Assembly: GCF_001613545.1 (NCBI RefSeq)
Contig: NZ_BDCO01000002.1
Span: forward strand, 1,116,001 to 1,180,000
Direction of reading: 5' to 3'
DNA: 64,000 nt
Origin: Terrimicrobium sacchariphilum
Lineage (GTDB): Bacteria > Verrucomicrobiota > Verrucomicrobiia > Chthoniobacterales > Terrimicrobiaceae
The translations under genes and the position numbers were made by a program. Within the stretch, counting starts at the first letter, position 1, and every line of letters starts with the position of its first letter. This document shows, one piece after another, positions 1-64,000 of the stretch. A model generated the notes under the pieces. That model did not search any database, was not told the DNA's origin, and saw only the letters and a list, made by a program, of their open reading frames with translations.

Positions 1-2
1 CC

Positions 3-833
3 ATCAGGAAAAAAGCGTTTACGCCAAGGCAGCACATCCTGCTGCTGCGCTGTTCCATGATCGGCGTTGCGACCTTTGCCTTCATCTTCGGCTGTTTGTT
101 CAGGCAGACCGAGTACGTCATGATGTGGTGGGCTGTCACCGAGGCCATCTACGTCGGCGGTGCCGGTGTCGCCATCATCGGTGGTCTTTACTGGAAGAAG
201 GGCACCACGGCGGGCGCCTGGTCGGGCTTGCTCACCGGCTCGACGCTCGTCACCGGCGGCATCCTGGCGCGACAGATCTGGGGTGCTGACTTTCCGCTCA
301 ATGGGGCGCAGATTTCCTTCTTTGGCTCGATCGCGGCCTGCCTTGTTTACGGCATCGTTTCGTGGCTGACCTGCCGGGAGGATTTCAACATGGACAAGAT
401 GCTCCATCGGGGGATCTACGCCGTGGAGTCGGAGCAGCAGTTCAAGACACACTCGGAGAAGCGAGTGACCTGGGGCAAGCTCATCGGTCTCGATAACAAC
501 TTCACCCGCGGCGACAAGGTGCTCGCCTGTGGCCTCTTTGGCTGGAGCATGCTGTGGTTTGGCGTGTTTATCATCGGGACAGCCTGGAATCTCATCGCGC
601 CCTGGCCAGTCGCCGTCTGGTCGAGCTTCTGGTATGTGGTCTCGATCGGCATTCCCATCTTCTTCGCCTTTGTCACCGCGATCTGGTTCTCCTGGGGCGG
701 CATCCGCGACATGCGCCTGTTCTTCAAGCGCCTCAAGGAGGAAAGCATCGACGTCGCGGATAATGGCATGGTGGTGGATCACCACAACCTGGCCGACCGC
801 GGCATCGACCAGAAGACCCCGGCGGAACGATAG
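3..833 (+). CDS. Sodium:solute symporter (SSS family), 3' part
   Basis: C-terminal part of an inner-membrane sodium/solute symporter; the start lies left of the window and the frame is open from base 3. It lines up almost end to end with the last 270 or so residues of the complete symporter at 43800-45806. Shared pieces include the RKK..PRQHI loop, FKQTEY/FRQTEY, VGGAG and a long cytoplasmic tail containing a FNMD-MLHRG motif and a DxNFTR-DK motif. At least five hydrophobic segments are visible. The substrate is unknown; the neighbouring aldolase and esterase suggest an acidic or acylated sugar. A perfect hairpin follows the stop codon. Confidence 0.85.
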   Translation: MRKKAFTPRQHILLLRCSMIGVATFAFIFGCLFRQTEYVMMWWAVTEAIYVGGAGVAIIGGLYWKKGTTAGAWSGLLTGSTLVTGGILARQIWGADFPLNGAQISFFGSIAACLVYGIVSWLTCREDFNMDKMLHRGIYAVESEQQFKTHSEKRVTWGKLIGLDNNFTRGDKVLACGLFGWSMLWFGVFIIGTAWNLIAPWPVAVWSSFWYVVSIGIPIFFAFVTAIWFSWGGIRDMRLFFKRLKEESIDVADNGMVVDHHNLADRGIDQKTPAER

Positions 834-850
834 CCCGGTGAATGACCGGT

Positions 851-873
851 CCGGGGTCGCTGTCGGACCCCGG
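851..873. terminator. Hairpin after the symporter gene
   Basis: Perfect inverted repeat, CCGGGGTC (851-858) and GACCCCGG (866-873), with a 7-nt loop, 18 bp after the symporter stop codon. No T-run follows, so it could be a weak or factor-dependent terminator or an RNA-stabilising stem. Confidence 0.45.
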
Positions 874-988
874 GGGGTGCGGCGGGTGGTCGCTCGCGGC
901 TGCGGGCTCAGTGCGGGGAGCTTCCTCTTTCCCGGGTGAATCGCCGGGTCCAAAGGAGTGGGTTTTCGCCCGCGTGCGCGGAGCGGAG

Positions 989-1005
989 CGTTTTTTAAAA
1001 AAACG
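989..1005. promoter_or_regulatory. T6A7 near-palindrome upstream of the SGNH gene
   Basis: CG, six T, seven A, CG: a near-perfect palindrome about 84 bp upstream of the SGNH start. Related T6-A runs occur directly before the regulator gene at 4850 and before the PEP-CTERM gene at 5037. It may be an operator or promoter element of the hybrid regulator encoded at 2979-4844, or only an A/T-rich upstream element. Confidence 0.3.
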
Positions 1006-1088
1006 TGTGAATAGTTTTGCCTGGGCGACGATTGCGGTACGCGGCGCTGGGGCAATCGCGCTACGTCATGCACTCAGGACGTCTTCCC

Positions 1089-1904
1089 ATGGGTGCGTCT
1101 TCCAGCTTCCAGACCATCATGCCACTGCCCATCCCCAGTCCTCTTTCGAAGGCGCTCCTCGTATTGCTCGGAACGATCTCCGGAGCGCTCCCGCTCCTGG
1201 CGGAATCACCTGCTCCGGATAACAATGCGATGACCTCGGGTCCAGCTCCGGCGGGCAAACCCTGGGAACCCGCCTGGGGATTCTGGCCCGACTATCCGGC
1301 GGACTGGCAGCGGACTCATTGGGGATTTGTGGAAAAGACCAAGGCGGGTGGCTGGGACGTGCTTTTCCTCGGCGACTCGATCACGAAAAACTGGATGCAG
1401 CAGGGCCGTCCCGTCTGGGACGCCCATTATGAGCCGCTGCACGCCCTGGATATCGGTATCGGCGGCGACACGACGCGCCAGACGCTCTGGCGCATCGAGC
1501 ACGGCGCGCTCAATGGAGCGCAGCCCAAGGTCATTGTGCTCATGATCGGGGTCAATAATGTCAACGCCCGTGCCGCCACGGCCGAGGAGATCGCCAAGGG
1601 GATCTCGGAAATCCTCGCTCAGATCGAGGCCAGGCTCCCTCAATCCAAAATCCTGCTCCTGAGCGTGCTGCCGGTCGGCAATCCTTCGCTGAATCCGGAA
1701 GTCCAGAAGGTCAATGCCCTGCTCCCGAAGCTGGAAGGCGGCAAGGTGCGTTTTCTCGATCTGACCTCCCTTTTCGCCACACCTGACGGAAAGCTGATCC
1801 TGGAAAATTACAAACCCGATCAACTCCATCTCCTGGAGCCAGGCTACGTGGCCATCGACAAGGCGCTGTATCCCGTGCTGCTGGAGATGCTGAAAAATTC
1901 CTGA
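1089..1904 (+). CDS. Secreted SGNH/GDSL-type esterase
   Basis: Predicted secreted esterase or acetylhydrolase of the SGNH fold, likely removing acyl groups from sugars. The four family blocks are visible: GDSIT with the nucleophile serine, IGGDTTRQT, IGVNN, and the DQLH dyad near the C terminus. A hydrophobic signal segment (LLVLLGTISGALPLLA) follows a basic start. Start choice: ATG 1089 has AGGA nine bases upstream; ATG 1119 gives a cleaner signal peptide and is also possible. The mature part resembles the platelet-activating-factor acetylhydrolase-like group in this fold. The aldolase gene begins five bases after its stop codon, so the two are probably one operon. Confidence 0.85.
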   Translation: MGASSSFQTIMPLPIPSPLSKALLVLLGTISGALPLLAESPAPDNNAMTSGPAPAGKPWEPAWGFWPDYPADWQRTHWGFVEKTKAGGWDVLFLGDSITKNWMQQGRPVWDAHYEPLHALDIGIGGDTTRQTLWRIEHGALNGAQPKVIVLMIGVNNVNARAATAEEIAKGISEILAQIEARLPQSKILLLSVLPVGNPSLNPEVQKVNALLPKLEGGKVRFLDLTSLFATPDGKLILENYKPDQLHLLEPGYVAIDKALYPVLLEMLKNS

Positions 1905-1909
1905 ACACC

Positions 1910-2872
1910 ATGGCTCTTCCGCATTTTCAAGGCATCTTCCCCCCCCTCGTCACCCCGCTCTCGTCACCGGACAAACTCGACGTCGCAGGATTGGAGCGAC
2001 TGATCGAGCATGTTCTCTCCGGCGGCGTACACGGACTCTTCATCCTCGGAACGACTGGCGAGGCGCCCAGCCTGGACCATAACCTCCGCAAGGAACTGAT
2101 CCAGCGTACCTGCCGCCAGGTGCGGGACCGCGTGCCGGTATTGGTCGGCATCACGGACACGGCGATCGTCGAGGCCAAGGAGATGTCGCGCCTCGCGGCG
2201 AACTACGGAGCATCCGCCGTGGTGCTCGCGCCTCCCTACTACTTCCCGAACAGCCAGACCGAACTCGTCGAGTACATCGAGCGTCTCGCTCCGGCACTGC
2301 CCCTGCCTCTGGTGCTCTACAACATGCCGACGCACACGAAGACGATGTTCGAGCTCGACAGCCTTCAGCGGCTGATGGAGGTGGAAAACATCATCGGCTT
2401 CAAGGACAGCTCGGGAAATATGCTGTATTACCATCAGGTGCTTTCCTCGCTCTCCATCCGCCCGGACTGGTCGGTCCTGATGGGACCCGAGGAACTGCTG
2501 GGCGAGGCGGTGCTCTTCGGCGGGCATGGTGGCGTGTGCGGTGGGGCAAATCTCTGCCCGCAGCTCTACGTCGACCTGTACGAGGCGGCGAGATGGCGCA
2601 ACATCGAGCGCGTCCTCGACCTGCACCATCGCGTGATGCGTATTTCCTCAACCATCTATCGCGTGGGCAAGTACGGCTCCTCCTTCATCAAGGGGCTGAA
2701 GTGCAGCCTGAGCCTGCTCGGCATCTGCGACGACTTCATGTCGGAGCCGTTTCATCGTTTCTACGACGTCGACCGGGCGAGGCTGCATGAACTGCTCGAG
2801 GAACTGGGCGTGACGGTTTCCAATCCTTATCCCGCCTCCGACGATCCCGTTATGACGAGCCTGATGCGCTAG
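1910..2872 (+). CDS. DapA/NanA-family class I aldolase (dihydrodipicolinate synthase-like)
   Basis: TIM-barrel Schiff-base aldolase/lyase that makes or cleaves a pyruvate adduct. At 320 residues it is slightly longer than typical family members. Visible motifs are GTTGE (47-51, carboxylate binding), YNMP with the catalytic tyrosine at 137, and KDSSG with the Schiff-base lysine at 165. Substrate cannot be read from sequence: N-acetylneuraminate lyase, 2-keto-3-deoxy-aldonate aldolase and true DHDPS share these residues. The neighbours (SSS symporter, esterase, nearby sialidase-like genes) favour a catabolic sugar-acid or sialic-acid lyase over lysine synthesis. No kinase or epimerase of a classical nan pathway is visible here. 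Confidence 0.85.
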   Translation: MALPHFQGIFPPLVTPLSSPDKLDVAGLERLIEHVLSGGVHGLFILGTTGEAPSLDHNLRKELIQRTCRQVRDRVPVLVGITDTAIVEAKEMSRLAANYGASAVVLAPPYYFPNSQTELVEYIERLAPALPLPLVLYNMPTHTKTMFELDSLQRLMEVENIIGFKDSSGNMLYYHQVLSSLSIRPDWSVLMGPEELLGEAVLFGGHGGVCGGANLCPQLYVDLYEAARWRNIERVLDLHHRVMRISSTIYRVGKYGSSFIKGLKCSLSLLGICDDFMSEPFHRFYDVDRARLHELLEELGVTVSNPYPASDDPVMTSLMR

Positions 2873-2978
2873 CGCGTATTGGATCAACATCTGCCCGGCG
2901 GCGGTGGGAGCCATCCAGGCGCGCCGCCACCATCGCTAATGTCTTTGGCGGCTTCTTTGTATCAATCCCGCCAGAGCC

Positions 2979-4844
2979 TCAGGGCTTGAGCACCGAAACG
3001 CCGAGGATGCCGAGCGTGGTGGACTGCGCCGCGTCTGCCGTCACCTCGATATGGGTGATCGCGCCATCCGGCGATGGGTTGATCCACTCGAGCGTGTAGA
3101 GAAAGACATGGCGGCGGATCGCGTCGGCCGAGCCGTCCTCCAGCATCGGCGCGAAGCGGGAGTGCTGGAAATCGAAATGCGGATAGTCCGGCCACCAGTC
3201 CTGAATGTTGGCGGTTTGCAGCGCCTGCTTCATCTCACTCGGCGTGATCTCCGGCGGCGGCTTCCCGAGCGAGATGATCGGCACCTCGCCCAGTTTCTTC
3301 TTGCCGTTGTAAAACGAGTAGACGGCAAAGCGGTTGAGGAACTTTGAGTAGCCGCAGGCGTGCAGGATGTAGATCGCGCGAGCGGGCTGGTCGATGGGGC
3401 ACTTCACCTTGGTGGGGAGCTTGCGAGCCTTGCCCACCGAGTTGACCAGCGACTGGAGAACGATCACGCCGCAATCCTTCCGGTTGTTCCCGCCCCTGAC
3501 CTGAAACGGGATGCCGTGAATGGTATGCCGACCCGGCTTCAGGTTGCGCAGAGGCACGTCGCCCAGCCACCCGCGGCGGAAGTTGATGGGGCGATTGACA
3601 AATTCGCTGATGTCGATCGTGGAGAAGCGACTCTCGGGCACGTGCGCGCAGCTGTCGTATGGGCGCAGCCAGGCCATCTCGACATCCGCCTCCAGGCCGG
3701 GGTCAAATCCCCGGGTGTCGCTGGATCGGGCGGCCAGCGCGTTCTTGGAAAGCGTGGCGCGGGAACCGGGCGCGAAGGTCGTGGATTCGCGCAGGACGAG
3801 CTCCTGCTCGAGTCTCATGACCGAGGGACGAGGCAATATGCCTGTCTGCGCCTTGAGCGCCTGGGCGCGGCGCAGGAGGAAATAGACGGTCTCGTGCAGG
3901 AGAGTGATGTCGATGGCGGTCGAGCTGACGGAAGGAGTCGAGACGTGGAGGGCCTTGAAGTCGCCAAGAAAAACCACGGAGAGCCGCGACGGGACCTTTA
4001 CGCCATTGCGGGAGAGTTCGTCGAGGAAGTGCTGGATGGGGTATTCCTTGTCGGTGTAGACGACGAGGGCCGTGCAGTCCTTCCAGTCCCCCTTGAGCTG
4101 ACGGGCGAGCTTCTGGATTTCCTCGGGCATCAATTTCATGCCGGAGCCGGGAATGAAGCGATCCTCGGAGGTGGTGAAGCGGTACTTCCGGCACAGCCAG
4201 CGCCACTGGGAGAGAACTCCCATGGAGGCCGAGGTGCGAGGCGACAGGGCCAGGAGCGCCATGTCGGTGTGCCCGAGATCCGTCATCTGGCGAAAGATCA
4301 CCTCGAGGGCCTGGTCGTCGTCGCCGATGACAGAGGAGATATTGCGTACGCGATGGCCCACGCACACGACGGGAATATCCTGGTCTGCCAGCTTCGACGC
4401 GACTGTCTCCCACGCGGCGGAGTACGCCTCGGAGGGTGGAGCAAAGACCACGCCGGGGGATCGCTCATGCAGGAGACGCTTGAGGATGGCGACCAGCTCC
4501 TCGGTGGAATCCCACGGGTAGATCGTGGCCTGAATGCCCATCTCCTTGGCCACCTTGCGATAGCTCGGCAGATAGATGGACCGGCGCGCGACCACGACAT
4601 CACACGGATAGAGGCTTTTCTCCGGTGCTCGTTTTCCTGCGATGAAAAGCTTGTATCCCTGCCGGTCGACCATGCCCTGGAGGGCGAGATTGGTCATCGC
4701 GCGATTCAGCGCATAGTAGCGGATGCCGAGCTGCCCGCTCAGGATACGAACCGAAGGAAGACGGGATCCCGTGGGCAGGCCGCACGCTCCCAGCCATTCG
4801 CGGAGACGGTCCTCAGCCTCTTTGACATCGTGCCCGCAACTCAT
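2979..4844 (-). CDS. Hybrid regulator: GntR-type wHTH + LacI-type sensor + C-terminal carbohydrate-binding-like domain
   Basis: Predicted cytoplasmic transcription factor of 621 residues, with no signal peptide. Residues about 10-68 form a GntR-type winged helix (GSRLPSVRILSGQLG, then a wing ending GYKLF). Residues about 75-345 resemble the periplasmic-binding-protein sensor of LacI regulators (VVCVGHR, LGHTDMALL, LSVVFLGD). The last 210 residues, from ISEFVNRP, form an extra beta-rich domain with W-L-GD-PL, GRH-IHG-PFQV and DCGVIV, resembling NPCBM or jelly-roll modules usually found on secreted enzymes. A paralogue with the same architecture is encoded at 24887-26776, and the C-terminal domain is its best-conserved part. 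The gene is divergent from the PEP-CTERM gene at 5145. Confidence 0.8.
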   Translation of the reverse strand: MSCGHDVKEAEDRLREWLGACGLPTGSRLPSVRILSGQLGIRYYALNRAMTNLALQGMVDRQGYKLFIAGKRAPEKSLYPCDVVVARRSIYLPSYRKVAKEMGIQATIYPWDSTEELVAILKRLLHERSPGVVFAPPSEAYSAAWETVASKLADQDIPVVCVGHRVRNISSVIGDDDQALEVIFRQMTDLGHTDMALLALSPRTSASMGVLSQWRWLCRKYRFTTSEDRFIPGSGMKLMPEEIQKLARQLKGDWKDCTALVVYTDKEYPIQHFLDELSRNGVKVPSRLSVVFLGDFKALHVSTPSVSSTAIDITLLHETVYFLLRRAQALKAQTGILPRPSVMRLEQELVLRESTTFAPGSRATLSKNALAARSSDTRGFDPGLEADVEMAWLRPYDSCAHVPESRFSTIDISEFVNRPINFRRGWLGDVPLRNLKPGRHTIHGIPFQVRGGNNRKDCGVIVLQSLVNSVGKARKLPTKVKCPIDQPARAIYILHACGYSKFLNRFAVYSFYNGKKKLGEVPIISLGKPPPEITPSEMKQALQTANIQDWWPDYPHFDFQHSRFAPMLEDGSADAIRRHVFLYTLEWINPSPDGAITHIEVTADAAQSTTLGILGVSVLKP

Positions 4845-5144
4845 CCCGATTTTTTAAATATTATGATGAGCATTTGCAAGACACGAGATCGTGAGGGCTG
4901 CCATGGTTAGTGATACGAAGTGCCCCGTCAATAGTCCCCGGAACAGCCCCCTGAGTGTGTCAGTCGTCGGCTTCAGGCCGTAAAGCCTCGGCATAGTGTG
5001 GGAGCAGGGTGAGGTCCCCGCCTGGGATGGTTCGAAATTTTTAAAAAACCGGCATGTGTTTAGCTAGAGTTCCCGGGATTGCCGTTCCGCGACGAGGTGG
5101 AAGGAATTATTCACGCTTTAATCACCTCCACCCCCGAAATGATC
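4845..5144. other. Divergent intergenic region between regulator and PEP-CTERM gene
   Basis: No convincing gene. It holds two T6-A-rich elements (4850-4860 and 5037-5049) related to the one at 989-1005, a short palindrome CACGA-GA-TCGTG at 4882-4893, and presumably the divergent promoters. The T-run at 4850 lies only five bases before the regulator's start codon. Confidence 0.4.
5029..5050. promoter_or_regulatory. A/T-rich inverted element before the PEP-CTERM gene
   Basis: GGTT and AACC flank an AAATTTTTAAAAA core. On the minus strand it reads GGTTTTTTAAAAA, close to the element at 989-1005. Candidate binding site for the divergent hybrid regulator, based only on recurrence and position. 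Confidence 0.3.
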
Positions 5145-6638
5145 ATGAAGCACATCGCGACTCTTACTTTGAACAGTGCCGCCACCTGGACCCTGAGGAA
5201 GGGAATGACGGCCCTCCTGCTCGCAGGCGTTTGCGGCAGCGCCCTCACGACCGCGCGCGCCGCCAGCTATACCTTCGACGCCAACACCTCGTCCGCCGGA
5301 GTCCAGGACGGGGCGGGCACCTGGAACACCACGCTCTCGAACTTTTGGAACGGGACGAGCGATGTTAAGTGGCCTAATCAGGATACCGACGTGGCGGTCT
5401 TCGGCGCAGGCGGAGGCGCAGGCACCATGACCATCACGACGGGAACCGTGACGACCAATGGGATCACATTTGGGCCCGTGGCAGCCAACTCTCCCTATGT
5501 GATCTCAGGTGGCACGATCACGCTGGCTGGCGCGAACCCAACAATTACCGTGAACACGACCAATGGAGGGACCATCAATTCAACCCTTGTCGGCACCCAG
5601 GGTTTCATCAAGGCAGGTACCGGGGGGCTCACGATTGGAGCGACGGCTGATCTCAGCAGCCTTTCAGGAACAATCCGGGTCGACGCCGGGTCGATATTCC
5701 TGGCCGCCAACGGCGCCGCGGCAGCGTGGCAGCTCAATTCCAGTTCGGCTACCCTGGGGCTGTCCTCCTACTCGACCGTGAGCATCGGCGAGCTCTCCGG
5801 GGTCGCCAATTCAAGCCTTCGCACATCAGGTGGCGCTCCCGTTGGCAGCTATACACCGACAGCGTCGATCGGCGCCCTGAATACAAACTCCACCTTCGCG
5901 GGAAAAATCTACGGCACCATCGCGATCACCAAGGTGGGCACAGGAACCCTGACCCTTAGCGGCAGCGGTAATACCTATACCGGAGCCACGATAGTCTCCC
6001 AGGGAACGCTCCTGCTCTCCGGCGCGGGGGTGATCTCTTCCAGCAGCCCGTCCGTCGATGTGCAGAGCGGAGCGACGCTCGATGTGTCCGGAGTCACGGG
6101 AGGAGTCTATACTTTTGCCGCCGCCCAGCTCCTCAAGGGCGCGGGAACGATCAAGGGCAACTCCATCGTGAGTGGTTCGCTGCAACCGGGCAGTTCGCCG
6201 GGCATCCTGAGCTTTACCAACAACCTGACGCTGGCCAATACCACCCAGACCACGATCGACCTCGCCTCGGGAACACGCGGAACGAACTTCGACGGCATCA
6301 ATGTCGGCGGCGCTTTGGTCTACGATGGCACTCTGACGTTTTCCATCGGAGCGGCTCTGCTGAACGGCACGTATAACATCTTCGACTTCGCCAGCAAGTC
6401 GGGCGCCTTCGATCTGCTCGCCTTCAGCGGCGGCGTGTACGCGGGGACATTTGTCTACGACGGCACCGCGCTCTGGACGGCCACCGACACCAATGGCAGC
6501 GGTCAATCCTTTACCTTCGACCAGGCCAGCGGCGACCTGACGGTCGTGCCGGAGCCGAACACCTGGACTCTGGCTCTGTTTGGCGCGATCGCCGGGTTGA
6601 TCCTGATACGTCGCCGCAGGGATGCGGCTAAAGATTGA
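5145..6638 (+). CDS. PEP-CTERM surface protein with autotransporter-type beta-strand repeats
   Basis: Predicted exported surface protein of about 497 residues. The N terminus has a signal peptide (TALLLAGVCGSALTTARA, then a mature part starting ASYTFD). The body is a low-complexity, T/G/S-rich beta-helix with autotransporter-associated repeat signatures such as GTGTLTLSGSGNTYTGAT followed by SQGTLLLSG. The C terminus is a PEP-CTERM sorting signal: VPEPN, a hydrophobic helix, then RRRR. An exosortase would process it; none is encoded here. Start chosen at ATG 5145 to give a compact signal peptide; ATG 5139 is equally possible. The sialidase-like gene follows 33 bases later on the same strand. 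Confidence 0.85.
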   Translation: MKHIATLTLNSAATWTLRKGMTALLLAGVCGSALTTARAASYTFDANTSSAGVQDGAGTWNTTLSNFWNGTSDVKWPNQDTDVAVFGAGGGAGTMTITTGTVTTNGITFGPVAANSPYVISGGTITLAGANPTITVNTTNGGTINSTLVGTQGFIKAGTGGLTIGATADLSSLSGTIRVDAGSIFLAANGAAAAWQLNSSSATLGLSSYSTVSIGELSGVANSSLRTSGGAPVGSYTPTASIGALNTNSTFAGKIYGTIAITKVGTGTLTLSGSGNTYTGATIVSQGTLLLSGAGVISSSSPSVDVQSGATLDVSGVTGGVYTFAAAQLLKGAGTIKGNSIVSGSLQPGSSPGILSFTNNLTLANTTQTTIDLASGTRGTNFDGINVGGALVYDGTLTFSIGAALLNGTYNIFDFASKSGAFDLLAFSGGVYAGTFVYDGTALWTATDTNGSGQSFTFDQASGDLTVVPEPNTWTLALFGAIAGLILIRRRRDAAKD

Positions 6639-6671
6639 ATTGAACTGCCCTGGGCCAACGATCCATCCTGC

Positions 6672-7871
6672 ATGCAGCAGTCCTTCCAAAAGCCACCGGG
6701 AACAGTCATCCGGCATCAGCCTGCCGTCTCCGGCCTCTTCATTGGGTCGCCCAGCATCGCGATCCTGGAGGATGGCACCTATGTTGCGTCGCATGATTTC
6801 TTTGGCCCGGGTTCCCGCGAGCACGAGCGTGGCGGCACATTGATCCATCGCAGTACAGATCGCGGCCTCACCTGGAAGCAGGCGGCGGCGATCGAGGGTG
6901 CCTTCTGGTCGGGGCTATTCGTACACGACGGCGCACTCTACCTGATGGGGCTGACCTGCCACCACGGTCTGCTGGTCATCCGGAGGAGCGAAAATGGAGG
7001 GCGCAGCTGGACCTCGCCGGTCGATGAGCGCTCGGGGCTTTTGACGCCGGAGGGGCAGTATCACACCGCGCCGATGCCGGTGATCATCCACTCCGGCAGG
7101 ATATGGCGGACCATAGAGGATGCCGGGAGCGGCACGAACTGGGGGCAGCGTTATAATCCGATGCTGATCTCGGCGCCCGTCGGAGCCGATCTGCTGGATC
7201 GGGCGAACTGGACCTTTTCCTCCATGCCTGTGCAGTCCCCTGACTGGCTCCAGGGAGCATTTGGCGGCTGGCTCGAGGGCAATGCCGTCACCCTGGACGA
7301 CGGGCGCATGGCCAACCTCCTGCGTATCCACCATCCTCGGGGAGAAACGGCTGCGCTCGCCATTCTCAATCCGGATGGGCACACCCTGACCTTTCACCCC
7401 GACCGTGACATGGTGGAACTGCCGGGAGCCGCGACAAAATTTGCCGTGCGCAAAGACCCCGTTTCCGGAGCATGGTGGACGCTGGCCAACGCCGTGCCGC
7501 CCCGCCACGCGCAGGACAAGGACCATCATACCCAGATCCGCAATACGCTGGCTCTCCTGCGCTCGACAGATCTCCGCCACTGGGAGATGCGCTACATCCC
7601 TCTTTATCATCCGGACTCTGCACGCCATGGCTTTCAATATGTCGACTGGCTCATCGAGGGCCGCGACCTGGTGTTTGTCAGCCGGACGGCGTGGGAGGAT
7701 GCCAGCGGCGGCGCGCGCAATGAGCACGATGCCAACTACCTGACGTTTCACCGCATCCGCGACTTCCGCGAGCGCGAACTTACCGACTCCCCGGCGAACC
7801 CGTTCCAGCCGGAACCGGACACGCAGCCGGCCGCAGTGGCATCCTTGCAGTTAGCCACGCAGGCCGCCTGA
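6672..7871 (+). CDS. Sialidase-like BNR-repeat protein, no signal peptide
   Basis: Six-bladed propeller protein of 399 residues in the exo-alpha-sialidase-like superfamily. Visible features are the SPSIAILEDGTYVASHD opening strand and two Asp-box motifs, STDRGLTW and SENGGRSW. There is no signal peptide or membrane segment, so it probably acts in the cytoplasm on imported sugars, or is exported by an unseen route. The canonical sialidase arginine triad cannot be assigned by eye, so true sialidase activity is uncertain. It may be cotranscribed with the upstream PEP-CTERM gene. Its stop lies 22 bases from the end of the convergent gene at 7894. Confidence 0.7.
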   Translation: MQQSFQKPPGTVIRHQPAVSGLFIGSPSIAILEDGTYVASHDFFGPGSREHERGGTLIHRSTDRGLTWKQAAAIEGAFWSGLFVHDGALYLMGLTCHHGLLVIRRSENGGRSWTSPVDERSGLLTPEGQYHTAPMPVIIHSGRIWRTIEDAGSGTNWGQRYNPMLISAPVGADLLDRANWTFSSMPVQSPDWLQGAFGGWLEGNAVTLDDGRMANLLRIHHPRGETAALAILNPDGHTLTFHPDRDMVELPGAATKFAVRKDPVSGAWWTLANAVPPRHAQDKDHHTQIRNTLALLRSTDLRHWEMRYIPLYHPDSARHGFQYVDWLIEGRDLVFVSRTAWEDASGGARNEHDANYLTFHRIRDFRERELTDSPANPFQPEPDTQPAAVASLQLATQAA

Positions 7872-7893
7872 GCCAGGGCTTCACCGGAGCGCT

Positions 7894-8865
7894 TTATTTC
7901 GACCTCCCGTCGCCGATCTGCGGGCGGAGAAGCATCTCCGTGGAGGCTGGGCGGCCTTTGGCATAGGGAGAGAGCTGCTCGATCTCAATAAAGGGATTGA
8001 TGCGATCTCCAAGGTACACCTGCGTGAGCAGTCCCCGGTCGGGAACGGATGATGAGAATCCCGACTCCTCTCCACGCTGCATCTGCAAGCTGTATTTCCC
8101 GATCCTGGCGAAGATTGTCTGCGGAAAGAATGCGACTTTCTCGTTCCGGTTGGCATGCCACAGGGTAACTGTATCGCCTTCGGTACGACTCAGCACGTGC
8201 GCCAGCGGGACATCGACCAGGATATTCGGTCGCCGATAGATCGGCACGAGGGCATAGCCCAGGGGCAGTTCCGGCGTCACAGCCCGACGCACGGTCACGG
8301 TCGCATTTCGAGGCAGTTGCACGATATGAATGCCGTAGAAACGCCCTCCCTGCCACGAAAGACGGCAGTGCAGCACGTCGCCACGCCAGTCATAGGTCCG
8401 GGTGAGAGCCGGGTACTGTCGATCGGTATGCGGATGAGTCAGCGTGAGCAGCGAGCCGGAGACCGTCACCTTCAGGGCGGTGCTGGATTCCCAATCGCGC
8501 GGCGGGGGCCAGGCAGGCTGCCAGGCCGATTGTGGGCCGAGCCAGCCGCGATGGCCGCCCCACGAGATGCCCTCGCGGGAGGATTCGTAAAGGAGGTTGC
8601 GCCGATCACCGAGTCGCGTGATGGACACCAAGCGGGAACGCTCTTCCGAGACGGTGGCGACCCACCCCTGCGAGGTCGATTGCCACGCCTTCTCCCCGCG
8701 CCAGAGGACCGGCGTCCATTCCGCCGCTGACAGGCTCGAGAGGAGGCACAGCGCAAGGGCCAGCAGAGCGAGCATACATTTCGCCGCACCGCCGACGCTC
8801 CGGCTTCTGCGAAAAGACGCGCGTTCCTTCGTCGGCGGACAACTCGGGATCAAGGGGGTATCCAT
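7894..8865 (-). CDS. Secreted DUF4380-like protein
   Basis: Function unknown; 323 residues. An N-terminal basic stretch is followed by a hydrophobic segment (MLALLALALCLLSSLSA) ending in a likely cleavage site, so it is predicted to be secreted. The core motif RLVSITRLGDRRNLLYE, then WGGHRGWLGPQ, resembles DUF4380-type proteins with a galactose-mutarotase-like beta-sandwich, which suggests sugar binding. Start chosen at ATG 8865 because AGGA lies eight bases upstream; starting at the internal ATG 8775 would leave only the hydrophobic signal. It is divergent from the sialidase-like gene at 9135. Confidence 0.6.
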   Translation of the reverse strand: MDTPLIPSCPPTKERASFRRSRSVGGAAKCMLALLALALCLLSSLSAAEWTPVLWRGEKAWQSTSQGWVATVSEERSRLVSITRLGDRRNLLYESSREGISWGGHRGWLGPQSAWQPAWPPPRDWESSTALKVTVSGSLLTLTHPHTDRQYPALTRTYDWRGDVLHCRLSWQGGRFYGIHIVQLPRNATVTVRRAVTPELPLGYALVPIYRRPNILVDVPLAHVLSRTEGDTVTLWHANRNEKVAFFPQTIFARIGKYSLQMQRGEESGFSSSVPDRGLLTQVYLGDRINPFIEIEQLSPYAKGRPASTEMLLRPQIGDGRSK

Positions 8866-8941
8866 TTTCTGTTCCTGCACTGATGAAGGAAACGAGCTTT
8901 TCCACAAACCAAATCATCGGGTGGAAGAAAAGACTATGCCA

Positions 8942-8957
8942 GATTGTGCAAACAAAT
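8942..8957 (-). promoter_or_regulatory. Operator-like site, TTTGTTT family
   Basis: On the minus strand it reads ATTTGTTTGCACAATC, matching 13 of 16 bases of the perfect palindrome at 24814-24829. It lies between the divergent genes at 8865 and 9135, a plausible operator position. Confidence 0.4.
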
Positions 8958-9134
8958 CTCCGTGAATGATTCGCCCGGGAAACAAACCTCTCGATCTCTC
9001 CCGCGCGGAAAGCCGATATTTTCCACAGCCGAAAGCTCTCTGGAGCATCGGTCTTCCCCAACCACAGGAATGCGTGAGCGAATACCCGACCTCGCGCCGA
9101 AAATCTGCCTAATCCCTAACGCACCAGCCCCAGC

Positions 9135-10292
9135 ATGCCATCCCTCATCACTAATCGCCACGGCTCAGCCCGTGTCACCCGCCTCGCTGGGCGCACCTCG
9201 ATCGTCCACCGGGCCAGCTCCTGGGATGCCGCCTACAGTCACCACCCGCAGGTGGCTGCGATTGGCGGTCGCCTTTGGGCAACCTGGTCGCTGGGGCATC
9301 TCCATGAGGACGGGCCTGGGCAGACCATGGTCTATGCGACCTCCGATGATCTCGGCCACACCTGGACGGCCGCGCGGACCCTCGTGCCAGCCGCGCCGGG
9401 TGAGCATGGCCCGACCTGCATCACCTCAGGCGGGTTGCATGTCGGGGAGGACACCATTGCGGCGTATGCGTCCAGTTATGAGATCACTCCTGCGGCGATG
9501 GCGCTGTTCATGGAGTCCGGCCTCAACGGCTGGCACCGGCCGGGCCTCAAGACCGTGCACCGGGTCTACACGGGCGTGCATGTCTCGCGGGACGGCGGGG
9601 CGACCTGGAGCGAGACAGAGAGCAGGCTGCCCGGCTTCATCCCCAACCTGAGTCCCGTGCGTCTGGACTCGGGTCGATTGTTCATGACAGGGCATCTCCG
9701 GCATGCCTGGACCGACGATCCTGCCGGACTTTCCGGCTGGGAAATCGTGGGGCTGCCCGGCCTGCCGGATGGCTTCTTTGAACGGGCGGGCGGGTTTTGC
9801 CCGGTGACGGGTCAGCTTGCGGAACTCGGCATCTGCGAGGGCGCGGTCTATGAAATACCAGGTCAGCCTCTCCGGATGATGCTGCGCTCCAATCGCGCCC
9901 GTCTGGCCGTGGCCGAGAGCCGCGATGATGGCGCGACCTGGAGCGAGCCGCAACTCACGGACTTCACCGATTGCGGCAGCAAGATGCAGTTTGGCCGCCT
10001 GCCCGACGGGAGATATTTCGCCCTCAGCTGCCCGGACCCGAATGTCCCTACGTCCTGCCTGCGCCGCACGCCACTGGTGCTGGCGGTGAGCCGCGATGGC
10101 AATGTCTTTGACCGGCATTTTCTCCTGGGAGATGAGCCGGACGCCCCGCTTCGCTATCCCGGGGCATACAAACACGGTCGCTACGGTTACCCGTACAGCC
10201 TGGTCGTCAGTGATCACCTCGTGGTCATCAACTCGGTCGGCAAGGAAGACATCGAGTGCCACGTCTTCAGCCTTCGCGATCTCGAGGACTAA
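9135..10292 (+). CDS. Exo-sialidase-like BNR-repeat protein
   Basis: Propeller protein of 385 residues. Asp-box motifs SDDLGHTW, SRDGGATW and SRDDGATW mark at least three blades, spaced as in sialidase-like proteins. No signal peptide is visible. A second family member is encoded at 6672-7871, but the two differ in loops and are not close copies. The usual N-terminal RIP arginine motif of sialidases is not recognisable, so the substrate is open. It is followed after 48 bases by the large secreted hydrolase on the same strand, and preceded by the operator-like site at 8942. Confidence 0.7.
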   Translation: MPSLITNRHGSARVTRLAGRTSIVHRASSWDAAYSHHPQVAAIGGRLWATWSLGHLHEDGPGQTMVYATSDDLGHTWTAARTLVPAAPGEHGPTCITSGGLHVGEDTIAAYASSYEITPAAMALFMESGLNGWHRPGLKTVHRVYTGVHVSRDGGATWSETESRLPGFIPNLSPVRLDSGRLFMTGHLRHAWTDDPAGLSGWEIVGLPGLPDGFFERAGGFCPVTGQLAELGICEGAVYEIPGQPLRMMLRSNRARLAVAESRDDGATWSEPQLTDFTDCGSKMQFGRLPDGRYFALSCPDPNVPTSCLRRTPLVLAVSRDGNVFDRHFLLGDEPDAPLRYPGAYKHGRYGYPYSLVVSDHLVVINSVGKEDIECHVFSLRDLED

Positions 10293-10340
10293 TCCTCCCG
10301 ATCAGCAGAACTTTTTCTCTCCACGGAAGAACACTCCCTC

Positions 10341-13300
10341 ATGACAAAGCTCCCTCATTTTCTCGCCACCGCCGCCTGCGGTCTGATCCCGCTGGTCCTC
10401 CACGCCGCCGACCCTGCGGAGAGCATTCCCCGCTCAAAACCCGCCGAGGCGCTGCCCGATGCAGCTGATCTCGTCGCCTGGCCTCTCAGCCCGTACCCGG
10501 TAATCGCCAGTGATTCCGTCGCCAATGCTGCTGCGTGGCTCCTTGACGCCCCGGCCGGGAAGCATGGATTTGTCCATACACGACCCGACGGCCAGCTGGA
10601 GTTTCAGGATGGCACGCCCGTGCGGTTCTGGGGTACGACGACCGTCTTTGGCATGACTCTGCCCGACACGGCGGAGGATATTGGCAGGCTCGCCGACTCC
10701 ATCGCCTCCGCCGGGTACAACATGGTGCGCTTTCACCACAACGACATCCCCCGCCGGGGACTCGGCTATCTCCAGGAAGATCCCAAGAGCAATTCGCTGC
10801 TCCAGCCCAATGAAATGGACAAGCTGGATCGCTTCGCCTCCGAACTCTACAAGCGCGGCGTCTACGTCTACCTCGACTTTGCGGATTTCCGCCCGTTCCT
10901 GCCCGAGGATGGCATGGACGACGGCGAGGCCATGAACCAACTCGAGAACCGGGGTTGGAAAGGAGTATTTCCTCATCCAAAGATCGTGGAGGCGTGGGAG
11001 CGTGCGGTGACGGAGTTCCTCAGCCATGTAAACCCCTACACCGGTCGGAAATGGGGCGAGGAGCCGGGAGTCGGTACGGTCGAGATCATCAATGAAAACG
11101 GACTCTTTTGGGACTGGAACTTCAAGGTGACCGACGGCGTGCGCGCCTGGCACCAGCAGGAATGGAACAACTGGCTGCTCGCCCGGTACAGGAATCGCGA
11201 GACGCTGGATGCGCAGTGGACGGATGCGGCGGGAACGAAGGGACTCTTTGCTGATGAAGATCCAGCGAAGGGAAATGTCTTCGCCCCCAAGTTGGGCCGA
11301 TACCTCGAGTGGGATCGGCCATATCGCTCCAAGACCAAGGGAAGCTCGCGGGTGAACGACTGGTACGCCTTTCTCGCCGACCAGGCGACGGGCTTTTATC
11401 GCGAGGCGGCGAAACACATCCGCAGCCTCGGCTTTCAAGGCGTGATCGTGGGTTCCCACGAGTTGCAGGGGCCGATCAATCAATATGCCGAGGTGCAGGG
11501 CACGGGCACGATCGCCGCCCACCTCTACGCCCATGGCGGCCTGCTGGCCTGGGATGCCCGGCCGGGGGTGCGGGGCGTGGTGATGGATGGCGTCGACGCG
11601 AGTACCAGCAACTGGTTCTCCAACCTCCCGCGCATCAAGGTGCGCGGCGCGCCGGGCATCAATGGCGAGTGGACGGGGCGGAGCCTCACCATGAGCGCGG
11701 ATTGCAACCTCGCCATCGCCGCGATCACCGCGCAGCAAAAGGTGACCCAGAGCCTGCACTTCAGCTTCGGGCATCGCTGGGTGGGCGAGCCGGTGCCGGA
11801 TTACGATTTCTCCTACAAGTGGCAGGAATATAAAAAAGCCATCACCTTCAACTACTCCTCCATGCATGACGTGCCGTGGATGGCGGTCAACCGCATCTGT
11901 GCCGCACTCTTCATCCGGCGCGATTTCCAGAAGAACAAGGCCAAGGCGGATATTGCCTTTTCCTCCGCGGACCTCCGTGAGCAGAATCTCCATGCGCTGG
12001 GCCTGAGCGGAGGCGGCGGCACTATTGGCGACGCGGCGTTGTTTCTCCCGATCCTCCACGAGGTCGAGTGCGTGTTTTTTGACGACGTTTATGAGGGCGA
12101 CGCCGATGTGGTCTTCATGACGGGCCGCACGGCGAGCGGAGATTACCGCAAGGCGAAGCACGCCGTGCTCGTGGGGGACAACCCCTATACCGATCCGCAT
12201 CACAAGTCGCGCGATCTCGGGCTGCCCGCCCGCACCGTGCGTCCTGAGGCCCGGATCGTAAATCTCACGACGCCCACGACATTCACCGTCTCGTGGCCAT
12301 GGCCGGAGAGCAGGCAGCTCACCTTTGACGCGCTGGAGGGCGCTGTCGAGGCGGCCTCCATTCCCGAGGGCGCGAAGCCCATCGGCCTGAGCGCGGACGG
12401 GAAATACACCCTCGGCTGGCTGGATGATCGCTACCTCGTTCTGCCCAACGGACGCGCCTTCCAGGAGAAGATCGCGGATGTCCAGTGGCTCTACCGTCTT
12501 TATCTCGCCGCCTGCCAGCGGTGGAAGATCGACACGGCGGATAATGCGCCCGGAAAGAGCTTCATCCAATCCGACACGCGAGAGCTGACGATCGATTGGG
12601 GGCACGGCACGACGATCGTCGACACGGAGCGCACCCAGGGATTTTCGGGCCTCATGGGCTGGCGGGAAAAGAACACGACCAAAAACCTCGAGGCCGCGAT
12701 CGACCTCCCGTACGGCAATGTCCTCGCCACCAGCACGGACGGCCAGCCGCTCGGCGACTCGCGACGCATCCTGCTCGTGGCGGCGGCGCGAATGCAGAAC
12801 ACCGGCCAGGTGCTCGGTCTCGATGCCAAGGGATTCCCCAACTACACCAGCACAGGCAAGGCTCCGGCTTTGATCGAGGCGCTGCGCGGTCGCGTCAGTC
12901 TCGCCTCCAGCCTGGCACCGAAGCTCAAGGTCTACGCGCTCGATGTGGAAGGCCGCCGCCTCGGCGAGGTGCCCGCGACGGTGCAGGCTGGCAAGCTGAC
13001 CTTTGATCTATCGCCAAAGTGGGGCACGCTCTGGTTTGAAATCGCCACCGCGGATATCAAAGGTCCCGCGGCGCCGGACAAAACCGTGTGGCCGCTGGCG
13101 GAAAAGCCCCGCGCTGCATCGCCGAAGCCCGAGATGATCGCGCTCGCAGATTACTACCGCCTGGTGAATCGCTCGCTGGATCGCGACAAACCGACCGATA
13201 CCAAGGCGGCGCAGCCCATTGCCAGTACCATCGACGGCGCGGTCTTCCAGGCGTTGCCGCAGGGTGGCGCTCCTGCTTCCAGCCAGATCAGCATCCCATT

Positions 13301-13898
13301 CGTGCCGAAGGGCACAGTGACAGCGGACGGAAAACCCGATGAACCGCTGTGGAAGGCAGCGCTCAACATCGACATGAACGAGGACAAGATCCCCGAGTGG
13401 CATTTCTTTGGCACGCACATCGTGGAGGGCAGGCGACTCCATGACGAGGGCGGTCGATTCTGGTTTGTTGCGACCGATGAGGGTCTCGCCGTCACCGCCT
13501 ACATCCGCAAGGGCGAGCCGGGCGTGGTGATGGAAAAGCCGGACTGGTTTCAAAATGACTGCCTGGAGATCCTGATCGATGCCGATGGCAAGGGCGGGAA
13601 GCCCGACAAGCAACTCTTCCTCGCTTATCGTACACCGAAAACCGACCAGGCGTCCGCCAGCGATCCCTCGATCCAGATTGGTCGGGCAGCGGATGAGAGG
13701 GGATACCTCCTCGAGGCGCTCATTCCGTGGCAGGCACTGGGCTTCACCGGGCGACCGACAGGTGAGTTTGGCCTGGAGATGCAAATCGACTTCGCCCGCC
13801 GCGGACTGGGCCGCGCCTTGCAAATGGTCTACGGCACCGGGACCAATGAGGCGTTCATTCAATCCGAGAACTATCTCAAGGCCCGCATCGCTCCCTGA
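10341..13898 (+). CDS. Large secreted clan GH-A-like glycoside hydrolase with CBM9-like C-terminal domain
   Basis: Predicted exported polysaccharide hydrolase of 1185 residues with an N-terminal signal peptide ending HAADPAES. Residues about 85-480 look like a (beta/alpha)8 barrel: FQDGTPVRFWGTTT, YNMVRFHHNDIP (126-137), and VEIINENGLFW, where N251-E252 fit the acid/base pair of clan GH-A. The middle region is probably beta-rich. Residues from about 1010 (FVPKGTVTADGKPDEPLW through WFQNDCLEILIDADG) match the CBM9-like/DOMON sugar-binding fold. The nucleophile is not assigned with certainty. The acetylesterase gene starts 38 bases downstream, which suggests joint action on an acetylated glycan. 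Confidence 0.75.
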   Translation: MTKLPHFLATAACGLIPLVLHAADPAESIPRSKPAEALPDAADLVAWPLSPYPVIASDSVANAAAWLLDAPAGKHGFVHTRPDGQLEFQDGTPVRFWGTTTVFGMTLPDTAEDIGRLADSIASAGYNMVRFHHNDIPRRGLGYLQEDPKSNSLLQPNEMDKLDRFASELYKRGVYVYLDFADFRPFLPEDGMDDGEAMNQLENRGWKGVFPHPKIVEAWERAVTEFLSHVNPYTGRKWGEEPGVGTVEIINENGLFWDWNFKVTDGVRAWHQQEWNNWLLARYRNRETLDAQWTDAAGTKGLFADEDPAKGNVFAPKLGRYLEWDRPYRSKTKGSSRVNDWYAFLADQATGFYREAAKHIRSLGFQGVIVGSHELQGPINQYAEVQGTGTIAAHLYAHGGLLAWDARPGVRGVVMDGVDASTSNWFSNLPRIKVRGAPGINGEWTGRSLTMSADCNLAIAAITAQQKVTQSLHFSFGHRWVGEPVPDYDFSYKWQEYKKAITFNYSSMHDVPWMAVNRICAALFIRRDFQKNKAKADIAFSSADLREQNLHALGLSGGGGTIGDAALFLPILHEVECVFFDDVYEGDADVVFMTGRTASGDYRKAKHAVLVGDNPYTDPHHKSRDLGLPARTVRPEARIVNLTTPTTFTVSWPWPESRQLTFDALEGAVEAASIPEGAKPIGLSADGKYTLGWLDDRYLVLPNGRAFQEKIADVQWLYRLYLAACQRWKIDTADNAPGKSFIQSDTRELTIDWGHGTTIVDTERTQGFSGLMGWREKNTTKNLEAAIDLPYGNVLATSTDGQPLGDSRRILLVAAARMQNTGQVLGLDAKGFPNYTSTGKAPALIEALRGRVSLASSLAPKLKVYALDVEGRRLGEVPATVQAGKLTFDLSPKWGTLWFEIATADIKGPAAPDKTVWPLAEKPRAASPKPEMIALADYYRLVNRSLDRDKPTDTKAAQPIASTIDGAVFQALPQGGAPASSQISIPFVPKGTVTADGKPDEPLWKAALNIDMNEDKIPEWHFFGTHIVEGRRLHDEGGRFWFVATDEGLAVTAYIRKGEPGVVMEKPDWFQNDCLEILIDADGKGGKPDKQLFLAYRTPKTDQASASDPSIQIGRAADERGYLLEALIPWQALGFTGRPTGEFGLEMQIDFARRGLGRALQMVYGTGTNEAFIQSENYLKARIAP

Positions 13899-13936
13899 GT
13901 TGCCACCTACCAACCCTCCTTAGCTAATACGACATC

Positions 13937-15853
13937 ATGACGCTCCGACTCGCCTCCCTGTTTCAAAATCATGCCATCCTGCAACGCGACCAGCCGCTGC
14001 CCGTCTGGGGATGGGCCGAGCCGGGAGCCCTGCTGCGCATCAGCCTCGGCGGTCATGTGGCCGTGACGCAGGCTGGGGCGAGCGGTGACTTTCTCGTGCG
14101 CATGCCTGCACTCCCGGCGGGCGGCCCGCATACGTTGTCGGTGACGATTCCGGCCACGGAAGAAACCCTCGCAGTAAGCGACATCCTGATCGGCGAGGTG
14201 TGGCTCGCCTCCGGCCAGTCGAATATGGAAATGACGCTCGAGGCTTGTCTGCCGGTGTGCGAGACCGATCTGGCGACCGCCGATTTCCCGGAGATCCGAT
14301 TTTTCAACGTGCCAAGGCGCGCGCATCTCGGTCCGGAGCGAACCGTGGAGGGAGAATGGCGGACGCTCAACCCGGCCGTCGCGCGGGAATGCTCGGCGGT
14401 TGGCTTCAGCTTTGCCCGCCGGCTGCATAGCGCCCTGGGCGTTCCTGTGGGCGTGATCTCGTCCTCCTGGGGCGGATCGAACATCAAGAGCTGGCTCAGC
14501 CGTTCCGCCCTGGCGCATAATCCCGCGACCGCACAGTGGCTCGCTGATTTTGAGAAAGTCGCGTGGACGGAAACTCGCTGGGAGGCCATGAGCAATCCCG
14601 ATCCCGACGGACGCGTCTGCAATCTCCCCAAGGACCCAGGCAATACCGGCGTCGAGCGCGGCTGGCATCTGCCGGGCGAGGTGGATTCCGACTGGCAGAG
14701 CATCGACCTGCCTGCGACCTGGCAGTCGGCCGGGCATCCGAATACCGGCGTCTTCTGGTTCCGGCGCGTGATCGAGATCCCTGCATCCTGGCGCGGGCGC
14801 GAGCTCGTGCTCAGCCTCGGAGCAGCCGACAAGCAGGACATCACCTATGTGAACGGCATAGAGGTTGGCCGCATGGGGAAGGATCGCGAGGACGCATATT
14901 GGAATGTGCCGCGCGTCTACCCGGTGCCGGGCCACCTCGTGGAAAGTCCCACGCTGACCATTGCCGTGCGGGTCTATTCCTTTGTCTATGATGGCGGGCT
15001 GAGCGGCCCGGCGGCCTCGATGAAGATTCACCCCGCCGACAGCCCGGCAGACTGTCTGCCTCTGTCCGGCGAATGGCGATGCCATCGTGAGCACGACCTG
15101 GGACTGGTCCTGGAGACGCATTTGATGGGGCAGGGCGAGCGCAATACCCCGCATATCCTCTTTGATAACATGATCCAGCCCCTCATCCCCTACGCCCTTC
15201 GCGGCGCGATCTGGTACCAGGGGGAGTCCAATGCCTCCGAGCATCATACCTATGCGCGATTGCATCGGGATCTGATTCTCGACTGGCGCAGGCAATGGGG
15301 GCTTCCCGGGCTGGCCTTTCACTTTGTCCAACTCCCCGGCTTTAAGACTCCTCAGGACCATGAACCGGAGAGCACATGGGCGCGACTGCGCGAGGCCCAG
15401 GTGGCGGCGCTGTCGCTGCCGGGAGTGGGGATGGCCATCACGCTCGAGCTCGGCGACGCCGACGACATTCACCCAAAAAATAAAATGCCCGTCGGTGAGC
15501 GGTTGGCGCAGTCCGCGCTCTCCATCACGTACGGAACCGGTGCGACGGCCAGCGGGCCGATGGTGGACCATGTGGAGATCACGGGTTCCCGGATCCTCTG
15601 CAGTTTCCGAAATGCAGAGTCCGGACTCGTGACGACGGACAAGACATCGCCGCGCACCTTCTACGTGGCGGGAAGCGATCGCGTCTTTCATCTAGCCGAG
15701 GCCGTTATCGAAGGAAATACCGCATCCGTGAGCTGTCCTGCCGTGAGCGAGCCTGTGGCCGTACGGTACGCCTGGGCTGACAATCCGGCCGCCGCCAATC
15801 TCGCCAGCGGCGAGGGGCTGCCGGCGAGCCCCTTCCGCACCGATACCTGGTAG
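13937..15853 (+). CDS. Sialate O-acetylesterase-like protein, cytoplasmic
   Basis: SASA-domain esterase of 638 residues that removes O-acetyl groups from sugars. It opens directly with the family's LASLFQNHAILQRDQ segment and has no signal peptide. The nucleophile motif GQSNME is at about 93-98, the second block is WYQGESNA, and the distal acid/base block is DADDIHPKNK. A beta-sandwich insertion of about 150 residues sits between the first two blocks. A second, secreted family member is encoded at 22064-24085, so one acts outside and one inside the cell. It is last of the rightward genes and is followed by a strong hairpin. Confidence 0.85.
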   Translation: MTLRLASLFQNHAILQRDQPLPVWGWAEPGALLRISLGGHVAVTQAGASGDFLVRMPALPAGGPHTLSVTIPATEETLAVSDILIGEVWLASGQSNMEMTLEACLPVCETDLATADFPEIRFFNVPRRAHLGPERTVEGEWRTLNPAVARECSAVGFSFARRLHSALGVPVGVISSSWGGSNIKSWLSRSALAHNPATAQWLADFEKVAWTETRWEAMSNPDPDGRVCNLPKDPGNTGVERGWHLPGEVDSDWQSIDLPATWQSAGHPNTGVFWFRRVIEIPASWRGRELVLSLGAADKQDITYVNGIEVGRMGKDREDAYWNVPRVYPVPGHLVESPTLTIAVRVYSFVYDGGLSGPAASMKIHPADSPADCLPLSGEWRCHREHDLGLVLETHLMGQGERNTPHILFDNMIQPLIPYALRGAIWYQGESNASEHHTYARLHRDLILDWRRQWGLPGLAFHFVQLPGFKTPQDHEPESTWARLREAQVAALSLPGVGMAITLELGDADDIHPKNKMPVGERLAQSALSITYGTGATASGPMVDHVEITGSRILCSFRNAESGLVTTDKTSPRTFYVAGSDRVFHLAEAVIEGNTASVSCPAVSEPVAVRYAWADNPAAANLASGEGLPASPFRTDTW

Positions 15854-15912
15854 GAGGTTCGGAGGGCGGAGGGAATGAGGGCTCCCTCTCATCGCCTTCC
15901 CTGACAAAAAGA

Positions 15913-15942
15913 CAGCTGCCAGATCTTTCAACCTGGCAGCTG
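15913..15942. terminator. Bidirectional terminator between convergent genes
   Basis: Perfect 10-bp stem CAGCTGCCAG / CTGGCAGCTG with a 10-nt loop. An A-run precedes it (a T-run on the minus strand) and AATTT follows. It lies between the convergent esterase gene and the PEP-CTERM gene. Confidence 0.75.
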
Positions 15943-15997
15943 CAATTTCCCCCAAAGACTCTTGCGCTCTCCGGGGAAGGCGCGACTGTTTCCTGCC

Positions 15998-17932
15998 TTA
16001 AGAATTGCGACGGCGGAAGACCAGCAAACCAAGCAGGCTGAAGCCCACGAGCGCCACGGTGCCGGGCTCCGGCACGGCGGTGAGGGTCAGCACGCCGGTC
16101 GAGTAGTCAAACGTTCCCGCAGCCTCGGCCTGGGAGAAGGTAATGCTGCTGAAGGTTCCGGTTTGCGTGCTGAATCCGGTGAACAACTGATACGAACCCA
16201 CCTGGGTGGCTAGCGAAACGTCGATCACGAGCGCACCGCCGTAGGTCAGGGACAGCCCCGTGCCCGAGAGGGAGATCTGGTCAAATCCGGAACCCGCACC
16301 CAGCGTGCTGTTGACCAGCTCCATCGTCGTGGTGGAGGTCGAAGCGAGCGAAAGGTTGCCGCCAATGGTGACGATACCCGCACTGTTTCCCGGAGCGAGA
16401 TTGCCGCTCACTGTCAGCGTCTTTCCGGACGCCAGGAGGACGCTGCCGTAACCGGAAAGCGTCTGGGACGCGCCGATCGTATATCCGCTCGTCTTCGACG
16501 TGACATCCAGCGTGCCCTGAGAGTCGCTGGTGCCGAGGTTGATGCCCGAGCTGTTGGAGATCGTGCCACTAGCCATCAGGATCAACGTACCGGCGGAGAT
16601 GGTGGTGGCACCAGTGTAGGTATTGGCGCCGCCGAGCGTCTGCGATCCAGAGCCGGTCTTAGTGAAGCTCATGCCGGTCGCGCCATCGGCGATCACTCCC
16701 GTGTAGGAGTAGGATTTTCCGGTGCCGGTATTCAGCGTGATCGCGGTCAGACTGCCCGTATAACCCGAGTTGATTACTGTGGCCAGGGCGGTGCCGCCAG
16801 TGAGACCTCCGAATGTCGATGTCGTGATTCCGGAGAGGTTGATCTTTCCTGGACCAGTGGTGTCGATGGCGCTATTCTGCAAGGCCAGACTGTTTCCGAG
16901 AACCAACACGCCCGTGTTCACCTTGGTCGCGCCGGAGAAGGTATTGGCTCCATCAAGGCGCAACTGAGCGTTTCCAGCCTTGATCAGCCCATAGCCATTT
17001 CCCCCATCTCCGATGGCTCCTCCGACCGTAAGAGTCCGTGCGGAGTTTGTCGATGTCGTCGTGACTGTGCGAGTAGCGGACAGCGTCACATCGCCCGTGC
17101 CAAGGTTCAGGTCGCTTCCGCTGGCCCCGGCAGCTCCGAACGTGAAGTCGGCGTTCCAAGCCTGGGCATTGTTCGTGGTAAGCGTGCGAGCAGATCCATA
17201 GCCATTTGTAATGGTGCCTCCATTGATCGTGAAGGTGCCGGTTCCCAAAGCGGTAAGAGAGTTTCCGAATTCCAGAGTACCCGCGTTAAGAGTTACACCT
17301 CCAGAAAAGCCGCTAGTACCTCCGCCAAGATAAAGCTTCAACGTTCCACTTCCGTTCTTGACCAAAGAAACGGCATCGGCCGAACCGTTATTGATTCTGC
17401 CCGTCAAGGATATGACGCCCTGGGCGCTGGTGTTATCCACGGTAATCACCTTTGTCCCGGCATTTCCTCCCTGGAACGCGGAGCCAATCGTAAAAGCCTT
17501 GGTCGAGGCATTCGTGATAACCAGAGAGCTGGCATTGATTCCGATGGGAACGTTGGTGATAGTATCGCCATTGCTCGTGCTTGTCTGATTGATCTGGGCT
17601 GCACTTGCGCCATTGTTGAAATACAATGCCGTATTGCCTGACAGACTAAAGGAATTCGTCCCGTTGGTATCACCAATATTCAAAACGCCGATTATTTTGT
17701 TGGTTCCATCTACAGTAACTGTCTGATTTGCAGTGAGGTCGTAGGTGAAGGAGGCGACATCACCGATGGAAGATCCCGGGATCGTGTTGTTTAGCCAGTT
17801 TGAGGCGGTTGTCCAGTTGCCGGTGGCATCGACATTCCACGTGCCATTGGCTGCCTGACTGATTGGCGAGGAACTGACAAGCGCGGCCAGCGCGGCCAGC
17901 GGGAGCGCGGATCGTGACAAGATTCTTTTCAT
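15998..17932 (-). CDS. PEP-CTERM surface protein with many autotransporter-type beta-strand repeats
   Basis: Exported surface protein of about 644 residues. The signal peptide begins MKRILSRSALPLAALAALV and ends SQAANG. The body contains repeated autotransporter-associated beta-strand units (for example GSGTLKLYLGG, GANTFSGATKVNTG, GANTYTGATTISAG), predicting a long beta-helix. The C terminus reads VPEPGTVALVGFSLLGLLVF then RRR, a PEP-CTERM anchor. Start ATG 17932 is preferred over the longer frame because it places the basic n-region correctly. Composition is rich in T, S, G and N, as usual for this class. An operator-like TTTTGTTTGAACAATA site lies about 160 bp upstream. Confidence 0.85.
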   Translation of the reverse strand: MKRILSRSALPLAALAALVSSSPISQAANGTWNVDATGNWTTASNWLNNTIPGSSIGDVASFTYDLTANQTVTVDGTNKIIGVLNIGDTNGTNSFSLSGNTALYFNNGASAAQINQTSTSNGDTITNVPIGINASSLVITNASTKAFTIGSAFQGGNAGTKVITVDNTSAQGVISLTGRINNGSADAVSLVKNGSGTLKLYLGGGTSGFSGGVTLNAGTLEFGNSLTALGTGTFTINGGTITNGYGSARTLTTNNAQAWNADFTFGAAGASGSDLNLGTGDVTLSATRTVTTTSTNSARTLTVGGAIGDGGNGYGLIKAGNAQLRLDGANTFSGATKVNTGVLVLGNSLALQNSAIDTTGPGKINLSGITTSTFGGLTGGTALATVINSGYTGSLTAITLNTGTGKSYSYTGVIADGATGMSFTKTGSGSQTLGGANTYTGATTISAGTLILMASGTISNSSGINLGTSDSQGTLDVTSKTSGYTIGASQTLSGYGSVLLASGKTLTVSGNLAPGNSAGIVTIGGNLSLASTSTTTMELVNSTLGAGSGFDQISLSGTGLSLTYGGALVIDVSLATQVGSYQLFTGFSTQTGTFSSITFSQAEAAGTFDYSTGVLTLTAVPEPGTVALVGFSLLGLLVFRRRNS

Positions 17933-18092
17933 GGATGCTGGTGATTTTCGGGGTGAGGGAAACGGAGTTTCGAAAAGTGCGAGCGAGGATTTCATGCAGC
18001 GGGGTGGGGGTAGAGTTTCGCTTCGAATTTAATTAGCACCCGCCCAATTCCATCAAAAGGGAATAGCCTCCATATGCCCCAGATTTACACCG

Positions 18093-18108
18093 TTTTGTTT
18101 GAACAATA
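18093..18108 (+). promoter_or_regulatory. Operator-like site, TTTGTTT family
   Basis: TTTTGTTTGAACAATA: TTGTT and AACAA arms around a central TG. It shares its first 14 bases with the site at 36534-36549 and sits upstream of the PEP-CTERM gene. Confidence 0.4.
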
Positions 18109-18210
18109 CGCGACGCGTGCACCCGGCGACAGGGAGTCCATCTTCGAACCTGCATGGAAACAGGCTTCCGTAGCTTTGGGCTTGTTTGCACGGAGTGTGG
18201 AAAACGCAAA

Positions 18211-18245
18211 ACGCCCGGACGTCATCATATGCGACGTCCGGGCGT
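18211..18245 (-). terminator. Strong intrinsic terminator of the leftward 18-25 kb operon
   Basis: Perfect 13-bp stem ACGCCCGGACGTC / GACGTCCGGGCGT with a 9-nt loop. On the minus strand it is followed by TTTTGCGTTTT. It begins 28 bases after the stop codon of the GH74-like gene. Confidence 0.85.
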
Positions 18246-18272
18246 GCTAATGGTTTTTGCTAGCCTATCTCG

Positions 18273-20981
18273 CTATTGCTTGGTCTTGAACATGCCAGCC
18301 CATCCGGCCCAAAGCTCATTGGTCTCCGGATTAAAGCGCAGCGTTTGAGGGCCGACATAAGGAATGTTTCCCGTGATGTCCGTCCAGGTGTCTCCTCCAT
18401 CGGTGGTCTTGTGGATTGAGCCGAGCCGGAGGTTGCCCCAGTTGGTTCGCGAGACCCAGATGATGTTCGGGTTGGTCGGGTGAACCTCGATGCCCACCAT
18501 GGCGCGCGGTTTCTCGGGGAAGTTGGTGATCCTCGTCCAGGTCTTGCCCTGGTCCTTGCTGCGCCAGAGTTGCTCGCCGGAGCAGTAGATGGTGCCGTCG
18601 GTGGCGACGACCACATTCCAGACAAAGACCTCATTGCGGAAGACCTGTTCCCAGGATTCCCCTCCGTCATTGCTGCGCCAGACGCCTCCCCCATTGCCGC
18701 ACGCACCCCAGAAGACGCGGTTGGAATCGGTGGGGTCCACGGCCAAGCCGTTGTACATCCGGCGGCCAGTGGGCTGGGAGGTGAGCTGTTTCCAGGTGGC
18801 GCCGCCGTCGAGCGACTTGAAGATGCCGCCGCCCATCTTGCCGGGCTCGGGATCGCCGTCGATGCCCAGGTACACGACCTGCGGATCATTCGGGTCCACC
18901 GCGAGAGCACGGGGATAGCCGCGGCCCCACATGGTATTTGGCATGAGCACGTAGTTCGGAATGCCCTCGCGGATCACCGTGAAGGTATTGCCATCATCCT
19001 CACTGCGGATGATGCTCTGCGGCTTGGCCGTGCTCCAGGGCGAGCAGGTGGAGATGACGCGTGTGCCGCCATTGACGTCATTGACGGCGAGACGCCAGTT
19101 ATGCCCGCTGAGGTCGTCCGTGTGCTTGAGTGGCCAGAGCTGTTTCCAGGTCTTGCCGTTGTCGGAGCTGACGAGACTTCCCTCATCCATGGCCGAGGCA
19201 TACACCTTGCCTTTGTGGAAACGGATGTCGGTGATGCAGGAGATATCCGCGCCACGGCAGCGCTCTGTCCAGACGGTTCCGCCATCGGTGCTCAGGCTGG
19301 GACGCCAGTTGGCGCTGAGGAAGATCTCGGAGGGATTCAGCGGATTGATGGCGATGTTGGTCGGGGCGCTCAGGCGCGCCGATTTGCCGTCCGCGGAAAG
19401 CATGTCCATGGTGGGATTACCGCTGGCCTCATCCAGGTCGATCTTGTTGGAGTATTTCCCCGCGGCGCCGCCCTCGAGGGCCTTTCCACTGGCCTGCCAG
19501 GTATTGCCTCCGTCCTCGGAGGAAAGGAAGACGCCCGTCCAGCTGGTCTTGCCGATGGCGCAGACGTTGAGCGGATTCGCCGGGTTCACTGCAATATCAA
19601 GCACGTCGAACTTGTCGGGGAAGCTGTCGGAGATTTTCTTCCACGTCGCGCCTCCATCGGTCGACTTCATCACGCCATCGGCAAAGAAGGAGCCGTAAAT
19701 GATGTCGGGATTTTTCGGATCAAAGGCGGCTGACGATGCCTTGGTGGGAGTCTGAAGTTCCTTCCAGGTCTTGCCTGCATCCTTGCTCATGACCAGCCCG
19801 AGGGCGGCAGTGGCTACAACGACCCGCGAGGGATCGCTCGGGGCCACGGCGACGGAGTAAAACGTGGAGGCCGGTGCATCTCCGAGATGAATGTTTCCGG
19901 CAGTCTGGAAGGCCTTGACTGCGTCGGGATCTGAGAAATCCGCGAGCGGAACGAGACGCGGTTCACTGCCGCCGCCAGCCGGAGCAAAGGCGAGGTAAAA
20001 CCGCTTTAGCCGCGCTACCGCCGGAGTGGTCGGGATCGGGCCGGAGCACGTAAGGTCAAATCGCGCGATGGATGCAAAGTCGGGATTCACCGGCTGCGAG
20101 GCGGCCTCGGGGTGGGCCTTCAAATACTGCGGATCGTAGACAAAATCCGACGCCTTGAGGACCACGTCGCTCCAGTTGGTATTCTGATAGAGCGTGTTGA
20201 GGTTCTTGCTGCGGTAGGCGATGCCGTCCTTGGTCTTCATGATGAAGAACGAGTCCTTCGGCAGAGTGCCGTCGCCTTTGAAGGTGAATCCGATGCCCTG
20301 GCTGTTGGCTCCAGATTCTCCCGCGGGGAGTTTTGGCATTAACGTAAGGGCGCCGAAAAAGGCGTTATTCACCTTCCCATACTGCACGCGCAGCACGCCG
20401 GGTTCCTCCTCCGGGGTCTTTTCCTCGTAGGCGACCGCCCAGGTCTGCCCGCCATCGGTGCTTTTATAGACTTTTCCCAGCGGGCTGGTCGCGTAGACGT
20501 TGCTGCCATTCGACGGGTCGACCGCTACGGAATGGATGCTCTTGTTCTTTTCGCCGGTGATCCGGAGATCGCTCTTGTCGGTGCGCGGGAGCGTCACCCA
20601 GGTCTCGCCCGCATCGGTGCTCTTGCAAAGCCCGCCTTCCGTCGCAGCGTAGACGGTGTCGGGATTACGCTGATCGACCGCGAGGGAGAAGACGCCGTAC
20701 GAGGCGAGCCCGTTGTTGATAAGCTTCCAGTTCAGCCCATGATCCTCGGTCTTGTAAGCTCCGCCGACATCACCGCCCATGTAAATGGTGCCGTCCTTGG
20801 CCGGGTGGTAGGCTGCGCAATAGAAGAAGCCGCCTCCGCCCCAGCCGGAATGCTCCCAGGTTGTGGAGGCGCCTGCGGCGTCGGCGGTCTGGGCCCGGCT
20901 GTCGACCAGGCCTGCCAGCGGCAGCAGCGCGACGAGCGGGAGGAGTTTGCGGACGAATCGAGAGGGAACGGATTTTCTCAT
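18273..20981 (-). CDS. Secreted GH74/VPS10-like BNR propeller protein with an inserted beta domain
   Basis: Exported protein of 902 residues with signal peptide (LLPLVALLPLAGLVDSRAQ). Many Asp-box repeats (STDAGETW, STDGGQTW, SKDAGKTW, STDGGATW, SEDGGNTW, SLDGGATW, SNDGGESW, TTDGGDTW) indicate two seven-bladed propellers as in GH74 xyloglucanases and sortilin-like proteins. Residues about 205-345, between FFGALTLMP and FYLAFAP, interrupt the repeats with a segment that has no Asp boxes and looks like a beta-sandwich sugar-binding insert. Catalytic aspartates of GH74 cannot be assigned by eye. It is the last gene of an operon with a dehydrogenase, an acetylesterase and a small secreted protein. 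Confidence 0.75.
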   Translation of the reverse strand: MRKSVPSRFVRKLLPLVALLPLAGLVDSRAQTADAAGASTTWEHSGWGGGGFFYCAAYHPAKDGTIYMGGDVGGAYKTEDHGLNWKLINNGLASYGVFSLAVDQRNPDTVYAATEGGLCKSTDAGETWVTLPRTDKSDLRITGEKNKSIHSVAVDPSNGSNVYATSPLGKVYKSTDGGQTWAVAYEEKTPEEEPGVLRVQYGKVNNAFFGALTLMPKLPAGESGANSQGIGFTFKGDGTLPKDSFFIMKTKDGIAYRSKNLNTLYQNTNWSDVVLKASDFVYDPQYLKAHPEAASQPVNPDFASIARFDLTCSGPIPTTPAVARLKRFYLAFAPAGGGSEPRLVPLADFSDPDAVKAFQTAGNIHLGDAPASTFYSVAVAPSDPSRVVVATAALGLVMSKDAGKTWKELQTPTKASSAAFDPKNPDIIYGSFFADGVMKSTDGGATWKKISDSFPDKFDVLDIAVNPANPLNVCAIGKTSWTGVFLSSEDGGNTWQASGKALEGGAAGKYSNKIDLDEASGNPTMDMLSADGKSARLSAPTNIAINPLNPSEIFLSANWRPSLSTDGGTVWTERCRGADISCITDIRFHKGKVYASAMDEGSLVSSDNGKTWKQLWPLKHTDDLSGHNWRLAVNDVNGGTRVISTCSPWSTAKPQSIIRSEDDGNTFTVIREGIPNYVLMPNTMWGRGYPRALAVDPNDPQVVYLGIDGDPEPGKMGGGIFKSLDGGATWKQLTSQPTGRRMYNGLAVDPTDSNRVFWGACGNGGGVWRSNDGGESWEQVFRNEVFVWNVVVATDGTIYCSGEQLWRSKDQGKTWTRITNFPEKPRAMVGIEVHPTNPNIIWVSRTNWGNLRLGSIHKTTDGGDTWTDITGNIPYVGPQTLRFNPETNELWAGWAGMFKTKQ

Positions 20982-21025
20982 GATGCGAAATATATGGTGA
21001 GGTGAAAGGGACGGGGTGAGGAAGA

Positions 21026-22039
21026 TCAGACTTTGGACCAGTCGAAGACGACGCCGGTGTAGAGGTCCTTCTGGTTGGCGAGACCCTCGTAGATCGAGTG
21101 GCAGTCGGCCGGGCTGACGAGGTGGGTGAGGAGCGGGGCGGTATTGAGCTTGCCCTGGGACATCATCCGCAGGAGTTGCCGCACGTTGTTCTCGATGGAG
21201 TGCTTGCAGAAGCCTGCCGGATCAGCCAATAGCGGATAACGCCACTCCAGGGCACCCTTGACCGTGGTCTCGGCATTGCAGAGATGGAGACCGCTCAGGA
21301 ACGGCGTGACATCCGCGACATGCGGAGCGCGCGGGCTGCCGAGCAGAACGATTTCGCCAAAGCGGGCGGCCAGCTGCGGGGCGCTTTCCATCGCCACGGA
21401 CGAAAGCCCGGTGGCCTCGATGACAGCGGCACACATCCTGCCTTCCGTGATGGCGGCTACCTGCGCCTTCATTTCCGGACCAGGAGCGATTGCATGCGGG
21501 ACGCCACAGGCCTGCGCCTGCTCGCGGCGACGGGCCGACGGGTCAATGCCGATGACCTCGCATCCCGCCAGGCCAAAGAGCTGAGCCGAGAGATTGCCGA
21601 CGAGGCCGAGACCGATGACCGCTACAAAGTCTCCCAGCTCCGCGTCCGAAGTCCTCGATGCCGCCATGGAAACAGCGGCCATGCGGGCAAACGTGGCCTT
21701 CACGGGGTCCAGGCCTTCCGGCACGGGAACGACGACAAACTCGCCGAGGATGTGCTTGGCGTGGCGGCCAAAGGAGAGGACGCGCTGGCCGACTGAGAGA
21801 TTCTTCACCTCATCCCCGAAAGCCACAACCCGGCCGACCGAACCATAGCCGGGAGAGAATGGCAGCGGCGCCCAGCTTTCCAGGCCGGCCCGGCAGGCCA
21901 GCTCGGTGCCTGCGCTCACGATGCTGTATTCGTTTTCAATCAACACGTCAGCCGGACGGCTGATCTCAGGCATGGGAAACTCCTCGAGCTCGGCGAGGCC
22001 GGGTGAGGGGAAGATAACGCGAACGGACTGGGTTTTCAT
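21026..22039 (-). CDS. Zinc-type MDR dehydrogenase (polyol/threonine dehydrogenase-like)
   Basis: Medium-chain dehydrogenase/reductase of 337 residues, probably oxidising a sugar or polyol with NAD(P). The N-terminal GroES-like lobe has SAGTELACR and FSPGYGSVGRVVAFG. The Rossmann motif VIGLGLVGNLSAQL is at about 140-153, followed by an acidic VIGIDPSARR strand end. The four-cysteine structural-zinc lobe is not seen and the usual GHE motif is replaced by PGYGSVG, so the metal site may be altered. It lies between the acetylesterase (24-bp gap) and the GH74-like gene (44-bp gap), so it probably handles a released monosaccharide. Confidence 0.75.
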   Translation of the reverse strand: MKTQSVRVIFPSPGLAELEEFPMPEISRPADVLIENEYSIVSAGTELACRAGLESWAPLPFSPGYGSVGRVVAFGDEVKNLSVGQRVLSFGRHAKHILGEFVVVPVPEGLDPVKATFARMAAVSMAASRTSDAELGDFVAVIGLGLVGNLSAQLFGLAGCEVIGIDPSARRREQAQACGVPHAIAPGPEMKAQVAAITEGRMCAAVIEATGLSSVAMESAPQLAARFGEIVLLGSPRAPHVADVTPFLSGLHLCNAETTVKGALEWRYPLLADPAGFCKHSIENNVRQLLRMMSQGKLNTAPLLTHLVSPADCHSIYEGLANQKDLYTGVVFDWSKV

Positions 22040-22063
22040 TGGATAAAAGGGCGAGGGACGCTC

Positions 22064-24085
22064 TCAGTACCTGGCGGACTGGGTCGTGATCGGAAAGTCG
22101 TCGGTACGGAAGGGCGAGGCTGGAAATCCCTCGGCGTTGTAAAGGTTGCAGGTCGGGTTACTCGACCAGGCGTAGCGCACGGCGACGGGTGACGGTACTT
22201 GCGGCGATGAGACAATGACCTCGCCGCCTTCGATCTTTGCGTCGGCCCATTTCCACTTGCGATCCTCGCCGCAGATGGCAAAGCCTTCCAGCTCGGAGGA
22301 ACTGTTGCGCACGGTCGGGGCTTTTGCTCCCGTCTCGGAATCGACGCTATAGGTCTCCGGCAGGGGCCTGGCGACGAGCCCACCCCCGGTGCCACTAAAG
22401 GTGAGGCGGATCTTGTCGCCGTCGACCTTCATCGACTGATAGACCGGGCCGGAGCCGACGATCTTGTGGCCATAGGTGCCGGCGAGAGCGAGCGCGGAGA
22501 GGCGTGCGCCGACATCCTTTTTATTGCGGGGGTGAATATTCACCGAATCACCCAGATCGATCAGCACGGCCTCACCGGTATTTGGCAGTGAGAGCGCCAG
22601 GGATTGTGCCTCCCGCAGTTCGGCCCAGTTGGAGTCTCCTGGTGCCGTTGGCTTGTCATTCTTGTTGGCGAGCTGGCAGATGTAAAAGGCAAAGTCGCCC
22701 TGCCCCCACCGGCTTCGCCAATCAGTGATCATCAGCGGCAGCGCCTTGCGATACTGATAGGCCCGCTCGATGTTGTTCTCTCCCTGGTACCAGATGACGC
22801 CTTGGATGGCGTATGGGATCAGGGGATAAATCATGGCATTAAAGAGATGGCTCGGTGCCTGCCAGGAGATCGGTTCCACTCCGGGAGGAGGAGGAAGCGC
22901 GGCGCGAGCCTCTGCGCTGAGCGCGGGAAACTGCTGCTCGACGCGTTTCATCCATGACCCCGGAATCGCGGGCCTTCCGATGGTGATATAGGAAACCGAA
23001 AGGTCGCTGGCTGGATGAGTGAAGCGGATGGCGAGAGTGGACTCCCCCGGTGCGAGGGCGGAGGTTGGCACGGTGTAGCGCCGCGGGGCGCGGGACTTCG
23101 CCGCCTCCTCAAGCGAGAAACGACCGATGGATTTGCCATTCCAGAAGACCTCCTCGATGCCCGCAGTCCCCTCGCCGACAGAGATCAGCAAAGGCCGGGC
23201 TGCCTGCTCGGGAGTGATCTCGACCGTGCGGCGCAGCCAGATTGCCCCGGCGTCTCCGAGCTTGCCGGGAACTGTTGCGGGCTGCCAGCTCTCGTCGTCA
23301 TCGGGCACCGTCCCGGCGGGCTGATCCTGCCGCTGGTTGGCATCCTGCCACTCCGACATGGCCAGCAGGTACTCGCGAATGCGGCGCGAATATGTCCGCA
23401 GATCCTCGTCCCGTTTCTCCATGCCAGAGGCGATCTCGGGGTCCGAAAGCAGCGCTTCCTTGCTCGTCCATGTCTCGATCGGAGTGCCTCCCCAGGCGGA
23501 AAGGATCATGCCCACCGGAGCCTTGACGCCCTCCTGGATGAACTTTCCAAAATAGTACGCGACAGCGGAGAAGCTGGCGATGGTATCCGGCCCCGCGATC
23601 ACCCATTTGCCCTGGTATCCCTTGATCGGAATGGCGGACTCGGCCTTGGTCACGACGAACAGACGGAACTGTGAATTGGTCGGAGCAGCCAATTCATTTG
23701 CGGCCTCCGGCGTTCTGGCCAGGGTCCACTCCATGTTGGACTGGCCGGAGGCGAGCCAGACCTCGCCGACCAGCACATCCGGGATGGTGACGGTATTTTC
23801 GCCCTGCACGACAAGATCAAACGGCCCGGCTGCGCTCTGGCTCAGGTCGAGCGCGACCTGCCAGCGCCCCTTGTCATCCGCGACGGTTCTCGCCACCGTC
23901 CCGCCCAGCGAGACTGTAATCTCGCGACCCGCATCGGCCTTGCCCCAGACCGGCACGCGTGCGGCCCTCTGGAGCACGGCGTGCTCGGAGAAAATCGCGG
24001 GCAGCTTGACCTCCGCCACGGCCATCGCAGCAGGGAAGGCAAGACCAAGGCATAGCACGATCCAAAATGGTCGTCTCATAAGCAT
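22064..24085 (-). CDS. Secreted sialate O-acetylesterase-like protein
   Basis: SASA-domain esterase of 673 residues. A signal peptide (WIVLCLGLAFPAAMAVA) leads into VKLPAIFSEHAVLQR, the usual start of the mature family. The nucleophile motif GQSNME is at about 114-119, with WYQGENN as the second block and DSVNIHPRNK as the distal acid/base block. A beta-sandwich insert lies between them, as in 13937-15853, but the present copy is exported. It stands second in an operon that starts with a small beta-sandwich protein at 24716. Likely role: removing O-acetyl groups from a glycan at the cell surface or in the periplasm. Confidence 0.85.
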   Translation of the reverse strand: MLMRRPFWIVLCLGLAFPAAMAVAEVKLPAIFSEHAVLQRAARVPVWGKADAGREITVSLGGTVARTVADDKGRWQVALDLSQSAAGPFDLVVQGENTVTIPDVLVGEVWLASGQSNMEWTLARTPEAANELAAPTNSQFRLFVVTKAESAIPIKGYQGKWVIAGPDTIASFSAVAYYFGKFIQEGVKAPVGMILSAWGGTPIETWTSKEALLSDPEIASGMEKRDEDLRTYSRRIREYLLAMSEWQDANQRQDQPAGTVPDDDESWQPATVPGKLGDAGAIWLRRTVEITPEQAARPLLISVGEGTAGIEEVFWNGKSIGRFSLEEAAKSRAPRRYTVPTSALAPGESTLAIRFTHPASDLSVSYITIGRPAIPGSWMKRVEQQFPALSAEARAALPPPPGVEPISWQAPSHLFNAMIYPLIPYAIQGVIWYQGENNIERAYQYRKALPLMITDWRSRWGQGDFAFYICQLANKNDKPTAPGDSNWAELREAQSLALSLPNTGEAVLIDLGDSVNIHPRNKKDVGARLSALALAGTYGHKIVGSGPVYQSMKVDGDKIRLTFSGTGGGLVARPLPETYSVDSETGAKAPTVRNSSSELEGFAICGEDRKWKWADAKIEGGEVIVSSPQVPSPVAVRYAWSSNPTCNLYNAEGFPASPFRTDDFPITTQSARY

Positions 24086-24125
24086 TTCGCAGGGGGAAGT
24101 ACGGGGTCGGTACGACAGCGGTCGG

Positions 24126-24716
24126 TCACTCCTTGATCACGCAATCGACGATCGAGAAGCCGGCGACCGGAGGCCCGAAGAACTGGATGCGCACGGCGGA
24201 GATGCTGGCCAGTTGATCCTGGTCCGCCAGCCCCTTGAGCGCCTCGGGCAGGCTCATCTTGATGGTATTGCCTGCCTCCGCTGCGCTGATGTCGCTCTTT
24301 ACGTTAAACTTGCCATGCACGGTCTCGCCCTCCTTTGTGAGAAAGGACAGGGCCACCTGCACCGGCTGCGGCGCGCTTGCGGCCTGCCCCTGCGCGTCCT
24401 TGCCGGGTTTGAAGGTGATCTCCAGCATGCCGCTTTCGCGGAGCTTGTCGGTCAGGTCGAGTCCGCTGCCCGGATTGGCCGAGAGCAGGACACCCCCGAA
24501 TGGCTGGACGCCATTCTGGATGCTCACCTCGAGCACGGTGGCGCGCTTGCCTGCCGCGTCGACCTGGAGGATCGTCGGGCCGGACCAGGACGAGGTCTTC
24601 CAGCCATCGGCCAGGCCGCTCTTGGAGGAGTACACCTCAAAGGGGGAAGCCGCGAGAGCCGCGGCGGACAACAACGGGAGGAGAGGCATCATTAAGCTAA
24701 TGGCGCGAAGTTTCAT
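24126..24716 (-). CDS. Small secreted beta-sandwich protein, possibly carbohydrate-binding
   Basis: Function not recognised; 196 residues. The signal peptide is MKLRAISLMMPLLPLLSAAALA, which fixes the start at 24716 rather than at the much longer open frame. The mature part (SPFEVYSSKSGLADGWKTSSWSG ... IRFFG-like strand, FSIVDCVIKE) has the pattern of single-domain sugar-binding or CIA30-like jelly rolls, with a predicted edge strand LASISAVRIQFFGPP. It is the first gene of the operon that ends at 18273 and faces the hybrid regulator at 24887 across a perfect palindrome. Confidence 0.6.
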   Translation of the reverse strand: MKLRAISLMMPLLPLLSAAALAASPFEVYSSKSGLADGWKTSSWSGPTILQVDAAGKRATVLEVSIQNGVQPFGGVLLSANPGSGLDLTDKLRESGMLEITFKPGKDAQGQAASAPQPVQVALSFLTKEGETVHGKFNVKSDISAAEAGNTIKMSLPEALKGLADQDQLASISAVRIQFFGPPVAGFSIVDCVIKE

Positions 24717-24813
24717 AAGCGAATCGGGAAGGGGGTGTTCGTTAAGCCAGAAGGAACTCCCATCGCGCACGACATGACAGCCCAAAGTACCCGCGAGAAT
24801 CGCATTTTCAGAA

Positions 24814-24829
24814 ATTTGTTTAAACAAAT
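24814..24829. promoter_or_regulatory. Perfect 16-bp palindromic operator candidate
   Basis: ATTTGTTTAAACAAAT is fully self-complementary. It lies in the 170-bp region between the divergent operon start (24716) and the hybrid regulator start (24887), so one bound dimer could control both directions. It is the best representative of a family of related sites at 8942, 18093, 26810, 36319 and 36534. Confidence 0.65.
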
Positions 24830-24886
24830 CGGTCTTCCACGCACCTGCGCCGGGAATTCTCTTTCGCACCCTGATGCACTGCGTTA

Positions 24887-26776
24887 ATGGTCGCTCAAAT
24901 GTCCTATGGCGTAATACTGTCGGACTCCGTCCAGACCCTGCGACGCTGGCTGGAATCTTCAAATCTCTCCCCAGGAAACCGACTCCCCTCCGAGCGCGTG
25001 CTGGCCCGGGAACTCGGCTTGAAGCACAATGCCATCAATCGCGCAATGTCGCGCCTTTTGGGTGAGGGCGTGGTGCGCCGAGATGGATATAAACTTTTCT
25101 ACGCTGGCTCGGAGAAGCCGCTGGAGAGCCGCTTCGCCTGCGACCTGGTCATCGCGCGGAGGTCGTTTTTTACCAAGGGCTACATGAAGCTGGCAAAGGA
25201 GTTGTGTATCGATCTGCGGATTCACCCGTACGACTCCGGTGGTGAGGCGTTGAGCTATTTCTATCAGCTCGATACACCGGAGACGGAGTGCGTGATATTT
25301 GAGCCTCCGCATCTCATGACCGTCTCTCTTTGGGAGCCTGCGGTGAGGAAGCTTCTCTCGCACGACATTCCGGCCATCAGCGTTCGGCAGGCGGCTCCCG
25401 GCCTGCCCTGTGTTGATCCCGACTATACACGGGCGGTGGAGCTGGCCGTATCTCATCTCCGGGATAACGGACACCAGGAAATGGGCTTGCTCACGATCTC
25501 GCCACGCTCGGAGTCCGCGCGGGAGATCCTGTCCGCCTGGAAATCCCTGAGGCTTCAGAAAGGGCTGGCTGCCACGGCCCGGCGTATCGCCTACTACTCC
25601 GACGGGCGCGAGGATGACATCCAGATGATCGTCGAAAAGCTCGACAGCGACTGGCGGGGCGTGTCAACGCTCGTCATCTACGCCGAGCACGATCCCATCG
25701 TTCCTCATTTGCTGGAGCGCCTGTCGCGCAAGGGACTGCGTGTGCCGCAGGATCTCGCGGTGGTCTGCATCGGCGACCTGCCTCATCTCGCAGTGACGAA
25801 TCCTCCGGTCACCACGATCTCCTTTGACGCTCCGCTGATGCAGGAGGTGATCTTTGGCCTGGCGCAAAGGCTCACGCGCAGGCGACAGGATCTCCGCAGC
25901 CACTCCTCCGCGCCCAGGATTCGCGTGCAGCCTCATCTCATCCGGAGGGCGTCGACCGATGCTCCCGGTCCCATGCCGGTCCGGACGGCCTCGGCCTCCC
26001 GACGCGCTGATGTGTTGACTGCGGATCTGGCTGCGGCGCCGTCCGGTAGTACGGAGGATTTCACCCGGATGCTTAATCGCCGCTATCCGCTGACCTCGAA
26101 TGCCAATGAATCGCGTTTCGAGCAGATTGATATCGAGGCCTTCGTCAATCGCCCGCTGAATTTTCGCAAGGGGTGGCTTGGCGACCTGCCGTTGACGAAC
26201 TTTGCCACCGGAAGGCACAAGATCCATGGCGTGCCATTTCAAGTTCTCGGAGGCCATGCGCGCGAGGATTGTGGTGTGATCGTCTTTCGCTCCACGTCCA
26301 ACAAGACCGGCAATTCGCGAGTCCTGCCATCGCGTCTGCGCATCCCGATCGATACGACCGCGCTGGCCATCTACATCCTGCACGGCTGCGGCTACAGCCG
26401 ATACCTTTCGCCCTTTGCGCAATATGACTTCTATGCCGGCCGCAGGCACCTCGGCTCCGTGCCGCTCGTTTCGCTGGGCTATCCTCCGCCGGATGGAGAT
26501 ACGCGGAATTTTGAAAAGGAGGCGATGAAGGCCAATATCCAGGACTGGTGGTCGGACTTTCCGCATCTCGACTTTCCCCACGCCTGGAGAGCCCCGGTGA
26601 TGGAGGGAAAGACCGAGTATCTCGATCGCAACGTCTATCTCTATACGCTGGAATGGAGGAATCCTTTCCCGGGTCGCACGATCACTCACATGGAGATCGC
26701 AGTCGATGCGGAGAAGCCTACCACGCTCGGCGTGCTGGCCGTCTCCGCGCTCCGGCCGGAACCGGAAGAGGACTGA
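24887..26776 (+). CDS. Hybrid regulator, second copy: GntR-type wHTH + LacI-type sensor + C-terminal carbohydrate-binding-like domain
   Basis: Cytoplasmic regulator of 629 residues with the same three-part layout as 2979-4844. The winged helix is at about 10-70 (GNRLPSERVLARELGLKHN, wing ending GYKLFYAG). The sensor spans about 75-345 (FEPPHL, DNGHQEMGLLTISPRS, DLAVVCIGDLPHL). A variable linker follows, then a C-terminal domain from about 416 that keeps W-L-GD-PL, GRHKIHG-PFQV, DCGVIV, AIYILHGCGYS, NIQDWW and LYTLEW. The first and second copies agree better in this last domain than in the sensor. ATG 24899 is an alternative start. The palindrome at 24814 suggests autoregulation and control of the divergent operon. 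Confidence 0.8.
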   Translation: MVAQMSYGVILSDSVQTLRRWLESSNLSPGNRLPSERVLARELGLKHNAINRAMSRLLGEGVVRRDGYKLFYAGSEKPLESRFACDLVIARRSFFTKGYMKLAKELCIDLRIHPYDSGGEALSYFYQLDTPETECVIFEPPHLMTVSLWEPAVRKLLSHDIPAISVRQAAPGLPCVDPDYTRAVELAVSHLRDNGHQEMGLLTISPRSESAREILSAWKSLRLQKGLAATARRIAYYSDGREDDIQMIVEKLDSDWRGVSTLVIYAEHDPIVPHLLERLSRKGLRVPQDLAVVCIGDLPHLAVTNPPVTTISFDAPLMQEVIFGLAQRLTRRRQDLRSHSSAPRIRVQPHLIRRASTDAPGPMPVRTASASRRADVLTADLAAAPSGSTEDFTRMLNRRYPLTSNANESRFEQIDIEAFVNRPLNFRKGWLGDLPLTNFATGRHKIHGVPFQVLGGHAREDCGVIVFRSTSNKTGNSRVLPSRLRIPIDTTALAIYILHGCGYSRYLSPFAQYDFYAGRRHLGSVPLVSLGYPPPDGDTRNFEKEAMKANIQDWWSDFPHLDFPHAWRAPVMEGKTEYLDRNVYLYTLEWRNPFPGRTITHMEIAVDAEKPTTLGVLAVSALRPEPEED

Positions 26777-26809
26777 CTGTTTGCCAAGTCGTACGGGGAG
26801 GGATGGCGA

Positions 26810-26825
26810 GTTTGTTCGAACACTC
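26810..26825. promoter_or_regulatory. Operator-like palindrome TGTTCGAACA
   Basis: GTTTGTTCGAACACTC contains the perfect 10-bp palindrome TGTTCGAACA (26813-26822) with a central CG, and matches the TTTGTTTAAACA family in its left half. It lies between the hybrid regulator's stop codon and the DeoC remnant/GH28 genes. Confidence 0.4.
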
Positions 26826-26849
26826 GGCTGAGAGACTGCGGCCGGAGTC

Positions 26850-27173
26850 TTGTTTAGGATTTCAGCATGGGGAGAGGCGCTCGCAGAATGCAGGGAGATG
26901 TCCGCTCTTGGTTATGCAGCTCCCGCTGGTCGTCTCGACCATGCCCTTCTCGCTCCCTCCCTGACTCAGGCCGCGCTGCGCAAAGAGGGCCGGGAGTTGC
27001 GTCCCTATCCCGTCGCAAGGGTTTGCATCGAGCCGCATGCCGTCGGGCTGGCCGCGGGGGAGCGGGCGCTTCTCGACGGTGCACGCCAGGTGGACATGGT
27101 GAGCCGTCTCGCCGTCCGGCCCTCGATTCACCTTCGTTCGGAAATCGACCATTTTCTCACCCTATACCCATGA
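26850..27173 (+). pseudogene. DeoC-like aldolase remnant
   Basis: Open frame of about 107 codons that looks like a shrunken deoxyribose-phosphate aldolase. RLDHALLAPSLTQAALRKEG, then VARVCIEPHAVGLAA, match the N-terminal LIDHTLL and VCVxP-xxVxLA blocks of DeoC, and ALLDGARQVDMV matches the ADGADEIDMV block. The intervening VGFP-G segment is missing, as is everything after the DMV block, including the Schiff-base lysine, so it cannot be an active aldolase. No good start codon or ribosome site is visible (TTG 26850, ATG 26898). Its TGA overlaps the ATG of the GH28 gene in an ATGA, which could still serve translational coupling. Similarity was judged by eye. Confidence 0.5.
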
Positions 27174-28549
27174 ATCCCCTGGCCCATTTTTACCCCTCCT
27201 CGCTGCCTCGCTCCACTCACTTCCGCGCCACGGCCCAGGGGGTGGAGCTCGATGTGCTCGCTCATCCGTCTGCGGATCACACCTCTTTTGAATGCGACGG
27301 CCCGGTGACGATGGAGATCGCTTGCAGCGAGTCCCCCTCCGATGTGAAGGTGCGCCCGCTCCGCCTCGGCATCGAACCGCGCGTCGAGGGGAATCGTATC
27401 CGCTTCGTTGCCCCGGGTCCCCAGGCACTCCAGGTCGAGGTCGATGGTTGCAACCTGCTGTACGTGTATGCACTCGCCCCGGCCCGTCCGGCGCCGCAGG
27501 GTCCCGATGTGCGTGTCTTCCGGAGCGGTGCCGTGCATGAGGCCGGGCTGGTCGTGCTCAGGGATGGCGAAACCTGCTGGATCGAGGCGGGTGCCGTGGT
27601 GCGTGGCAGCATTCGCGCTGCAAATGGCTCGGGATTTCACATCGGCGGCTACGGCATACTCGATGGCGGATACTGGCCGGAGCACGAGGGCCGCTGCCGC
27701 AAGTCCATTGTCCTGGACCATTGCAGCGACTCAGTGGTTGAGGACATTCTCATGCTGGGTCCCACCAGCTGGATGCTGGTCCTCGGCGCGAGCGAGGATA
27801 TCACGGTCGAGGGCATCCGCCAGATCGCCGGCGACATGAGCTCCGATGGCATCGATATCGCAGGTTCGCGCAGGGTGCGCATCTCCGGCTGCTGCCTGCA
27901 TAACGGCGACGACAACATCGCCATCAAGGCGATCTGCAACAAGTCCGGGCAGGACGAGCGCGTTCCCCTCGGGTTCCCAGACGAGGACTGGGACCACACG
28001 GTCGAGGATGTCGTCGTAAGCGGATGCATGCTTTATAATACGCATGGCGGCTCCGCGATGGAGATCGGCTACGAGACGATCACCGAACATATTCGCAACA
28101 TCCGGTTTGAGAATATCGACGTCCTGGCGGTCCATCAGTTCGGCTCGGTCTTCGGCATTCACAATGGCGATCGCGCCCGGGTTGAGAATGTCGTCTGGGA
28201 TGACATCCGCATCGAGCATCACTTTGATACTCTGATCGATTTCCGCGTCCTCCGCTCGCGGTGGAACGTCGACGCCGAGCGCGGCTTTGTCCGCAACATC
28301 CAGATCCGCAATGTCGACGCCCTGCAAAGCGTTCACAATCCCGGCTACACCGTTAGCATTATCAGCGGGTACGACGCAGACCACCCGGTCACAGGGGTGG
28401 CGGTGGAGAACTTCGTGCTCGGCGGAAAACTGGTGCGCAGCGCCGATGATCTCGATCTCGTCACCCGCCACGCGCACGGGATCACCTTTCACGCCCAGCC
28501 TCCGACGCCATCCGCACCTCGCGCGAGCGAACTCCTCGCCACGCCGTAG
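27170..28549 (+). CDS. GH28-like (polygalacturonase-type) right-handed beta-helix protein
   Basis: Protein of 459 residues without a signal peptide, probably a cytoplasmic glycosidase for pectic or related oligosaccharides. GH28-type landmarks are SSDGIDIAGSRRVRI (canonical NTDG), NGDDNIAIK (canonical GDDC) and HGGSAMEIGYE (canonical GHG). The RIK motif is not recognisable, so specificity may differ from polygalacturonase. The start at 27170 is supported by homology beginning soon after and by the ATGA overlap with the upstream remnant; the open frame continues upstream without protein-like sequence. The dehydrogenase at 28656 follows on the same strand after 106 bases. Confidence 0.8.
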   Translation: MNPLAHFYPSSLPRSTHFRATAQGVELDVLAHPSADHTSFECDGPVTMEIACSESPSDVKVRPLRLGIEPRVEGNRIRFVAPGPQALQVEVDGCNLLYVYALAPARPAPQGPDVRVFRSGAVHEAGLVVLRDGETCWIEAGAVVRGSIRAANGSGFHIGGYGILDGGYWPEHEGRCRKSIVLDHCSDSVVEDILMLGPTSWMLVLGASEDITVEGIRQIAGDMSSDGIDIAGSRRVRISGCCLHNGDDNIAIKAICNKSGQDERVPLGFPDEDWDHTVEDVVVSGCMLYNTHGGSAMEIGYETITEHIRNIRFENIDVLAVHQFGSVFGIHNGDRARVENVVWDDIRIEHHFDTLIDFRVLRSRWNVDAERGFVRNIQIRNVDALQSVHNPGYTVSIISGYDADHPVTGVAVENFVLGGKLVRSADDLDLVTRHAHGITFHAQPPTPSAPRASELLATP

Positions 28550-28655
28550 GTCCATCGCGCCCTCCCCACGGGTCAGAAAATTCTCCCGGTCTGCTCCGCC
28601 CCGGCCAGTTCCACCCGGCCCGGCGCAGCACGTTTATTTTCAAACCAAACAATCG

Positions 28656-29651
28656 ATGCAAAAGCTAAAAATAGGAATGGTGGGAGCCGGTTTCATCGCC
28701 GACTGGCACCGCAATGCGTTTATCACCCTGCCCGAGGTGGAGTTTGCCGGCATGTGCCGGAATGACTCCGGGGCCAGCGACCCGCGGGCGACGGAGAACC
28801 AGGCTGCACTGGAGAGGAAGTGCCGCGAGTGGAACATTCCCGTGTATCAAAACTTTGACGCAATGGTGAATGATCCCTCCCTCGATGCCCTCATCATCGG
28901 GAGCATCAATCCCTTTCACCATGCCCAGATCCTCGCAGGTCTCAAGGCGGGCAAGCACCTTCTCGTGGAGAAGCCTGTCGTCACCGACCTCGCGGAGGTC
29001 GACCAGATCAGCGACCTCGCCGCGGCGAGCGGCAAGGTGGTTTTCCCCGGTCACAACTTCGTCTATCGCGGAGCAGTGCAGAAGGCCCGGGCGATCATCG
29101 AGAGCGGTGCGCTCGGTCGTCTCGTCTCCTCCTCATTTATCTCCAGCCACACCATCAGCGAGGCTCACGCCACGGGCTGGCGTGCGAGGAAGTCCCTCTC
29201 CAAGGGCGGTGCGCTGATGGATAGCGGTCATCATCTCGTTTACCAGATGATCTACCTGCTGGGAATGCCTGTCGCGCTCCAGGCCTTCTGCTCCCGGCAG
29301 ATCCTGGTGAATATGGAGGGCGAGGACACGGCTCAGGTCAGCGTGAAGTTTGCCGACGGCTCGGTGGGAGTGATCCTGCAATCCTGGGCCTCCGGGATGG
29401 ACCAGGGGATCAGTGGCATACGCATCCTCGGCGAAAAGGGCAACCTCATCATCACCGATGCCCTCTACCATAATGGCGAGCGCATCGACGGGGATGTCGA
29501 GTACGGCGATTCCTTCAAGGGCCAGGCTCGGGCCTTCGTTGACGCCGTGCGACTTGGCAGGCAGCCTGTCTCCACCCTGGAGGACGTGAAGAATACGCTT
29601 CGCGTCATCTACGCTGCCTACGACGGCGAGGGTACTGTGACCCGGTTTTAA
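28656..29651 (+). CDS. Gfo/Idh/MocA-family oxidoreductase
   Basis: NAD(P)-dependent sugar dehydrogenase-type protein of 331 residues. The N-terminal Rossmann fold has IGMVGAGFIADWH, and the family motif is LLVEKPVV at about 110, with the conserved EKP lysine. The C-terminal alpha/beta domain contains DSGHHLVYQM, whose histidine fits the catalytic position. Start at ATG 28656, right before the Rossmann strand. No signal peptide. Expected role: oxidation or epimerisation of a sugar released by the GH28-like enzyme. A hairpin follows 27 bases after the stop. Confidence 0.85.
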   Translation: MQKLKIGMVGAGFIADWHRNAFITLPEVEFAGMCRNDSGASDPRATENQAALERKCREWNIPVYQNFDAMVNDPSLDALIIGSINPFHHAQILAGLKAGKHLLVEKPVVTDLAEVDQISDLAAASGKVVFPGHNFVYRGAVQKARAIIESGALGRLVSSSFISSHTISEAHATGWRARKSLSKGGALMDSGHHLVYQMIYLLGMPVALQAFCSRQILVNMEGEDTAQVSVKFADGSVGVILQSWASGMDQGISGIRILGEKGNLIITDALYHNGERIDGDVEYGDSFKGQARAFVDAVRLGRQPVSTLEDVKNTLRVIYAAYDGEGTVTRF

Positions 29652-29666
29652 GCCGGGGTCCCCCCG

Positions 29667-29828
29667 TTACAATCTGCTCACGGCGGAGAGCCACGCTCCG
29701 CCGTGGGTGATCCAGCCTTCGTCGGCGAGGGAGGTCGGCGCGTCAAACTCTCGTTTCGGCGGCACATCACAGAAAAACTGCTTGCCGGCGCTGAAGCCGT
29801 TTACGATGGCCCCGCCCGGCGAGGAATT
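29667..29828 (-). pseudogene. Possible C-terminal coding relic
   Basis: A minus-strand frame with no start codon, open from about 29905 to a TAA at 29667. It reads like a real C-terminal tail (GFSAGKQFFCDVPPKREF, then DAPTSLADEGWITHGG) and has about 80 percent G/C at third positions over its last 43 codons. Upstream it is closed by a TGA and shows no ATG, GTG or TTG. It lies directly downstream of the Verru_Chthon A gene. I do not recognise the family. It could be chance. Confidence 0.25.
29679..29705. terminator. Hairpin between convergent genes
   Basis: Perfect 10-bp stem CACGGCGGAG / CTCCGCCGTG with a 7-nt loop, between the convergent dehydrogenase and Verru_Chthon A genes. No clear T-run follows on either strand. 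Confidence 0.55.
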
Positions 29829-29942
29829 CCTGGATGCGAAGAAAAGGCGGCGCGAAAATCCACAACACTTCTCCCTCGTGACTGGCGGGATGAGTCACAG
29901 CCCGGATCGTCGCCGCGATGGTTCCCGGGCGGCGGCAACCCG

Positions 29943-32900
29943 TCAGGGCGAGAAGCGTTTCGCGCTCAGTACGCGGAAGCGATAAAACGAGTCGAGCGTC
30001 GGGTCGGTCGCCGAGTTGTTTGAGGAATAGACGGAAGCCGATGCATAATCGGGGATGCGCGTGTCGGCGGGATCGATGTACCGCTCGATCACCTGCGACC
30101 CCCGGTACTCGCTGGTGACGAGATCCTTGCCCTCGACCCAAGTGCCCGTATCGGTGCGGCTGGATTTCTTCAGCGTCTGCACACGGAAGTGCACCGTGTA
30201 CGTGTTCGACTTTGTCGTCAGCCGGGGATAGATCGTTGCGTAGGGTCGCTCCCGGCTGTTGTCGCCGGTTGGCCGGTGGGTGAGCCAATACGCCGCCATG
30301 CCGTTGTAGGTGGCATTCGCATTGTTGGGATCATTGGGCACGAGCGAGATGCCGCAGATTTCCGCCGCGGAGCGGAAGATGTCCTTCCGGTCGAAACGTT
30401 CGGTGAAGCCCTTGAGCGTCTCCTCCGCATTGATCGGATAGCGCACAGGCAGGGCGGCTTTGTTGCCGGAGTAGGATTTGTAGCGGGTGACATCGCTGTC
30501 GGCCACGGCGATAACCTTCTCCGACTTCAGGACCGCGCGGATGCCCGTATCGCGATTGATATAGGTAAAGGGCACGATCTGGTAATTCATGTTGATCCGT
30601 CCCGCGGTGGAGAGCGGTTCGCTGATCGGGTACGGCTCCACCACCGGCATGCTGAAGAGATCGAGCAGCAGATAGTCCGGCGGCACCGTAAAGGGAGGCC
30701 CGGAGACCGGCGTGCCGAGGCCGCGATGACCCTGTGGCAGCGGGCGAAACAGCAGCGTTTGCCAGGGCTTGTTGGCAAAGACCTCGCTGGGGAGGGAACC
30801 GAACGCCACGGCGGAGGGGATCTGCCGGTTCGGCGAAAAGAGCGTCATCGTCGTGTCATAGGAGGTGCTATGATACTGGTAGTAGGGCGTGCTCGTGCTG
30901 CTCGCGCGGCCATCTCCCTCATCCACCTTGTTGATATAGGGCCCGTCCGAGATATAGCCGAAGCCATTATCCCAGTCGCCCAGCACGGTGCTATTGCCTC
31001 CTCCCATTCGTACGCCCGCGTCATTGGGCGCGCGATAGCCGAAATCATAGGCGACCTGCATCTGCGAGTAGGGACGATAGGAGTCAAAACTGCCATTGCT
31101 GCTGGTGCCGATGCTGTAAGTCTGCGGATAGGTTACGTATCCCGACGGGTTGATCGGGAGCAGCTTCCCGGGAGTCGCGCCGAAGTACGGGTAGTTCATC
31201 GCCGTGCGCAGGGAATGCGCCATGAAGTTGCTCGGGCTGTCATAGTTGACGTTCCTGGCAAAGTAGGACGATGGGACATTGCTCTGGGCGGCGACCATGC
31301 GGGTGTCGCCCTCCGCCACCTCCACGCTCCGCACGACATCCGTGTACTTGCCATCTTCCCGTCGCCCGAGGATCCAGGAGACCGTTTGCCGTTGCCCGGT
31401 ATTTCCGAGATCACCGCGGGCATTGAGACGGCCTCCGTAGTGATTCGCCGCGTTATTCGGCCCGACAAAGGTGCGAAAGTCTCCGAAGACGACCTGTCCG
31501 CCATCCTCCGGGCGCGGGGAGGTCAGAGTGACCACCGTGTTGACCGGGGGGAGATTCGGCACCGGCCAGCCATCAGCCGGGGAGGAGGGGATGTCGATCG
31601 TCAGTTTCTGGATTTCGTTCGCGGGGGTCTGGTTGTCGAGGATGGTGACGGTGATGGTACCGCCGGTGAAGTTGAACTTGCCGCCGACTGGGAAATCCGA
31701 CGCCGTCTCGGTGTAGGCGATGAAGGGATAGACGTCCTGGGAAGTGGTCCCCAGTGTGCCCGATCCCTTGCTGGCGACAAATGGAGCCCAGCCCATCAGG
31801 CCGCCGACAAAGGTCTCGTTGACCAGCGCATCCCATACCGTGAAGGGATACGATTTCCACCCGCCGGAGGGATAGGCCTTGAATGTCGCCGAGGAGGGGA
31901 ACCCCTTCATCGGGACCGTTGGCGTGGTCGGGTCGGTCACGGGTCCCCATTGGAAATTGTTCAGCCCGTCGATCTTCACCTGAAACTTCGGATAAATGTG
32001 CATGAAGCCCCGCGATGGGTCGAAGAACTCCAGGAACAACCCGGCCTGCACCCGGATGTTGCCCGGCTTTACTCCGGTGGGGTTCGAGCTGGCATTCCAG
32101 GCATTCATCGTCACGGGAGGAGTGAGCGATGGGGAGTTTTCCGCGTTCCCGATGAACATGAGGAAAGCCTTGCTCACCGTGGGGAAACGCCCAAAGCCCT
32201 TCGTTCCTGTCTTTTTATCGACGATGGGTATTACCTGTCCCTGCCCGAGCTTTGTGGAATCACCGGGGGCAAAGGGATTGGCGACCCGGGTGTCGTAGAG
32301 ATTCGCGCTGCGGATGTAGTCAAATATCCCGGTGAGGATCTGGTCGCAGTCGGTGGCTCCCGAGGAGTTCTGCGTGTTGTATTTGCTTTGGAAATCCCCT
32401 CCGAATCCCGGGATGGGCTGCGAGGTGAGATGGCGGAGGTAATCCATGAGCATGCGATTGCGGCCGAGGCCGTTGACGGAGCTGGCCGTGGGCAGGTCGA
32501 TGGTGGGACTTTCGCTGCCGCGCTGGGCCGGATCGGTGCTGCGCTGGAAGAAATACTGGTATCCGTTGATGGTGGAGCAAAAGGCGATCTGCTGGTCAAA
32601 CACGCTGCGATTGCTGGCGCCTGTGCTGCTGCTGATCGGCCAGATGGCCACCCGTGGCTTGTTGAAGAGATTGACGTCGGGCGCGCGGCTGTTCGCCGTG
32701 AGGAAGAAGCGCCCCCGCGCGAGCTGCTCCTTCGTCAGCCCCTGCAGGGCTCGGGTGGACCCCGAGAGAGTGGGGGCAAAGATCAGTTCGTCGATCGTGG
32801 CATAGAGACGATCCGAGTCGAGGGAGAGCGACGGGATGGTGGACGCTCCGGTCTTCACCGTCTGTACGGTGCCGCCCTGCGACCCTCCGCCGACGATGCG

Positions 32901-33923
32901 GGGCGTGATCGCGTAGATCTGGTTTGCCGTGAGCGTGGGAAAGACGACGCTCAGGCTCGTCATGGCCGGGTGGCCGGGATAACGCTGAAACTCCCGGTTC
33001 ATCGGCTGGTTCAGCGAGAGAGTCGTTGTGTCCTCGTCGGAAAGGAAGCGGGGCATGTCCATGTACGTGCCCTCGGAGGCTGTATTGACGTTGACCTTGC
33101 AGGTATCGTCGTCGGTCCAGAAGGCGATGCGTCCGGTGATGGGATTGCTGGCGGTCGGGCGCTTCGAGGCCGGGGCGTTGTCAAAGGTTGCCGTGGTGCT
33201 GCTGGTGTCGTCTGCCACCGTGACCGTGCCATCCTGGAGCACGTAGAGCCATTTCGTCGGCATCGGCACCGGCGTGTTGGTTACCGAGATGGCGCTGCCC
33301 GGGCTGTAGCTCACCTTGGACGGATCGACCGAGAAGCCCTCGACATCCGGCAGCCCGTCGCCATCGGCATCGTACCCCAGGTAGGCCGGCACGCTGGCTC
33401 CGGCGCGGTTTTTTGACAGCGAGCGAATGGCATTGCCGTCGAGGATGGGAAACACGGCGGTGTTCCCGGAGACGACCGGGCTGTTCAGGTCCGTATAAAG
33501 TGCCGGCTTGGTGCTCCACTGCGTATTGACATCCGACACGCCCGGCGTGAAGGAGGCGACCTGCGAGGAGGGCACCACCATGGCGTCGGAGGAGTACAGT
33601 TTGTAATACGCCTTGGCTGCGCCTGTTTGATCGTAGACCCGGATCATTCCCGGCTGTGAGGCCCACGTCTCCTGCACCCCGTGAGAGGTCGCAGCCTGGA
33701 TCGCCCCGATGGCTATCTGCGCCGCGGAGTCCGCCAGTTGCTTCGACCGGGCGCCGTCGGCGTAACCTTTGGCGCCGGAGTGCTCGGTCGTGACGTTCGA
33801 GAGAAAGGCGATGATGAGCGCGGTGATGAGCACCAGGAAGGCGAGCACGAGCACCAGGGCCATGCCCCGTGTGTGATACCCGGCAGAGAGCAATATTCCG
33901 TCGCCTCGATGGGGAGTTCTCAT
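29943..33923 (-). CDS. Verru_Chthon cassette protein A
   Basis: Very long protein (1326 residues) of the Verru_Chthon cassette A family, known from Verrucomicrobium and Chthoniobacter genomes. The N terminus has one membrane segment, GMALVLVLAFLVLITALIIAFL, preceded by a short basic leader, as in PilX/pseudopilin-like proteins. The rest is a large extracytoplasmic region rich in S, T, P and Y with no catalytic motif I recognise, ending in FYRFRVLSAKRFSP. It is the last of four overlapping or nearly abutting genes (D, B, C, A), with 7 bp to C. The family's function is not established; association with three pilin-like partners suggests a surface or secretion complex. Confidence 0.85.
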   Translation of the reverse strand: MRTPHRGDGILLSAGYHTRGMALVLVLAFLVLITALIIAFLSNVTTEHSGAKGYADGARSKQLADSAAQIAIGAIQAATSHGVQETWASQPGMIRVYDQTGAAKAYYKLYSSDAMVVPSSQVASFTPGVSDVNTQWSTKPALYTDLNSPVVSGNTAVFPILDGNAIRSLSKNRAGASVPAYLGYDADGDGLPDVEGFSVDPSKVSYSPGSAISVTNTPVPMPTKWLYVLQDGTVTVADDTSSTTATFDNAPASKRPTASNPITGRIAFWTDDDTCKVNVNTASEGTYMDMPRFLSDEDTTTLSLNQPMNREFQRYPGHPAMTSLSVVFPTLTANQIYAITPRIVGGGSQGGTVQTVKTGASTIPSLSLDSDRLYATIDELIFAPTLSGSTRALQGLTKEQLARGRFFLTANSRAPDVNLFNKPRVAIWPISSSTGASNRSVFDQQIAFCSTINGYQYFFQRSTDPAQRGSESPTIDLPTASSVNGLGRNRMLMDYLRHLTSQPIPGFGGDFQSKYNTQNSSGATDCDQILTGIFDYIRSANLYDTRVANPFAPGDSTKLGQGQVIPIVDKKTGTKGFGRFPTVSKAFLMFIGNAENSPSLTPPVTMNAWNASSNPTGVKPGNIRVQAGLFLEFFDPSRGFMHIYPKFQVKIDGLNNFQWGPVTDPTTPTVPMKGFPSSATFKAYPSGGWKSYPFTVWDALVNETFVGGLMGWAPFVASKGSGTLGTTSQDVYPFIAYTETASDFPVGGKFNFTGGTITVTILDNQTPANEIQKLTIDIPSSPADGWPVPNLPPVNTVVTLTSPRPEDGGQVVFGDFRTFVGPNNAANHYGGRLNARGDLGNTGQRQTVSWILGRREDGKYTDVVRSVEVAEGDTRMVAAQSNVPSSYFARNVNYDSPSNFMAHSLRTAMNYPYFGATPGKLLPINPSGYVTYPQTYSIGTSSNGSFDSYRPYSQMQVAYDFGYRAPNDAGVRMGGGNSTVLGDWDNGFGYISDGPYINKVDEGDGRASSTSTPYYQYHSTSYDTTMTLFSPNRQIPSAVAFGSLPSEVFANKPWQTLLFRPLPQGHRGLGTPVSGPPFTVPPDYLLLDLFSMPVVEPYPISEPLSTAGRINMNYQIVPFTYINRDTGIRAVLKSEKVIAVADSDVTRYKSYSGNKAALPVRYPINAEETLKGFTERFDRKDIFRSAAEICGISLVPNDPNNANATYNGMAAYWLTHRPTGDNSRERPYATIYPRLTTKSNTYTVHFRVQTLKKSSRTDTGTWVEGKDLVTSEYRGSQVIERYIDPADTRIPDYASASVYSSNNSATDPTLDSFYRFRVLSAKRFSP

Positions 33924-33930
33924 GGCAGAG

Positions 33931-34995
33931 CTAGTTGGACTGCTCCCGGCTCCACTTCGCCGCCTTGAGGGCGACGTTCATGGTAAAGATCCGGTAGCTG
34001 AGGTTGAGTGATTTCAGGTTGCTCTCGAGCTGCTTCAGGTCACGGTCGTACATGTTGGCATTCGAGAATTCGCAGCCGGCATAGATGGGCCCCATGTTGG
34101 GTGGAGAGTCTCCGGTTTGCAGGCGGTTGAAGGATGTTTCATCGACCGCGACCATGGTTACCTGGACCACGGGCGGCAGCTGGTTCTTCGAGTTGATCGT
34201 GGGATCTGACTTCCCGACCGTGGAGTCGTAGAGATAGGTCGGCGCGAGCTTGGTGCCGGTCGTATCCTCCTGGCTCGAGAGTTTGGGGAGGAGGATGAGG
34301 GCGACGACATTCTCCGCCAGCACACGCACCGGCCGGGTGGACGCCGTGTACGGCGAGGTGCCATCGACGGCCGACTTGAACCACGAGACGCCATTGTAGC
34401 CCGCATTGCCGCCGGAGGATTTCTGGGCCTCATCGTAGAGAGAAAAGGACTCGGCCGGGCCCACGAGTTCCATCAGGCGGGAGCGATACCTTTCCCGGGG
34501 AGGGTTTGCTCCCTGGTTGACGAAGCCGGGTCGCCAGTCCTTGTCGCTGCCAAACTCGAGAAAAAATCCGCACGTGTTCAGCAGGGTGCCGAGGTCGGAG
34601 TAGTTCGTGTCATTGACATTGCCTAATGGGGCGGTGAAAAACACTCCGTGAGTCTTCGCATCCGGGTTGGAGAGTATGCTCGAGGCCGGTCCGCTCAGGA
34701 ACCTTAGCTCCGATTGCCGGGAGTACGTGGTCGGATTGTTGGGATTATCATAGTCCCAATACGGATTGAGCGTAGCCTGGCTTAGCTTGCTCGTGATCGA
34801 TTCAAACGCCTCCCGCGCGCCACGAAACTCCTCGATGCGCCCGCTTGCATATCCCCATGTCTTCCGGGTGGCGTCGATGATCGATGCGATGATCAGGAGC
34901 AGCAGCGCCAGGATCGCCACCGAGACGAGCAGCTCGATCAAGGTAAACCCCCGCAGTCGCCGGGGATGCGGGTCGGCTGCAAACACGACACTCAT
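33931..34995 (-). CDS. Verru_Chthon cassette protein C (pseudopilin-like)
   Basis: Protein of 354 residues with a type IV pilin-like start: short basic leader, RGFTLIELLVSVAILALLLLI. A prepilin peptidase would cut before the phenylalanine and methylate it. The body carries the cassette-C signature (ATLNPYWDYDN, then SELRFLSGPA) and ends with a region expected to lie outside the membrane. Its ATG overlaps the stop codon of gene B as ATGA, which indicates coupled translation and fixes the start. Length and organisation match a minor-pseudopilin role, comparable to GspJ-type proteins but longer. Confidence 0.85.
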   Translation of the reverse strand: MSVVFAADPHPRRLRGFTLIELLVSVAILALLLLIIASIIDATRKTWGYASGRIEEFRGAREAFESITSKLSQATLNPYWDYDNPNNPTTYSRQSELRFLSGPASSILSNPDAKTHGVFFTAPLGNVNDTNYSDLGTLLNTCGFFLEFGSDKDWRPGFVNQGANPPRERYRSRLMELVGPAESFSLYDEAQKSSGGNAGYNGVSWFKSAVDGTSPYTASTRPVRVLAENVVALILLPKLSSQEDTTGTKLAPTYLYDSTVGKSDPTINSKNQLPPVVQVTMVAVDETSFNRLQTGDSPPNMGPIYAGCEFSNANMYDRDLKQLESNLKSLNLSYRIFTMNVALKAAKWSREQSN

Positions 34996-35531
34996 CGATT
35001 TTTCGCGACAAAGGCCTCGGTGGTCACCATGCCCACCGATCGATCATTCCACATCCCGGTTGAGCCATCGGTGGCCAGCGAGCGATTGCCGGGATTATTG
35101 ACGATCTGGATCGTCACGGTCGCGAGATTGCCGTTGCTTGCCGGGGTGGAGCCGCCTCCCGGCAGGTCGGTGGTGGGATTGATCCACGTCTTGACATGAT
35201 AGACTGCCGAAGATGGCATCGTGACTTCAGAACCCTGGTCATCAAAGTACCGCGTCGTGGAAGGGAAAAGAAACGGCGAGGTATGTCCCCCGACGAGTAC
35301 GTCAAAATCCGTCTGCTGAATGTCATTGAGGATGCGCTGCGTGATCTGCGCCCCGATCGAGGCGTCGACCGCACGGCGGAACGTCTGCAGCCCGACCGGG
35401 AGCACTCCCACCAGCGCGACAAAGGCAAATGCCACGATGCCAATGGCGATGGTGACCTCCACCAGGCTGAAGGCCCGGCGCGCCGCTCCGCCGCGACGAT
35501 GCCTAAGGATGATAGATGCGTGTCCGCCCAT
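34992..35531 (-). CDS. Verru_Chthon cassette protein B (pseudopilin-like)
   Basis: Pilin-like protein of 179 residues. A basic leader (HRRGGAARR) precedes AFSLVEVTIAIGIVAFAFVA, a prepilin-type N-terminal helix with alanine before the phenylalanine. The following VLPVGLQTFRRAVDAS and QITQRILNDIQQTDFD segments are typical of cassette B. Start ATG 35531 gives a short leader and overlaps the end of gene D by 29 bp; the longer frame to 35600 would add an implausible leader. The stop overlaps the start of gene C. Likely a GspI/V-like minor pseudopilin. Confidence 0.8.
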   Translation of the reverse strand: MGGHASIILRHRRGGAARRAFSLVEVTIAIGIVAFAFVALVGVLPVGLQTFRRAVDASIGAQITQRILNDIQQTDFDVLVGGHTSPFLFPSTTRYFDDQGSEVTMPSSAVYHVKTWINPTTDLPGGGSTPASNGNLATVTIQIVNNPGNRSLATDGSTGMWNDRSVGMVTTEAFVAKNR

Positions 35532-36195
35532 TTGCCGGATCGATTTGAACGGTTGAGTAGTCCGAGGGCGCCTTGGCCAGGCCATCACCTTCGGACGCAT
35601 GATGCAAAGTCAGAAACCATGAGGCGCTCGACGGGGAAAGATCGGTCGAACCATCCGGCATGAAGCGAAACTTCACGCATCGATAGGATTTTCCAATTTC
35701 CGGCAGCGAATACCCGACCTCGGCTCCGCTGGCCACCGCCGGGGAGAGTCCTCCACTACTCGTGGCCGTAATGATCGAGGAAAGAGTGGATTGCGAATCG
35801 GAGGTTCCGGAGTCGATGAGGATCGAGGACGGCAGACGATACACACGACTGAGCGGCGATGCCGTGCCGGAGTCGAGGATCTCAAAGGTCTGAAGCGCGC
35901 GGTACTTTCCGTCGCCGGTTTCCGGCGAGGCGGCATATTGATAGAGCCTCACCTCCACGCTGCGGTTTTTTGCGATCGCCATCTGCCGGGCCAGCCCGAG
36001 CTGCTCGCTCAGGATCTGCGCTCCGGTGCGCAGGTCGGAGGCTCGCATGACCGACGATACCGCTGGCATGGTGAACGATGCCAGGATGCCAAACACCGCA
36101 ATGACGGCGAGCAATTCCAGCAAGGAAAATCCCGCATCACGCCGACGCGGCGCGACGCTGCGATATATCCGGTTTTTTTCGACGGAATTAGCCAT
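35503..36195 (-). CDS. Verru_Chthon cassette protein D (pseudopilin-like)
   Basis: First gene of the cassette; 230 residues. The leader MANSVEKNRIYRSVAPRRRD ends before AGFSLLELLAVIAVFGILASF, the prepilin helix with the conserved glutamate at mature position 5. It is followed by the GspH/FimT-like region (QILSEQLGLARQMAIAKNR, then VEVRLYQYA). Start ATG 36195 is preferred over ATG 36252 because it leaves a normal leader. No clear ribosome site. Operator-like palindromes at 36319 and 36534 lie upstream, so expression may be sugar-controlled. Confidence 0.8.
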   Translation of the reverse strand: MANSVEKNRIYRSVAPRRRDAGFSLLELLAVIAVFGILASFTMPAVSSVMRASDLRTGAQILSEQLGLARQMAIAKNRSVEVRLYQYAASPETGDGKYRALQTFEILDSGTASPLSRVYRLPSSILIDSGTSDSQSTLSSIITATSSGGLSPAVASGAEVGYSLPEIGKSYRCVKFRFMPDGSTDLSPSSASWFLTLHHASEGDGLAKAPSDYSTVQIDPANGRTRIYHP

Positions 36196-36318
36196 CAAGG
36201 GACACAGAACCACATCTGAATTCGTGGGAGGAATCATGGGGGAAAGCTGCATGGGAATATCCTATGGAAATTTTTCAAACACCAGACACTGCTGGAATCG
36301 AATCCGGGATTTTCGTCG

Positions 36319-36334
36319 ATTTGTTTAAATAATT
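36319..36334 (+). promoter_or_regulatory. Operator-like site, TTTGTTT family
   Basis: ATTTGTTTAAATAATT matches the perfect palindrome at 24814 in 14 of 16 bases. It is located 124 bp upstream of the first Verru_Chthon cassette gene. Confidence 0.45.
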
Positions 36335-36533
36335 TCAGGCATCACCTGAGAATTTTTGGGGAGATATGTCGTCATCGGAGAGCACCTCGCAGCACCGCCT
36401 CCCGGGTCACGCTGGTAAATTTGCGGCGACCTGGATGGGGCCTCGTCACGAAACGCCTTCCATCTGTCACAAGGTTAAAACGGGTAGTTACAAAGTAAAG
36501 AGGTCGCCGCCAGCCGACACGGGTATTTCAATA

Positions 36534-36549
36534 TTTTGTTTGAACAAAA
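36534..36549. promoter_or_regulatory. Operator-like palindrome TTTTGTT-TG-AACAAAA
   Basis: Perfect 7-bp arms TTTTGTT and AACAAAA around a central TG. It shares 14 leading bases with 18093-18108. It lies between the terminator of the GH130 operon and the Verru_Chthon cassette. Confidence 0.45.
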
Positions 36550-36583
36550 GCCCTCTTTTCCCCCTTGTTTTGGGCAAGGAAAA

Positions 36584-36627
36584 GCGGGCTGATGATACGC
36601 GGCACTCCTCCGCGATCACCAGCCCGC
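36584..36627 (-). terminator. Intrinsic terminator of the GPH-GH130 operon
   Basis: Long hairpin: GCGGGCTG at 36584-36591 pairs with CAGCCCGC at 36620-36627. The inner stem ATGATaCGCGG pairs with CCGCGATCAC apart from one bulged A and one G-U pair. TTTT follows on the minus strand. It lies about 60 bp after the GH130 stop codon. Confidence 0.8.
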
Positions 36628-36688
36628 CTTGGTTTGCAGCGATTCTGGCTGTCCCGCGCCCGGCTAGGGAGCGCGGCGGGTTTGATGG

Positions 36689-37906
36689 TTAGGCAACGTT
36701 GCGGCGCGATTTCGTGCGGAATCGACGATTGGCTCGGATGAGGGCGATGCGCTGCTGCACGCTGGCAGCCGACCGCAGGCCGTCGGCCGGGGTGTTTTTC
36801 ACATAGTCGAGGAGCTGCGGGATCGTAGTGCTCGCCACATGGAGTCGCGTGTCGGACGAGGCGTAATAGATCAGCACGGTACCGTTCTTGCGGGCGACCC
36901 AGCCGTTGCTGAAGACGACATTGGAAACATCGCCGATGCGCTCCTCGCCTGTCGGCGCGATGAAGTACCCCTGCGGACGCGCAATGATCTTCCGGGGATC
37001 AGTCAAATCCGTGAGGAACAGATAAAGCACATAGCGTAGACCGGCGGCCGTGTTGCGCACGCCGTGTGCGAGGTGCAGCCAACCCTCGGGGGTCTTGATG
37101 GGAGCGGGTCCCTGTCCATTCTTCAATTCGCTAATGGTATGGTACACCCGGGGATCAATGATTTCCTCCTTGCCCGTGCGGGGCTTGTCGAGGGAACGGC
37201 AGAGGGCCCAGCCAATCCCACCTCCCGAGCCTGCATCGATGAAGGAATCCTGCGGCCGCGTGTAGAGTGCATACTGGCCGCGTACAAACTCCGGGTGCAG
37301 GACAACGTTGCGCTGCTGTGCCGAGGGGGTGACGAGATCGGGGAGACGCTCCCAATCCTGGAAATTGCGGGTGCGCACGATGCCGCACTGCGCGATGGCG
37401 CTGGATTGATCGGCCGGCGGGGCTTTCGGGTCCCGGCGTTCGGTGCAAAAGAGTCCATATATCCATCCATCCTCATGCTGCACGAGCCGCATGTCGTAGA
37501 CATTGGTGTCGGGACTGTCTGTCTCGGGGATGACGCAGGGTTCGTCCCAGAAACGGAATCCATCGATGCCGTTCTTTGACTCGGCCATGGCAAAGAAACT
37601 TTTGCGGTCCCACCCCTCGACGCGCACGCACAGCAGCACCCGTCCTTTCCATTCGATCGCCCCCGCGTTGAAGGCGGCGTTGATCCCGAGACGCTCCTGG
37701 CAGAAAGGGTTCGTCCCCGGGTTCAGGTCGTACCTCCAGTCGAGCGGCACATGATCGGCGGTGAGCACGGGGTGGGTGTATCGACTGTAGACTCCGTTGT
37801 ACCACGCGGGATCGATGGGATTCCGTCGTGCAAGGAGGGCGGAGTGTTTGCGCTGGAGCTTGCCAAGCTGAGAGGTGAAGTGGGTCTTTTTCATAGGGAA
37901 AGGCAT
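36689..37906 (-). CDS. GH130 phosphorylase, probably 4-O-beta-D-mannosyl-D-glucose phosphorylase
   Basis: Cytoplasmic five-bladed propeller enzyme of 405 residues, expected to split mannosyl-glucose with phosphate into mannose-1-phosphate and glucose. Supporting sequence: [30 protein letters not shown], and TNVYDMRLV, where D138 fits the catalytic acid of GH130. Late motifs are [12 protein letters not shown] and [12 protein letters not shown]. Length fits subfamily GH130_1. The preceding symporter gene ends just three bases upstream of its start, so transporter and phosphorylase are one unit; import of an intact disaccharide followed by phosphorolysis is a common energy-saving pairing. ATG 37894 is an alternative start. 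Confidence 0.85.
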
Positions 37907-37909
37907 CGG

Positions 37910-39346
37910 CTACATTGCGCCGCGGCGGGCTTCGAGCTGCCGGCGGATCACGCCCAGCTGGATGCGATCCAGCGGATACCGCCAGACGAAGAGCAGCCCT
38001 GCACTCCAGATCAGGACGGGCAGGCCGACATAGAGCAGCAGCATCGAGTGCAGCACCTCGGGGGGCTGCTCGCTGGCGCGCTTGACATCGAAACCCGAGA
38101 GCGAGAGCACCAGCCCACCCAGGCCCATCGAGCAGGTGAGCGCCGCCTTGATGAACCAGGAGTAAAAGGCGTTGAGCGCTCCCTCGCGTCGGCGGTGGGT
38201 CTGGAGCTCGTCATAGTCCGCGATGTCGGCCTTCATCGAGGGTACGAAGAGCCAGATCGCCGAGATCGCCGCAGACTCAAACACGCCCGGAATGACCTGG
38301 AGATAGGGATGATGGGGATTCATCAGCACGATGTTGGAGAGGTGCCCGATGAGACTGATGAGGAGCATGATGCCCACCACCTGCTTCTTGTCGAGGCGCT
38401 CGCCCAGCCAGGTGTAAAACGGGATGCACAGGATGCCGGTGACCACGATCACGCTGCCCTTCCATCCGCCGATGATCGAGGCCGCGGCGATATCGCCATG
38501 GCAGACATAGTAAATATTCACATACTGGCCGAGGGCGCTGACGGAGGAACTCCCCACCACCAGAAAGAACGACATGCCGATCAGGAGCCAGAGCGGTCTG
38601 CACCGGAAGGACTCGCGGATGCTTTGCCAGAAGGGGTCTCGCGCCTGCGTGCGGGTCTCCGCCTGATAGTACCGCTCCCGCACAAAGAGAGCTGGCATGA
38701 GGCCCACGACGAGGATGATGCCCGCGATGAACCAGCTGCTCACCTGCATGCCGTGAACGAGGTCGGGCTTTCCCGTCTCGGGATGGGCAAAGAGCGGGCC
38801 GGAGATGAACGCCATCGCCCAGCTCCCGATGAGGCCGCACATCTTGCCAAAGAAAGTCATCCATGCGGAGAGCCGCGTGCGTTCATCGTAGTTGGGCGTA
38901 AGCTCGAGTTGCAGCCCATAGTACGGCATCGCCCAGCAGGAGAAGCAGGTGTAGAATACCATGCCCACCACGAGGAGATAAACGAGGGTGCCCGTCTCGC
39001 CCAGCGATGCAGGCGGCCGCCACAGCCAGGGAAACACCATCGCGGTGAGGAACGCCCCGGCGGCGAGAAACGGACGCCGCCTGCCCCAGCGCGTCCGGGT
39101 GTTGTCCGATACATTGCCCATCACCGGGTCGAGCACCGCATTCCAGGCCTGGAGGATCATTAGCACGATCCCGAGCTTTGCCGGATCGATACCCATCCCG
39201 ATGTTGAAATACGGCATCCACAGGGAACCCAGCAGCAGGGTCGTGCACAGATAGTCCGCCCAGATACCAAAGCTGAAGGCCGCCTTCTGGGGCAGCGGGA
39301 TGCGGTCGGAGACCGGGATCGAGGGGCTGGCTGTCAGCACGTTCAT
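37910..39346 (-). CDS. GPH-type sugar:cation symporter (MFS)
   Basis: Inner-membrane symporter of 478 residues with about 12 hydrophobic segments. The glycoside-pentoside-hexuronide family pattern is visible: DPVMGNVSDNTRTRWGRRRPF in the second/third segment loop, and MKADIADYDELQTHRRREG in the central C-terminal half. The true start is ATG 39346; the frame further upstream begins only with TTG. Likely substrate is a mannan-derived disaccharide for the adjoining GH130 enzyme. The operon is divergent from the XylR-type regulator at 39508. Confidence 0.85.
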   Translation of the reverse strand: MNVLTASPSIPVSDRIPLPQKAAFSFGIWADYLCTTLLLGSLWMPYFNIGMGIDPAKLGIVLMILQAWNAVLDPVMGNVSDNTRTRWGRRRPFLAAGAFLTAMVFPWLWRPPASLGETGTLVYLLVVGMVFYTCFSCWAMPYYGLQLELTPNYDERTRLSAWMTFFGKMCGLIGSWAMAFISGPLFAHPETGKPDLVHGMQVSSWFIAGIILVVGLMPALFVRERYYQAETRTQARDPFWQSIRESFRCRPLWLLIGMSFFLVVGSSSVSALGQYVNIYYVCHGDIAAASIIGGWKGSVIVVTGILCIPFYTWLGERLDKKQVVGIMLLISLIGHLSNIVLMNPHHPYLQVIPGVFESAAISAIWLFVPSMKADIADYDELQTHRRREGALNAFYSWFIKAALTCSMGLGGLVLSLSGFDVKRASEQPPEVLHSMLLLYVGLPVLIWSAGLLFVWRYPLDRIQLGVIRRQLEARRGAM

Positions 39347-39438
39347 TGGGGAGAGGGGCAAAGATCTCTGGCTCCCTGGCTCATCCGACTGCGGTATTTT
39401 TTTTGGACGAGGAGCAAGGTGCGGCGAGGATTCCTGCG

Positions 39439-39475
39439 AAAAGTGCTGTTTTCAACCGCATTTGCTTGCACTTTT
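39439..39475. promoter_or_regulatory. Inverted repeat in the mannoside operon control region
   Basis: AAAAGTGC (39439-39446) and GCACTTTT (39468-39475) are perfect 8-bp inverted copies with centres 29 bases apart, between the divergent symporter and regulator genes. The spacing would suit two AraC-type half-sites on nearly one face of the helix. Candidate operator for the regulator at 39508. Confidence 0.45.
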
Positions 39476-39507
39476 ATCGTCGAAAAATGAACTAACGGCC
39501 TTCACGC

Positions 39508-40737
39508 ATGAGCGGCGTTCCTCATCACCTGTCTCCACATCGACCCGTCATCCTGGTCGCTCTGAACTGGTACTCCCTCGCCATTCATCGCGGCATCGCG
39601 CGGTATGCCAGCGAGGCGGGCTGGATACTCGACTCGAGCATGACTCGCCATGGACTCGTGCCGAAGGACTGGCACGGCGACGGTATCATCTGCAGCCTGC
39701 ACTGGGACTCCAGCCTGCATGAGATGATCGCCCGCACCACGCTGCCCGTGGTGAACATCGGGGGGACGATTCTCAACCGGCCTGCCGTCATGCAAAACGA
39801 CCAGGCGATCGGGAAACTCGCCGCGGGCTATTTCCAGAAACGCGGGTTTCAAAACTATGCGTTCTTTCTCAAGTCCAACGCTCTCACCTCTCGCCACCGC
39901 TGCCGGGCCTTTGCCGAGGCCGCACGTCGAGCGGGCGGACGATGCTTCGTCCTCGACTGGCCCACGGCCAGCGCCATGCCGAGGCAAACCCGCTACTCCC
40001 GGCACTACCCCGCCAATGAACATGACGAGCGACGGTTGCTGGACTGGCTCGCCGGCGAGATCGACAACCTGCCCAAGCCGGTCGCGCTCTTTGGCGAGTT
40101 CGACGATCCCGCCATCGATGTACTCTACGCCTGCCGTGAGCAGAATATCATGGTGCCCGAGCAGGTCGCCGTCCTCGGGATGGATAATGATGAACTGCGC
40201 TGCGAGTTTGCTCCGGTCCCGCTCTCGAGCATCGACATCAACCAGGAGCTGCTCGGCTACCGGGCTGCATCGATGCTCGATCAGCTTCTCAACCGGGAGC
40301 TGCTCCCCCGCAAGATCGTGCGCATCCCCCCGGCAGGCATCGTCACGCGCCAGAGCACCGACATTCTTGCCATCGCACACCCGCATGTTGCCACCGTGCT
40401 CCGCTACATCTGGCAGAACTACGCCCGGAGGATCAATGCCAAGACGGCGGCGGCGATCGTCCCGATCTCCTACCGCTGGCTGCACGATGCCTTCCTCCAG
40501 CACGTGGGCCGGACGATTGCCGACGAGATCCAGCACAAGCGTCTGGAGGCCGCAAAGAAACTCCTCACCGAGTCGCGTCGGAAAGCCGGGGACATCGCCG
40601 CCGAGGCGGGTTTTCCCAACGAGGACCGCATGGGGCGTGTCTTTCGCCGCGTGGAGGGCATGTCCCCGATGGCCTACCGCCGCCGCTTCGGGAAGGTCCA
40701 CTCATCCGACCATCCCGCGGTACCTCGGAAGAAATAG
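39508..40737 (+). CDS. XylR-type regulator (sugar sensor + AraC HTH)
   Basis: Transcription factor of 409 residues with an N-terminal periplasmic-binding-protein-like sensor (about 13-285, for example FGEFDDPAIDVLYACRE and VAVLGMDNDELRCEFAPVPLSSIDIN) and a C-terminal AraC/XylS DNA-binding domain. That domain has two HTH units, the second being AGDIAAEAGFPNEDRMGRVFRR, ending in the typical SPMAYRRRFG. It has no LacI headpiece. The layout matches XylR regulators that bind a sugar and activate. Divergent orientation to the GPH-GH130 operon makes that its probable target. Confidence 0.85.
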   Translation: MSGVPHHLSPHRPVILVALNWYSLAIHRGIARYASEAGWILDSSMTRHGLVPKDWHGDGIICSLHWDSSLHEMIARTTLPVVNIGGTILNRPAVMQNDQAIGKLAAGYFQKRGFQNYAFFLKSNALTSRHRCRAFAEAARRAGGRCFVLDWPTASAMPRQTRYSRHYPANEHDERRLLDWLAGEIDNLPKPVALFGEFDDPAIDVLYACREQNIMVPEQVAVLGMDNDELRCEFAPVPLSSIDINQELLGYRAASMLDQLLNRELLPRKIVRIPPAGIVTRQSTDILAIAHPHVATVLRYIWQNYARRINAKTAAAIVPISYRWLHDAFLQHVGRTIADEIQHKRLEAAKKLLTESRRKAGDIAAEAGFPNEDRMGRVFRRVEGMSPMAYRRRFGKVHSSDHPAVPRKK

Positions 40738-40791
40738 GAAGACCTCCGCGACAGGACCGATGGCTCCCGCCCGCCTCCCGTTTGGCGAGAC

Positions 40792-41958
40792 TTAGCGCCC
40801 CGCGAGGCCCCGGCGGTAATCGGACGGATTGCAATCCTCGTATTGACTGAATACCCGATGGAAACGGCGGGGATTGTTGAACCCTGCGCGTTCAGCGATT
40901 TCGGCGATGGTGAATTCTGTTTTCAGGAGAAGCTGCTGGGCCAGCCGGATACGGGCGAGCTGGAGTTCGCCGTGAATCGTGGAGGCCAGCTTGTCATGGA
41001 AAAGCCGCTCCGCCGCCCTGCGCGACATTTTCAGAAAGGTGCAGACCTCGCCTGTGGTGATCTCCTTTCCGGCATGCTCCTGGATGTAGAGGAGAGCGTC
41101 CCGCAGGCGCGGCTCGAGCGTGGAGCGCAAACCGGTGGATTCCCGGGCGATTACGCCCTGCGGCGGCAGAAAGACTGCCCGGGAGGTGAGCCGCTTCTTG
41201 CGTATCATCCGATCCAGCATCTCTGCCGCGAGCTGTCCGATGGTCTGGCTGGGTATGGCTATGCTCGAGAGGGGTGGGGAGGAAAGCCTGCATTCGGACG
41301 AGTCATTATCCACACCGAGGATGGCGACATCCTTGGGAACCCGCAGGCCGGAGAGTCGGCAGATCTGGCACAGCGTTCGCGCGGGCAGATCGTTCGATGC
41401 CAGGATCGCCACGGGCTTGGGCAGGCGGTGCAGCCACCGGGCGGCCTGCTTTTCCATGTCGGACCAGTTTTCCGTAATCGGGATGCGTGGGAAAAACTCG
41501 GCGTGACATGGGGATATCGAGAAGCCCTGCCGCTCCAGCGCGAGGCGAAAGCCCTGCTCCCTCCGTCGTGAGAATGCCGCTTCACGGCTGCCGTAGTAGC
41601 CAAAGGAGCGATACCCCAGGGATAAAAAGTACCGGGCAGCCTCCTCGCCGACCTTTTCATGGTCCACGTCGATGACCGGCGCGCCGGGTTCGTCGAACGT
41701 ATGGGTGATGGAAACCAGCGGCAGGGCGAGCCGCATCAGGCCCCTCGCGAGCTTTTTGTCCGAGAGGTGAGCGATGATCCCGTCGGGCTTCCATCGCTTC
41801 AGGAGGGGGAGCACCCGCTTGTCCGGCGAGTCTTCATGATAGGTCCAGTTGAGGCGGTTTGCTTCGGCATGGGCCAGGATTCCGGAAAGCACGTCGCGGC
41901 AATATCCCAGGTCCTGGCCGAGCAGGAGAGCGATGCGGTATGGCGCAAAACGACCCAT
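40792..41958 (-). CDS. XylR-type regulator (sugar sensor + AraC HTH), second copy
   Basis: Regulator of about 388 residues with the same layout as 39508-40737: LacI-like sensor ([62 protein letters not shown]) and a C-terminal AraC domain ([22 protein letters not shown]). Start is uncertain: ATG 41958 is adopted; ATG 41988 has GGAAA just upstream and would leave 25 bp to the divergent kinase gene. The divergent position and short spacing point to control of that kinase gene. Confidence 0.8.
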
Positions 41959-42013
41959 AAATGTCGTAAAATGGTATATCGATTTCATCCCGTTTCCAAG
42001 AAGATGCCGCCCC

Positions 42014-43669
42014 ATGAGCTATTTCATCGGTATCGATGTCGGGACGGGGAGCGCACGGGCGGGCCTGTTTACCGCCGAGGGTGCGCTGGTGGCCCATCAC
42101 AGCCGCGAGATCAGGGTCTGGCGGCCTGCTCCGGATTTCGTCGAGCAATCCTCCGAGGATATCTGGTCGGCTGTCGTGGAATGTGTCCGCGCGGCTCTCG
42201 AGAAATCGGGCGTGCGACCGGAGGAGGTCGCGGGCCTGGGCTTTGACGCCACGTGTTCCCTCGTGGCGGTGGATGCCGACGGGCGCCCGGTCACGGTCAG
42301 CCCGGACGGGCGGGACGAGCAAAACATCATCGTCTGGATGGATCATCGGGCCTTGCTCGAGACCGACCGGGTCAACGCCGCAGGTGATTTTCCGGTGTAT
42401 GAATTCGTCGGCGGCAAGATCTCCCCCGAGATGCAGACGCCCAAGCTGCTCTGGCTCAAGACCCACCTGCCGGAGTCGTGGAGCCGCGCCAGATATTTCT
42501 TCGATCTACCGGATTACCTCACCTATCGGGCGACGGGCTCGACTGTTCGGTCCATGTGTTCCATGGCATGCAAATGGACCTATCTGGCTCACGAGGCGGA
42601 TGCCGGGAAAAGCGGGTGGTGCGCCCCGTTCCTCGAGACCATCGGCCTTGGGGATCTCGTCGCTGAAGGATACAGCCGCATCGGCACGGATATACGGCCC
42701 ATCGGCCAAACCGTGGGCGAGGGGCTGGGCAGTCAGGCGGCCGCGGAATTCGGCTTGGTTCCCGGGACCCCGGTGGGCGTATCGATCATCGATGCCCATG
42801 CCGGAGGCGTCGGCATGATTGGGATGAAGCTGCCTGGGGAGGCGGAGGGAGAACTGGACCGGCGTCTTGCGCTGATCGGTGGCACGTCCTCCTGCCATAT
42901 GGTGGTGTCCCGGTCGAAACGACCCATTCCCGGCGTGTGGGGGCCGTATTGGTCCGCGATGGTTCCCGGCTACTGGCTCAATGAAGGTGGCCAGTCGGCC
43001 ACCGGTGCGCTGGTGGACCATGTGATCTCGACTCACGGCGCATCAGTTCTCGCGAAGGAGGCGGCCCGGGAGCAGGGATGCTCTGTTTACGAGTTTCTCA
43101 ACCGACGCCTTGATGCTCTGGCCGAGGGTGGCTTCCTTGCCTCGCTGACGCAGGAACTGCATGTATGCCCGTACTTTCACGGCAACCGCTCTCCTCGCGC
43201 CAACCCCCATCTTCTCGGGATGATCTCCGGTCTGCGGCTCTCGGCTGGCATCGACGATCTCGCTCTGCTTTACCTCGCGACGATTCAGGCCATCGCGTAT
43301 GGCACGAGACATATTATCGAGACCATGAATGATGCCGGGTACCGCATCGACACCCTGCTTTGCTGTGGCGGTGGCACCAAGAATCCCGTCTTCCTCCAGC
43401 AGCATGCGGATATCACCGGCTGTCGCCTGGTCCTGCCTGCCGAAGCAGAGGCAGTCCTGCTCGGTGCCGCCATGTTGGGTGCAGTCGCCTCAGGGGCCTG
43501 CGAGTCCTTGGAATCCGCCATGGGTGCCATGTCCCGTCCCGGGAAAATCATCGAGCCCGACCCTCGGGCGACCGCATATCACGCCGCCAAGTACAAGGTC
43601 TTTCACCGCCTTTACCACGATCAACTGGCCTACCGTAGCATCATGGAAGGCACGGGAGAACCGACTTGA
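42014..43669 (+). CDS. FGGY-family pentulose-type kinase
   Basis: Cytoplasmic sugar kinase of 551 residues, phosphorylating a pentulose or related ketose with ATP. Start at ATG 42014 puts the phosphate-binding motif [16 protein letters not shown] at the N terminus. Further blocks are [28 protein letters not shown] and the C-terminal adenosine-binding block [22 protein letters not shown]. The length and the [16 protein letters not shown] block resemble the FGGY ribulokinase-like group (D-ribulokinase/YDR109C type) more than glycerol or xylulose kinase. Sugar specificity is inferred only. No isomerase or epimerase is next to it. Confidence 0.85.
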
Positions 43670-43799
43670 TGAGAATTCCCTGATCCTGCTCCACCGTCCA
43701 TGTGCTCGCCTCGTCGTGCTCGATGGAGCGGCTGTTACGGATCGCTCCTCCTCGATACACCGTTCGCGGGGGCGATGTTGGCCGCTACTTTCCCCTGTT

Positions 43800-45806
43800 T
43801 CATTCTTTCGCCTGACTGGTCGGGTATTCCATGCGTGACTCAGCGCCTGCCTCGTCGAGGTTTTGATGGTTTATGACCGTGCCATCATCGAGCGGGTTTA
43901 CGTGCGAAAGTCGCAGCCGGATGAAGAGCTGTTTCATATCGCGAATGCCGCCCCACGTGAACCAGACACCGGTCACGAGCGCGATAAAGATGGGAGCGGC
44001 GATCCCGACTACATGCCAATAGGATAGCCAGACCGATTCCGGCCAGGGAGCGACAATGTTCCAGAGCGACCCGATGATCACCACCGCGAACCATAGGATT
44101 CCCCAGCCAAAGAGAGAGCCGGCGATCCATTTGTCGGCTCGGGTAAAATTGCTGTCGATACCCACGATTTTGCCGACCAGGGAAATTTTCCGTTCCGGGG
44201 TTGCCGGACTCTCAGCCGGGGCTTTCTCGATGGTCGCCGCATAGGGGCCTCGGTGCAGCATCCGATCCATATTGAAGCTTTCGCGACAGGTCAGCAGCGA
44301 CACGACCACGTAGGTCGCAATCGCGATCAAAGACGCCCAGAAGGCGATTTCCACGCCATTCCAGGGGAAGGAGGGACCATAGATCTGCCGTACCAAGATC
44401 CCGCCACCAGAGAGCGTGGACCCTACGATCATCGCGGCCCAGGCGGCAGGGACTGTCCCCCGGCTCCAGTACAGCCCTCCTATGATCACCGCGCCGGCTC
44501 CACCGACAAAGATCGCCGTCGTAATCTGGAACCACATTATGATGTACTCCGTCTGCTTGAATAGCATCCCGAAGAAAAAGGCGAATATGGCGACCCCCAC
44601 GATCGATAGTCGCAGGGCTCTTATGTGCTGACGGGGGGCCAGCGGTTTCTTGCGAAACGGCATGAGCACATCCTGCACAAAGATGCTTCCCCAGGAGTGC
44701 AGGTGCGTCGAGTCTCCGCCGATCATTCCCATCACCAGGATCGCACACAGCAACCCCTTGATGCCCACTGGCAGCAGAAAGGAAACCGCCACCGGGAGCT
44801 CCATCTGCTTTTGGATCTGAGCCTCGGGGATCTGCGCGACGATCGCGGGAACGGGCGCTGCCTGCGTGGCAAAGTCCGGATGCTTCAGGAATGTGATCGC
44901 GCAGACCGCGAGCAAGGTGATGACAGCTATCTTTCCCATTTCCCGCCAGCGACCAAGGACGGATGCCATCCGGGACTCGTGCGGATTCAGAGCCGCAGAG
45001 TTATACGCGCTCGCATTCTGCCAGGCCATGGTTCCATAGACAGTCAGAAAGGTCATCATCATGACGTAGAAGATATTGAAATCCTTTATCCCTTGAGAAT
45101 CGAAGGGGTTGACCATGGATTGCCCCGGCGGCCGGGCGGAAAGCGTCTGGGCGATTTGATCCCAGGAAAAGATCAGGAGAAGCGCCCCGATCAGCACCAG
45201 ATAGGACAACTGGGACAGGATTCCCTCGATACAATCGCTGACCATCATCGTAATCAACCCTCCCGTTAGCGTCACGAGGAGCGTGATGCTGAGGAATACC
45301 CCCATCAAGAGAACGAATGTCGGAACAGGATAGGCAAACAGGATAATCTCTCGCGGCAGGCCCAGTATGTAGACCATGAAATGCGAGCCGACAGCCGGGA
45401 TGATGCCAAAATTCATTATCCCGGCAACAAAACCCAGCACGCCCGCAAAGACGCGGAAACGCTTGCTGTATCGTATCTCGAGGAACTGGGCGAGGGTCAT
45501 CGCTCTCGTCTCTCGATACCGGTAGATCACAAATCCCGAGATCGCGACGACGAGAAGGATCGGCATCTGGAGCCAGATCCACCAGTTGGTTGTGAATCCG
45601 GACTGGGCGATCTTTTCAAACAGGGCGACGAAGACGACTGCTCCCGCTCCCATCTCGCCCTTGGCAATGGTCAATAGATAACGTCCCGCCACTCGTCCTC
45701 CCGACATAAAGTCGGCGACGCTTTTCATGTACTTTTGCGTCAATACCGCGACCGATAAAACGATGGTGAGCGGTATTGAGAGAACGATCCAATCCAGAAT
45801 AGACAT
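43800..45806 (-). CDS. Sodium:solute symporter (SSS family)
   Basis: Complete inner-membrane symporter of 668 residues with 13 or more membrane segments. It is longer than classic SSS proteins of 500-550 residues because of a C-terminal part with two more membrane segments and the FNMDRMLHRG and DSNFTRADKW motifs. These are shared with the symporter at the left window edge. The N-terminal core has KGEMGAGAVVFVALFEKIAQSG and GMIGGDSTHLHSWG. It lies 97 bp downstream of the lone pseudopilin gene, possibly cotranscribed, and the LacI regulator is divergent. The substrate is unknown. Confidence 0.85.
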   Translation of the reverse strand: MSILDWIVLSIPLTIVLSVAVLTQKYMKSVADFMSGGRVAGRYLLTIAKGEMGAGAVVFVALFEKIAQSGFTTNWWIWLQMPILLVVAISGFVIYRYRETRAMTLAQFLEIRYSKRFRVFAGVLGFVAGIMNFGIIPAVGSHFMVYILGLPREIILFAYPVPTFVLLMGVFLSITLLVTLTGGLITMMVSDCIEGILSQLSYLVLIGALLLIFSWDQIAQTLSARPPGQSMVNPFDSQGIKDFNIFYVMMMTFLTVYGTMAWQNASAYNSAALNPHESRMASVLGRWREMGKIAVITLLAVCAITFLKHPDFATQAAPVPAIVAQIPEAQIQKQMELPVAVSFLLPVGIKGLLCAILVMGMIGGDSTHLHSWGSIFVQDVLMPFRKKPLAPRQHIRALRLSIVGVAIFAFFFGMLFKQTEYIIMWFQITTAIFVGGAGAVIIGGLYWSRGTVPAAWAAMIVGSTLSGGGILVRQIYGPSFPWNGVEIAFWASLIAIATYVVVSLLTCRESFNMDRMLHRGPYAATIEKAPAESPATPERKISLVGKIVGIDSNFTRADKWIAGSLFGWGILWFAVVIIGSLWNIVAPWPESVWLSYWHVVGIAAPIFIALVTGVWFTWGGIRDMKQLFIRLRLSHVNPLDDGTVINHQNLDEAGAESRMEYPTSQAKE

Positions 45807-45903
45807 TGCAGCTGTGGTTTACGGGCTCTGGGGGGCGTTTCTCTTTTCGTGAATCGCGTTCTCTCCGGCAGGAGGGAACTGAGCCGGCCTTCCCGTTGCT
45901 CGA

Positions 45904-46656
45904 TCAGCGATCGAAGTCGGGACTTCCTATCGGCGTCGTGTCGTCGGAAGAAACATAGCTGGGCGTGTCTCGCGTGACTTCCGATCGATAGAGCTCGCTT
46001 ACGAGTTTCAACCCGGCTCCTCCGCTCACGTACAATACGCAGACTTTCCGGGAGTGAGGCTTGGGCATCGCATTGCGGAGAGCCACGACTTTTGATCCCA
46101 GGACTGTAAGATCGATCCAGCGGTTGTCATTTGCGCTGGAGCACAGGTCCATCGCGTAGATTTGCCTGGATGGCTGAGATACCGTTGAGATCGGGCGCTC
46201 GGAGAGCAGGGAGTTAAAGCCATACTTCCAGTCCGGATCGGGGCACCCGATTTTTTCGTCGAGCTGGCTTGGTGTCATGTTCTCCGGCATCGAAAGATAT
46301 TTCGCCAGTATCCCGTGCGTATTCGTTGGATACTTGGAGTTGGGAAAGACCCCGTTGTTCTCCTGTACGTACAGCTGCATCGCGACTCCCCAGCTACGGA
46401 TCGAGCTTACGCATCTCGCAGCTTGCGCATGGGTCCTCATCGATTTGAAGGCAGGCAGCACGAGTGCCGCCAGGATCGCAATAATGGCGACAGAGACGAG
46501 GATCTCGACCAGAGTGAATCCCCGGCGGCAGGCGCGATGGCAGGGACTCGAGAGAGTCGGAAGACCGCTGCCTTCCGCGCGTTTCACGATCCTGAGACCC
46601 TGGGGGGTCGGCCGACGGGAGGAGCAAAGCCAGACTGGGGGAATCTCACGTTTCAT
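45904..46656 (-). CDS. Type II pseudopilin-like protein (prepilin N-terminal signal)
   Basis: Protein of 250 residues with an unusually long leader (about 43 residues, MKREIPPVWLCSSRRP...) ending RRGFTLVEILVSVAIIAILA, a prepilin methylation/cleavage signal with glutamate at mature position 5. The remainder (AARCVSSIRSWGVAMQLYVQENNG and PGxx-like ends) resembles the H-X9-DG type pseudopilin-like proteins that are abundant in Verrucomicrobia and Planctomycetes. Start ATG 46656 has AGGA at the expected distance. Its stand-alone location beside a sugar symporter and LacI gene is common in this phylum, but its role is not established. Confidence 0.8.
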   Translation of the reverse strand: MKREIPPVWLCSSRRPTPQGLRIVKRAEGSGLPTLSSPCHRACRRGFTLVEILVSVAIIAILAALVLPAFKSMRTHAQAARCVSSIRSWGVAMQLYVQENNGVFPNSKYPTNTHGILAKYLSMPENMTPSQLDEKIGCPDPDWKYGFNSLLSERPISTVSQPSRQIYAMDLCSSANDNRWIDLTVLGSKVVALRNAMPKPHSRKVCVLYVSGGAGLKLVSELYRSEVTRDTPSYVSSDDTTPIGSPDFDR

Positions 46657-46729
46657 TGATTTCCTTAGTGGGGAGGATTTTATGAAGTTTGCTATAGGTC
46701 TCCTATCGGCTTGATTCAAATCGCTTTTT

Positions 46730-46745
46730 GTTTAAATCATAAAAC
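46730..46745. promoter_or_regulatory. LacI-type operator candidate, copy 1
   Basis: GTTTAA-ATCA-TAAAAC, part of a 23-bp block nearly identical to the one at 55409-55431. It ends two bases before the start codon of the LacI gene, consistent with autorepression, and lies between that gene and the divergent pseudopilin gene. Confidence 0.55.
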
Positions 46746-46747
46746 AG

Positions 46748-47809
46748 ATGTCGGAGAGTCAGCCAGAGGTCCGGATGAAAGATATTGCCGTTGCCCTTGG
46801 CTGTTCCGTCGCCACGGTCTCCCTCGCGCTGCGCAACGATTTCCGGATTTCCGAGGCGATGCGCGCCCGGGTCACTCTCCAGGCCAGAAAAATGGGGTAC
46901 AAGCCCAACCCGCTCGTTTCATCCCTAATAGCTTATCGGAGAAAGCCGGGCCATTCGGAGGCAGGCACGCTTGCCGTGCTGACAAAGTTTGGTGTGTTGC
47001 AAAACCGCTGGAAGTTCGATGACTATTTTTATTTTTACTCCAGGCTATGGAATGGACTCGTTGAGCGCTCCGCCGAGTTGGGATTCCGCGTGGAGGAGGT
47101 GCCCCTTGCTGGCACTGAGAATGAAGGGAATAAACTGACCCGCATTTTCAGGACCCGGGGCATTAAGGGCATCATTTTGTTTCCGGGCGGTCCGTTGCAT
47201 CAGCCGTATCCCGCGATGGATTGGAGGCATTTCTCTGTTGTCGCGGCGGCTTTCCATTCGGAGGAGTTGCCCGTGCATCGCGTGGCCTCAGATCATGCCC
47301 AGGCCATGAAAACCGCCATTCAGCACGTGGTTGCCCTCGGCTACCGGCGGCCGGGGCTGGCTCTGACGCCATTCCTGGACCCCGGGATTCGCTTCGCCAT
47401 GTCCGGTCGCTTTCTGGCATGGCAGCAAGGCATCGCTCCCGACCTGCGGGTGCCTTTGATCGAAAGCAAGGCGCCGGAGCTGGATCGCAAGGCCTTTGAG
47501 CTTTGGGTAAGACGTCACCAGCCCGACGTGATCCTGTCGCTGACTGATGAGCATTACGGATGGCTTCGCGCCATGAAATCGCAAAAGGCGAGCCGGATCG
47601 ATTTTGTCCATCTGGCGAAGAAAGAGAACAGCCCTCTCGCCGGAGTGAATCTGCGAAGCCACGAGGTGGGTCGCTCGGTGATCAATACCCTGGCCAGGGA
47701 GCTTTACCTGAACCACTCCGATATTCCCAAGGTTCCAGAGTTGATCCTCGTCAGCGGCGAATGGCAGGACGGGCACTCCGTGCGCCGGAAAATCGCGACT
47801 GATAAATAA
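46748..47809 (+). CDS. LacI-family transcriptional regulator
   Basis: Regulator of 353 residues. The headpiece at about 9-58 (VRMKDIAVALGCSVATVSLALRN) carries the HTH recognition helix, then the KMGYKPNPLVSSLIAYRR hinge. The sensor domain (VASDHAQAMKTAIQHVVALGYRRPGLAL) is typical in length but divergent in the C-terminal lobe. Start ATG 46748, directly after the operator-like block, with no Shine-Dalgarno site. Matching elements at 46730 and 55414 suggest that it controls itself, the divergent pseudopilin/symporter genes and the operon 55367-47842. Confidence 0.85.
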   Translation: MSESQPEVRMKDIAVALGCSVATVSLALRNDFRISEAMRARVTLQARKMGYKPNPLVSSLIAYRRKPGHSEAGTLAVLTKFGVLQNRWKFDDYFYFYSRLWNGLVERSAELGFRVEEVPLAGTENEGNKLTRIFRTRGIKGIILFPGGPLHQPYPAMDWRHFSVVAAAFHSEELPVHRVASDHAQAMKTAIQHVVALGYRRPGLALTPFLDPGIRFAMSGRFLAWQQGIAPDLRVPLIESKAPELDRKAFELWVRRHQPDVILSLTDEHYGWLRAMKSQKASRIDFVHLAKKENSPLAGVNLRSHEVGRSVINTLARELYLNHSDIPKVPELILVSGEWQDGHSVRRKIATDK

Positions 47810-47841
47810 CCACCGGTTTACGGGTGAGCCGGGGGACGAGC

Positions 47842-49197
47842 TTATACAAGCAGGGATGACATGTCGGCCACGTAGACACGCCGGGTGTCGCCGTCCATGC
47901 CGTTGAAGACCACGAATCTCCAGGATCGGTCCCAGGCCGGGTGGGGGTCGCAGCGGAGCGCCTGGTGGATCTTCACCGCGGGATTGAGGGCATTGATGCG
48001 CGCCAGGCATTGCTCATTACCGGAGCGCAGGTCGATCCAGCGCAGCGGTACAGTGCCATCTCCGAACGCGGTCGGTTCGTTGACGTAGGTGTCTGTGAGC
48101 AAGTGGCAGCCATCCGGGTGCAGGGTGGGGTGACCAGAGCCGGCAAGATGTTCCGTGCCGGGAATGATGCGCAACCCGGAGCCGTCGGTATTGACTTCGA
48201 CGAAGCGGAGCCGGTCGTCGCGAGTGACGGCAGGGAGAGCGAGGTTTTGGGAAATGCGGCGGCCGTCGGGAAACCAGGTGGCGTGATGGCCGGGGTGTTG
48301 CCAGAGGTCGGGGCCGGTGGCGCAACGGAGCGTCCCGAGGTCGGGGACGGCGGTTTCCGGATCGATGCGGAGAGTGATCCATGCAAACCGCACCGCCTCA
48401 TAGTCGGTCTGAAACATGTCCCATCCGGCCCGTTCTCTGGCGCGAAACCAGCGGAGGCTAAGCATGAGGGCGTCGCCTTGAGGGTTGAACTTGCCATGGA
48501 ACCCCGTGATCTCGCAGCGCTCGGGCGTATCGGCTGGCGCGACGGTGTCGAAGCGCACGGGCGATGCATTGGCCGCGGCAGTGTCGAGTATCGCTTTTAT
48601 GGATAGGAGCAGGCGGCGCTCTCCCGAGCGAGTGTCGGTGATCCAGAACCCCTCGTCATCGACCGGCCCCACTCGCTGCGATGGCAGGGCGATGTCTGGA
48701 AGGACCACGCCGTAGCCCCGCTGGGTTTTGGCGGTAAGCGCGAGATTGGCGCTGATGAGCCACCGGCCATTGGGCGAGGCGTGATACACGGTGCCGCCAA
48801 GGCGCATGCGCCTCCCGGTGAGTGCGTCGACCTTCCACGCGAAGGGCGTCCACGTGGAGGGATCCACGTCGTTAAAAAACAGCTCGTGATCGGAATGGCC
48901 CCAGTTGAGGTTTGCTCCGAGTTGATGCTCCCAACCCCGGGTGGTGGCGAGGACGGTCTCGTCGCCGGTTTCCAGATCCACGCACGCCACGTCGGCCACG
49001 TCGCCCGGTGAGGGCAGCCGATCCTCGAAAGGCAGGCGCAGCACGCCCAGGTATCGCCCCGAAGGGCTGATCGGAGATGTGTCGAAGAACCGATGCGTGT
49101 ACCTCCCGGCCCGAGGCGTCACGCACCAGACCGGAACGAGCGGATCGTGGTGCCGAAAGCGAGGAAAATGGCGGTCGAGGGACGGGGTGATATCCAT
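47842..49197 (-). CDS. TolB-like propeller protein, oligogalacturonate lyase (PL22)-like
   Basis: Protein of 451 residues without a signal peptide. It begins with the family-like HRFFDTSPISPSGRYLGVLR segment; further blades are marked by HASPNGRWLISANLAL, GFHGKFNPQGDALMLSLR, GHHATWFPDGRRI and GHPTLHPDGCHLLTD. The histidines in these repeats could form the metal site of PL22 oligogalacturonate lyases, but I cannot verify that by eye, and TolB-type WD40 proteins look similar. It lies three bases after the 1128-residue secreted protein gene, so is translated from the same message. Its 3' end converges with the LacI gene. Confidence 0.6.
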   Translation of the reverse strand: MDITPSLDRHFPRFRHHDPLVPVWCVTPRAGRYTHRFFDTSPISPSGRYLGVLRLPFEDRLPSPGDVADVACVDLETGDETVLATTRGWEHQLGANLNWGHSDHELFFNDVDPSTWTPFAWKVDALTGRRMRLGGTVYHASPNGRWLISANLALTAKTQRGYGVVLPDIALPSQRVGPVDDEGFWITDTRSGERRLLLSIKAILDTAAANASPVRFDTVAPADTPERCEITGFHGKFNPQGDALMLSLRWFRARERAGWDMFQTDYEAVRFAWITLRIDPETAVPDLGTLRCATGPDLWQHPGHHATWFPDGRRISQNLALPAVTRDDRLRFVEVNTDGSGLRIIPGTEHLAGSGHPTLHPDGCHLLTDTYVNEPTAFGDGTVPLRWIDLRSGNEQCLARINALNPAVKIHQALRCDPHPAWDRSWRFVVFNGMDGDTRRVYVADMSSLLV

Positions 49198-49200
49198 CCG

Positions 49201-52200
49201 TCACGGATTACCCGGCGGGTTCTCGGCGCGCATTTGGATTTCGATACGCCCGCCATGCGGCAGCCGGACCTGATGATGAAGGGCTGAAGGGTTGGCGGCG
49301 TTGATGGGCGGCAGGGTGGTAATGTCTGCCATCGGCAACGGCTCTCCGCCATCGATGCGCACGGTCTCGATCCGTCCGGGCGCGGAAAAATCCAGCGTGA
49401 ATGGGCGCTCGGCTACCAACTCCACCTGGAGCCGACCGAGCTCTTTTTCATAGGCACTGGAAACGAAGCGCGCGGGCTCCCAGTTAATCAGCCAGATGCC
49501 GGTTTCGTGGCCGCTCCATGCCCCGACCATCCCGGCGGTGCCATAGGGTGGCGTCTTCTGCTTGATGTACTTGAGCCAGATGTCGATATCGTTCTGGATC
49601 TTGTCGGCCGGCCACTCGGGCAGGAAGGCACGGATGGCGATGTGGGTGGCGGAGCGAGTATTATTGATGGGCATGGTGCGCCAGCCGGAGAACTGGTTGT
49701 CCATGAAGTCCGCCTGGAATTTCCGCATGAAATCCGCTCCGAGGATATTGAAGTAGAAGCCGGAGAGTTCGGGCATTTCGCCGGTCCAGGAGAAGATCAT
49801 CGCCACATGATCGAGACCGCTGCCGGAATCTTTCGAGGCCATTTCCAGAGCTGGACCGTCCTCGGCGAATCCGACTCCGAAGAGCGCGGGGAATTCGCCT
49901 TTGGGATCCAGGTAGTGGACGAAGTTGAGGCGCAGCGCGGTGGCTGCGGCGATCTTGGTTCGCAGGTAGGCGATGCGCTCGAGGTCTTCGGTTTTCCCGA
50001 GGACTTCCGCCATGCGCTCCATCGCGGCCAGACCGGCGTAGGCGATGGTGTCCATATCGATGGAGCTGAACTTGACGGCTTCGCGCGAGGTGGTTTGTGG
50101 GACCGCCCAGTCGTTGAGGACTTCAAAGATACGCAGCGTATCCATGATGCGCGGCCAGAGTTCCTCGACGAGCGCCCAGTCTCCGCTGTACTTGGCGTAG
50201 AGATAGGTCGAGTACGCCGCCTGGCCGACATTGGAGTTGGGATCGCCAAACATCGCAGGCAGCATATGGCGGTCGCGCCAGCCACGGATGTAATAGGGCT
50301 CTCCGGTGAAGCGCTCCTTGCGCGGGATCCAGGACGATGGCTCATACATGCGGCGAACCAGGGGACGGGCAACGTCGAGAAGCTCGCTCCGAGACTCATT
50401 CGCAAGGAAACCTCCTCCTATGAGGGCATGCGTCCAGCGTTTGTAGTAGGCCATGATCCAGGGATGGTTGGATTCCACGGAGAGGGGCGGCTTTTTGACC
50501 GCTTCGTGAATCTCCGCTTCGATGCTTTTGATGGTGGATTCGAATTCAGAACGCCGGGGGAAGGCCGCGTGAGGCGCGGCGACACGGGGCAGTTCGTAAG
50601 CCAGGGTATTGCCTTCCTCCCAGCGCCAGGGACCGATCGGGGTGGCCACGCCCTTTCCGGTGCCTTTCGGGGAGACTCCGACGGGAATGCCCGTCCAGCC
50701 GAGAGAGTCTCGTGCCCAGCTGTAGATCGGTGGGATCGGCGCGTAATCAGCCGCCTGCCAGCCGGGCTGGCCCCAGCGGTCGTATGAAAACTCGTTGAGA
50801 ATCCGCACGGTGTTGGCCTCGACCTTATAATACTCCCGGCAATCGACGGGATAGGTGCGGAGGAAACGCGTGAGGAGACGGGCGCGGTCGGCGAGCAGTC
50901 CCTCGTCCCAATGATCGTTGAGCAATCCGTAAAAAGCGGTGCTCACCCCCCACTTGCCAGGTGGCAGGCGGAGGCCTGCTGGCGTCCACTCCACAGGCTC
51001 TTTGGCATCGGAGGTGAAGAGCACGGCCACAGCCTTGTCTCCCCAGAAGGTAGGGCGTCCGTCGAGGCCCCAGATTCCGACAAACCACGGTTCGCGCAGG
51101 TCGCGCAGGGTTTGCGGCTTGGTGATCAACCCCTGGCTGGTGAGGATCGCGGCGGGGCCGATTCGGGCCGATCCACCGGAGCTGGCGGCCAGGCGCTGGA
51201 AGCGGACCTCATCCTCGTCCGGGGCGCCGCTGCGGAAAGGGAGTTGCCCACCTCCTCGGGAGCTGAAGTTCAGAGGCCGGGGCGAATCAACCAGGAAGCC
51301 AGGGACGAGGATTCCATAGGTATAGCGGATGGTGTCATTTTCGACCTTCAGATCCACGCGCATGGTTGTCCAGTTGACGGCGATCTTTTCGGAATCGTTA
51401 TAAGATTGGCGGAGTCGGACTTTCCAAAGCTCCTCGTCGCGGCCGGTGTCGTCGGTTTGCTGGCCATCGACATAGAAGTCAAAATCCTGGCGGCGGCGAA
51501 GCTGCTCGCCGTTTGCAGCATAGGCGCGGAACCAGGAGGCTCCCACGATCTCGGTGAGCAAACCGTTGTATGCCGTGTTGCTGAAGCGGCCCGAGGTATG
51601 GTGGCTCAGTCCTTCTCGCCAGCTCTCTCCCTTGATCTCGCGGGTGGGGAAGTTGATGGCCGGGAGCGGGGACCATATGGCCTCCTTGTGCGGCGGCTGG
51701 ATCGGCGTGAGGGCTTCGAGTTTGAGGCCGACCTCGGGATCAGTGCTCGCGATGAGGAGACGATCGAGGTTCTGCGGGAGCGGCAGGATGTCGTAAGGCT
51801 GGGCCTCGGTGAGCGACGAGAGCTCCACGGTATAGTCGTGGGTGCCGGCCTGGACGGCGATCTCGGGATGGCGATAGGTCACGTCGTCGGCGATGTCGCT
51901 CGACGCGCCGCGGGCGCCTCGATTGATCAGGGCGGTCACGTTGGCTGTGGTGTCTCGCGGAGAGGTGAGAGTGAGGCGCAAGCTCGTCTGGTGGGCTTGC
52001 AGCGGAGCTTGGACAAATGACCATTCGGCCGGTGCGATCTCGACCGCGCCTATGTCGGCAAATCCGCCCTCGGGCCTGGTCTTGCCAGGTTCCTTCCAGA
52101 CGGATTCCACGCGGATGTGAATCTGGCGCACGGTGCGATCGATCGGTGCTGTCTGGATCTTTCCAGGAGCCTTCAGGAGCTCGACATGGATGGGAGCAGC

Positions 52201-52587
52201 CCCATCGCCATCCAGGATGATGGAGAGTTCGCGCGGGAGCGCGGAGTTTCCGGGACCGCCTTGGACGAAAGCCATGCGCCCGATCTTCTGGGGCTGCTTA
52301 AAGCGGATGGTGATGACGCTGCCCTCGAGTTTTTTGAACTGACTGACGGTATTCGCCTTTCCGTCCAGGAGACCTCGGGTGGACCGCTTCTGGTCTTCGT
52401 CACTGGTGGAGAGAGTTTCGATCTCATTTTCGCCCCATGCGATCCAGCGCAGGGGCGGCTCGTGTTCTGCCTGGGACTCGGTAGGGGCTGCCGCTGCCTG
52501 GCGAAGCACGGGACTGCCGAGAATCCCGCAGAAGGCGAGGGCGAGCATAAGGAGACGGGAGGGATGGGCGGAACGCAGAGGAAGCAT
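49201..52587 (-). CDS. Large secreted protein with discoidin-like N-domain, probable (alpha/alpha)6 glycosidase
   Basis: Exported protein of 1128 residues; signal peptide LLMLALAFCGILGSPVLRQAAA. Start ATG 52587 is chosen because the longer frame adds a proline/arginine-rich segment ahead of the signal. Residues about 50-180 look like an F5/8-type discoidin fold (RGLLDGKANTVSQFKKLEGS, VITIRFKQPQKIGRMAFVQGG). The C-terminal half has aromatic helices typical of six-hairpin glycosidases (WPRIMDTLRIFEVLNDWAVP, DMDTIAYAGLAAMERMAEVL, AWSGHETGIWLINWEPARF). I cannot name a GH or PL family. Cotranscription with a PL22-like gene suggests pectin-type or other uronate-containing glycans. Confidence 0.6.
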   Translation of the reverse strand: MLPLRSAHPSRLLMLALAFCGILGSPVLRQAAAAPTESQAEHEPPLRWIAWGENEIETLSTSDEDQKRSTRGLLDGKANTVSQFKKLEGSVITIRFKQPQKIGRMAFVQGGPGNSALPRELSIILDGDGAAPIHVELLKAPGKIQTAPIDRTVRQIHIRVESVWKEPGKTRPEGGFADIGAVEIAPAEWSFVQAPLQAHQTSLRLTLTSPRDTTANVTALINRGARGASSDIADDVTYRHPEIAVQAGTHDYTVELSSLTEAQPYDILPLPQNLDRLLIASTDPEVGLKLEALTPIQPPHKEAIWSPLPAINFPTREIKGESWREGLSHHTSGRFSNTAYNGLLTEIVGASWFRAYAANGEQLRRRQDFDFYVDGQQTDDTGRDEELWKVRLRQSYNDSEKIAVNWTTMRVDLKVENDTIRYTYGILVPGFLVDSPRPLNFSSRGGGQLPFRSGAPDEDEVRFQRLAASSGGSARIGPAAILTSQGLITKPQTLRDLREPWFVGIWGLDGRPTFWGDKAVAVLFTSDAKEPVEWTPAGLRLPPGKWGVSTAFYGLLNDHWDEGLLADRARLLTRFLRTYPVDCREYYKVEANTVRILNEFSYDRWGQPGWQAADYAPIPPIYSWARDSLGWTGIPVGVSPKGTGKGVATPIGPWRWEEGNTLAYELPRVAAPHAAFPRRSEFESTIKSIEAEIHEAVKKPPLSVESNHPWIMAYYKRWTHALIGGGFLANESRSELLDVARPLVRRMYEPSSWIPRKERFTGEPYYIRGWRDRHMLPAMFGDPNSNVGQAAYSTYLYAKYSGDWALVEELWPRIMDTLRIFEVLNDWAVPQTTSREAVKFSSIDMDTIAYAGLAAMERMAEVLGKTEDLERIAYLRTKIAAATALRLNFVHYLDPKGEFPALFGVGFAEDGPALEMASKDSGSGLDHVAMIFSWTGEMPELSGFYFNILGADFMRKFQADFMDNQFSGWRTMPINNTRSATHIAIRAFLPEWPADKIQNDIDIWLKYIKQKTPPYGTAGMVGAWSGHETGIWLINWEPARFVSSAYEKELGRLQVELVAERPFTLDFSAPGRIETVRIDGGEPLPMADITTLPPINAANPSALHHQVRLPHGGRIEIQMRAENPPGNP

Positions 52588-52621
52588 GGAAGCGTGGTCG
52601 GGGTTGTTGCTGGAGATTTCG

Positions 52622-53227
52622 CTAAGGGGTGCTGGTCGGTTTGGGGGCTGACGTAAAGGCGGCCCGGAAATTGGGCGCTCCGGGCGAGGTGGACGAACTC
52701 CACGCCGTCTCGGTGCCGGTCCAGCGTTCAATGCCATTGCTCGTGATCGACGGGGTGAACCCGTATTGGGAGGGAGCCTTGGGCACGCGATCCGTGGTGA
52801 TCGGCACGCTATTAAGGATGTAATAGGACTTTCCCTTTTCCAAAATGACGTTGTCGGGGAAGGCGTACTGCCCGTCGAGATAGGTGGAACTGACGGCGAT
52901 CAAACCGTTGGTCTCATTGTTTACCTGCGGGTAGGTTTTTTCCGCAGGATCAAACTTGGAGGCATCAAAGATCAGCAGGTATCCCCGGCCTGTAGGCTCT
53001 CCTCCGGAGCGTCGCGGGGACAGCCAGGTGAAGGTGGTTAGTTTCCAGGCTGGCGAGGCGCTGAGCTCCGGGATGTCTGAGGGCGTGATCCGGATGCCCG
53101 GCGCCGTGACCGTGGAGCTATTGCCGTTAGCAAATTCCAGACTGACCGATCCGGCCCTAAGCTGTGCGCACGACAGGCACGCCAACAAGCCGATCAACAA
53201 GTATCCTCGAGGGGAAGAAGCATTCAT
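52622..53227 (-). CDS. Small secreted protein of unknown function
   Basis: No recognised family; 201 residues. The signal peptide is MNASSPRGYLLIGLLACLSC ending near QLRAGSV, which could also be read as a lipobox-like LSC, so a lipoprotein is possible. The mature part is beta-rich (SVSLEFANGNSSTVTAPG, YLLIFDASKFDPAEKTY, SYYILNSVPITTDRVP, GIERWTGTETAW). No PEP-CTERM tail. It lies 87 bp downstream of the pyruvyl transferase gene and 34 bp upstream of the large secreted protein gene, in the same leftward operon. Confidence 0.6.
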   Translation of the reverse strand: MNASSPRGYLLIGLLACLSCAQLRAGSVSLEFANGNSSTVTAPGIRITPSDIPELSASPAWKLTTFTWLSPRRSGGEPTGRGYLLIFDASKFDPAEKTYPQVNNETNGLIAVSSTYLDGQYAFPDNVILEKGKSYYILNSVPITTDRVPKAPSQYGFTPSITSNGIERWTGTETAWSSSTSPGAPNFRAAFTSAPKPTSTP

Positions 53228-53314
53228 GGTTGTACAGATTATAAAAATGGTCCGACGAAATACGAGGCGGGCATCCGTTTGTGTATTCGGTTTATTCGCG
53301 GCTGATTGTGGCAA

Positions 53315-54547
53315 TCAGACGGCGGAAAGTCTGCGGCTCTCTGGGAGCGAGGGGGACTCCAGGTCCAGGACAGCACGAATCGTGCGCCCCATTTTCGCCG
53401 CGCCTGCGTGGACCACATTCATCGCCGCCGTCACCCGCCCGGACGCCCTGGCACGATCCGATGCGATTTCCTTCAGGATCTTCACGATAGCTTGCGGAGG
53501 GACCTCATGGATATTGTGCAACCAGTCCGCGAGTCCGATGTCGGCAAACATATGGGCTTTCCGGCCGTGATTGGGGCTGAAGTAGTGGATTGCCGGGGTG
53601 CCATTCGCCAGAGCCACGATGCATGAGTGCGGCTCCATGGAGACGACGACGGCAGCCCGGGCGTACACGGATGCGGCTTCATCGACATTCCAGAAGTGAT
53701 CCCGCAACACCACATGGCTTTGCACCTCGGCAGGGAGCTGTTCCAGCAGCAGCCGGCGGGCCATGGCTATTTCCTTGTCCACCTCGGGAGATAACAGGAC
53801 TTTTTTTCCAGTGGCCGCGACCCATCCGCAAATGACCTGCCGCAGGCTGTCGGCCCATCGCTCATTCTCAGCTATCTGCCCCGGCGTCGGCACCCGGGGG
53901 TTCAGGACGTTTCCGGCTCCACCTTCCAGGCTGGGCGTGTTGGTTCGCATGGTGACCGAAAGAAACTCGCCTTCCTCCAATCCCGCCTCGGCAAGAAAAG
54001 CGATTGCTTTCGCGTCGTCGATCACGTCGATCCCGAAGCATCCATCCGGACCCCAGTCCAGGATCTTTGGATTGAGTCCGTAATCGCGCAAATACGCGAG
54101 GGACAGGCTGTCCCGGCAATAGATAAACTCGGCCTGGCTCAGCAGGTCGGGCATTTCTTCGCCTCGGTCGGCACGGAATCCGTCAAACGAGTGCCCGTAA
54201 AGGCCAAACGGCTTTTGCGCGGCCACACACCGGCGAAGCACCGTCGGATCATATCCATATCCGTAAACATGGTTGTAGTGCATGCCGGAGTTTTGGATCA
54301 CGAGATCGCACGTCTCGAAAACCTCCGCCCAGTCATCGTGTTCCTCTCCGACCGAGCTTGGCAGGAAGGTGACTCTCGGGAACCTCCGGCGCAGCATCTG
54401 CAGCACATCGGCGTTCCATCGGTGTAGCAGGACGGTTATCGCCGCCTCGGGAAGTTCCTCCTCGAGGCGACGCAGCGTTCCCGGGGTATGACCGATGTCT
54501 CCGATATTGCAGGTCTGCCATCCGGAGTGCAGCACGATGTGTTTCAT
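53315..54547 (-). CDS. Polysaccharide pyruvyl transferase family protein
   Basis: Cytoplasmic enzyme of 410 residues in the family that transfers a pyruvate ketal from phosphoenolpyruvate onto exopolysaccharide sugars (CsaB/WcaK-like). The start HIVLHSGWQTCNIGDIGH fits the family's GxxNxGD motif; later blocks are FIYCRDSLSLAYLRDYGLNP, ILDWGPDGCFG, and SMEPHSCIVALANGTPAIHY, with the basic/polar donor-binding region typical of the C-terminal domain. Expected role is decorating a surface glycan; the neighbouring PEP-CTERM gene, 22 bp upstream, fits the known link between PEP-CTERM proteins and exopolysaccharide genes. Confidence 0.8.
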   Translation of the reverse strand: MKHIVLHSGWQTCNIGDIGHTPGTLRRLEEELPEAAITVLLHRWNADVLQMLRRRFPRVTFLPSSVGEEHDDWAEVFETCDLVIQNSGMHYNHVYGYGYDPTVLRRCVAAQKPFGLYGHSFDGFRADRGEEMPDLLSQAEFIYCRDSLSLAYLRDYGLNPKILDWGPDGCFGIDVIDDAKAIAFLAEAGLEEGEFLSVTMRTNTPSLEGGAGNVLNPRVPTPGQIAENERWADSLRQVICGWVAATGKKVLLSPEVDKEIAMARRLLLEQLPAEVQSHVVLRDHFWNVDEAASVYARAAVVVSMEPHSCIVALANGTPAIHYFSPNHGRKAHMFADIGLADWLHNIHEVPPQAIVKILKEIASDRARASGRVTAAMNVVHAGAAKMGRTIRAVLDLESPSLPESRRLSAV

Positions 54548-54569
54548 GGCGGACAGAAAAATGGCAGGG

Positions 54570-55367
54570 TCAGCGGCGGCTGCGGCGGAGGCGCATGAGG
54601 AGGAATCCCGCGCCCAGGATACCGAGTATCGCGGCTGATGGTTCGGGGACGGTGACGCTGTTGAATGTCACCGCGCCGGTCACATTGGCGCTGAACTGGA
54701 CCGCGACGGTATCGAAGGTGAAATACGGGCTGATATTATCGACACGAGACAGTTCGATCCCGTTAACGGTCGATAGCAAACTCAGCCCCGCCTCTGTCCG
54801 GGTGAGAGACAATGCCCATGTGGAGGGAATGTTTGCACCGAGTCCTATTGTGGCATTGCTTACTGTTCCCAGGGAGGGATTGTTTGAGGAGCCGCCAGCA
54901 AAGATTGCATTGTTGTTTGTCGCGATGCGTTCACGGATGCTGTACGCGCTGGACGTGGCGGCCGGGTTGAACCAGGTCGAGTATCCCTGGTAGGCGGCAA
55001 AAGCAGCGTTGTCGAAGCTGTTGCTGTTCGCGGTCACCTGGCTTCCTCCCGAGTTGAAGAGGCCGAACCGGACGGCCTCCATCGCATTCGGTATCTGGCT
55101 CATCGTGATGTTGAGGCTCAGGGTGATCGTCTGTCCCAGAGCGATCGTCTGGGGATTGAAGTATCCGACGATATTGACTGTCGCCGCAGTGGACGCGGGC
55201 GTGTAAACCAAGGAGCCGGAACTCACATTGAGCGAGGACCCGGTGCCTCCGCCGACGCGATACCAGCTAATACCATCGAGTACGGTCTGCGAATAAGCCG
55301 ACTTTAGCGTCGGCATCAGGAGGGCTATGGCAGTCAGAGCAATTGTGGGGAAGGAGGGTGACTTCAT
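54570..55367 (-). CDS. PEP-CTERM surface protein
   Basis: Exported protein of 265 residues: signal peptide IALTAIALLMPTLKSAYSQ, then a jelly-roll-like body (GGGTGSSLNVSSGSLVY, VGYFNPQTIALGQTITLSL, EAVRFGLFNSGGSQV) with sugar-binding character, and a C-terminal VPEPSAAILGILGAGFLLM followed by RLRRSRR. The start at 55367 is chosen for a compact signal; ATG 55379 is possible. First gene of the leftward operon to 47842; the operator-like repeat 55414-55429 lies 46 bp upstream. Confidence 0.8.
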   Translation of the reverse strand: MKSPSFPTIALTAIALLMPTLKSAYSQTVLDGISWYRVGGGTGSSLNVSSGSLVYTPASTAATVNIVGYFNPQTIALGQTITLSLNITMSQIPNAMEAVRFGLFNSGGSQVTANSNSFDNAAFAAYQGYSTWFNPAATSSAYSIRERIATNNNAIFAGGSSNNPSLGTVSNATIGLGANIPSTWALSLTRTEAGLSLLSTVNGIELSRVDNISPYFTFDTVAVQFSANVTGAVTFNSVTVPEPSAAILGILGAGFLLMRLRRSRR

Positions 55368-55413
55368 GGTCCGCACCATTGACTCCCGAATGACCCGACT
55401 CAATTGTCATTTT

Positions 55414-55429
55414 GTTTAAATCATTAAAC
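55414..55429. promoter_or_regulatory. LacI-type operator candidate, copy 2
   Basis: Perfect inverted repeat GTTTAA-ATCA-TTAAAC, 46 bp upstream of the PEP-CTERM gene that heads the five-gene operon. The surrounding 23 bp match the block before the LacI gene (46725-46747) in about 20 positions. Confidence 0.6.
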
Positions 55430-55629
55430 CGTTGGCGCTAGGAAATTGCTGGGTGGGCGCAGTGAAGGTGATTGGTGCGTCCAGCGAGGAATCCGCTTCG
55501 CCCTGTCCTGATTTTTTTGGCGAATGGCCTCCCTCTGGTTCGGTGGATCGTCCTGCCGACGACGGGAGAGAACTCGCGGGCTGCCTGCCCGGATGCCGCG
55601 GTGGAGATTCGCCACCCGGGCGGAGCAGG

Positions 55630-56412
55630 CTATACCTCGGGAGGCTTGTTGCGAAAGACCCAGCGGTAATATTCCGAGTGCTTGAGGTGGGCGGCGGCGG
55701 GCTCGTCGAGATAGACCGAGGCTTTCCTGTGCAGTTGCAGTGCCGACGCGGGGACGAACGCGGAGAGCGGGCCTTCCACCGCCGCCGCCGCCGCCTGCGC
55801 CTTTTTTTCCCCGAAGCCGAGGAGGCAGAGTTCGCCGGCTTCCAGGATCGTTCCAATACCCATCGTGATGACGTGAAGCGGGACGGCGTGATGCGCGTCA
55901 AAGTAGCGGCGGTTGTCCTCGACGGTCTGCGGGGCAAGAGTCTTGATGCGCGTGCGGGATGCGAGCGAGGAGCCGGGTTCGTTGAACCCGATGTGACCAT
56001 TGCCCCCGATCCCGAGCACTTGCAGGTCGATGCCTCCCGCCTTGCGGATTTCCTCCTCGTACCGGGCGCAGTATTTCCCGAGGTCGCAATAGTCGACCTT
56101 GCCGGAAGGGACGAACACCCGGGCGGGATTCACGTTGATGTGACGAAAGAGGTTCTCCCACATGAAGGCATTGTACGATGAGGGATGGCTGGGTGAGAGG
56201 CCGAGATACTCGTCGAGATTGAACGTCGTGACGTGTTGAAAATCGAGGTCCTCTTCGCGATGCATGCGGATGAGCTCGGCGTACAGGGCGAGTGGGGAAC
56301 TGCCGGTGGCGAGGCCCAGCGTGGCGGAGGGCTTCTGGCGGATGACGGTGGCAATGCGCTGCGCCGCCAGGGCGCTCGCCGCCTGCGCGTCGGGTTGGAT
56401 GATGACTTCCAT
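55630..56412 (-). CDS. nagB: Glucosamine-6-phosphate deaminase
   Basis: Converts glucosamine-6-phosphate to fructose-6-phosphate and ammonia, feeding amino sugars into glycolysis. The 260 residues match the family. Motifs: GLATGSSPLALY (phosphate/substrate loop), FNLDEYLGL with the catalytic acid at 67-68, and GIGGNGHIGFNEPG with H140 and E145 of the catalytic relay. Asparagine 138 replaces the relay aspartate of the E. coli enzyme, as in Bacillus-type NagB. The gene begins two bases after the stop codon of the deacetylase gene and is the last of a three-gene operon with the GH94 enzyme. Confidence 0.9.
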   Translation of the reverse strand: MEVIIQPDAQAASALAAQRIATVIRQKPSATLGLATGSSPLALYAELIRMHREEDLDFQHVTTFNLDEYLGLSPSHPSSYNAFMWENLFRHINVNPARVFVPSGKVDYCDLGKYCARYEEEIRKAGGIDLQVLGIGGNGHIGFNEPGSSLASRTRIKTLAPQTVEDNRRYFDAHHAVPLHVITMGIGTILEAGELCLLGFGEKKAQAAAAAVEGPLSAFVPASALQLHRKASVYLDEPAAAHLKHSEYYRWVFRNKPPEV

Positions 56413-56414
56413 GA

Positions 56415-57269
56415 TCAGGAGCGAAATGCCCGGCGCAGCCCTGCCTCCGCCGAGGCGCGGAAGCGATCGATGAACCCGAGCGCAAATGCTACGGGATCGA
56501 GCCGGGTGTCTTTCAGCAAGGCGGAAAGGTCGATGGCCAGGGCAAGGTGCGTCGCCTGGTCGGTCGTGTGCGATGCCGCGTACGTGGCGTTGGCCCGGCG
56601 GCGGCCCTCGGTCGCCAGGTCGTAGCGCTTCCCTCCGGCGATCTGGGAATCAAAGACTCCGTTGAGCGCATTGGCGATATGTGGCGACTGGCTCACGTCA
56701 AAGGCGACTTTTTCCTCGTCATTCACCCAGTCGAGGCCTCTCCAGACCTCGCATCCGTACAGCATCTCCGGGCGGCTCTCCTCTGGCAGCGACCGTAGCG
56801 CCTCGATCACACTGGCAAAGACATGCAGGTGGGTGTCGTGCTTGTCCAGGGGGCTGTGCGTATGGACGATGCGCGGGCGTGCTGCGATGCACAGGCTGGC
56901 GAGGTCCGTCGTCAGGGAGCGGCTGCCTTCGCGGAGCTCTTTGCTGGAGTACCCGAGCTGGGCGATGAACTTGTATTGACCGATCGCCGCCGCCAGTCGC
57001 TGTTCCCGCCGACGGATCGCCGCCATCTCGGCGTCGGTGGTTCCCGCGTATTTGCCGCACCGTGGACTTCCGCTGCCATCGGTGCAGACCACTCCGCCGA
57101 AGGAGGCCCGCCGGTCTGCGAGGCCGGGGAGGATTCCCTGGAGGGCCATGAACTCCAGGTCGTCCTGATGTGCGGCGATGCCGAGATGCTCCACCTGGAG
57201 CGATGCGTCCGGGTAAAGGTCGCCGGCGGGAAGGTGAATCTCGGCGGAGGGTTGGGTGAGGGCAATCAT
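56415..57269 (-). CDS. PIG-L/LmbE-type N-acetylglucosaminyl deacetylase
   Basis: Zinc-dependent deacetylase of 284 residues. The metal motif reads GIAAHQDDLEF (canonical AHPDDE) at about 30-40, the second motif is HTHSPLDKHDTHLH at about 134-147. No signal peptide, so a cytoplasmic substrate, probably free or disaccharide-bound N-acetylglucosamine. Start ATG 57269 overlaps the stop of the GH94 gene as ATGA, which indicates coupled translation. Use of a PIG-L enzyme rather than NagA (which acts on GlcNAc-6-phosphate) implies removal of the acetyl group before phosphorylation, as in archaeal chitin degradation. Confidence 0.85.
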   Translation of the reverse strand: MIALTQPSAEIHLPAGDLYPDASLQVEHLGIAAHQDDLEFMALQGILPGLADRRASFGGVVCTDGSGSPRCGKYAGTTDAEMAAIRRREQRLAAAIGQYKFIAQLGYSSKELREGSRSLTTDLASLCIAARPRIVHTHSPLDKHDTHLHVFASVIEALRSLPEESRPEMLYGCEVWRGLDWVNDEEKVAFDVSQSPHIANALNGVFDSQIAGGKRYDLATEGRRRANATYAASHTTDQATHLALAIDLSALLKDTRLDPVAFALGFIDRFRASAEAGLRRAFRS

Positions 57270-60082
57270 CGCTGCGTGGGAGTCGGGTTTTGCTCCGCGG
57301 TTCCCGTCGCGTGATCTTCCCACGACTTCAGCGAAATCCGATGCGGCACCGGGATATCCCGCCCGTTGAGGGTGCTCACGTCCCTCTTCTGGATGAGGTG
57401 TACCGGACGCGATGCGTAGCTTCCATCCGGCTGTCTCCAGTGGATGAGCCGGATGTACTCCATGACGTCCCCGGCATCCTGCAACGGTGCAGGATCGATG
57501 CGGAGCCAGGGATCGTCGGGATCGGACAAATCGACCGTCACACCCGCGAGACCTTCGAAATACTCGACCAGCCAGGCGGTCGACCCCGACAGGCCGAAGT
57601 TCATTCCGTTGCCATAGTGAGGGTCGTCCTTGTCGGAGGCATACGAGTTGGCGGGAGAGTCAAAGGGTCCGCCGAGCGCATCGTCTTTGCGCAGCACGGA
57701 AAGAACGGGGGCGAGGCTCTGGAAGGATGTCATCGTTTCTCCCGGCAGGCTCCGGCGGAAGCTGTGCATGAAGATCTGCCCGTGGTGATATTCTCCGTTT
57801 TCCGCCGTCCCGGGCGGGAGCATCCCCATGCGGCCGACAAGGCGGATTGCCGTCGGATTGTTGGCGACTGGCGGCGCGATGAGCGGCAGGCCGAGCTGAG
57901 AATCCCACAGGCGGTCGAAAGCGGAGAGGATGGAGCGGATCATGGCATTCACCTCCGCAATGGGAGTCAGGTACTCGCGCTCCAGCGTGAGCATTTTTAT
58001 GCCATAGGCATTTGCCGTGACCACGCGCCGGGGCCGGCCGTCAAAGTCCCGTCCCCTCGCGCTTCCCAGGGTGTAGCCGGACTCTCCTGCGTGGTAATCG
58101 GGTGTGGTCCCGTCCACCCGGAGTTCGTGGAGGGAATCGACAAAATTGTCACCCTCCCAGGCCCAGCGAATCGCATTCAGCCGGAGCTGATTCGCCATCT
58201 CCCTGGCTCGCTGGATTTCATGGTGTATTGCCACATGCCATGAGCGGCTCCGGAGGACGGGCAGCGCGAGGATGTCAAGCATCTCGACGAAGGCCTCGAC
58301 GGCGTGGGCGGTCAGGCGGGTGTTCACTCCCCGGCCGTTCCCGCGAGTCCCGGGCGCGCCGACGATGCTGGTGCCAAACATGTCGATGGGATCGCACCAG
58401 TCGCCATACAGGATCTGTACCATGCCGTAGGGCGAATCTTCCGCCGATCGCCGGATGTTCTCAAAGATCTCGGCCACGACTTCCGCGATGGGCGTCTCGG
58501 TGTCGTTGCCGATCATGGTGGAGTTGACCGGGTCGCCGGGCGATAGCAGGCGTACGCTTGGAACACTCACATCGAGGATGGAAAGATCGCCGGTCTGCCG
58601 GATGTACCGGCTCAGGGCATTGAGCAGCCACAGCGAGCTGTCGGCATAGGGCCGGTTGTCGTTATGCACCGCCTTGGTGCGGTCGAGCCAGCGGCTGGGG
58701 TATTGCCGGGGAAAGGTGCCGTGAAGCTTCTCCACGATGGTCAGCGGGATGCCTTCCCGCCGTATTGGCCGCCGGTCGGAAGTGCGAATCATCAAGCCGA
58801 AGGCATGCACCAGATCCGCCCGCACCCGTGCCGGATCGTTTCGCATTTTCACCCACATATCCTGGGCGCGATCCCGCGATCCGACCTCGATCCCATCCGC
58901 CAGCGGAGAGCCATGAGCGCGGCAGTTTTCATAAAGCTCGTCGACCGTGGCCCAGAGGGAGTTTGCGTAACGGGACACCGCAGGCTGCGCCGCCCAGTTA
59001 AAGAAGAAGCCGGCGCTGTCCTTTGCTGCGGAAGCCTCCGATGGTGCAGACATTCCCCCGGTGGACTCGATAAGGTTGGTCGCAGCCACACGGAATCTCT
59101 CCTGCGCCGCGGTGTAGCCCGGTTCGTCAGTCGCAAGCTGCTGGCGAAAGGCCGCGATGACCTCCGGATTCTCGACAAAGAGCAGATGCTCCTCCAGCGA
59201 GGCGCTTTCTCCGGGCGCGAGCTCCCATGCGTGAGCCGTGGCCGCCAGCGTGGGAGTGGAGAAGCGATTCAGCCTCTCTCCCGCTCCCTCGGGAAGGAAT
59301 CCCCCGCGAGCTACCGCTTCCGGCCACAGGGCCGATGCCGCGCTGCTGCCTACGAAGCTCTGGTAATCGCAGGTCGCCCCGAGCCACTGGAGATGATGCC
59401 GCTTTTGCGCCAGCCGCTTGATCTGGTGAATCTCCGTGAATGGCACCGGGCAGGCCACCACGATGTCGGCGTCGGTCACGGGCAGTCCTGCGTCATACCA
59501 GTTATCCTTGTTATAGCTGAAAAACTGCGTGCCATGGACGTGGAAGGAACTCCATAGCTGGCCTCGCCGCGCAGCCGTCCCGGTGTTCTTCAAATGAGTG
59601 CGACGGACCAGCGCCGGGCCATGGGGCGTCATTGCCAGAGTGATCTCCACCGCCGTGGCGATCGCATCCGACGTCCCGGCGAACCAGATCGCCCTGTTGG
59701 CTCCCGTCGTCTTGATGACCCGGTGTGTGTCGCGCTTTTTCCACACCGGATTGATGAGGGAATAAAACTCGCCGCTCTCGAGTCGCAGCCAGACATTGTG
59801 ACTCGGCAGCCCCGTCTCGCGTTTTACCACGGGATCGAAGCTCCCCTTCAGCACAGGGATCTCCTTTTGCTCCAGCAGGGTCCGAAAATGCGTCGAGCCG
59901 TTTGTCTGTACCGTCACCATCGCATGGCCCTCCTGGGCGACGAAAACTCCAGGGCATCCCTGGAGGGCGCTGGTGTAAATGACCTCTCCTCCGGGTCCAT
60001 ATCCGCCGTGGGAACTCACCGGCGAGGCAAGCGGCAAGCCATGGATTTTCTCGGCTCGTTCTGAGAAATTGGTGAAGCGCAT
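57266..60082 (-). CDS. GH94 phosphorylase (chitobiose/cellobiose phosphorylase type)
   Basis: Cytoplasmic phosphorolytic enzyme of 938 residues, longer than the usual 800 or so. The N-terminal beta-sandwich runs to about 320; the (alpha/alpha)6 domain carries GSRDRAQDMW (401-410), DSSLWLLNAL (481-490) and the catalytic block GDWCDPIDMFG, where D561 and D564 correspond to the family's DWND; the late ENGEYHHGQIFMHSF fits the phosphate-binding loop. The block differs from both cellobiose and known chitobiose enzymes, so specificity is open. Context (PIG-L deacetylase, NagB) points to a disaccharide containing N-acetylglucosamine. An operator-like sequence overlaps the start codon. Confidence 0.85.
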   Translation of the reverse strand: MRFTNFSERAEKIHGLPLASPVSSHGGYGPGGEVIYTSALQGCPGVFVAQEGHAMVTVQTNGSTHFRTLLEQKEIPVLKGSFDPVVKRETGLPSHNVWLRLESGEFYSLINPVWKKRDTHRVIKTTGANRAIWFAGTSDAIATAVEITLAMTPHGPALVRRTHLKNTGTAARRGQLWSSFHVHGTQFFSYNKDNWYDAGLPVTDADIVVACPVPFTEIHQIKRLAQKRHHLQWLGATCDYQSFVGSSAASALWPEAVARGGFLPEGAGERLNRFSTPTLAATAHAWELAPGESASLEEHLLFVENPEVIAAFRQQLATDEPGYTAAQERFRVAATNLIESTGGMSAPSEASAAKDSAGFFFNWAAQPAVSRYANSLWATVDELYENCRAHGSPLADGIEVGSRDRAQDMWVKMRNDPARVRADLVHAFGLMIRTSDRRPIRREGIPLTIVEKLHGTFPRQYPSRWLDRTKAVHNDNRPYADSSLWLLNALSRYIRQTGDLSILDVSVPSVRLLSPGDPVNSTMIGNDTETPIAEVVAEIFENIRRSAEDSPYGMVQILYGDWCDPIDMFGTSIVGAPGTRGNGRGVNTRLTAHAVEAFVEMLDILALPVLRSRSWHVAIHHEIQRAREMANQLRLNAIRWAWEGDNFVDSLHELRVDGTTPDYHAGESGYTLGSARGRDFDGRPRRVVTANAYGIKMLTLEREYLTPIAEVNAMIRSILSAFDRLWDSQLGLPLIAPPVANNPTAIRLVGRMGMLPPGTAENGEYHHGQIFMHSFRRSLPGETMTSFQSLAPVLSVLRKDDALGGPFDSPANSYASDKDDPHYGNGMNFGLSGSTAWLVEYFEGLAGVTVDLSDPDDPWLRIDPAPLQDAGDVMEYIRLIHWRQPDGSYASRPVHLIQKRDVSTLNGRDIPVPHRISLKSWEDHATGTAEQNPTPTQR

Positions 60083-60086
60083 AAGC
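60071..60086. promoter_or_regulatory. Weak operator copy over the GH94 start codon
   Basis: GGTGAAGCGCATAAGC matches the element at 62200-62215 in 13 of 16 bases and covers the start codon of the GH94 gene. The match could be partly forced by coding sequence. Confidence 0.35.
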
Positions 60087-60211
60087 TATTGTTGGAATTC
60101 AGTCGACTTTGGGAAATGGGATTAAACCACCTTCAGACAATGTATTGCGCGTGGGAAGTCCTCGGGATCTTCGGGATTCCGACAGGAAAACGGTTGAAAG
60201 GTGATACAAAT

Positions 60212-60227
60212 GCTTTAACGTATAAGC
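60212..60227. promoter_or_regulatory. LacI-type operator candidate before the MFS gene
   Basis: GCTTTAACGTATAAGC: arms GCTT and AAGC with central CG, as in LacI-family operators. It matches the copy at 62200 in 14 of 16 bases. It lies in the 230-bp divergent region between the GH94 and symporter genes and contains a -10-like TATAAG, so binding could block the rightward promoter. Confidence 0.65.
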
Positions 60228-60313
60228 TACCTTCAGTCAACAGACGTTGTTTCCATGCGCAGAAATCCATTTCATCCGGGAGTTTTCCCTGCAAAGTTGA
60301 GGAACCTGAAGCG

Positions 60314-61996
60314 ATGAGTGAACCGGCTCGCTTGGATTCCAACGGCGCAAAGCCGGGCGATGGGGCGCATTCCGATGGTCTTTTGCGGTGTGGAAGCCTC
60401 ACCTACACGCGGAAAGGACTGGTGGTTCTCTTCTGCTGGCTGCTCTGGGGCGACTTCTGCTTCAACCTCATGGAGACGATCGTCCCGAGCATCATTCCTC
60501 TGAAACTTCAGAGCCTTGGGTCCGCGAACTGGCTGATCTCCCTGATCATGACGACCCTGCCCGGGGTGTTTAATACGACGATCTGTCCGTGGGTGAGTTT
60601 CAAGAGCGACCGCTATCGCAGCCGGTGGGGACGTCGTATTCCCTTCATCCTCTTTACGATGCCGTTCCTGACGGCCTCGCTCTTGCTGATCGGCTTCAGC
60701 GATTCGCTGGGCGGCTGGCTGCATCGCGTCTTTTTCTCCGGCTCCGCCATTTCCCAGGGGGCGGTGGTGATCATCCTGCTGGGAGTGTTTGTCGGGATGT
60801 TTGACCTCTTCAATATGTTCGTGGGGTCAGTCTACTATTACCTCTACAATGATGTGGTTCCCGAGCATTACCAGAGCCGCTTCATGGGCTGGTCCCGGCT
60901 GGTCGGCGTGGCGACATCCACGCTCTACAACTTCTTCATCTACAAATACGCGCTCAGCCACATGCGGGAGATTTATGTCGGGGCGGCCCTCCTGTACTTC
61001 TTCGGCTTTGGCCTCATGTGCCTGAAGGTCCGGGAGGGGAGTTATCCCCCGGTGGAGGAGGGCGGTGGAGGTGGCTTCCTTGCGGATGTGCGGGTGTTCT
61101 TTCGCGACTGTTTCTCGATCCCTTTCTACTGGCTGATTTTCCTGGGCAATATGTTTGCCGCCATCGGGGCGACCTCGGGCGTCTTTAATGTGTTTTTCCT
61201 GCAATCGCTCGGCCTCGATCTCGATCAGATCGGAAAGAGCGCCGCCATCGCGGGGGCGCTGGTTGCTATCTGTCTCGCCTTCGCCGGCTGGCTGGCGGAC
61301 AAGTGGCATCCGGTGAAGGTCGAGGCTTACGTGACAGCCTTTAGCGTCCTCCCGCTCATGATGGGGCTGCTATGGCTCTTCATCGATCCGCCTCCGGGGC
61401 ATATCCTGTTTTGGATCATCGTGGGAGGCAGCGTGTTCTCGGCGCTGCTCACGGCGGTGAATGCCGTTGTCGCCATGCCTCGCATCATGCACTTGTTTCC
61501 CCGCGAGCAATTTGGAGCCTTTTGCGGCGCCCAGTCCATGGTGAGAGCTGCGGGAACCATGATCGGGGGAGCAGGCGTCGGCATCTTTCTGGATCTCGTC
61601 CGGCGGATGGTTCCGGAGAGCGGTATGTACTTTTATCGCTATGCGGTGGTGTGGCAGGTCTTCTTTGCCTTGCTGACCTTTGCCTTTTGTTATGCGGTCT
61701 TTCGTCGGTGGAGGCGGTTGGGTGGCGAATCGGGTTACGTGCCTCCCATGCAGGGACAGCAGGCGAGCCTGGCAAGCGCTCCTCCTTCCCGGCCGGAGCG
61801 GGCCTCTGGCGGACTCATGGTTCCTGTCATACTGGCCTGGGCGGGGTTGTGCCTGATGCTGGCAGCCTATCTGGTCTATTTCGCCTGGGTAGCAAAGGAC
61901 CCCCACAGCGCCATGATTTGCGGCGCTTTCCTCGCGGCCTTTATCGTCTCGCTGTGGATCTTCCGCCGATTGATGGCATTCATGGAGCGAGCGTAG
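60314..61996 (+). CDS. MFS sugar symporter (GPH/SLC45-like)
   Basis: Inner-membrane transporter of 560 residues with about 12 membrane segments, for example LVVLFCWLLWGDFCFNLME and YWLIFLGNMFAAIGATSGVF. The cytoplasmic loop FKSDRYRSRWGRRIPFILF carries the MFS/GPH R-x-G-R-R motif. ATG 60314 is the start, with GAGGA upstream; the frame is open to 60089 but the extra part contains the operator and no membrane character. Expected cargo is the amino-sugar disaccharide used by the divergent GH94-deacetylase-NagB operon. The LacI gene follows. Confidence 0.85.
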   Translation: MSEPARLDSNGAKPGDGAHSDGLLRCGSLTYTRKGLVVLFCWLLWGDFCFNLMETIVPSIIPLKLQSLGSANWLISLIMTTLPGVFNTTICPWVSFKSDRYRSRWGRRIPFILFTMPFLTASLLLIGFSDSLGGWLHRVFFSGSAISQGAVVIILLGVFVGMFDLFNMFVGSVYYYLYNDVVPEHYQSRFMGWSRLVGVATSTLYNFFIYKYALSHMREIYVGAALLYFFGFGLMCLKVREGSYPPVEEGGGGGFLADVRVFFRDCFSIPFYWLIFLGNMFAAIGATSGVFNVFFLQSLGLDLDQIGKSAAIAGALVAICLAFAGWLADKWHPVKVEAYVTAFSVLPLMMGLLWLFIDPPPGHILFWIIVGGSVFSALLTAVNAVVAMPRIMHLFPREQFGAFCGAQSMVRAAGTMIGGAGVGIFLDLVRRMVPESGMYFYRYAVVWQVFFALLTFAFCYAVFRRWRRLGGESGYVPPMQGQQASLASAPPSRPERASGGLMVPVILAWAGLCLMLAAYLVYFAWVAKDPHSAMICGAFLAAFIVSLWIFRRLMAFMERA

Positions 61997-62002
61997 GGAA
62001 AA

Positions 62003-62014
62003 TCGCTTAAGCGA
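62003..62014. promoter_or_regulatory. TCGCTTAAGCGA palindrome after the MFS gene
   Basis: Perfect 12-bp palindrome seven bases after the symporter stop; it contains the GCTTAAGCG half of the operator at 62200. Possible auxiliary site for the LacI regulator. Confidence 0.4.
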
Positions 62015-62199
62015 ATTATTGGCTTATCCGGGGTGAAGCTTCCGTCCTCCCATCAGGCATTGCTGGAAGAAGTAAAGGTTTCTGGAGATAAAATGAAAAT
62101 ATCAAACCGCTTGAATATAAAGGCTTGCGTTGATTCCCCGACGTCAGGTCGCAGTGACAGAAAAATTCCAAATTCCCAATTGACTGGGAGCAAAAATCA

Positions 62200-62215
62200 G
62201 CTTAAGCGTATAAGC
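62200..62215. promoter_or_regulatory. LacI-type operator candidate at the LacI start
   Basis: GCTTAAGCGTATAAGC: perfect GCTTA and TAAGC arms with six bases between and a central CG. It ends five bases before the ATG at 62221, so it occupies the place of a ribosome site and includes a -10-like TATAAG. Likely autoregulatory. Confidence 0.7.
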
Positions 62216-62220
62216 AATCT

Positions 62221-63270
62221 ATGAAGCGCAAGTCGACCATGGCGGAAGTTGCGAAACTGGCGGGGGTTTCCGCGTCGGTGGTTTCGTATGTTTTGAATGG
62301 CCGTGCAGTGGAAATGAGAATTCCTTCCGCCACGCAGGAGCGGGTGATGGAGGCCTGTCGTGAACTGGATTATCGGCGCGACTACCTGGCGAGCGCGATG
62401 GCGGGCAAGCGTACCAAGGTTATCGGGGTGCTTTTCTGTAATAGCCGCGGGGATTTCATGAGCGACATCCTGAGCGGCATTTACGACGTCCTGCGGGAGA
62501 ACGACCACCAGGTTGCGCTGACGATCGTGGACGACAATGTGAATATCGAGCGGGCCGATCTGGAGTCGCTCATACATCGGCGCGTGGATGGCATTGTGGC
62601 CTTTCCGATCTGGGAGACACGCCCTGGCGACCATTGGCGCAAGGCGGTCGATTCCGGCATCCCGGTGATGTTTCTCAACATCGTGCCTAATGGCGTCAAT
62701 GCCCCATCGATCGATATCGACAACTTCCAGGGAGGCCGCGAGGCCGCCCGGCTTGCGGTCCAGAATGGCTGTGAGGAGGCGGTGATGTACGAGTGCACGA
62801 CTGGCACGCCTGGCCTGTCGGCGCGTGACGCCGGATTTGCACACGAGATCCGGCAGCTCGGAGTTCCTTTGCGGCGGATTCCCATGTCTTCCACTGGCGA
62901 AGCGTTGGCGGAATGCCTCGTCTCCGCGGAAAAAGTGACGGGATTCTTTGTCTCACGTGCCTCGGATTTTGTTCCTCCCCTTCGCCGTCTGGTGGAGGAG
63001 GGTGTCGAGTTTGATTCCCGACACGTCTTTGTCACCATCGGCAGCGCGCCCGAGGCCCATTTCATTGCCAACCCCTGGTTCATGCTTCCGCATCCGGCCC
63101 GTCAAATGGGTCGCCTGGCGGCGGCCAAGCTGTTGGAAAGCATTCGCAACGAGAACTGCCCGATCGAGAAGATCGTTCTCCCCCATCATTGGACAGCCAA
63201 TGCAGCCGCCAGGGAATTGCTGGCCGGCGACGTACCGATTACCGAGGAGCGCCAAACCCGCTCTCTGTAA
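62221..63270 (+). CDS. LacI-family transcriptional regulator
   Basis: Repressor-type regulator of 349 residues. The headpiece at about 1-58 is STMAEVAKLAGVSASVVSYVLNG (HTH), followed by a hinge region at YRRDYLASAMAGKR; the sensor follows with KVIGVLFCNSRGDFMSDILSG and IVAFPIWETRPGDHW. Start ATG 62221 because the HTH begins at residue 7. There is no Shine-Dalgarno site: the operator and a -10-like TATAAG end within a few bases of the ATG, so the message may be leaderless. Its sites before the symporter and GH94 genes make it the likely controller of that pathway. Confidence 0.85.
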   Translation: MKRKSTMAEVAKLAGVSASVVSYVLNGRAVEMRIPSATQERVMEACRELDYRRDYLASAMAGKRTKVIGVLFCNSRGDFMSDILSGIYDVLRENDHQVALTIVDDNVNIERADLESLIHRRVDGIVAFPIWETRPGDHWRKAVDSGIPVMFLNIVPNGVNAPSIDIDNFQGGREAARLAVQNGCEEAVMYECTTGTPGLSARDAGFAHEIRQLGVPLRRIPMSSTGEALAECLVSAEKVTGFFVSRASDFVPPLRRLVEEGVEFDSRHVFVTIGSAPEAHFIANPWFMLPHPARQMGRLAAAKLLESIRNENCPIEKIVLPHHWTANAAARELLAGDVPITEERQTRSL

Positions 63271-63296
63271 AAGCACAACATCAACATTAACTAACA

Positions 63297-63938
63297 ATGA
63301 AAAAAGCAAGGTACTCCACGACGTTCTTGTCAGGTTGTTTTCTCGCCATATGCGCCCTTTCGATCGGACGCGCTGGCGCTTCCGTGTTGATCGATCCGAT
63401 GGACTCCATCGGAAACTGGGGTGCCGGTGGCGGCCCTAACGCAAATCCCATCACGCTGGATGTTGATACCACCATCAAGACCGAGGGCACCGGTTCGCTC
63501 GACCTGACCGCGACCTTCCTCGACGTGGGCGGCGCCTATGCGGATCTCTATCTGTCGCTGTCCACTCCGCTGGACTTTAGCATGGATACCTTCAGCGTCG
63601 CGTTTCGCACGACCGACCCTGCTGCTTACGTCGTCTGGCGTCTCGGCACCGTGGAGGGTCCTGTGTATGAGGCGACGTATGTCCCCACGGCGGCCAACAC
63701 CTGGGGCACCATCTCGTTTACCGCGAGCGACTTCACCTCCAACGTGGCCAACCTCCAGAATGTGAACCTGATCCAGTTTCGTGTCATCGGCGATGCGGTG
63801 GGCAGCTTCCCAACCACGGTTTCCAACCACTTTGACAATCTGCAGATTGTCCCCGAACCCCAAACCTATGCGCTTCTGCTCGTGGGCGGTCTTTTCTTTC
63901 TCGTAGCCCGCCGCTCACGCTCAAGCGTGCGCGCCTGA
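63297..63938 (+). CDS. PEP-CTERM surface protein with jelly-roll domain
   Basis: Exported protein of 213 residues: signal peptide STTFLSGCFLAICALSIGRAG, then a single beta-sandwich (VLIDPMDSIGNWGAG, GTGSLDLTATFLDVGG, AANTWGTISFTASDF, NLIQFRVIGDAVG) resembling small carbohydrate-binding domains, and a C-terminal VPEPQTYALLLVGGLFFLV then ARRSRSS. Start ATG 63297, 26 bp after the LacI stop; the next gene starts 10 bp downstream, so it probably begins a surface-protein operon. Confidence 0.8.
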   Translation: MKKARYSTTFLSGCFLAICALSIGRAGASVLIDPMDSIGNWGAGGGPNANPITLDVDTTIKTEGTGSLDLTATFLDVGGAYADLYLSLSTPLDFSMDTFSVAFRTTDPAAYVVWRLGTVEGPVYEATYVPTAANTWGTISFTASDFTSNVANLQNVNLIQFRVIGDAVGSFPTTVSNHFDNLQIVPEPQTYALLLVGGLFFLVARRSRSSVRA

Positions 63939-63948
63939 TATATCGCAC

Positions 63949-64000
63949 ATGAAAACCTCTCTCTTCTATCTGGCGGTATTTGCGGGGATGGGGCTGGTGA
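63949..64000 (+). CDS. Partial gene at the window edge, N-terminal signal peptide
   Basis: Seventeen codons before the window ends: MKTSLFYLAVFAGMGLV. A lysine followed by a hydrophobic run indicates an exported protein. It starts 10 bases after the PEP-CTERM stop codon. Nothing more can be said. Confidence 0.55.
   Translation, partial: MKTSLFYLAVFAGMGLV

Follow-up and report, generated by a model that had tools for sequence, protein, structure and literature searches.

A module shared with secreted enzymes of Verrucomicrobiota may act as the sensor of AraR-like transcriptional regulators

Two regulators encoded in the window (the whole stretch of 64,000 nucleotides of Terrimicrobium sacchariphilum DNA analysed here) carry, behind a GntR winged helix and a LacI-type sensor, a C-terminal domain (CTD) that is homologous to modules found on secreted enzymes. 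While heads of this kind are known, the CTD belongs to an uncatalogued family, and the fusion of the two is without precedent in the literature searched. We propose that these proteins are probably, if only by a little, AraR-like cytoplasmic one-component repressors in which ligand input has moved wholly, mainly or in part to the CBM-like CTD, and that this borrowed domain may be their real sensor. If true, a sugar repressor has been re-aimed by adding a module of the type carried by the organism's own secreted enzymes, without the usual membrane sensor. The analysis also names an uncatalogued domain common on extracellular enzymes of Verrucomicrobiota, and gives a first point from which regulation of the prepilin-like Verru_Chthon cassette can be tested; our literature search found no paper on that cassette. 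The two genes and their C-terminal modules are located as follows:

2979..4844, minus strand: P0001, 621 aa, one continuous frame (Pfam, alignment, AlphaFold2)
2982..3635, minus strand: CTD module of P0001, residues 404-621 (alignments and AlphaFold2)
24887..26776, plus strand: P0002, paralogue of P0001 with identical domain order, 629 aa, one continuous frame
26108..26773, plus strand: CTD module of P0002, residues 408-629 (alignments)

Both frames had been described in an earlier note as paralogues joining a GntR head and a LacI-type sensor to an extra C-terminal domain. Both are present, they share 41% identity and can be aligned end to end, and every motif quoted for the extra domain is present. 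For P0002, the ATG equivalent to position 24899 is the conserved start in the close relatives L036 and L037. A Pfam scan places PF00392 (GntR winged helix) above cut-off in both proteins, with PF13377 (Peripla_BP_3, a LacI/GalR-type fold) following the HTH. In P0001, the winged helix spans residues ~8-62, the LacI-type sensor ~78-356 and the CTD ~404-621, with a disordered linker at ~357-403 (362-385 in the full-length model). The extra domain is therefore a separate C-terminal unit as suggested, but it begins near residue 404 rather than 412 and comprises ~218 residues. A third paralogue, P0003 (636 aa; G000:C2:1200922-1201554; CTD 36% identical), lies 80 kb away on the same contig. Hydropathy analysis revealed no signal peptide or transmembrane segment in P0001-P0003. 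The full-length AlphaFold2 model of P0001 contains the LacI-type core; as its overall pTM is low, we make no claim about the placement of the domains relative to each other.

No Pfam family was detected in the C-terminal ~225 aa of P0001 or P0002, searches of the CTD against Pfam, NCBIfam and PHROG gave nothing beyond chance, and the CTD and all 52 relatives lacked Pfam matches other than at chance level. Sequence searches of the PDB, using a narrow as well as a broad profile set, yielded nothing real (a single 60S ribosomal protein came up, at E 0.66). A viral fold library gave only long, weak matches. NPCBM, put forward previously as a likely identity, is not borne out, as neither it nor any other Pfam domain matched; no known regulator effector family did so either. 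AlphaFold2 prediction of P0001 residues 393-621 with 17 related sequences produced a confident 12-stranded beta-sandwich (pLDDT 82.6, pTM 0.84), in keeping with the separate beta-rich domain read from the sequence. The closest solved fold is that of AziU3/AziU2 from Streptomyces sahachiroi (7wuw, 8gs1; Z 12.6-12.8, ~165 residues aligned), which clearly outscores all other matches, yet identity is only ~16% and there is no significant sequence match. AziU3/AziU2 belongs to an enzyme complex that makes an antibiotic and is not a regulator domain. The beta-sandwich CBMs (CBM4, 8, 29, 86) are of similar size and are often appended to glycoside hydrolases, but have no sequence match to the CTD and only background-level fold likeness (CBM8 Z 7.9, CBM86 Z 7.2, CBM29 Z 7.0). 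Because a Z of 7-8 is reached by many unrelated sandwiches, the predicted fold fits a CBM-like module without proving carbohydrate binding. Of the jelly-roll match anticipated earlier, the beta-sandwich fold is found, but the best match is AziU3/U2 rather than a CBM.

A profile built from the three CTDs of P0001-P0003 was searched against 388 genomes of the Verrucomicrobiota phylum, 64 of which contain the module. The GntR/LacI fusion itself is found in three of the 388 (this genome, G045 with four copies and G078 with two), and a species-genome scan identified fusions in seven further assemblies (Spartobacteria, Opitutaceae, Rariglobus, Puniceicoccaceae and unclassified Verrucomicrobia). Many orthologues with GntR heads, named in the earlier note as support for its reading, therefore exist, and the fusion is not restricted to this genome. 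Our comparison set consists of 20 full-length fusions from several Verrucomicrobiota families; all 20 have the ~218-aa CTD after the effector domain. No paper on fusions of the CTD module to regulators was found in the open-access literature searched (subscription papers were outside its scope). A second type of head also carries the module:

L047:4981-6564: AraC-type HTH regulator ending in the CTD module
L061:2-1780: AraC-type HTH regulator ending in the CTD module

In most other genomes the module is located on larger proteins, often with a signal peptide by inspection. Carriers include parallel beta-helix, GH20, GH2 and alkaline-phosphatase-like proteins as well as LamG proteins with a GH39-like region, and the module also occurs alone in a 274-aa secreted protein (L062). 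Its placement on secreted proteins (C-terminal, N-terminal, internal or alone) is as expected for a mobile binding module. Matches on secreted proteins reach E 1e-7 to 1e-88 within the set searched, using an alignment of regulators and near relatives, and whole-domain homology is seen by alignment as well as in profile matches that span the full length of the module, at E values down to 1e-12. The alkaline-phosphatase-like carriers were missed by the regulator profile and picked up by a broader one. As a single hmmsearch recovers all but the alkaline-phosphatase-like set, and the broader profile recovers that set, homology between the CTD and this uncatalogued ~210-aa module of secreted Verrucomicrobiota (including Lentisphaerota) enzymes is not in doubt. 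The kinship with domains of secreted carbohydrate-active enzymes that had been suspected from the sequence is supported, with GH2, GH20, beta-helix and phosphatase-like proteins among the carriers. Those proteins act outside the cell and have secretion signals, in contrast to the regulators, which have none. In a tree of 52 modules, all regulator modules share a branch with secreted beta-helix modules (100/98), nested among the wider secreted modules; its fine order is weak, and neither a single versus double origin of the GntR fusion nor the placement of the AraC fusions is settled. As the best explanation, the CTD was drawn from the stock of modules that secreted proteins for polysaccharide processing carry.

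Further ~600-aa frames from the phylum scan, considered as regulator fusions, were rejected because they encode secreted enzymes; in several of these the module is followed by an alkaline-phosphatase-like part. In L102-L106 (G156, G280, G101, G070 and G011), the module lies on the N-terminal side of secreted alkaline-phosphatase-like proteins ('NIIFIIGDGMGQG'). Two frames of the T. sacchariphilum genome, L063 (1178 aa) and L064 (1167 aa), are apparently secreted and contain weak, partial copies of the module.

Conservation differs strongly between the domains. Identity between P0001 and P0002 is 46% for the HTH, 31% for the sensor, 15% for the linker and 56% for the CTD, and an alignment of 13 regulators has 38 invariant columns out of 218 in the CTD versus 5 out of 279 in the sensor, the least conserved folded domain. 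The stronger conservation of the extra domain relative to the sensor, first judged by eye, is therefore correct. Invariant CTD loop residues include N417, R418, W426, G428, H443, N546, D549, W550 and W551, while most positions invariant across the family (N-P-x-P, G, L) appear structural. The CTD would now seem to be the most constrained domain of the fused proteins.

R197 of LacI contacts the inducer. An alignment to LacI, ancestral LacI and CcpA places V, I, M, F or W at the equivalent position in all 20 fusions. Among 28 other PF13377 proteins encoded by this genome, 27 have Arg there. The Arg is also retained, as read from their sequences, in two CTD-less GntR/LacI proteins located close to fused ones. 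The D274-equivalent is likewise replaced in 20/20 fusions, but also in 12/28 controls; the canonical sugar contacts (R197 and D274, LacI numbering) are thus missing from the LacI-type cleft of the fusions. Loss of D274 and N246 was considered as a sign of a dead sensor and rejected, as both vary in the in-genome controls too, leaving R197 alone to discriminate fusions from controls. This suggests a change of function for the classical sugar cleft of the fused proteins. Since the R197-equivalent is lost in every fusion, the sensor may serve for dimerisation and signal transmission as opposed to being a second sugar input. CcpA carries Lys at this position, and another effector in the LacI cleft would be compatible with the loss of R197.

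In a two-input reading, the LacI-like domain would still bind a small effector, non-canonically, with a larger saccharide as the second ligand, bound by the CTD. In favour of this, the fold of the sensor is intact (Z ~24 to CcpA, LacI and PurR, with AraR 3tb6 tied at Z 23.6) and is retained in all three genomic copies, and the homology of the CTD to secreted modules applies likewise. However, the sparse invariance of the sensor and the uniform loss of the R197-equivalent weigh against this reading, and the two-input control put forward in the earlier note is doubtful.

The best-known relative of the GntR/LacI head is AraR, even though its fold score is tied with those of CcpA, LacI and PurR; the LacI-type sensor has a profile match to 3tb6 at E 1.7e-16. 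AraR of Bacillus subtilis has the same head, a GntR winged helix followed by a GalR/LacI-type effector domain, and governs genes for sugar-polymer utilisation (PMC4218819), a likeness to the putative targets here. Its last domain is the LacI-type one, to which L-arabinose binds, whereas the fusions add the ~218-aa CTD and are without the canonical sugar-contact Arg. The neighbouring genes and operator-like sites in the window are:

5034..5050, minus strand: GGTTTTTTAAAAATTTC, exact, candidate P0001-type operator in the region that separates P0001 from the PATR/PEP-CTERM gene
5079..6638, plus strand: PATR/PEP-CTERM secreted protein, divergent from P0001 (PF12951, PF07589)
18273..24716, minus strand: divergent putative operon and putative target, with a small secreted protein, SASA-type esterase, Zn-ADH-like protein and BNR/sortilin protein (Pfam; GH74-like label by inspection)
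24814..24829, unstranded: ATTTGTTTAAACAAAT, perfect palindrome, putative operator in the region that separates P0002 from the divergent carbohydrate operon
26867..28549, plus strand: GH28 family protein downstream of P0002 (PF00295)
29943..36252, minus strand: complete prepilin-like Verru_Chthon cassette D-B-C-A, putative target (TIGR02596, TIGR02598, TIGR02599 and TIGR02600, all above cut-off)
36267..36283, minus strand: weak P0001-type site, 2-mismatch copy in the cassette promoter
36319..36334, unstranded: second operator-like site, with 2 mismatches, upstream of the Verru_Chthon cassette at a distance of ~67 bp
36534..36549, unstranded: third operator-like site TTTTGTTTGAACAAAA, 3 mismatches, same cassette promoter region

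The GH28 side of P0002 also contains a Gfo/Idh-like protein (by inspection). GH28 homologues recur in 7/20 regulator loci, the AraC-CTD locus L061 among them, relatives of the BNR protein in 5/20 and of the esterase in 6/20, although these 20 loci are not all independent, as four are close relatives of the window. The GH28 protein adjoining the L061 regulator is 57% identical to that of the window, and a second, similar prepilin-like cluster (L056:12151-16004) adjoins P0003.

By position and by enrichment, a 16-bp palindromic operator-like sequence marks the putative target promoters of P0002. With up to 3 mismatches, ATTTGTTTAAACAAAT has four sites in the 4.75-Mb genome, three of them inside the 64-kb window, and the 234 kb of regulator loci contain ten palindrome sites versus 0.23 in shuffles. 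Several lie before the regulator gene itself; others precede autotransporter-like genes (L039, L053), a cassette A gene (L050) and a GH74-like gene (L039). The exact palindrome occurs in G388 and in G389, a relative, and G389 has a similar pair of sites with the same 215-bp spacing that separates the cassette-promoter sites at 36319 and 36534. Several of the regulator loci searched have no palindrome, and no shared operator was found for P0003. The AraR box is also a 16-bp palindrome, with the consensus At(T/A)tGTaCGTAcaa(A/T)T and with arms identical to those of ATTTGTTTAAACAAAT (ATTTGT...ACAAAT), and some AraR promoters contain two boxes, as does the region before the Verru_Chthon cassette here (PMC4218819). 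At the level of sequence, these patterns support the putative DNA recognition and targets of the regulators, with weaker evidence for GGTTTTTTAAAAATTTC as the candidate P0001 operator.

We envisage that the GntR winged helix grips the 16-bp palindrome as a dimer, which the LacI-type domain would hold together, and that the CTD, on its disordered linker, would provide the main ligand input. An imported oligosaccharide or related catabolite might bind the conserved CTD loops, and the ligand-bound protein would presumably alter its hold on DNA, leading to de-repression. Genes responding in this manner would include those whose products degrade polysaccharides (GH28, GH74-like, esterase), together with those for the extracellular PATR and Verru_Chthon prepilin-like proteins. 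The ECF52/ECF53 sigma factors, which have fused glycosyl hydrolase or carbohydrate-binding domains (PMC10766802), also link transcription control to a carbohydrate-active domain, but these span the membrane, whereas the proteins described here are soluble and resemble one-component repressors. More tentatively, and on balance short of probable, we suggest a fuller scheme: the LacI-type sensor demoted to a scaffold, sensing taken over by a secreted-enzyme module, a second recruitment of that module onto AraC heads, and control of Verru_Chthon cassettes that ties these to polysaccharide use.

A higher oligomer could loop the DNA between the paired sites, which lie 215 bp apart upstream of the cassette, and many conserved CTD residues appear structural; both fit a CTD that serves as an oligomerisation or structural domain without ligand, like the C-terminal tetramerisation element of LacI. 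We regard this as unlikely, as a shared oligomer role sits poorly with a module that is present on unrelated secreted enzymes, alone in L062 and on AraC regulators. Less probable again is a CTD that docks a partner protein (a pathway enzyme or transporter) and so reports flux rather than sugar: beta-sandwich domains often bind proteins, and Eph-type and adhesin structures are among the CTD fold matches (Z ~7), but the regulators do not all have one and the same intracellular partner gene as a neighbour. Chance or an artefact (a mispredicted two-gene fusion or misassembly) has nothing in its favour and is excluded by the orthologues and paralogues in many genomes, with single open frames free of internal stops in 20 homologues from many independent assemblies.

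A possible specificity code may reside in the HTH motif P-S-E-R, on the basis of comparison by eye. Its Glu is present in all regulators whose loci hold an GTTTAAAC-type site (P0002, L039, L050, L051, L053 and L055), and regulators with another residue in its place have loci without such a site. The site is absent for P0001, L041, L042, L044, L045 and L056; L038, L040, L052 and L054 have the Glu without the site. In AraR, E30 contacts base T6 (PMC4218819).

Beyond the cassette, the window contains a distant relative of beta-1,2-mannobiose phosphorylase (GH130-like, below family cut-offs; 36689-37906, minus strand), followed by two adjacent divergent regulators (39508-40737, plus strand; 40792-42015, minus strand) that combine a LacI-type sensor with an AraC-like C-terminal HTH and are XylR-like by inspection.
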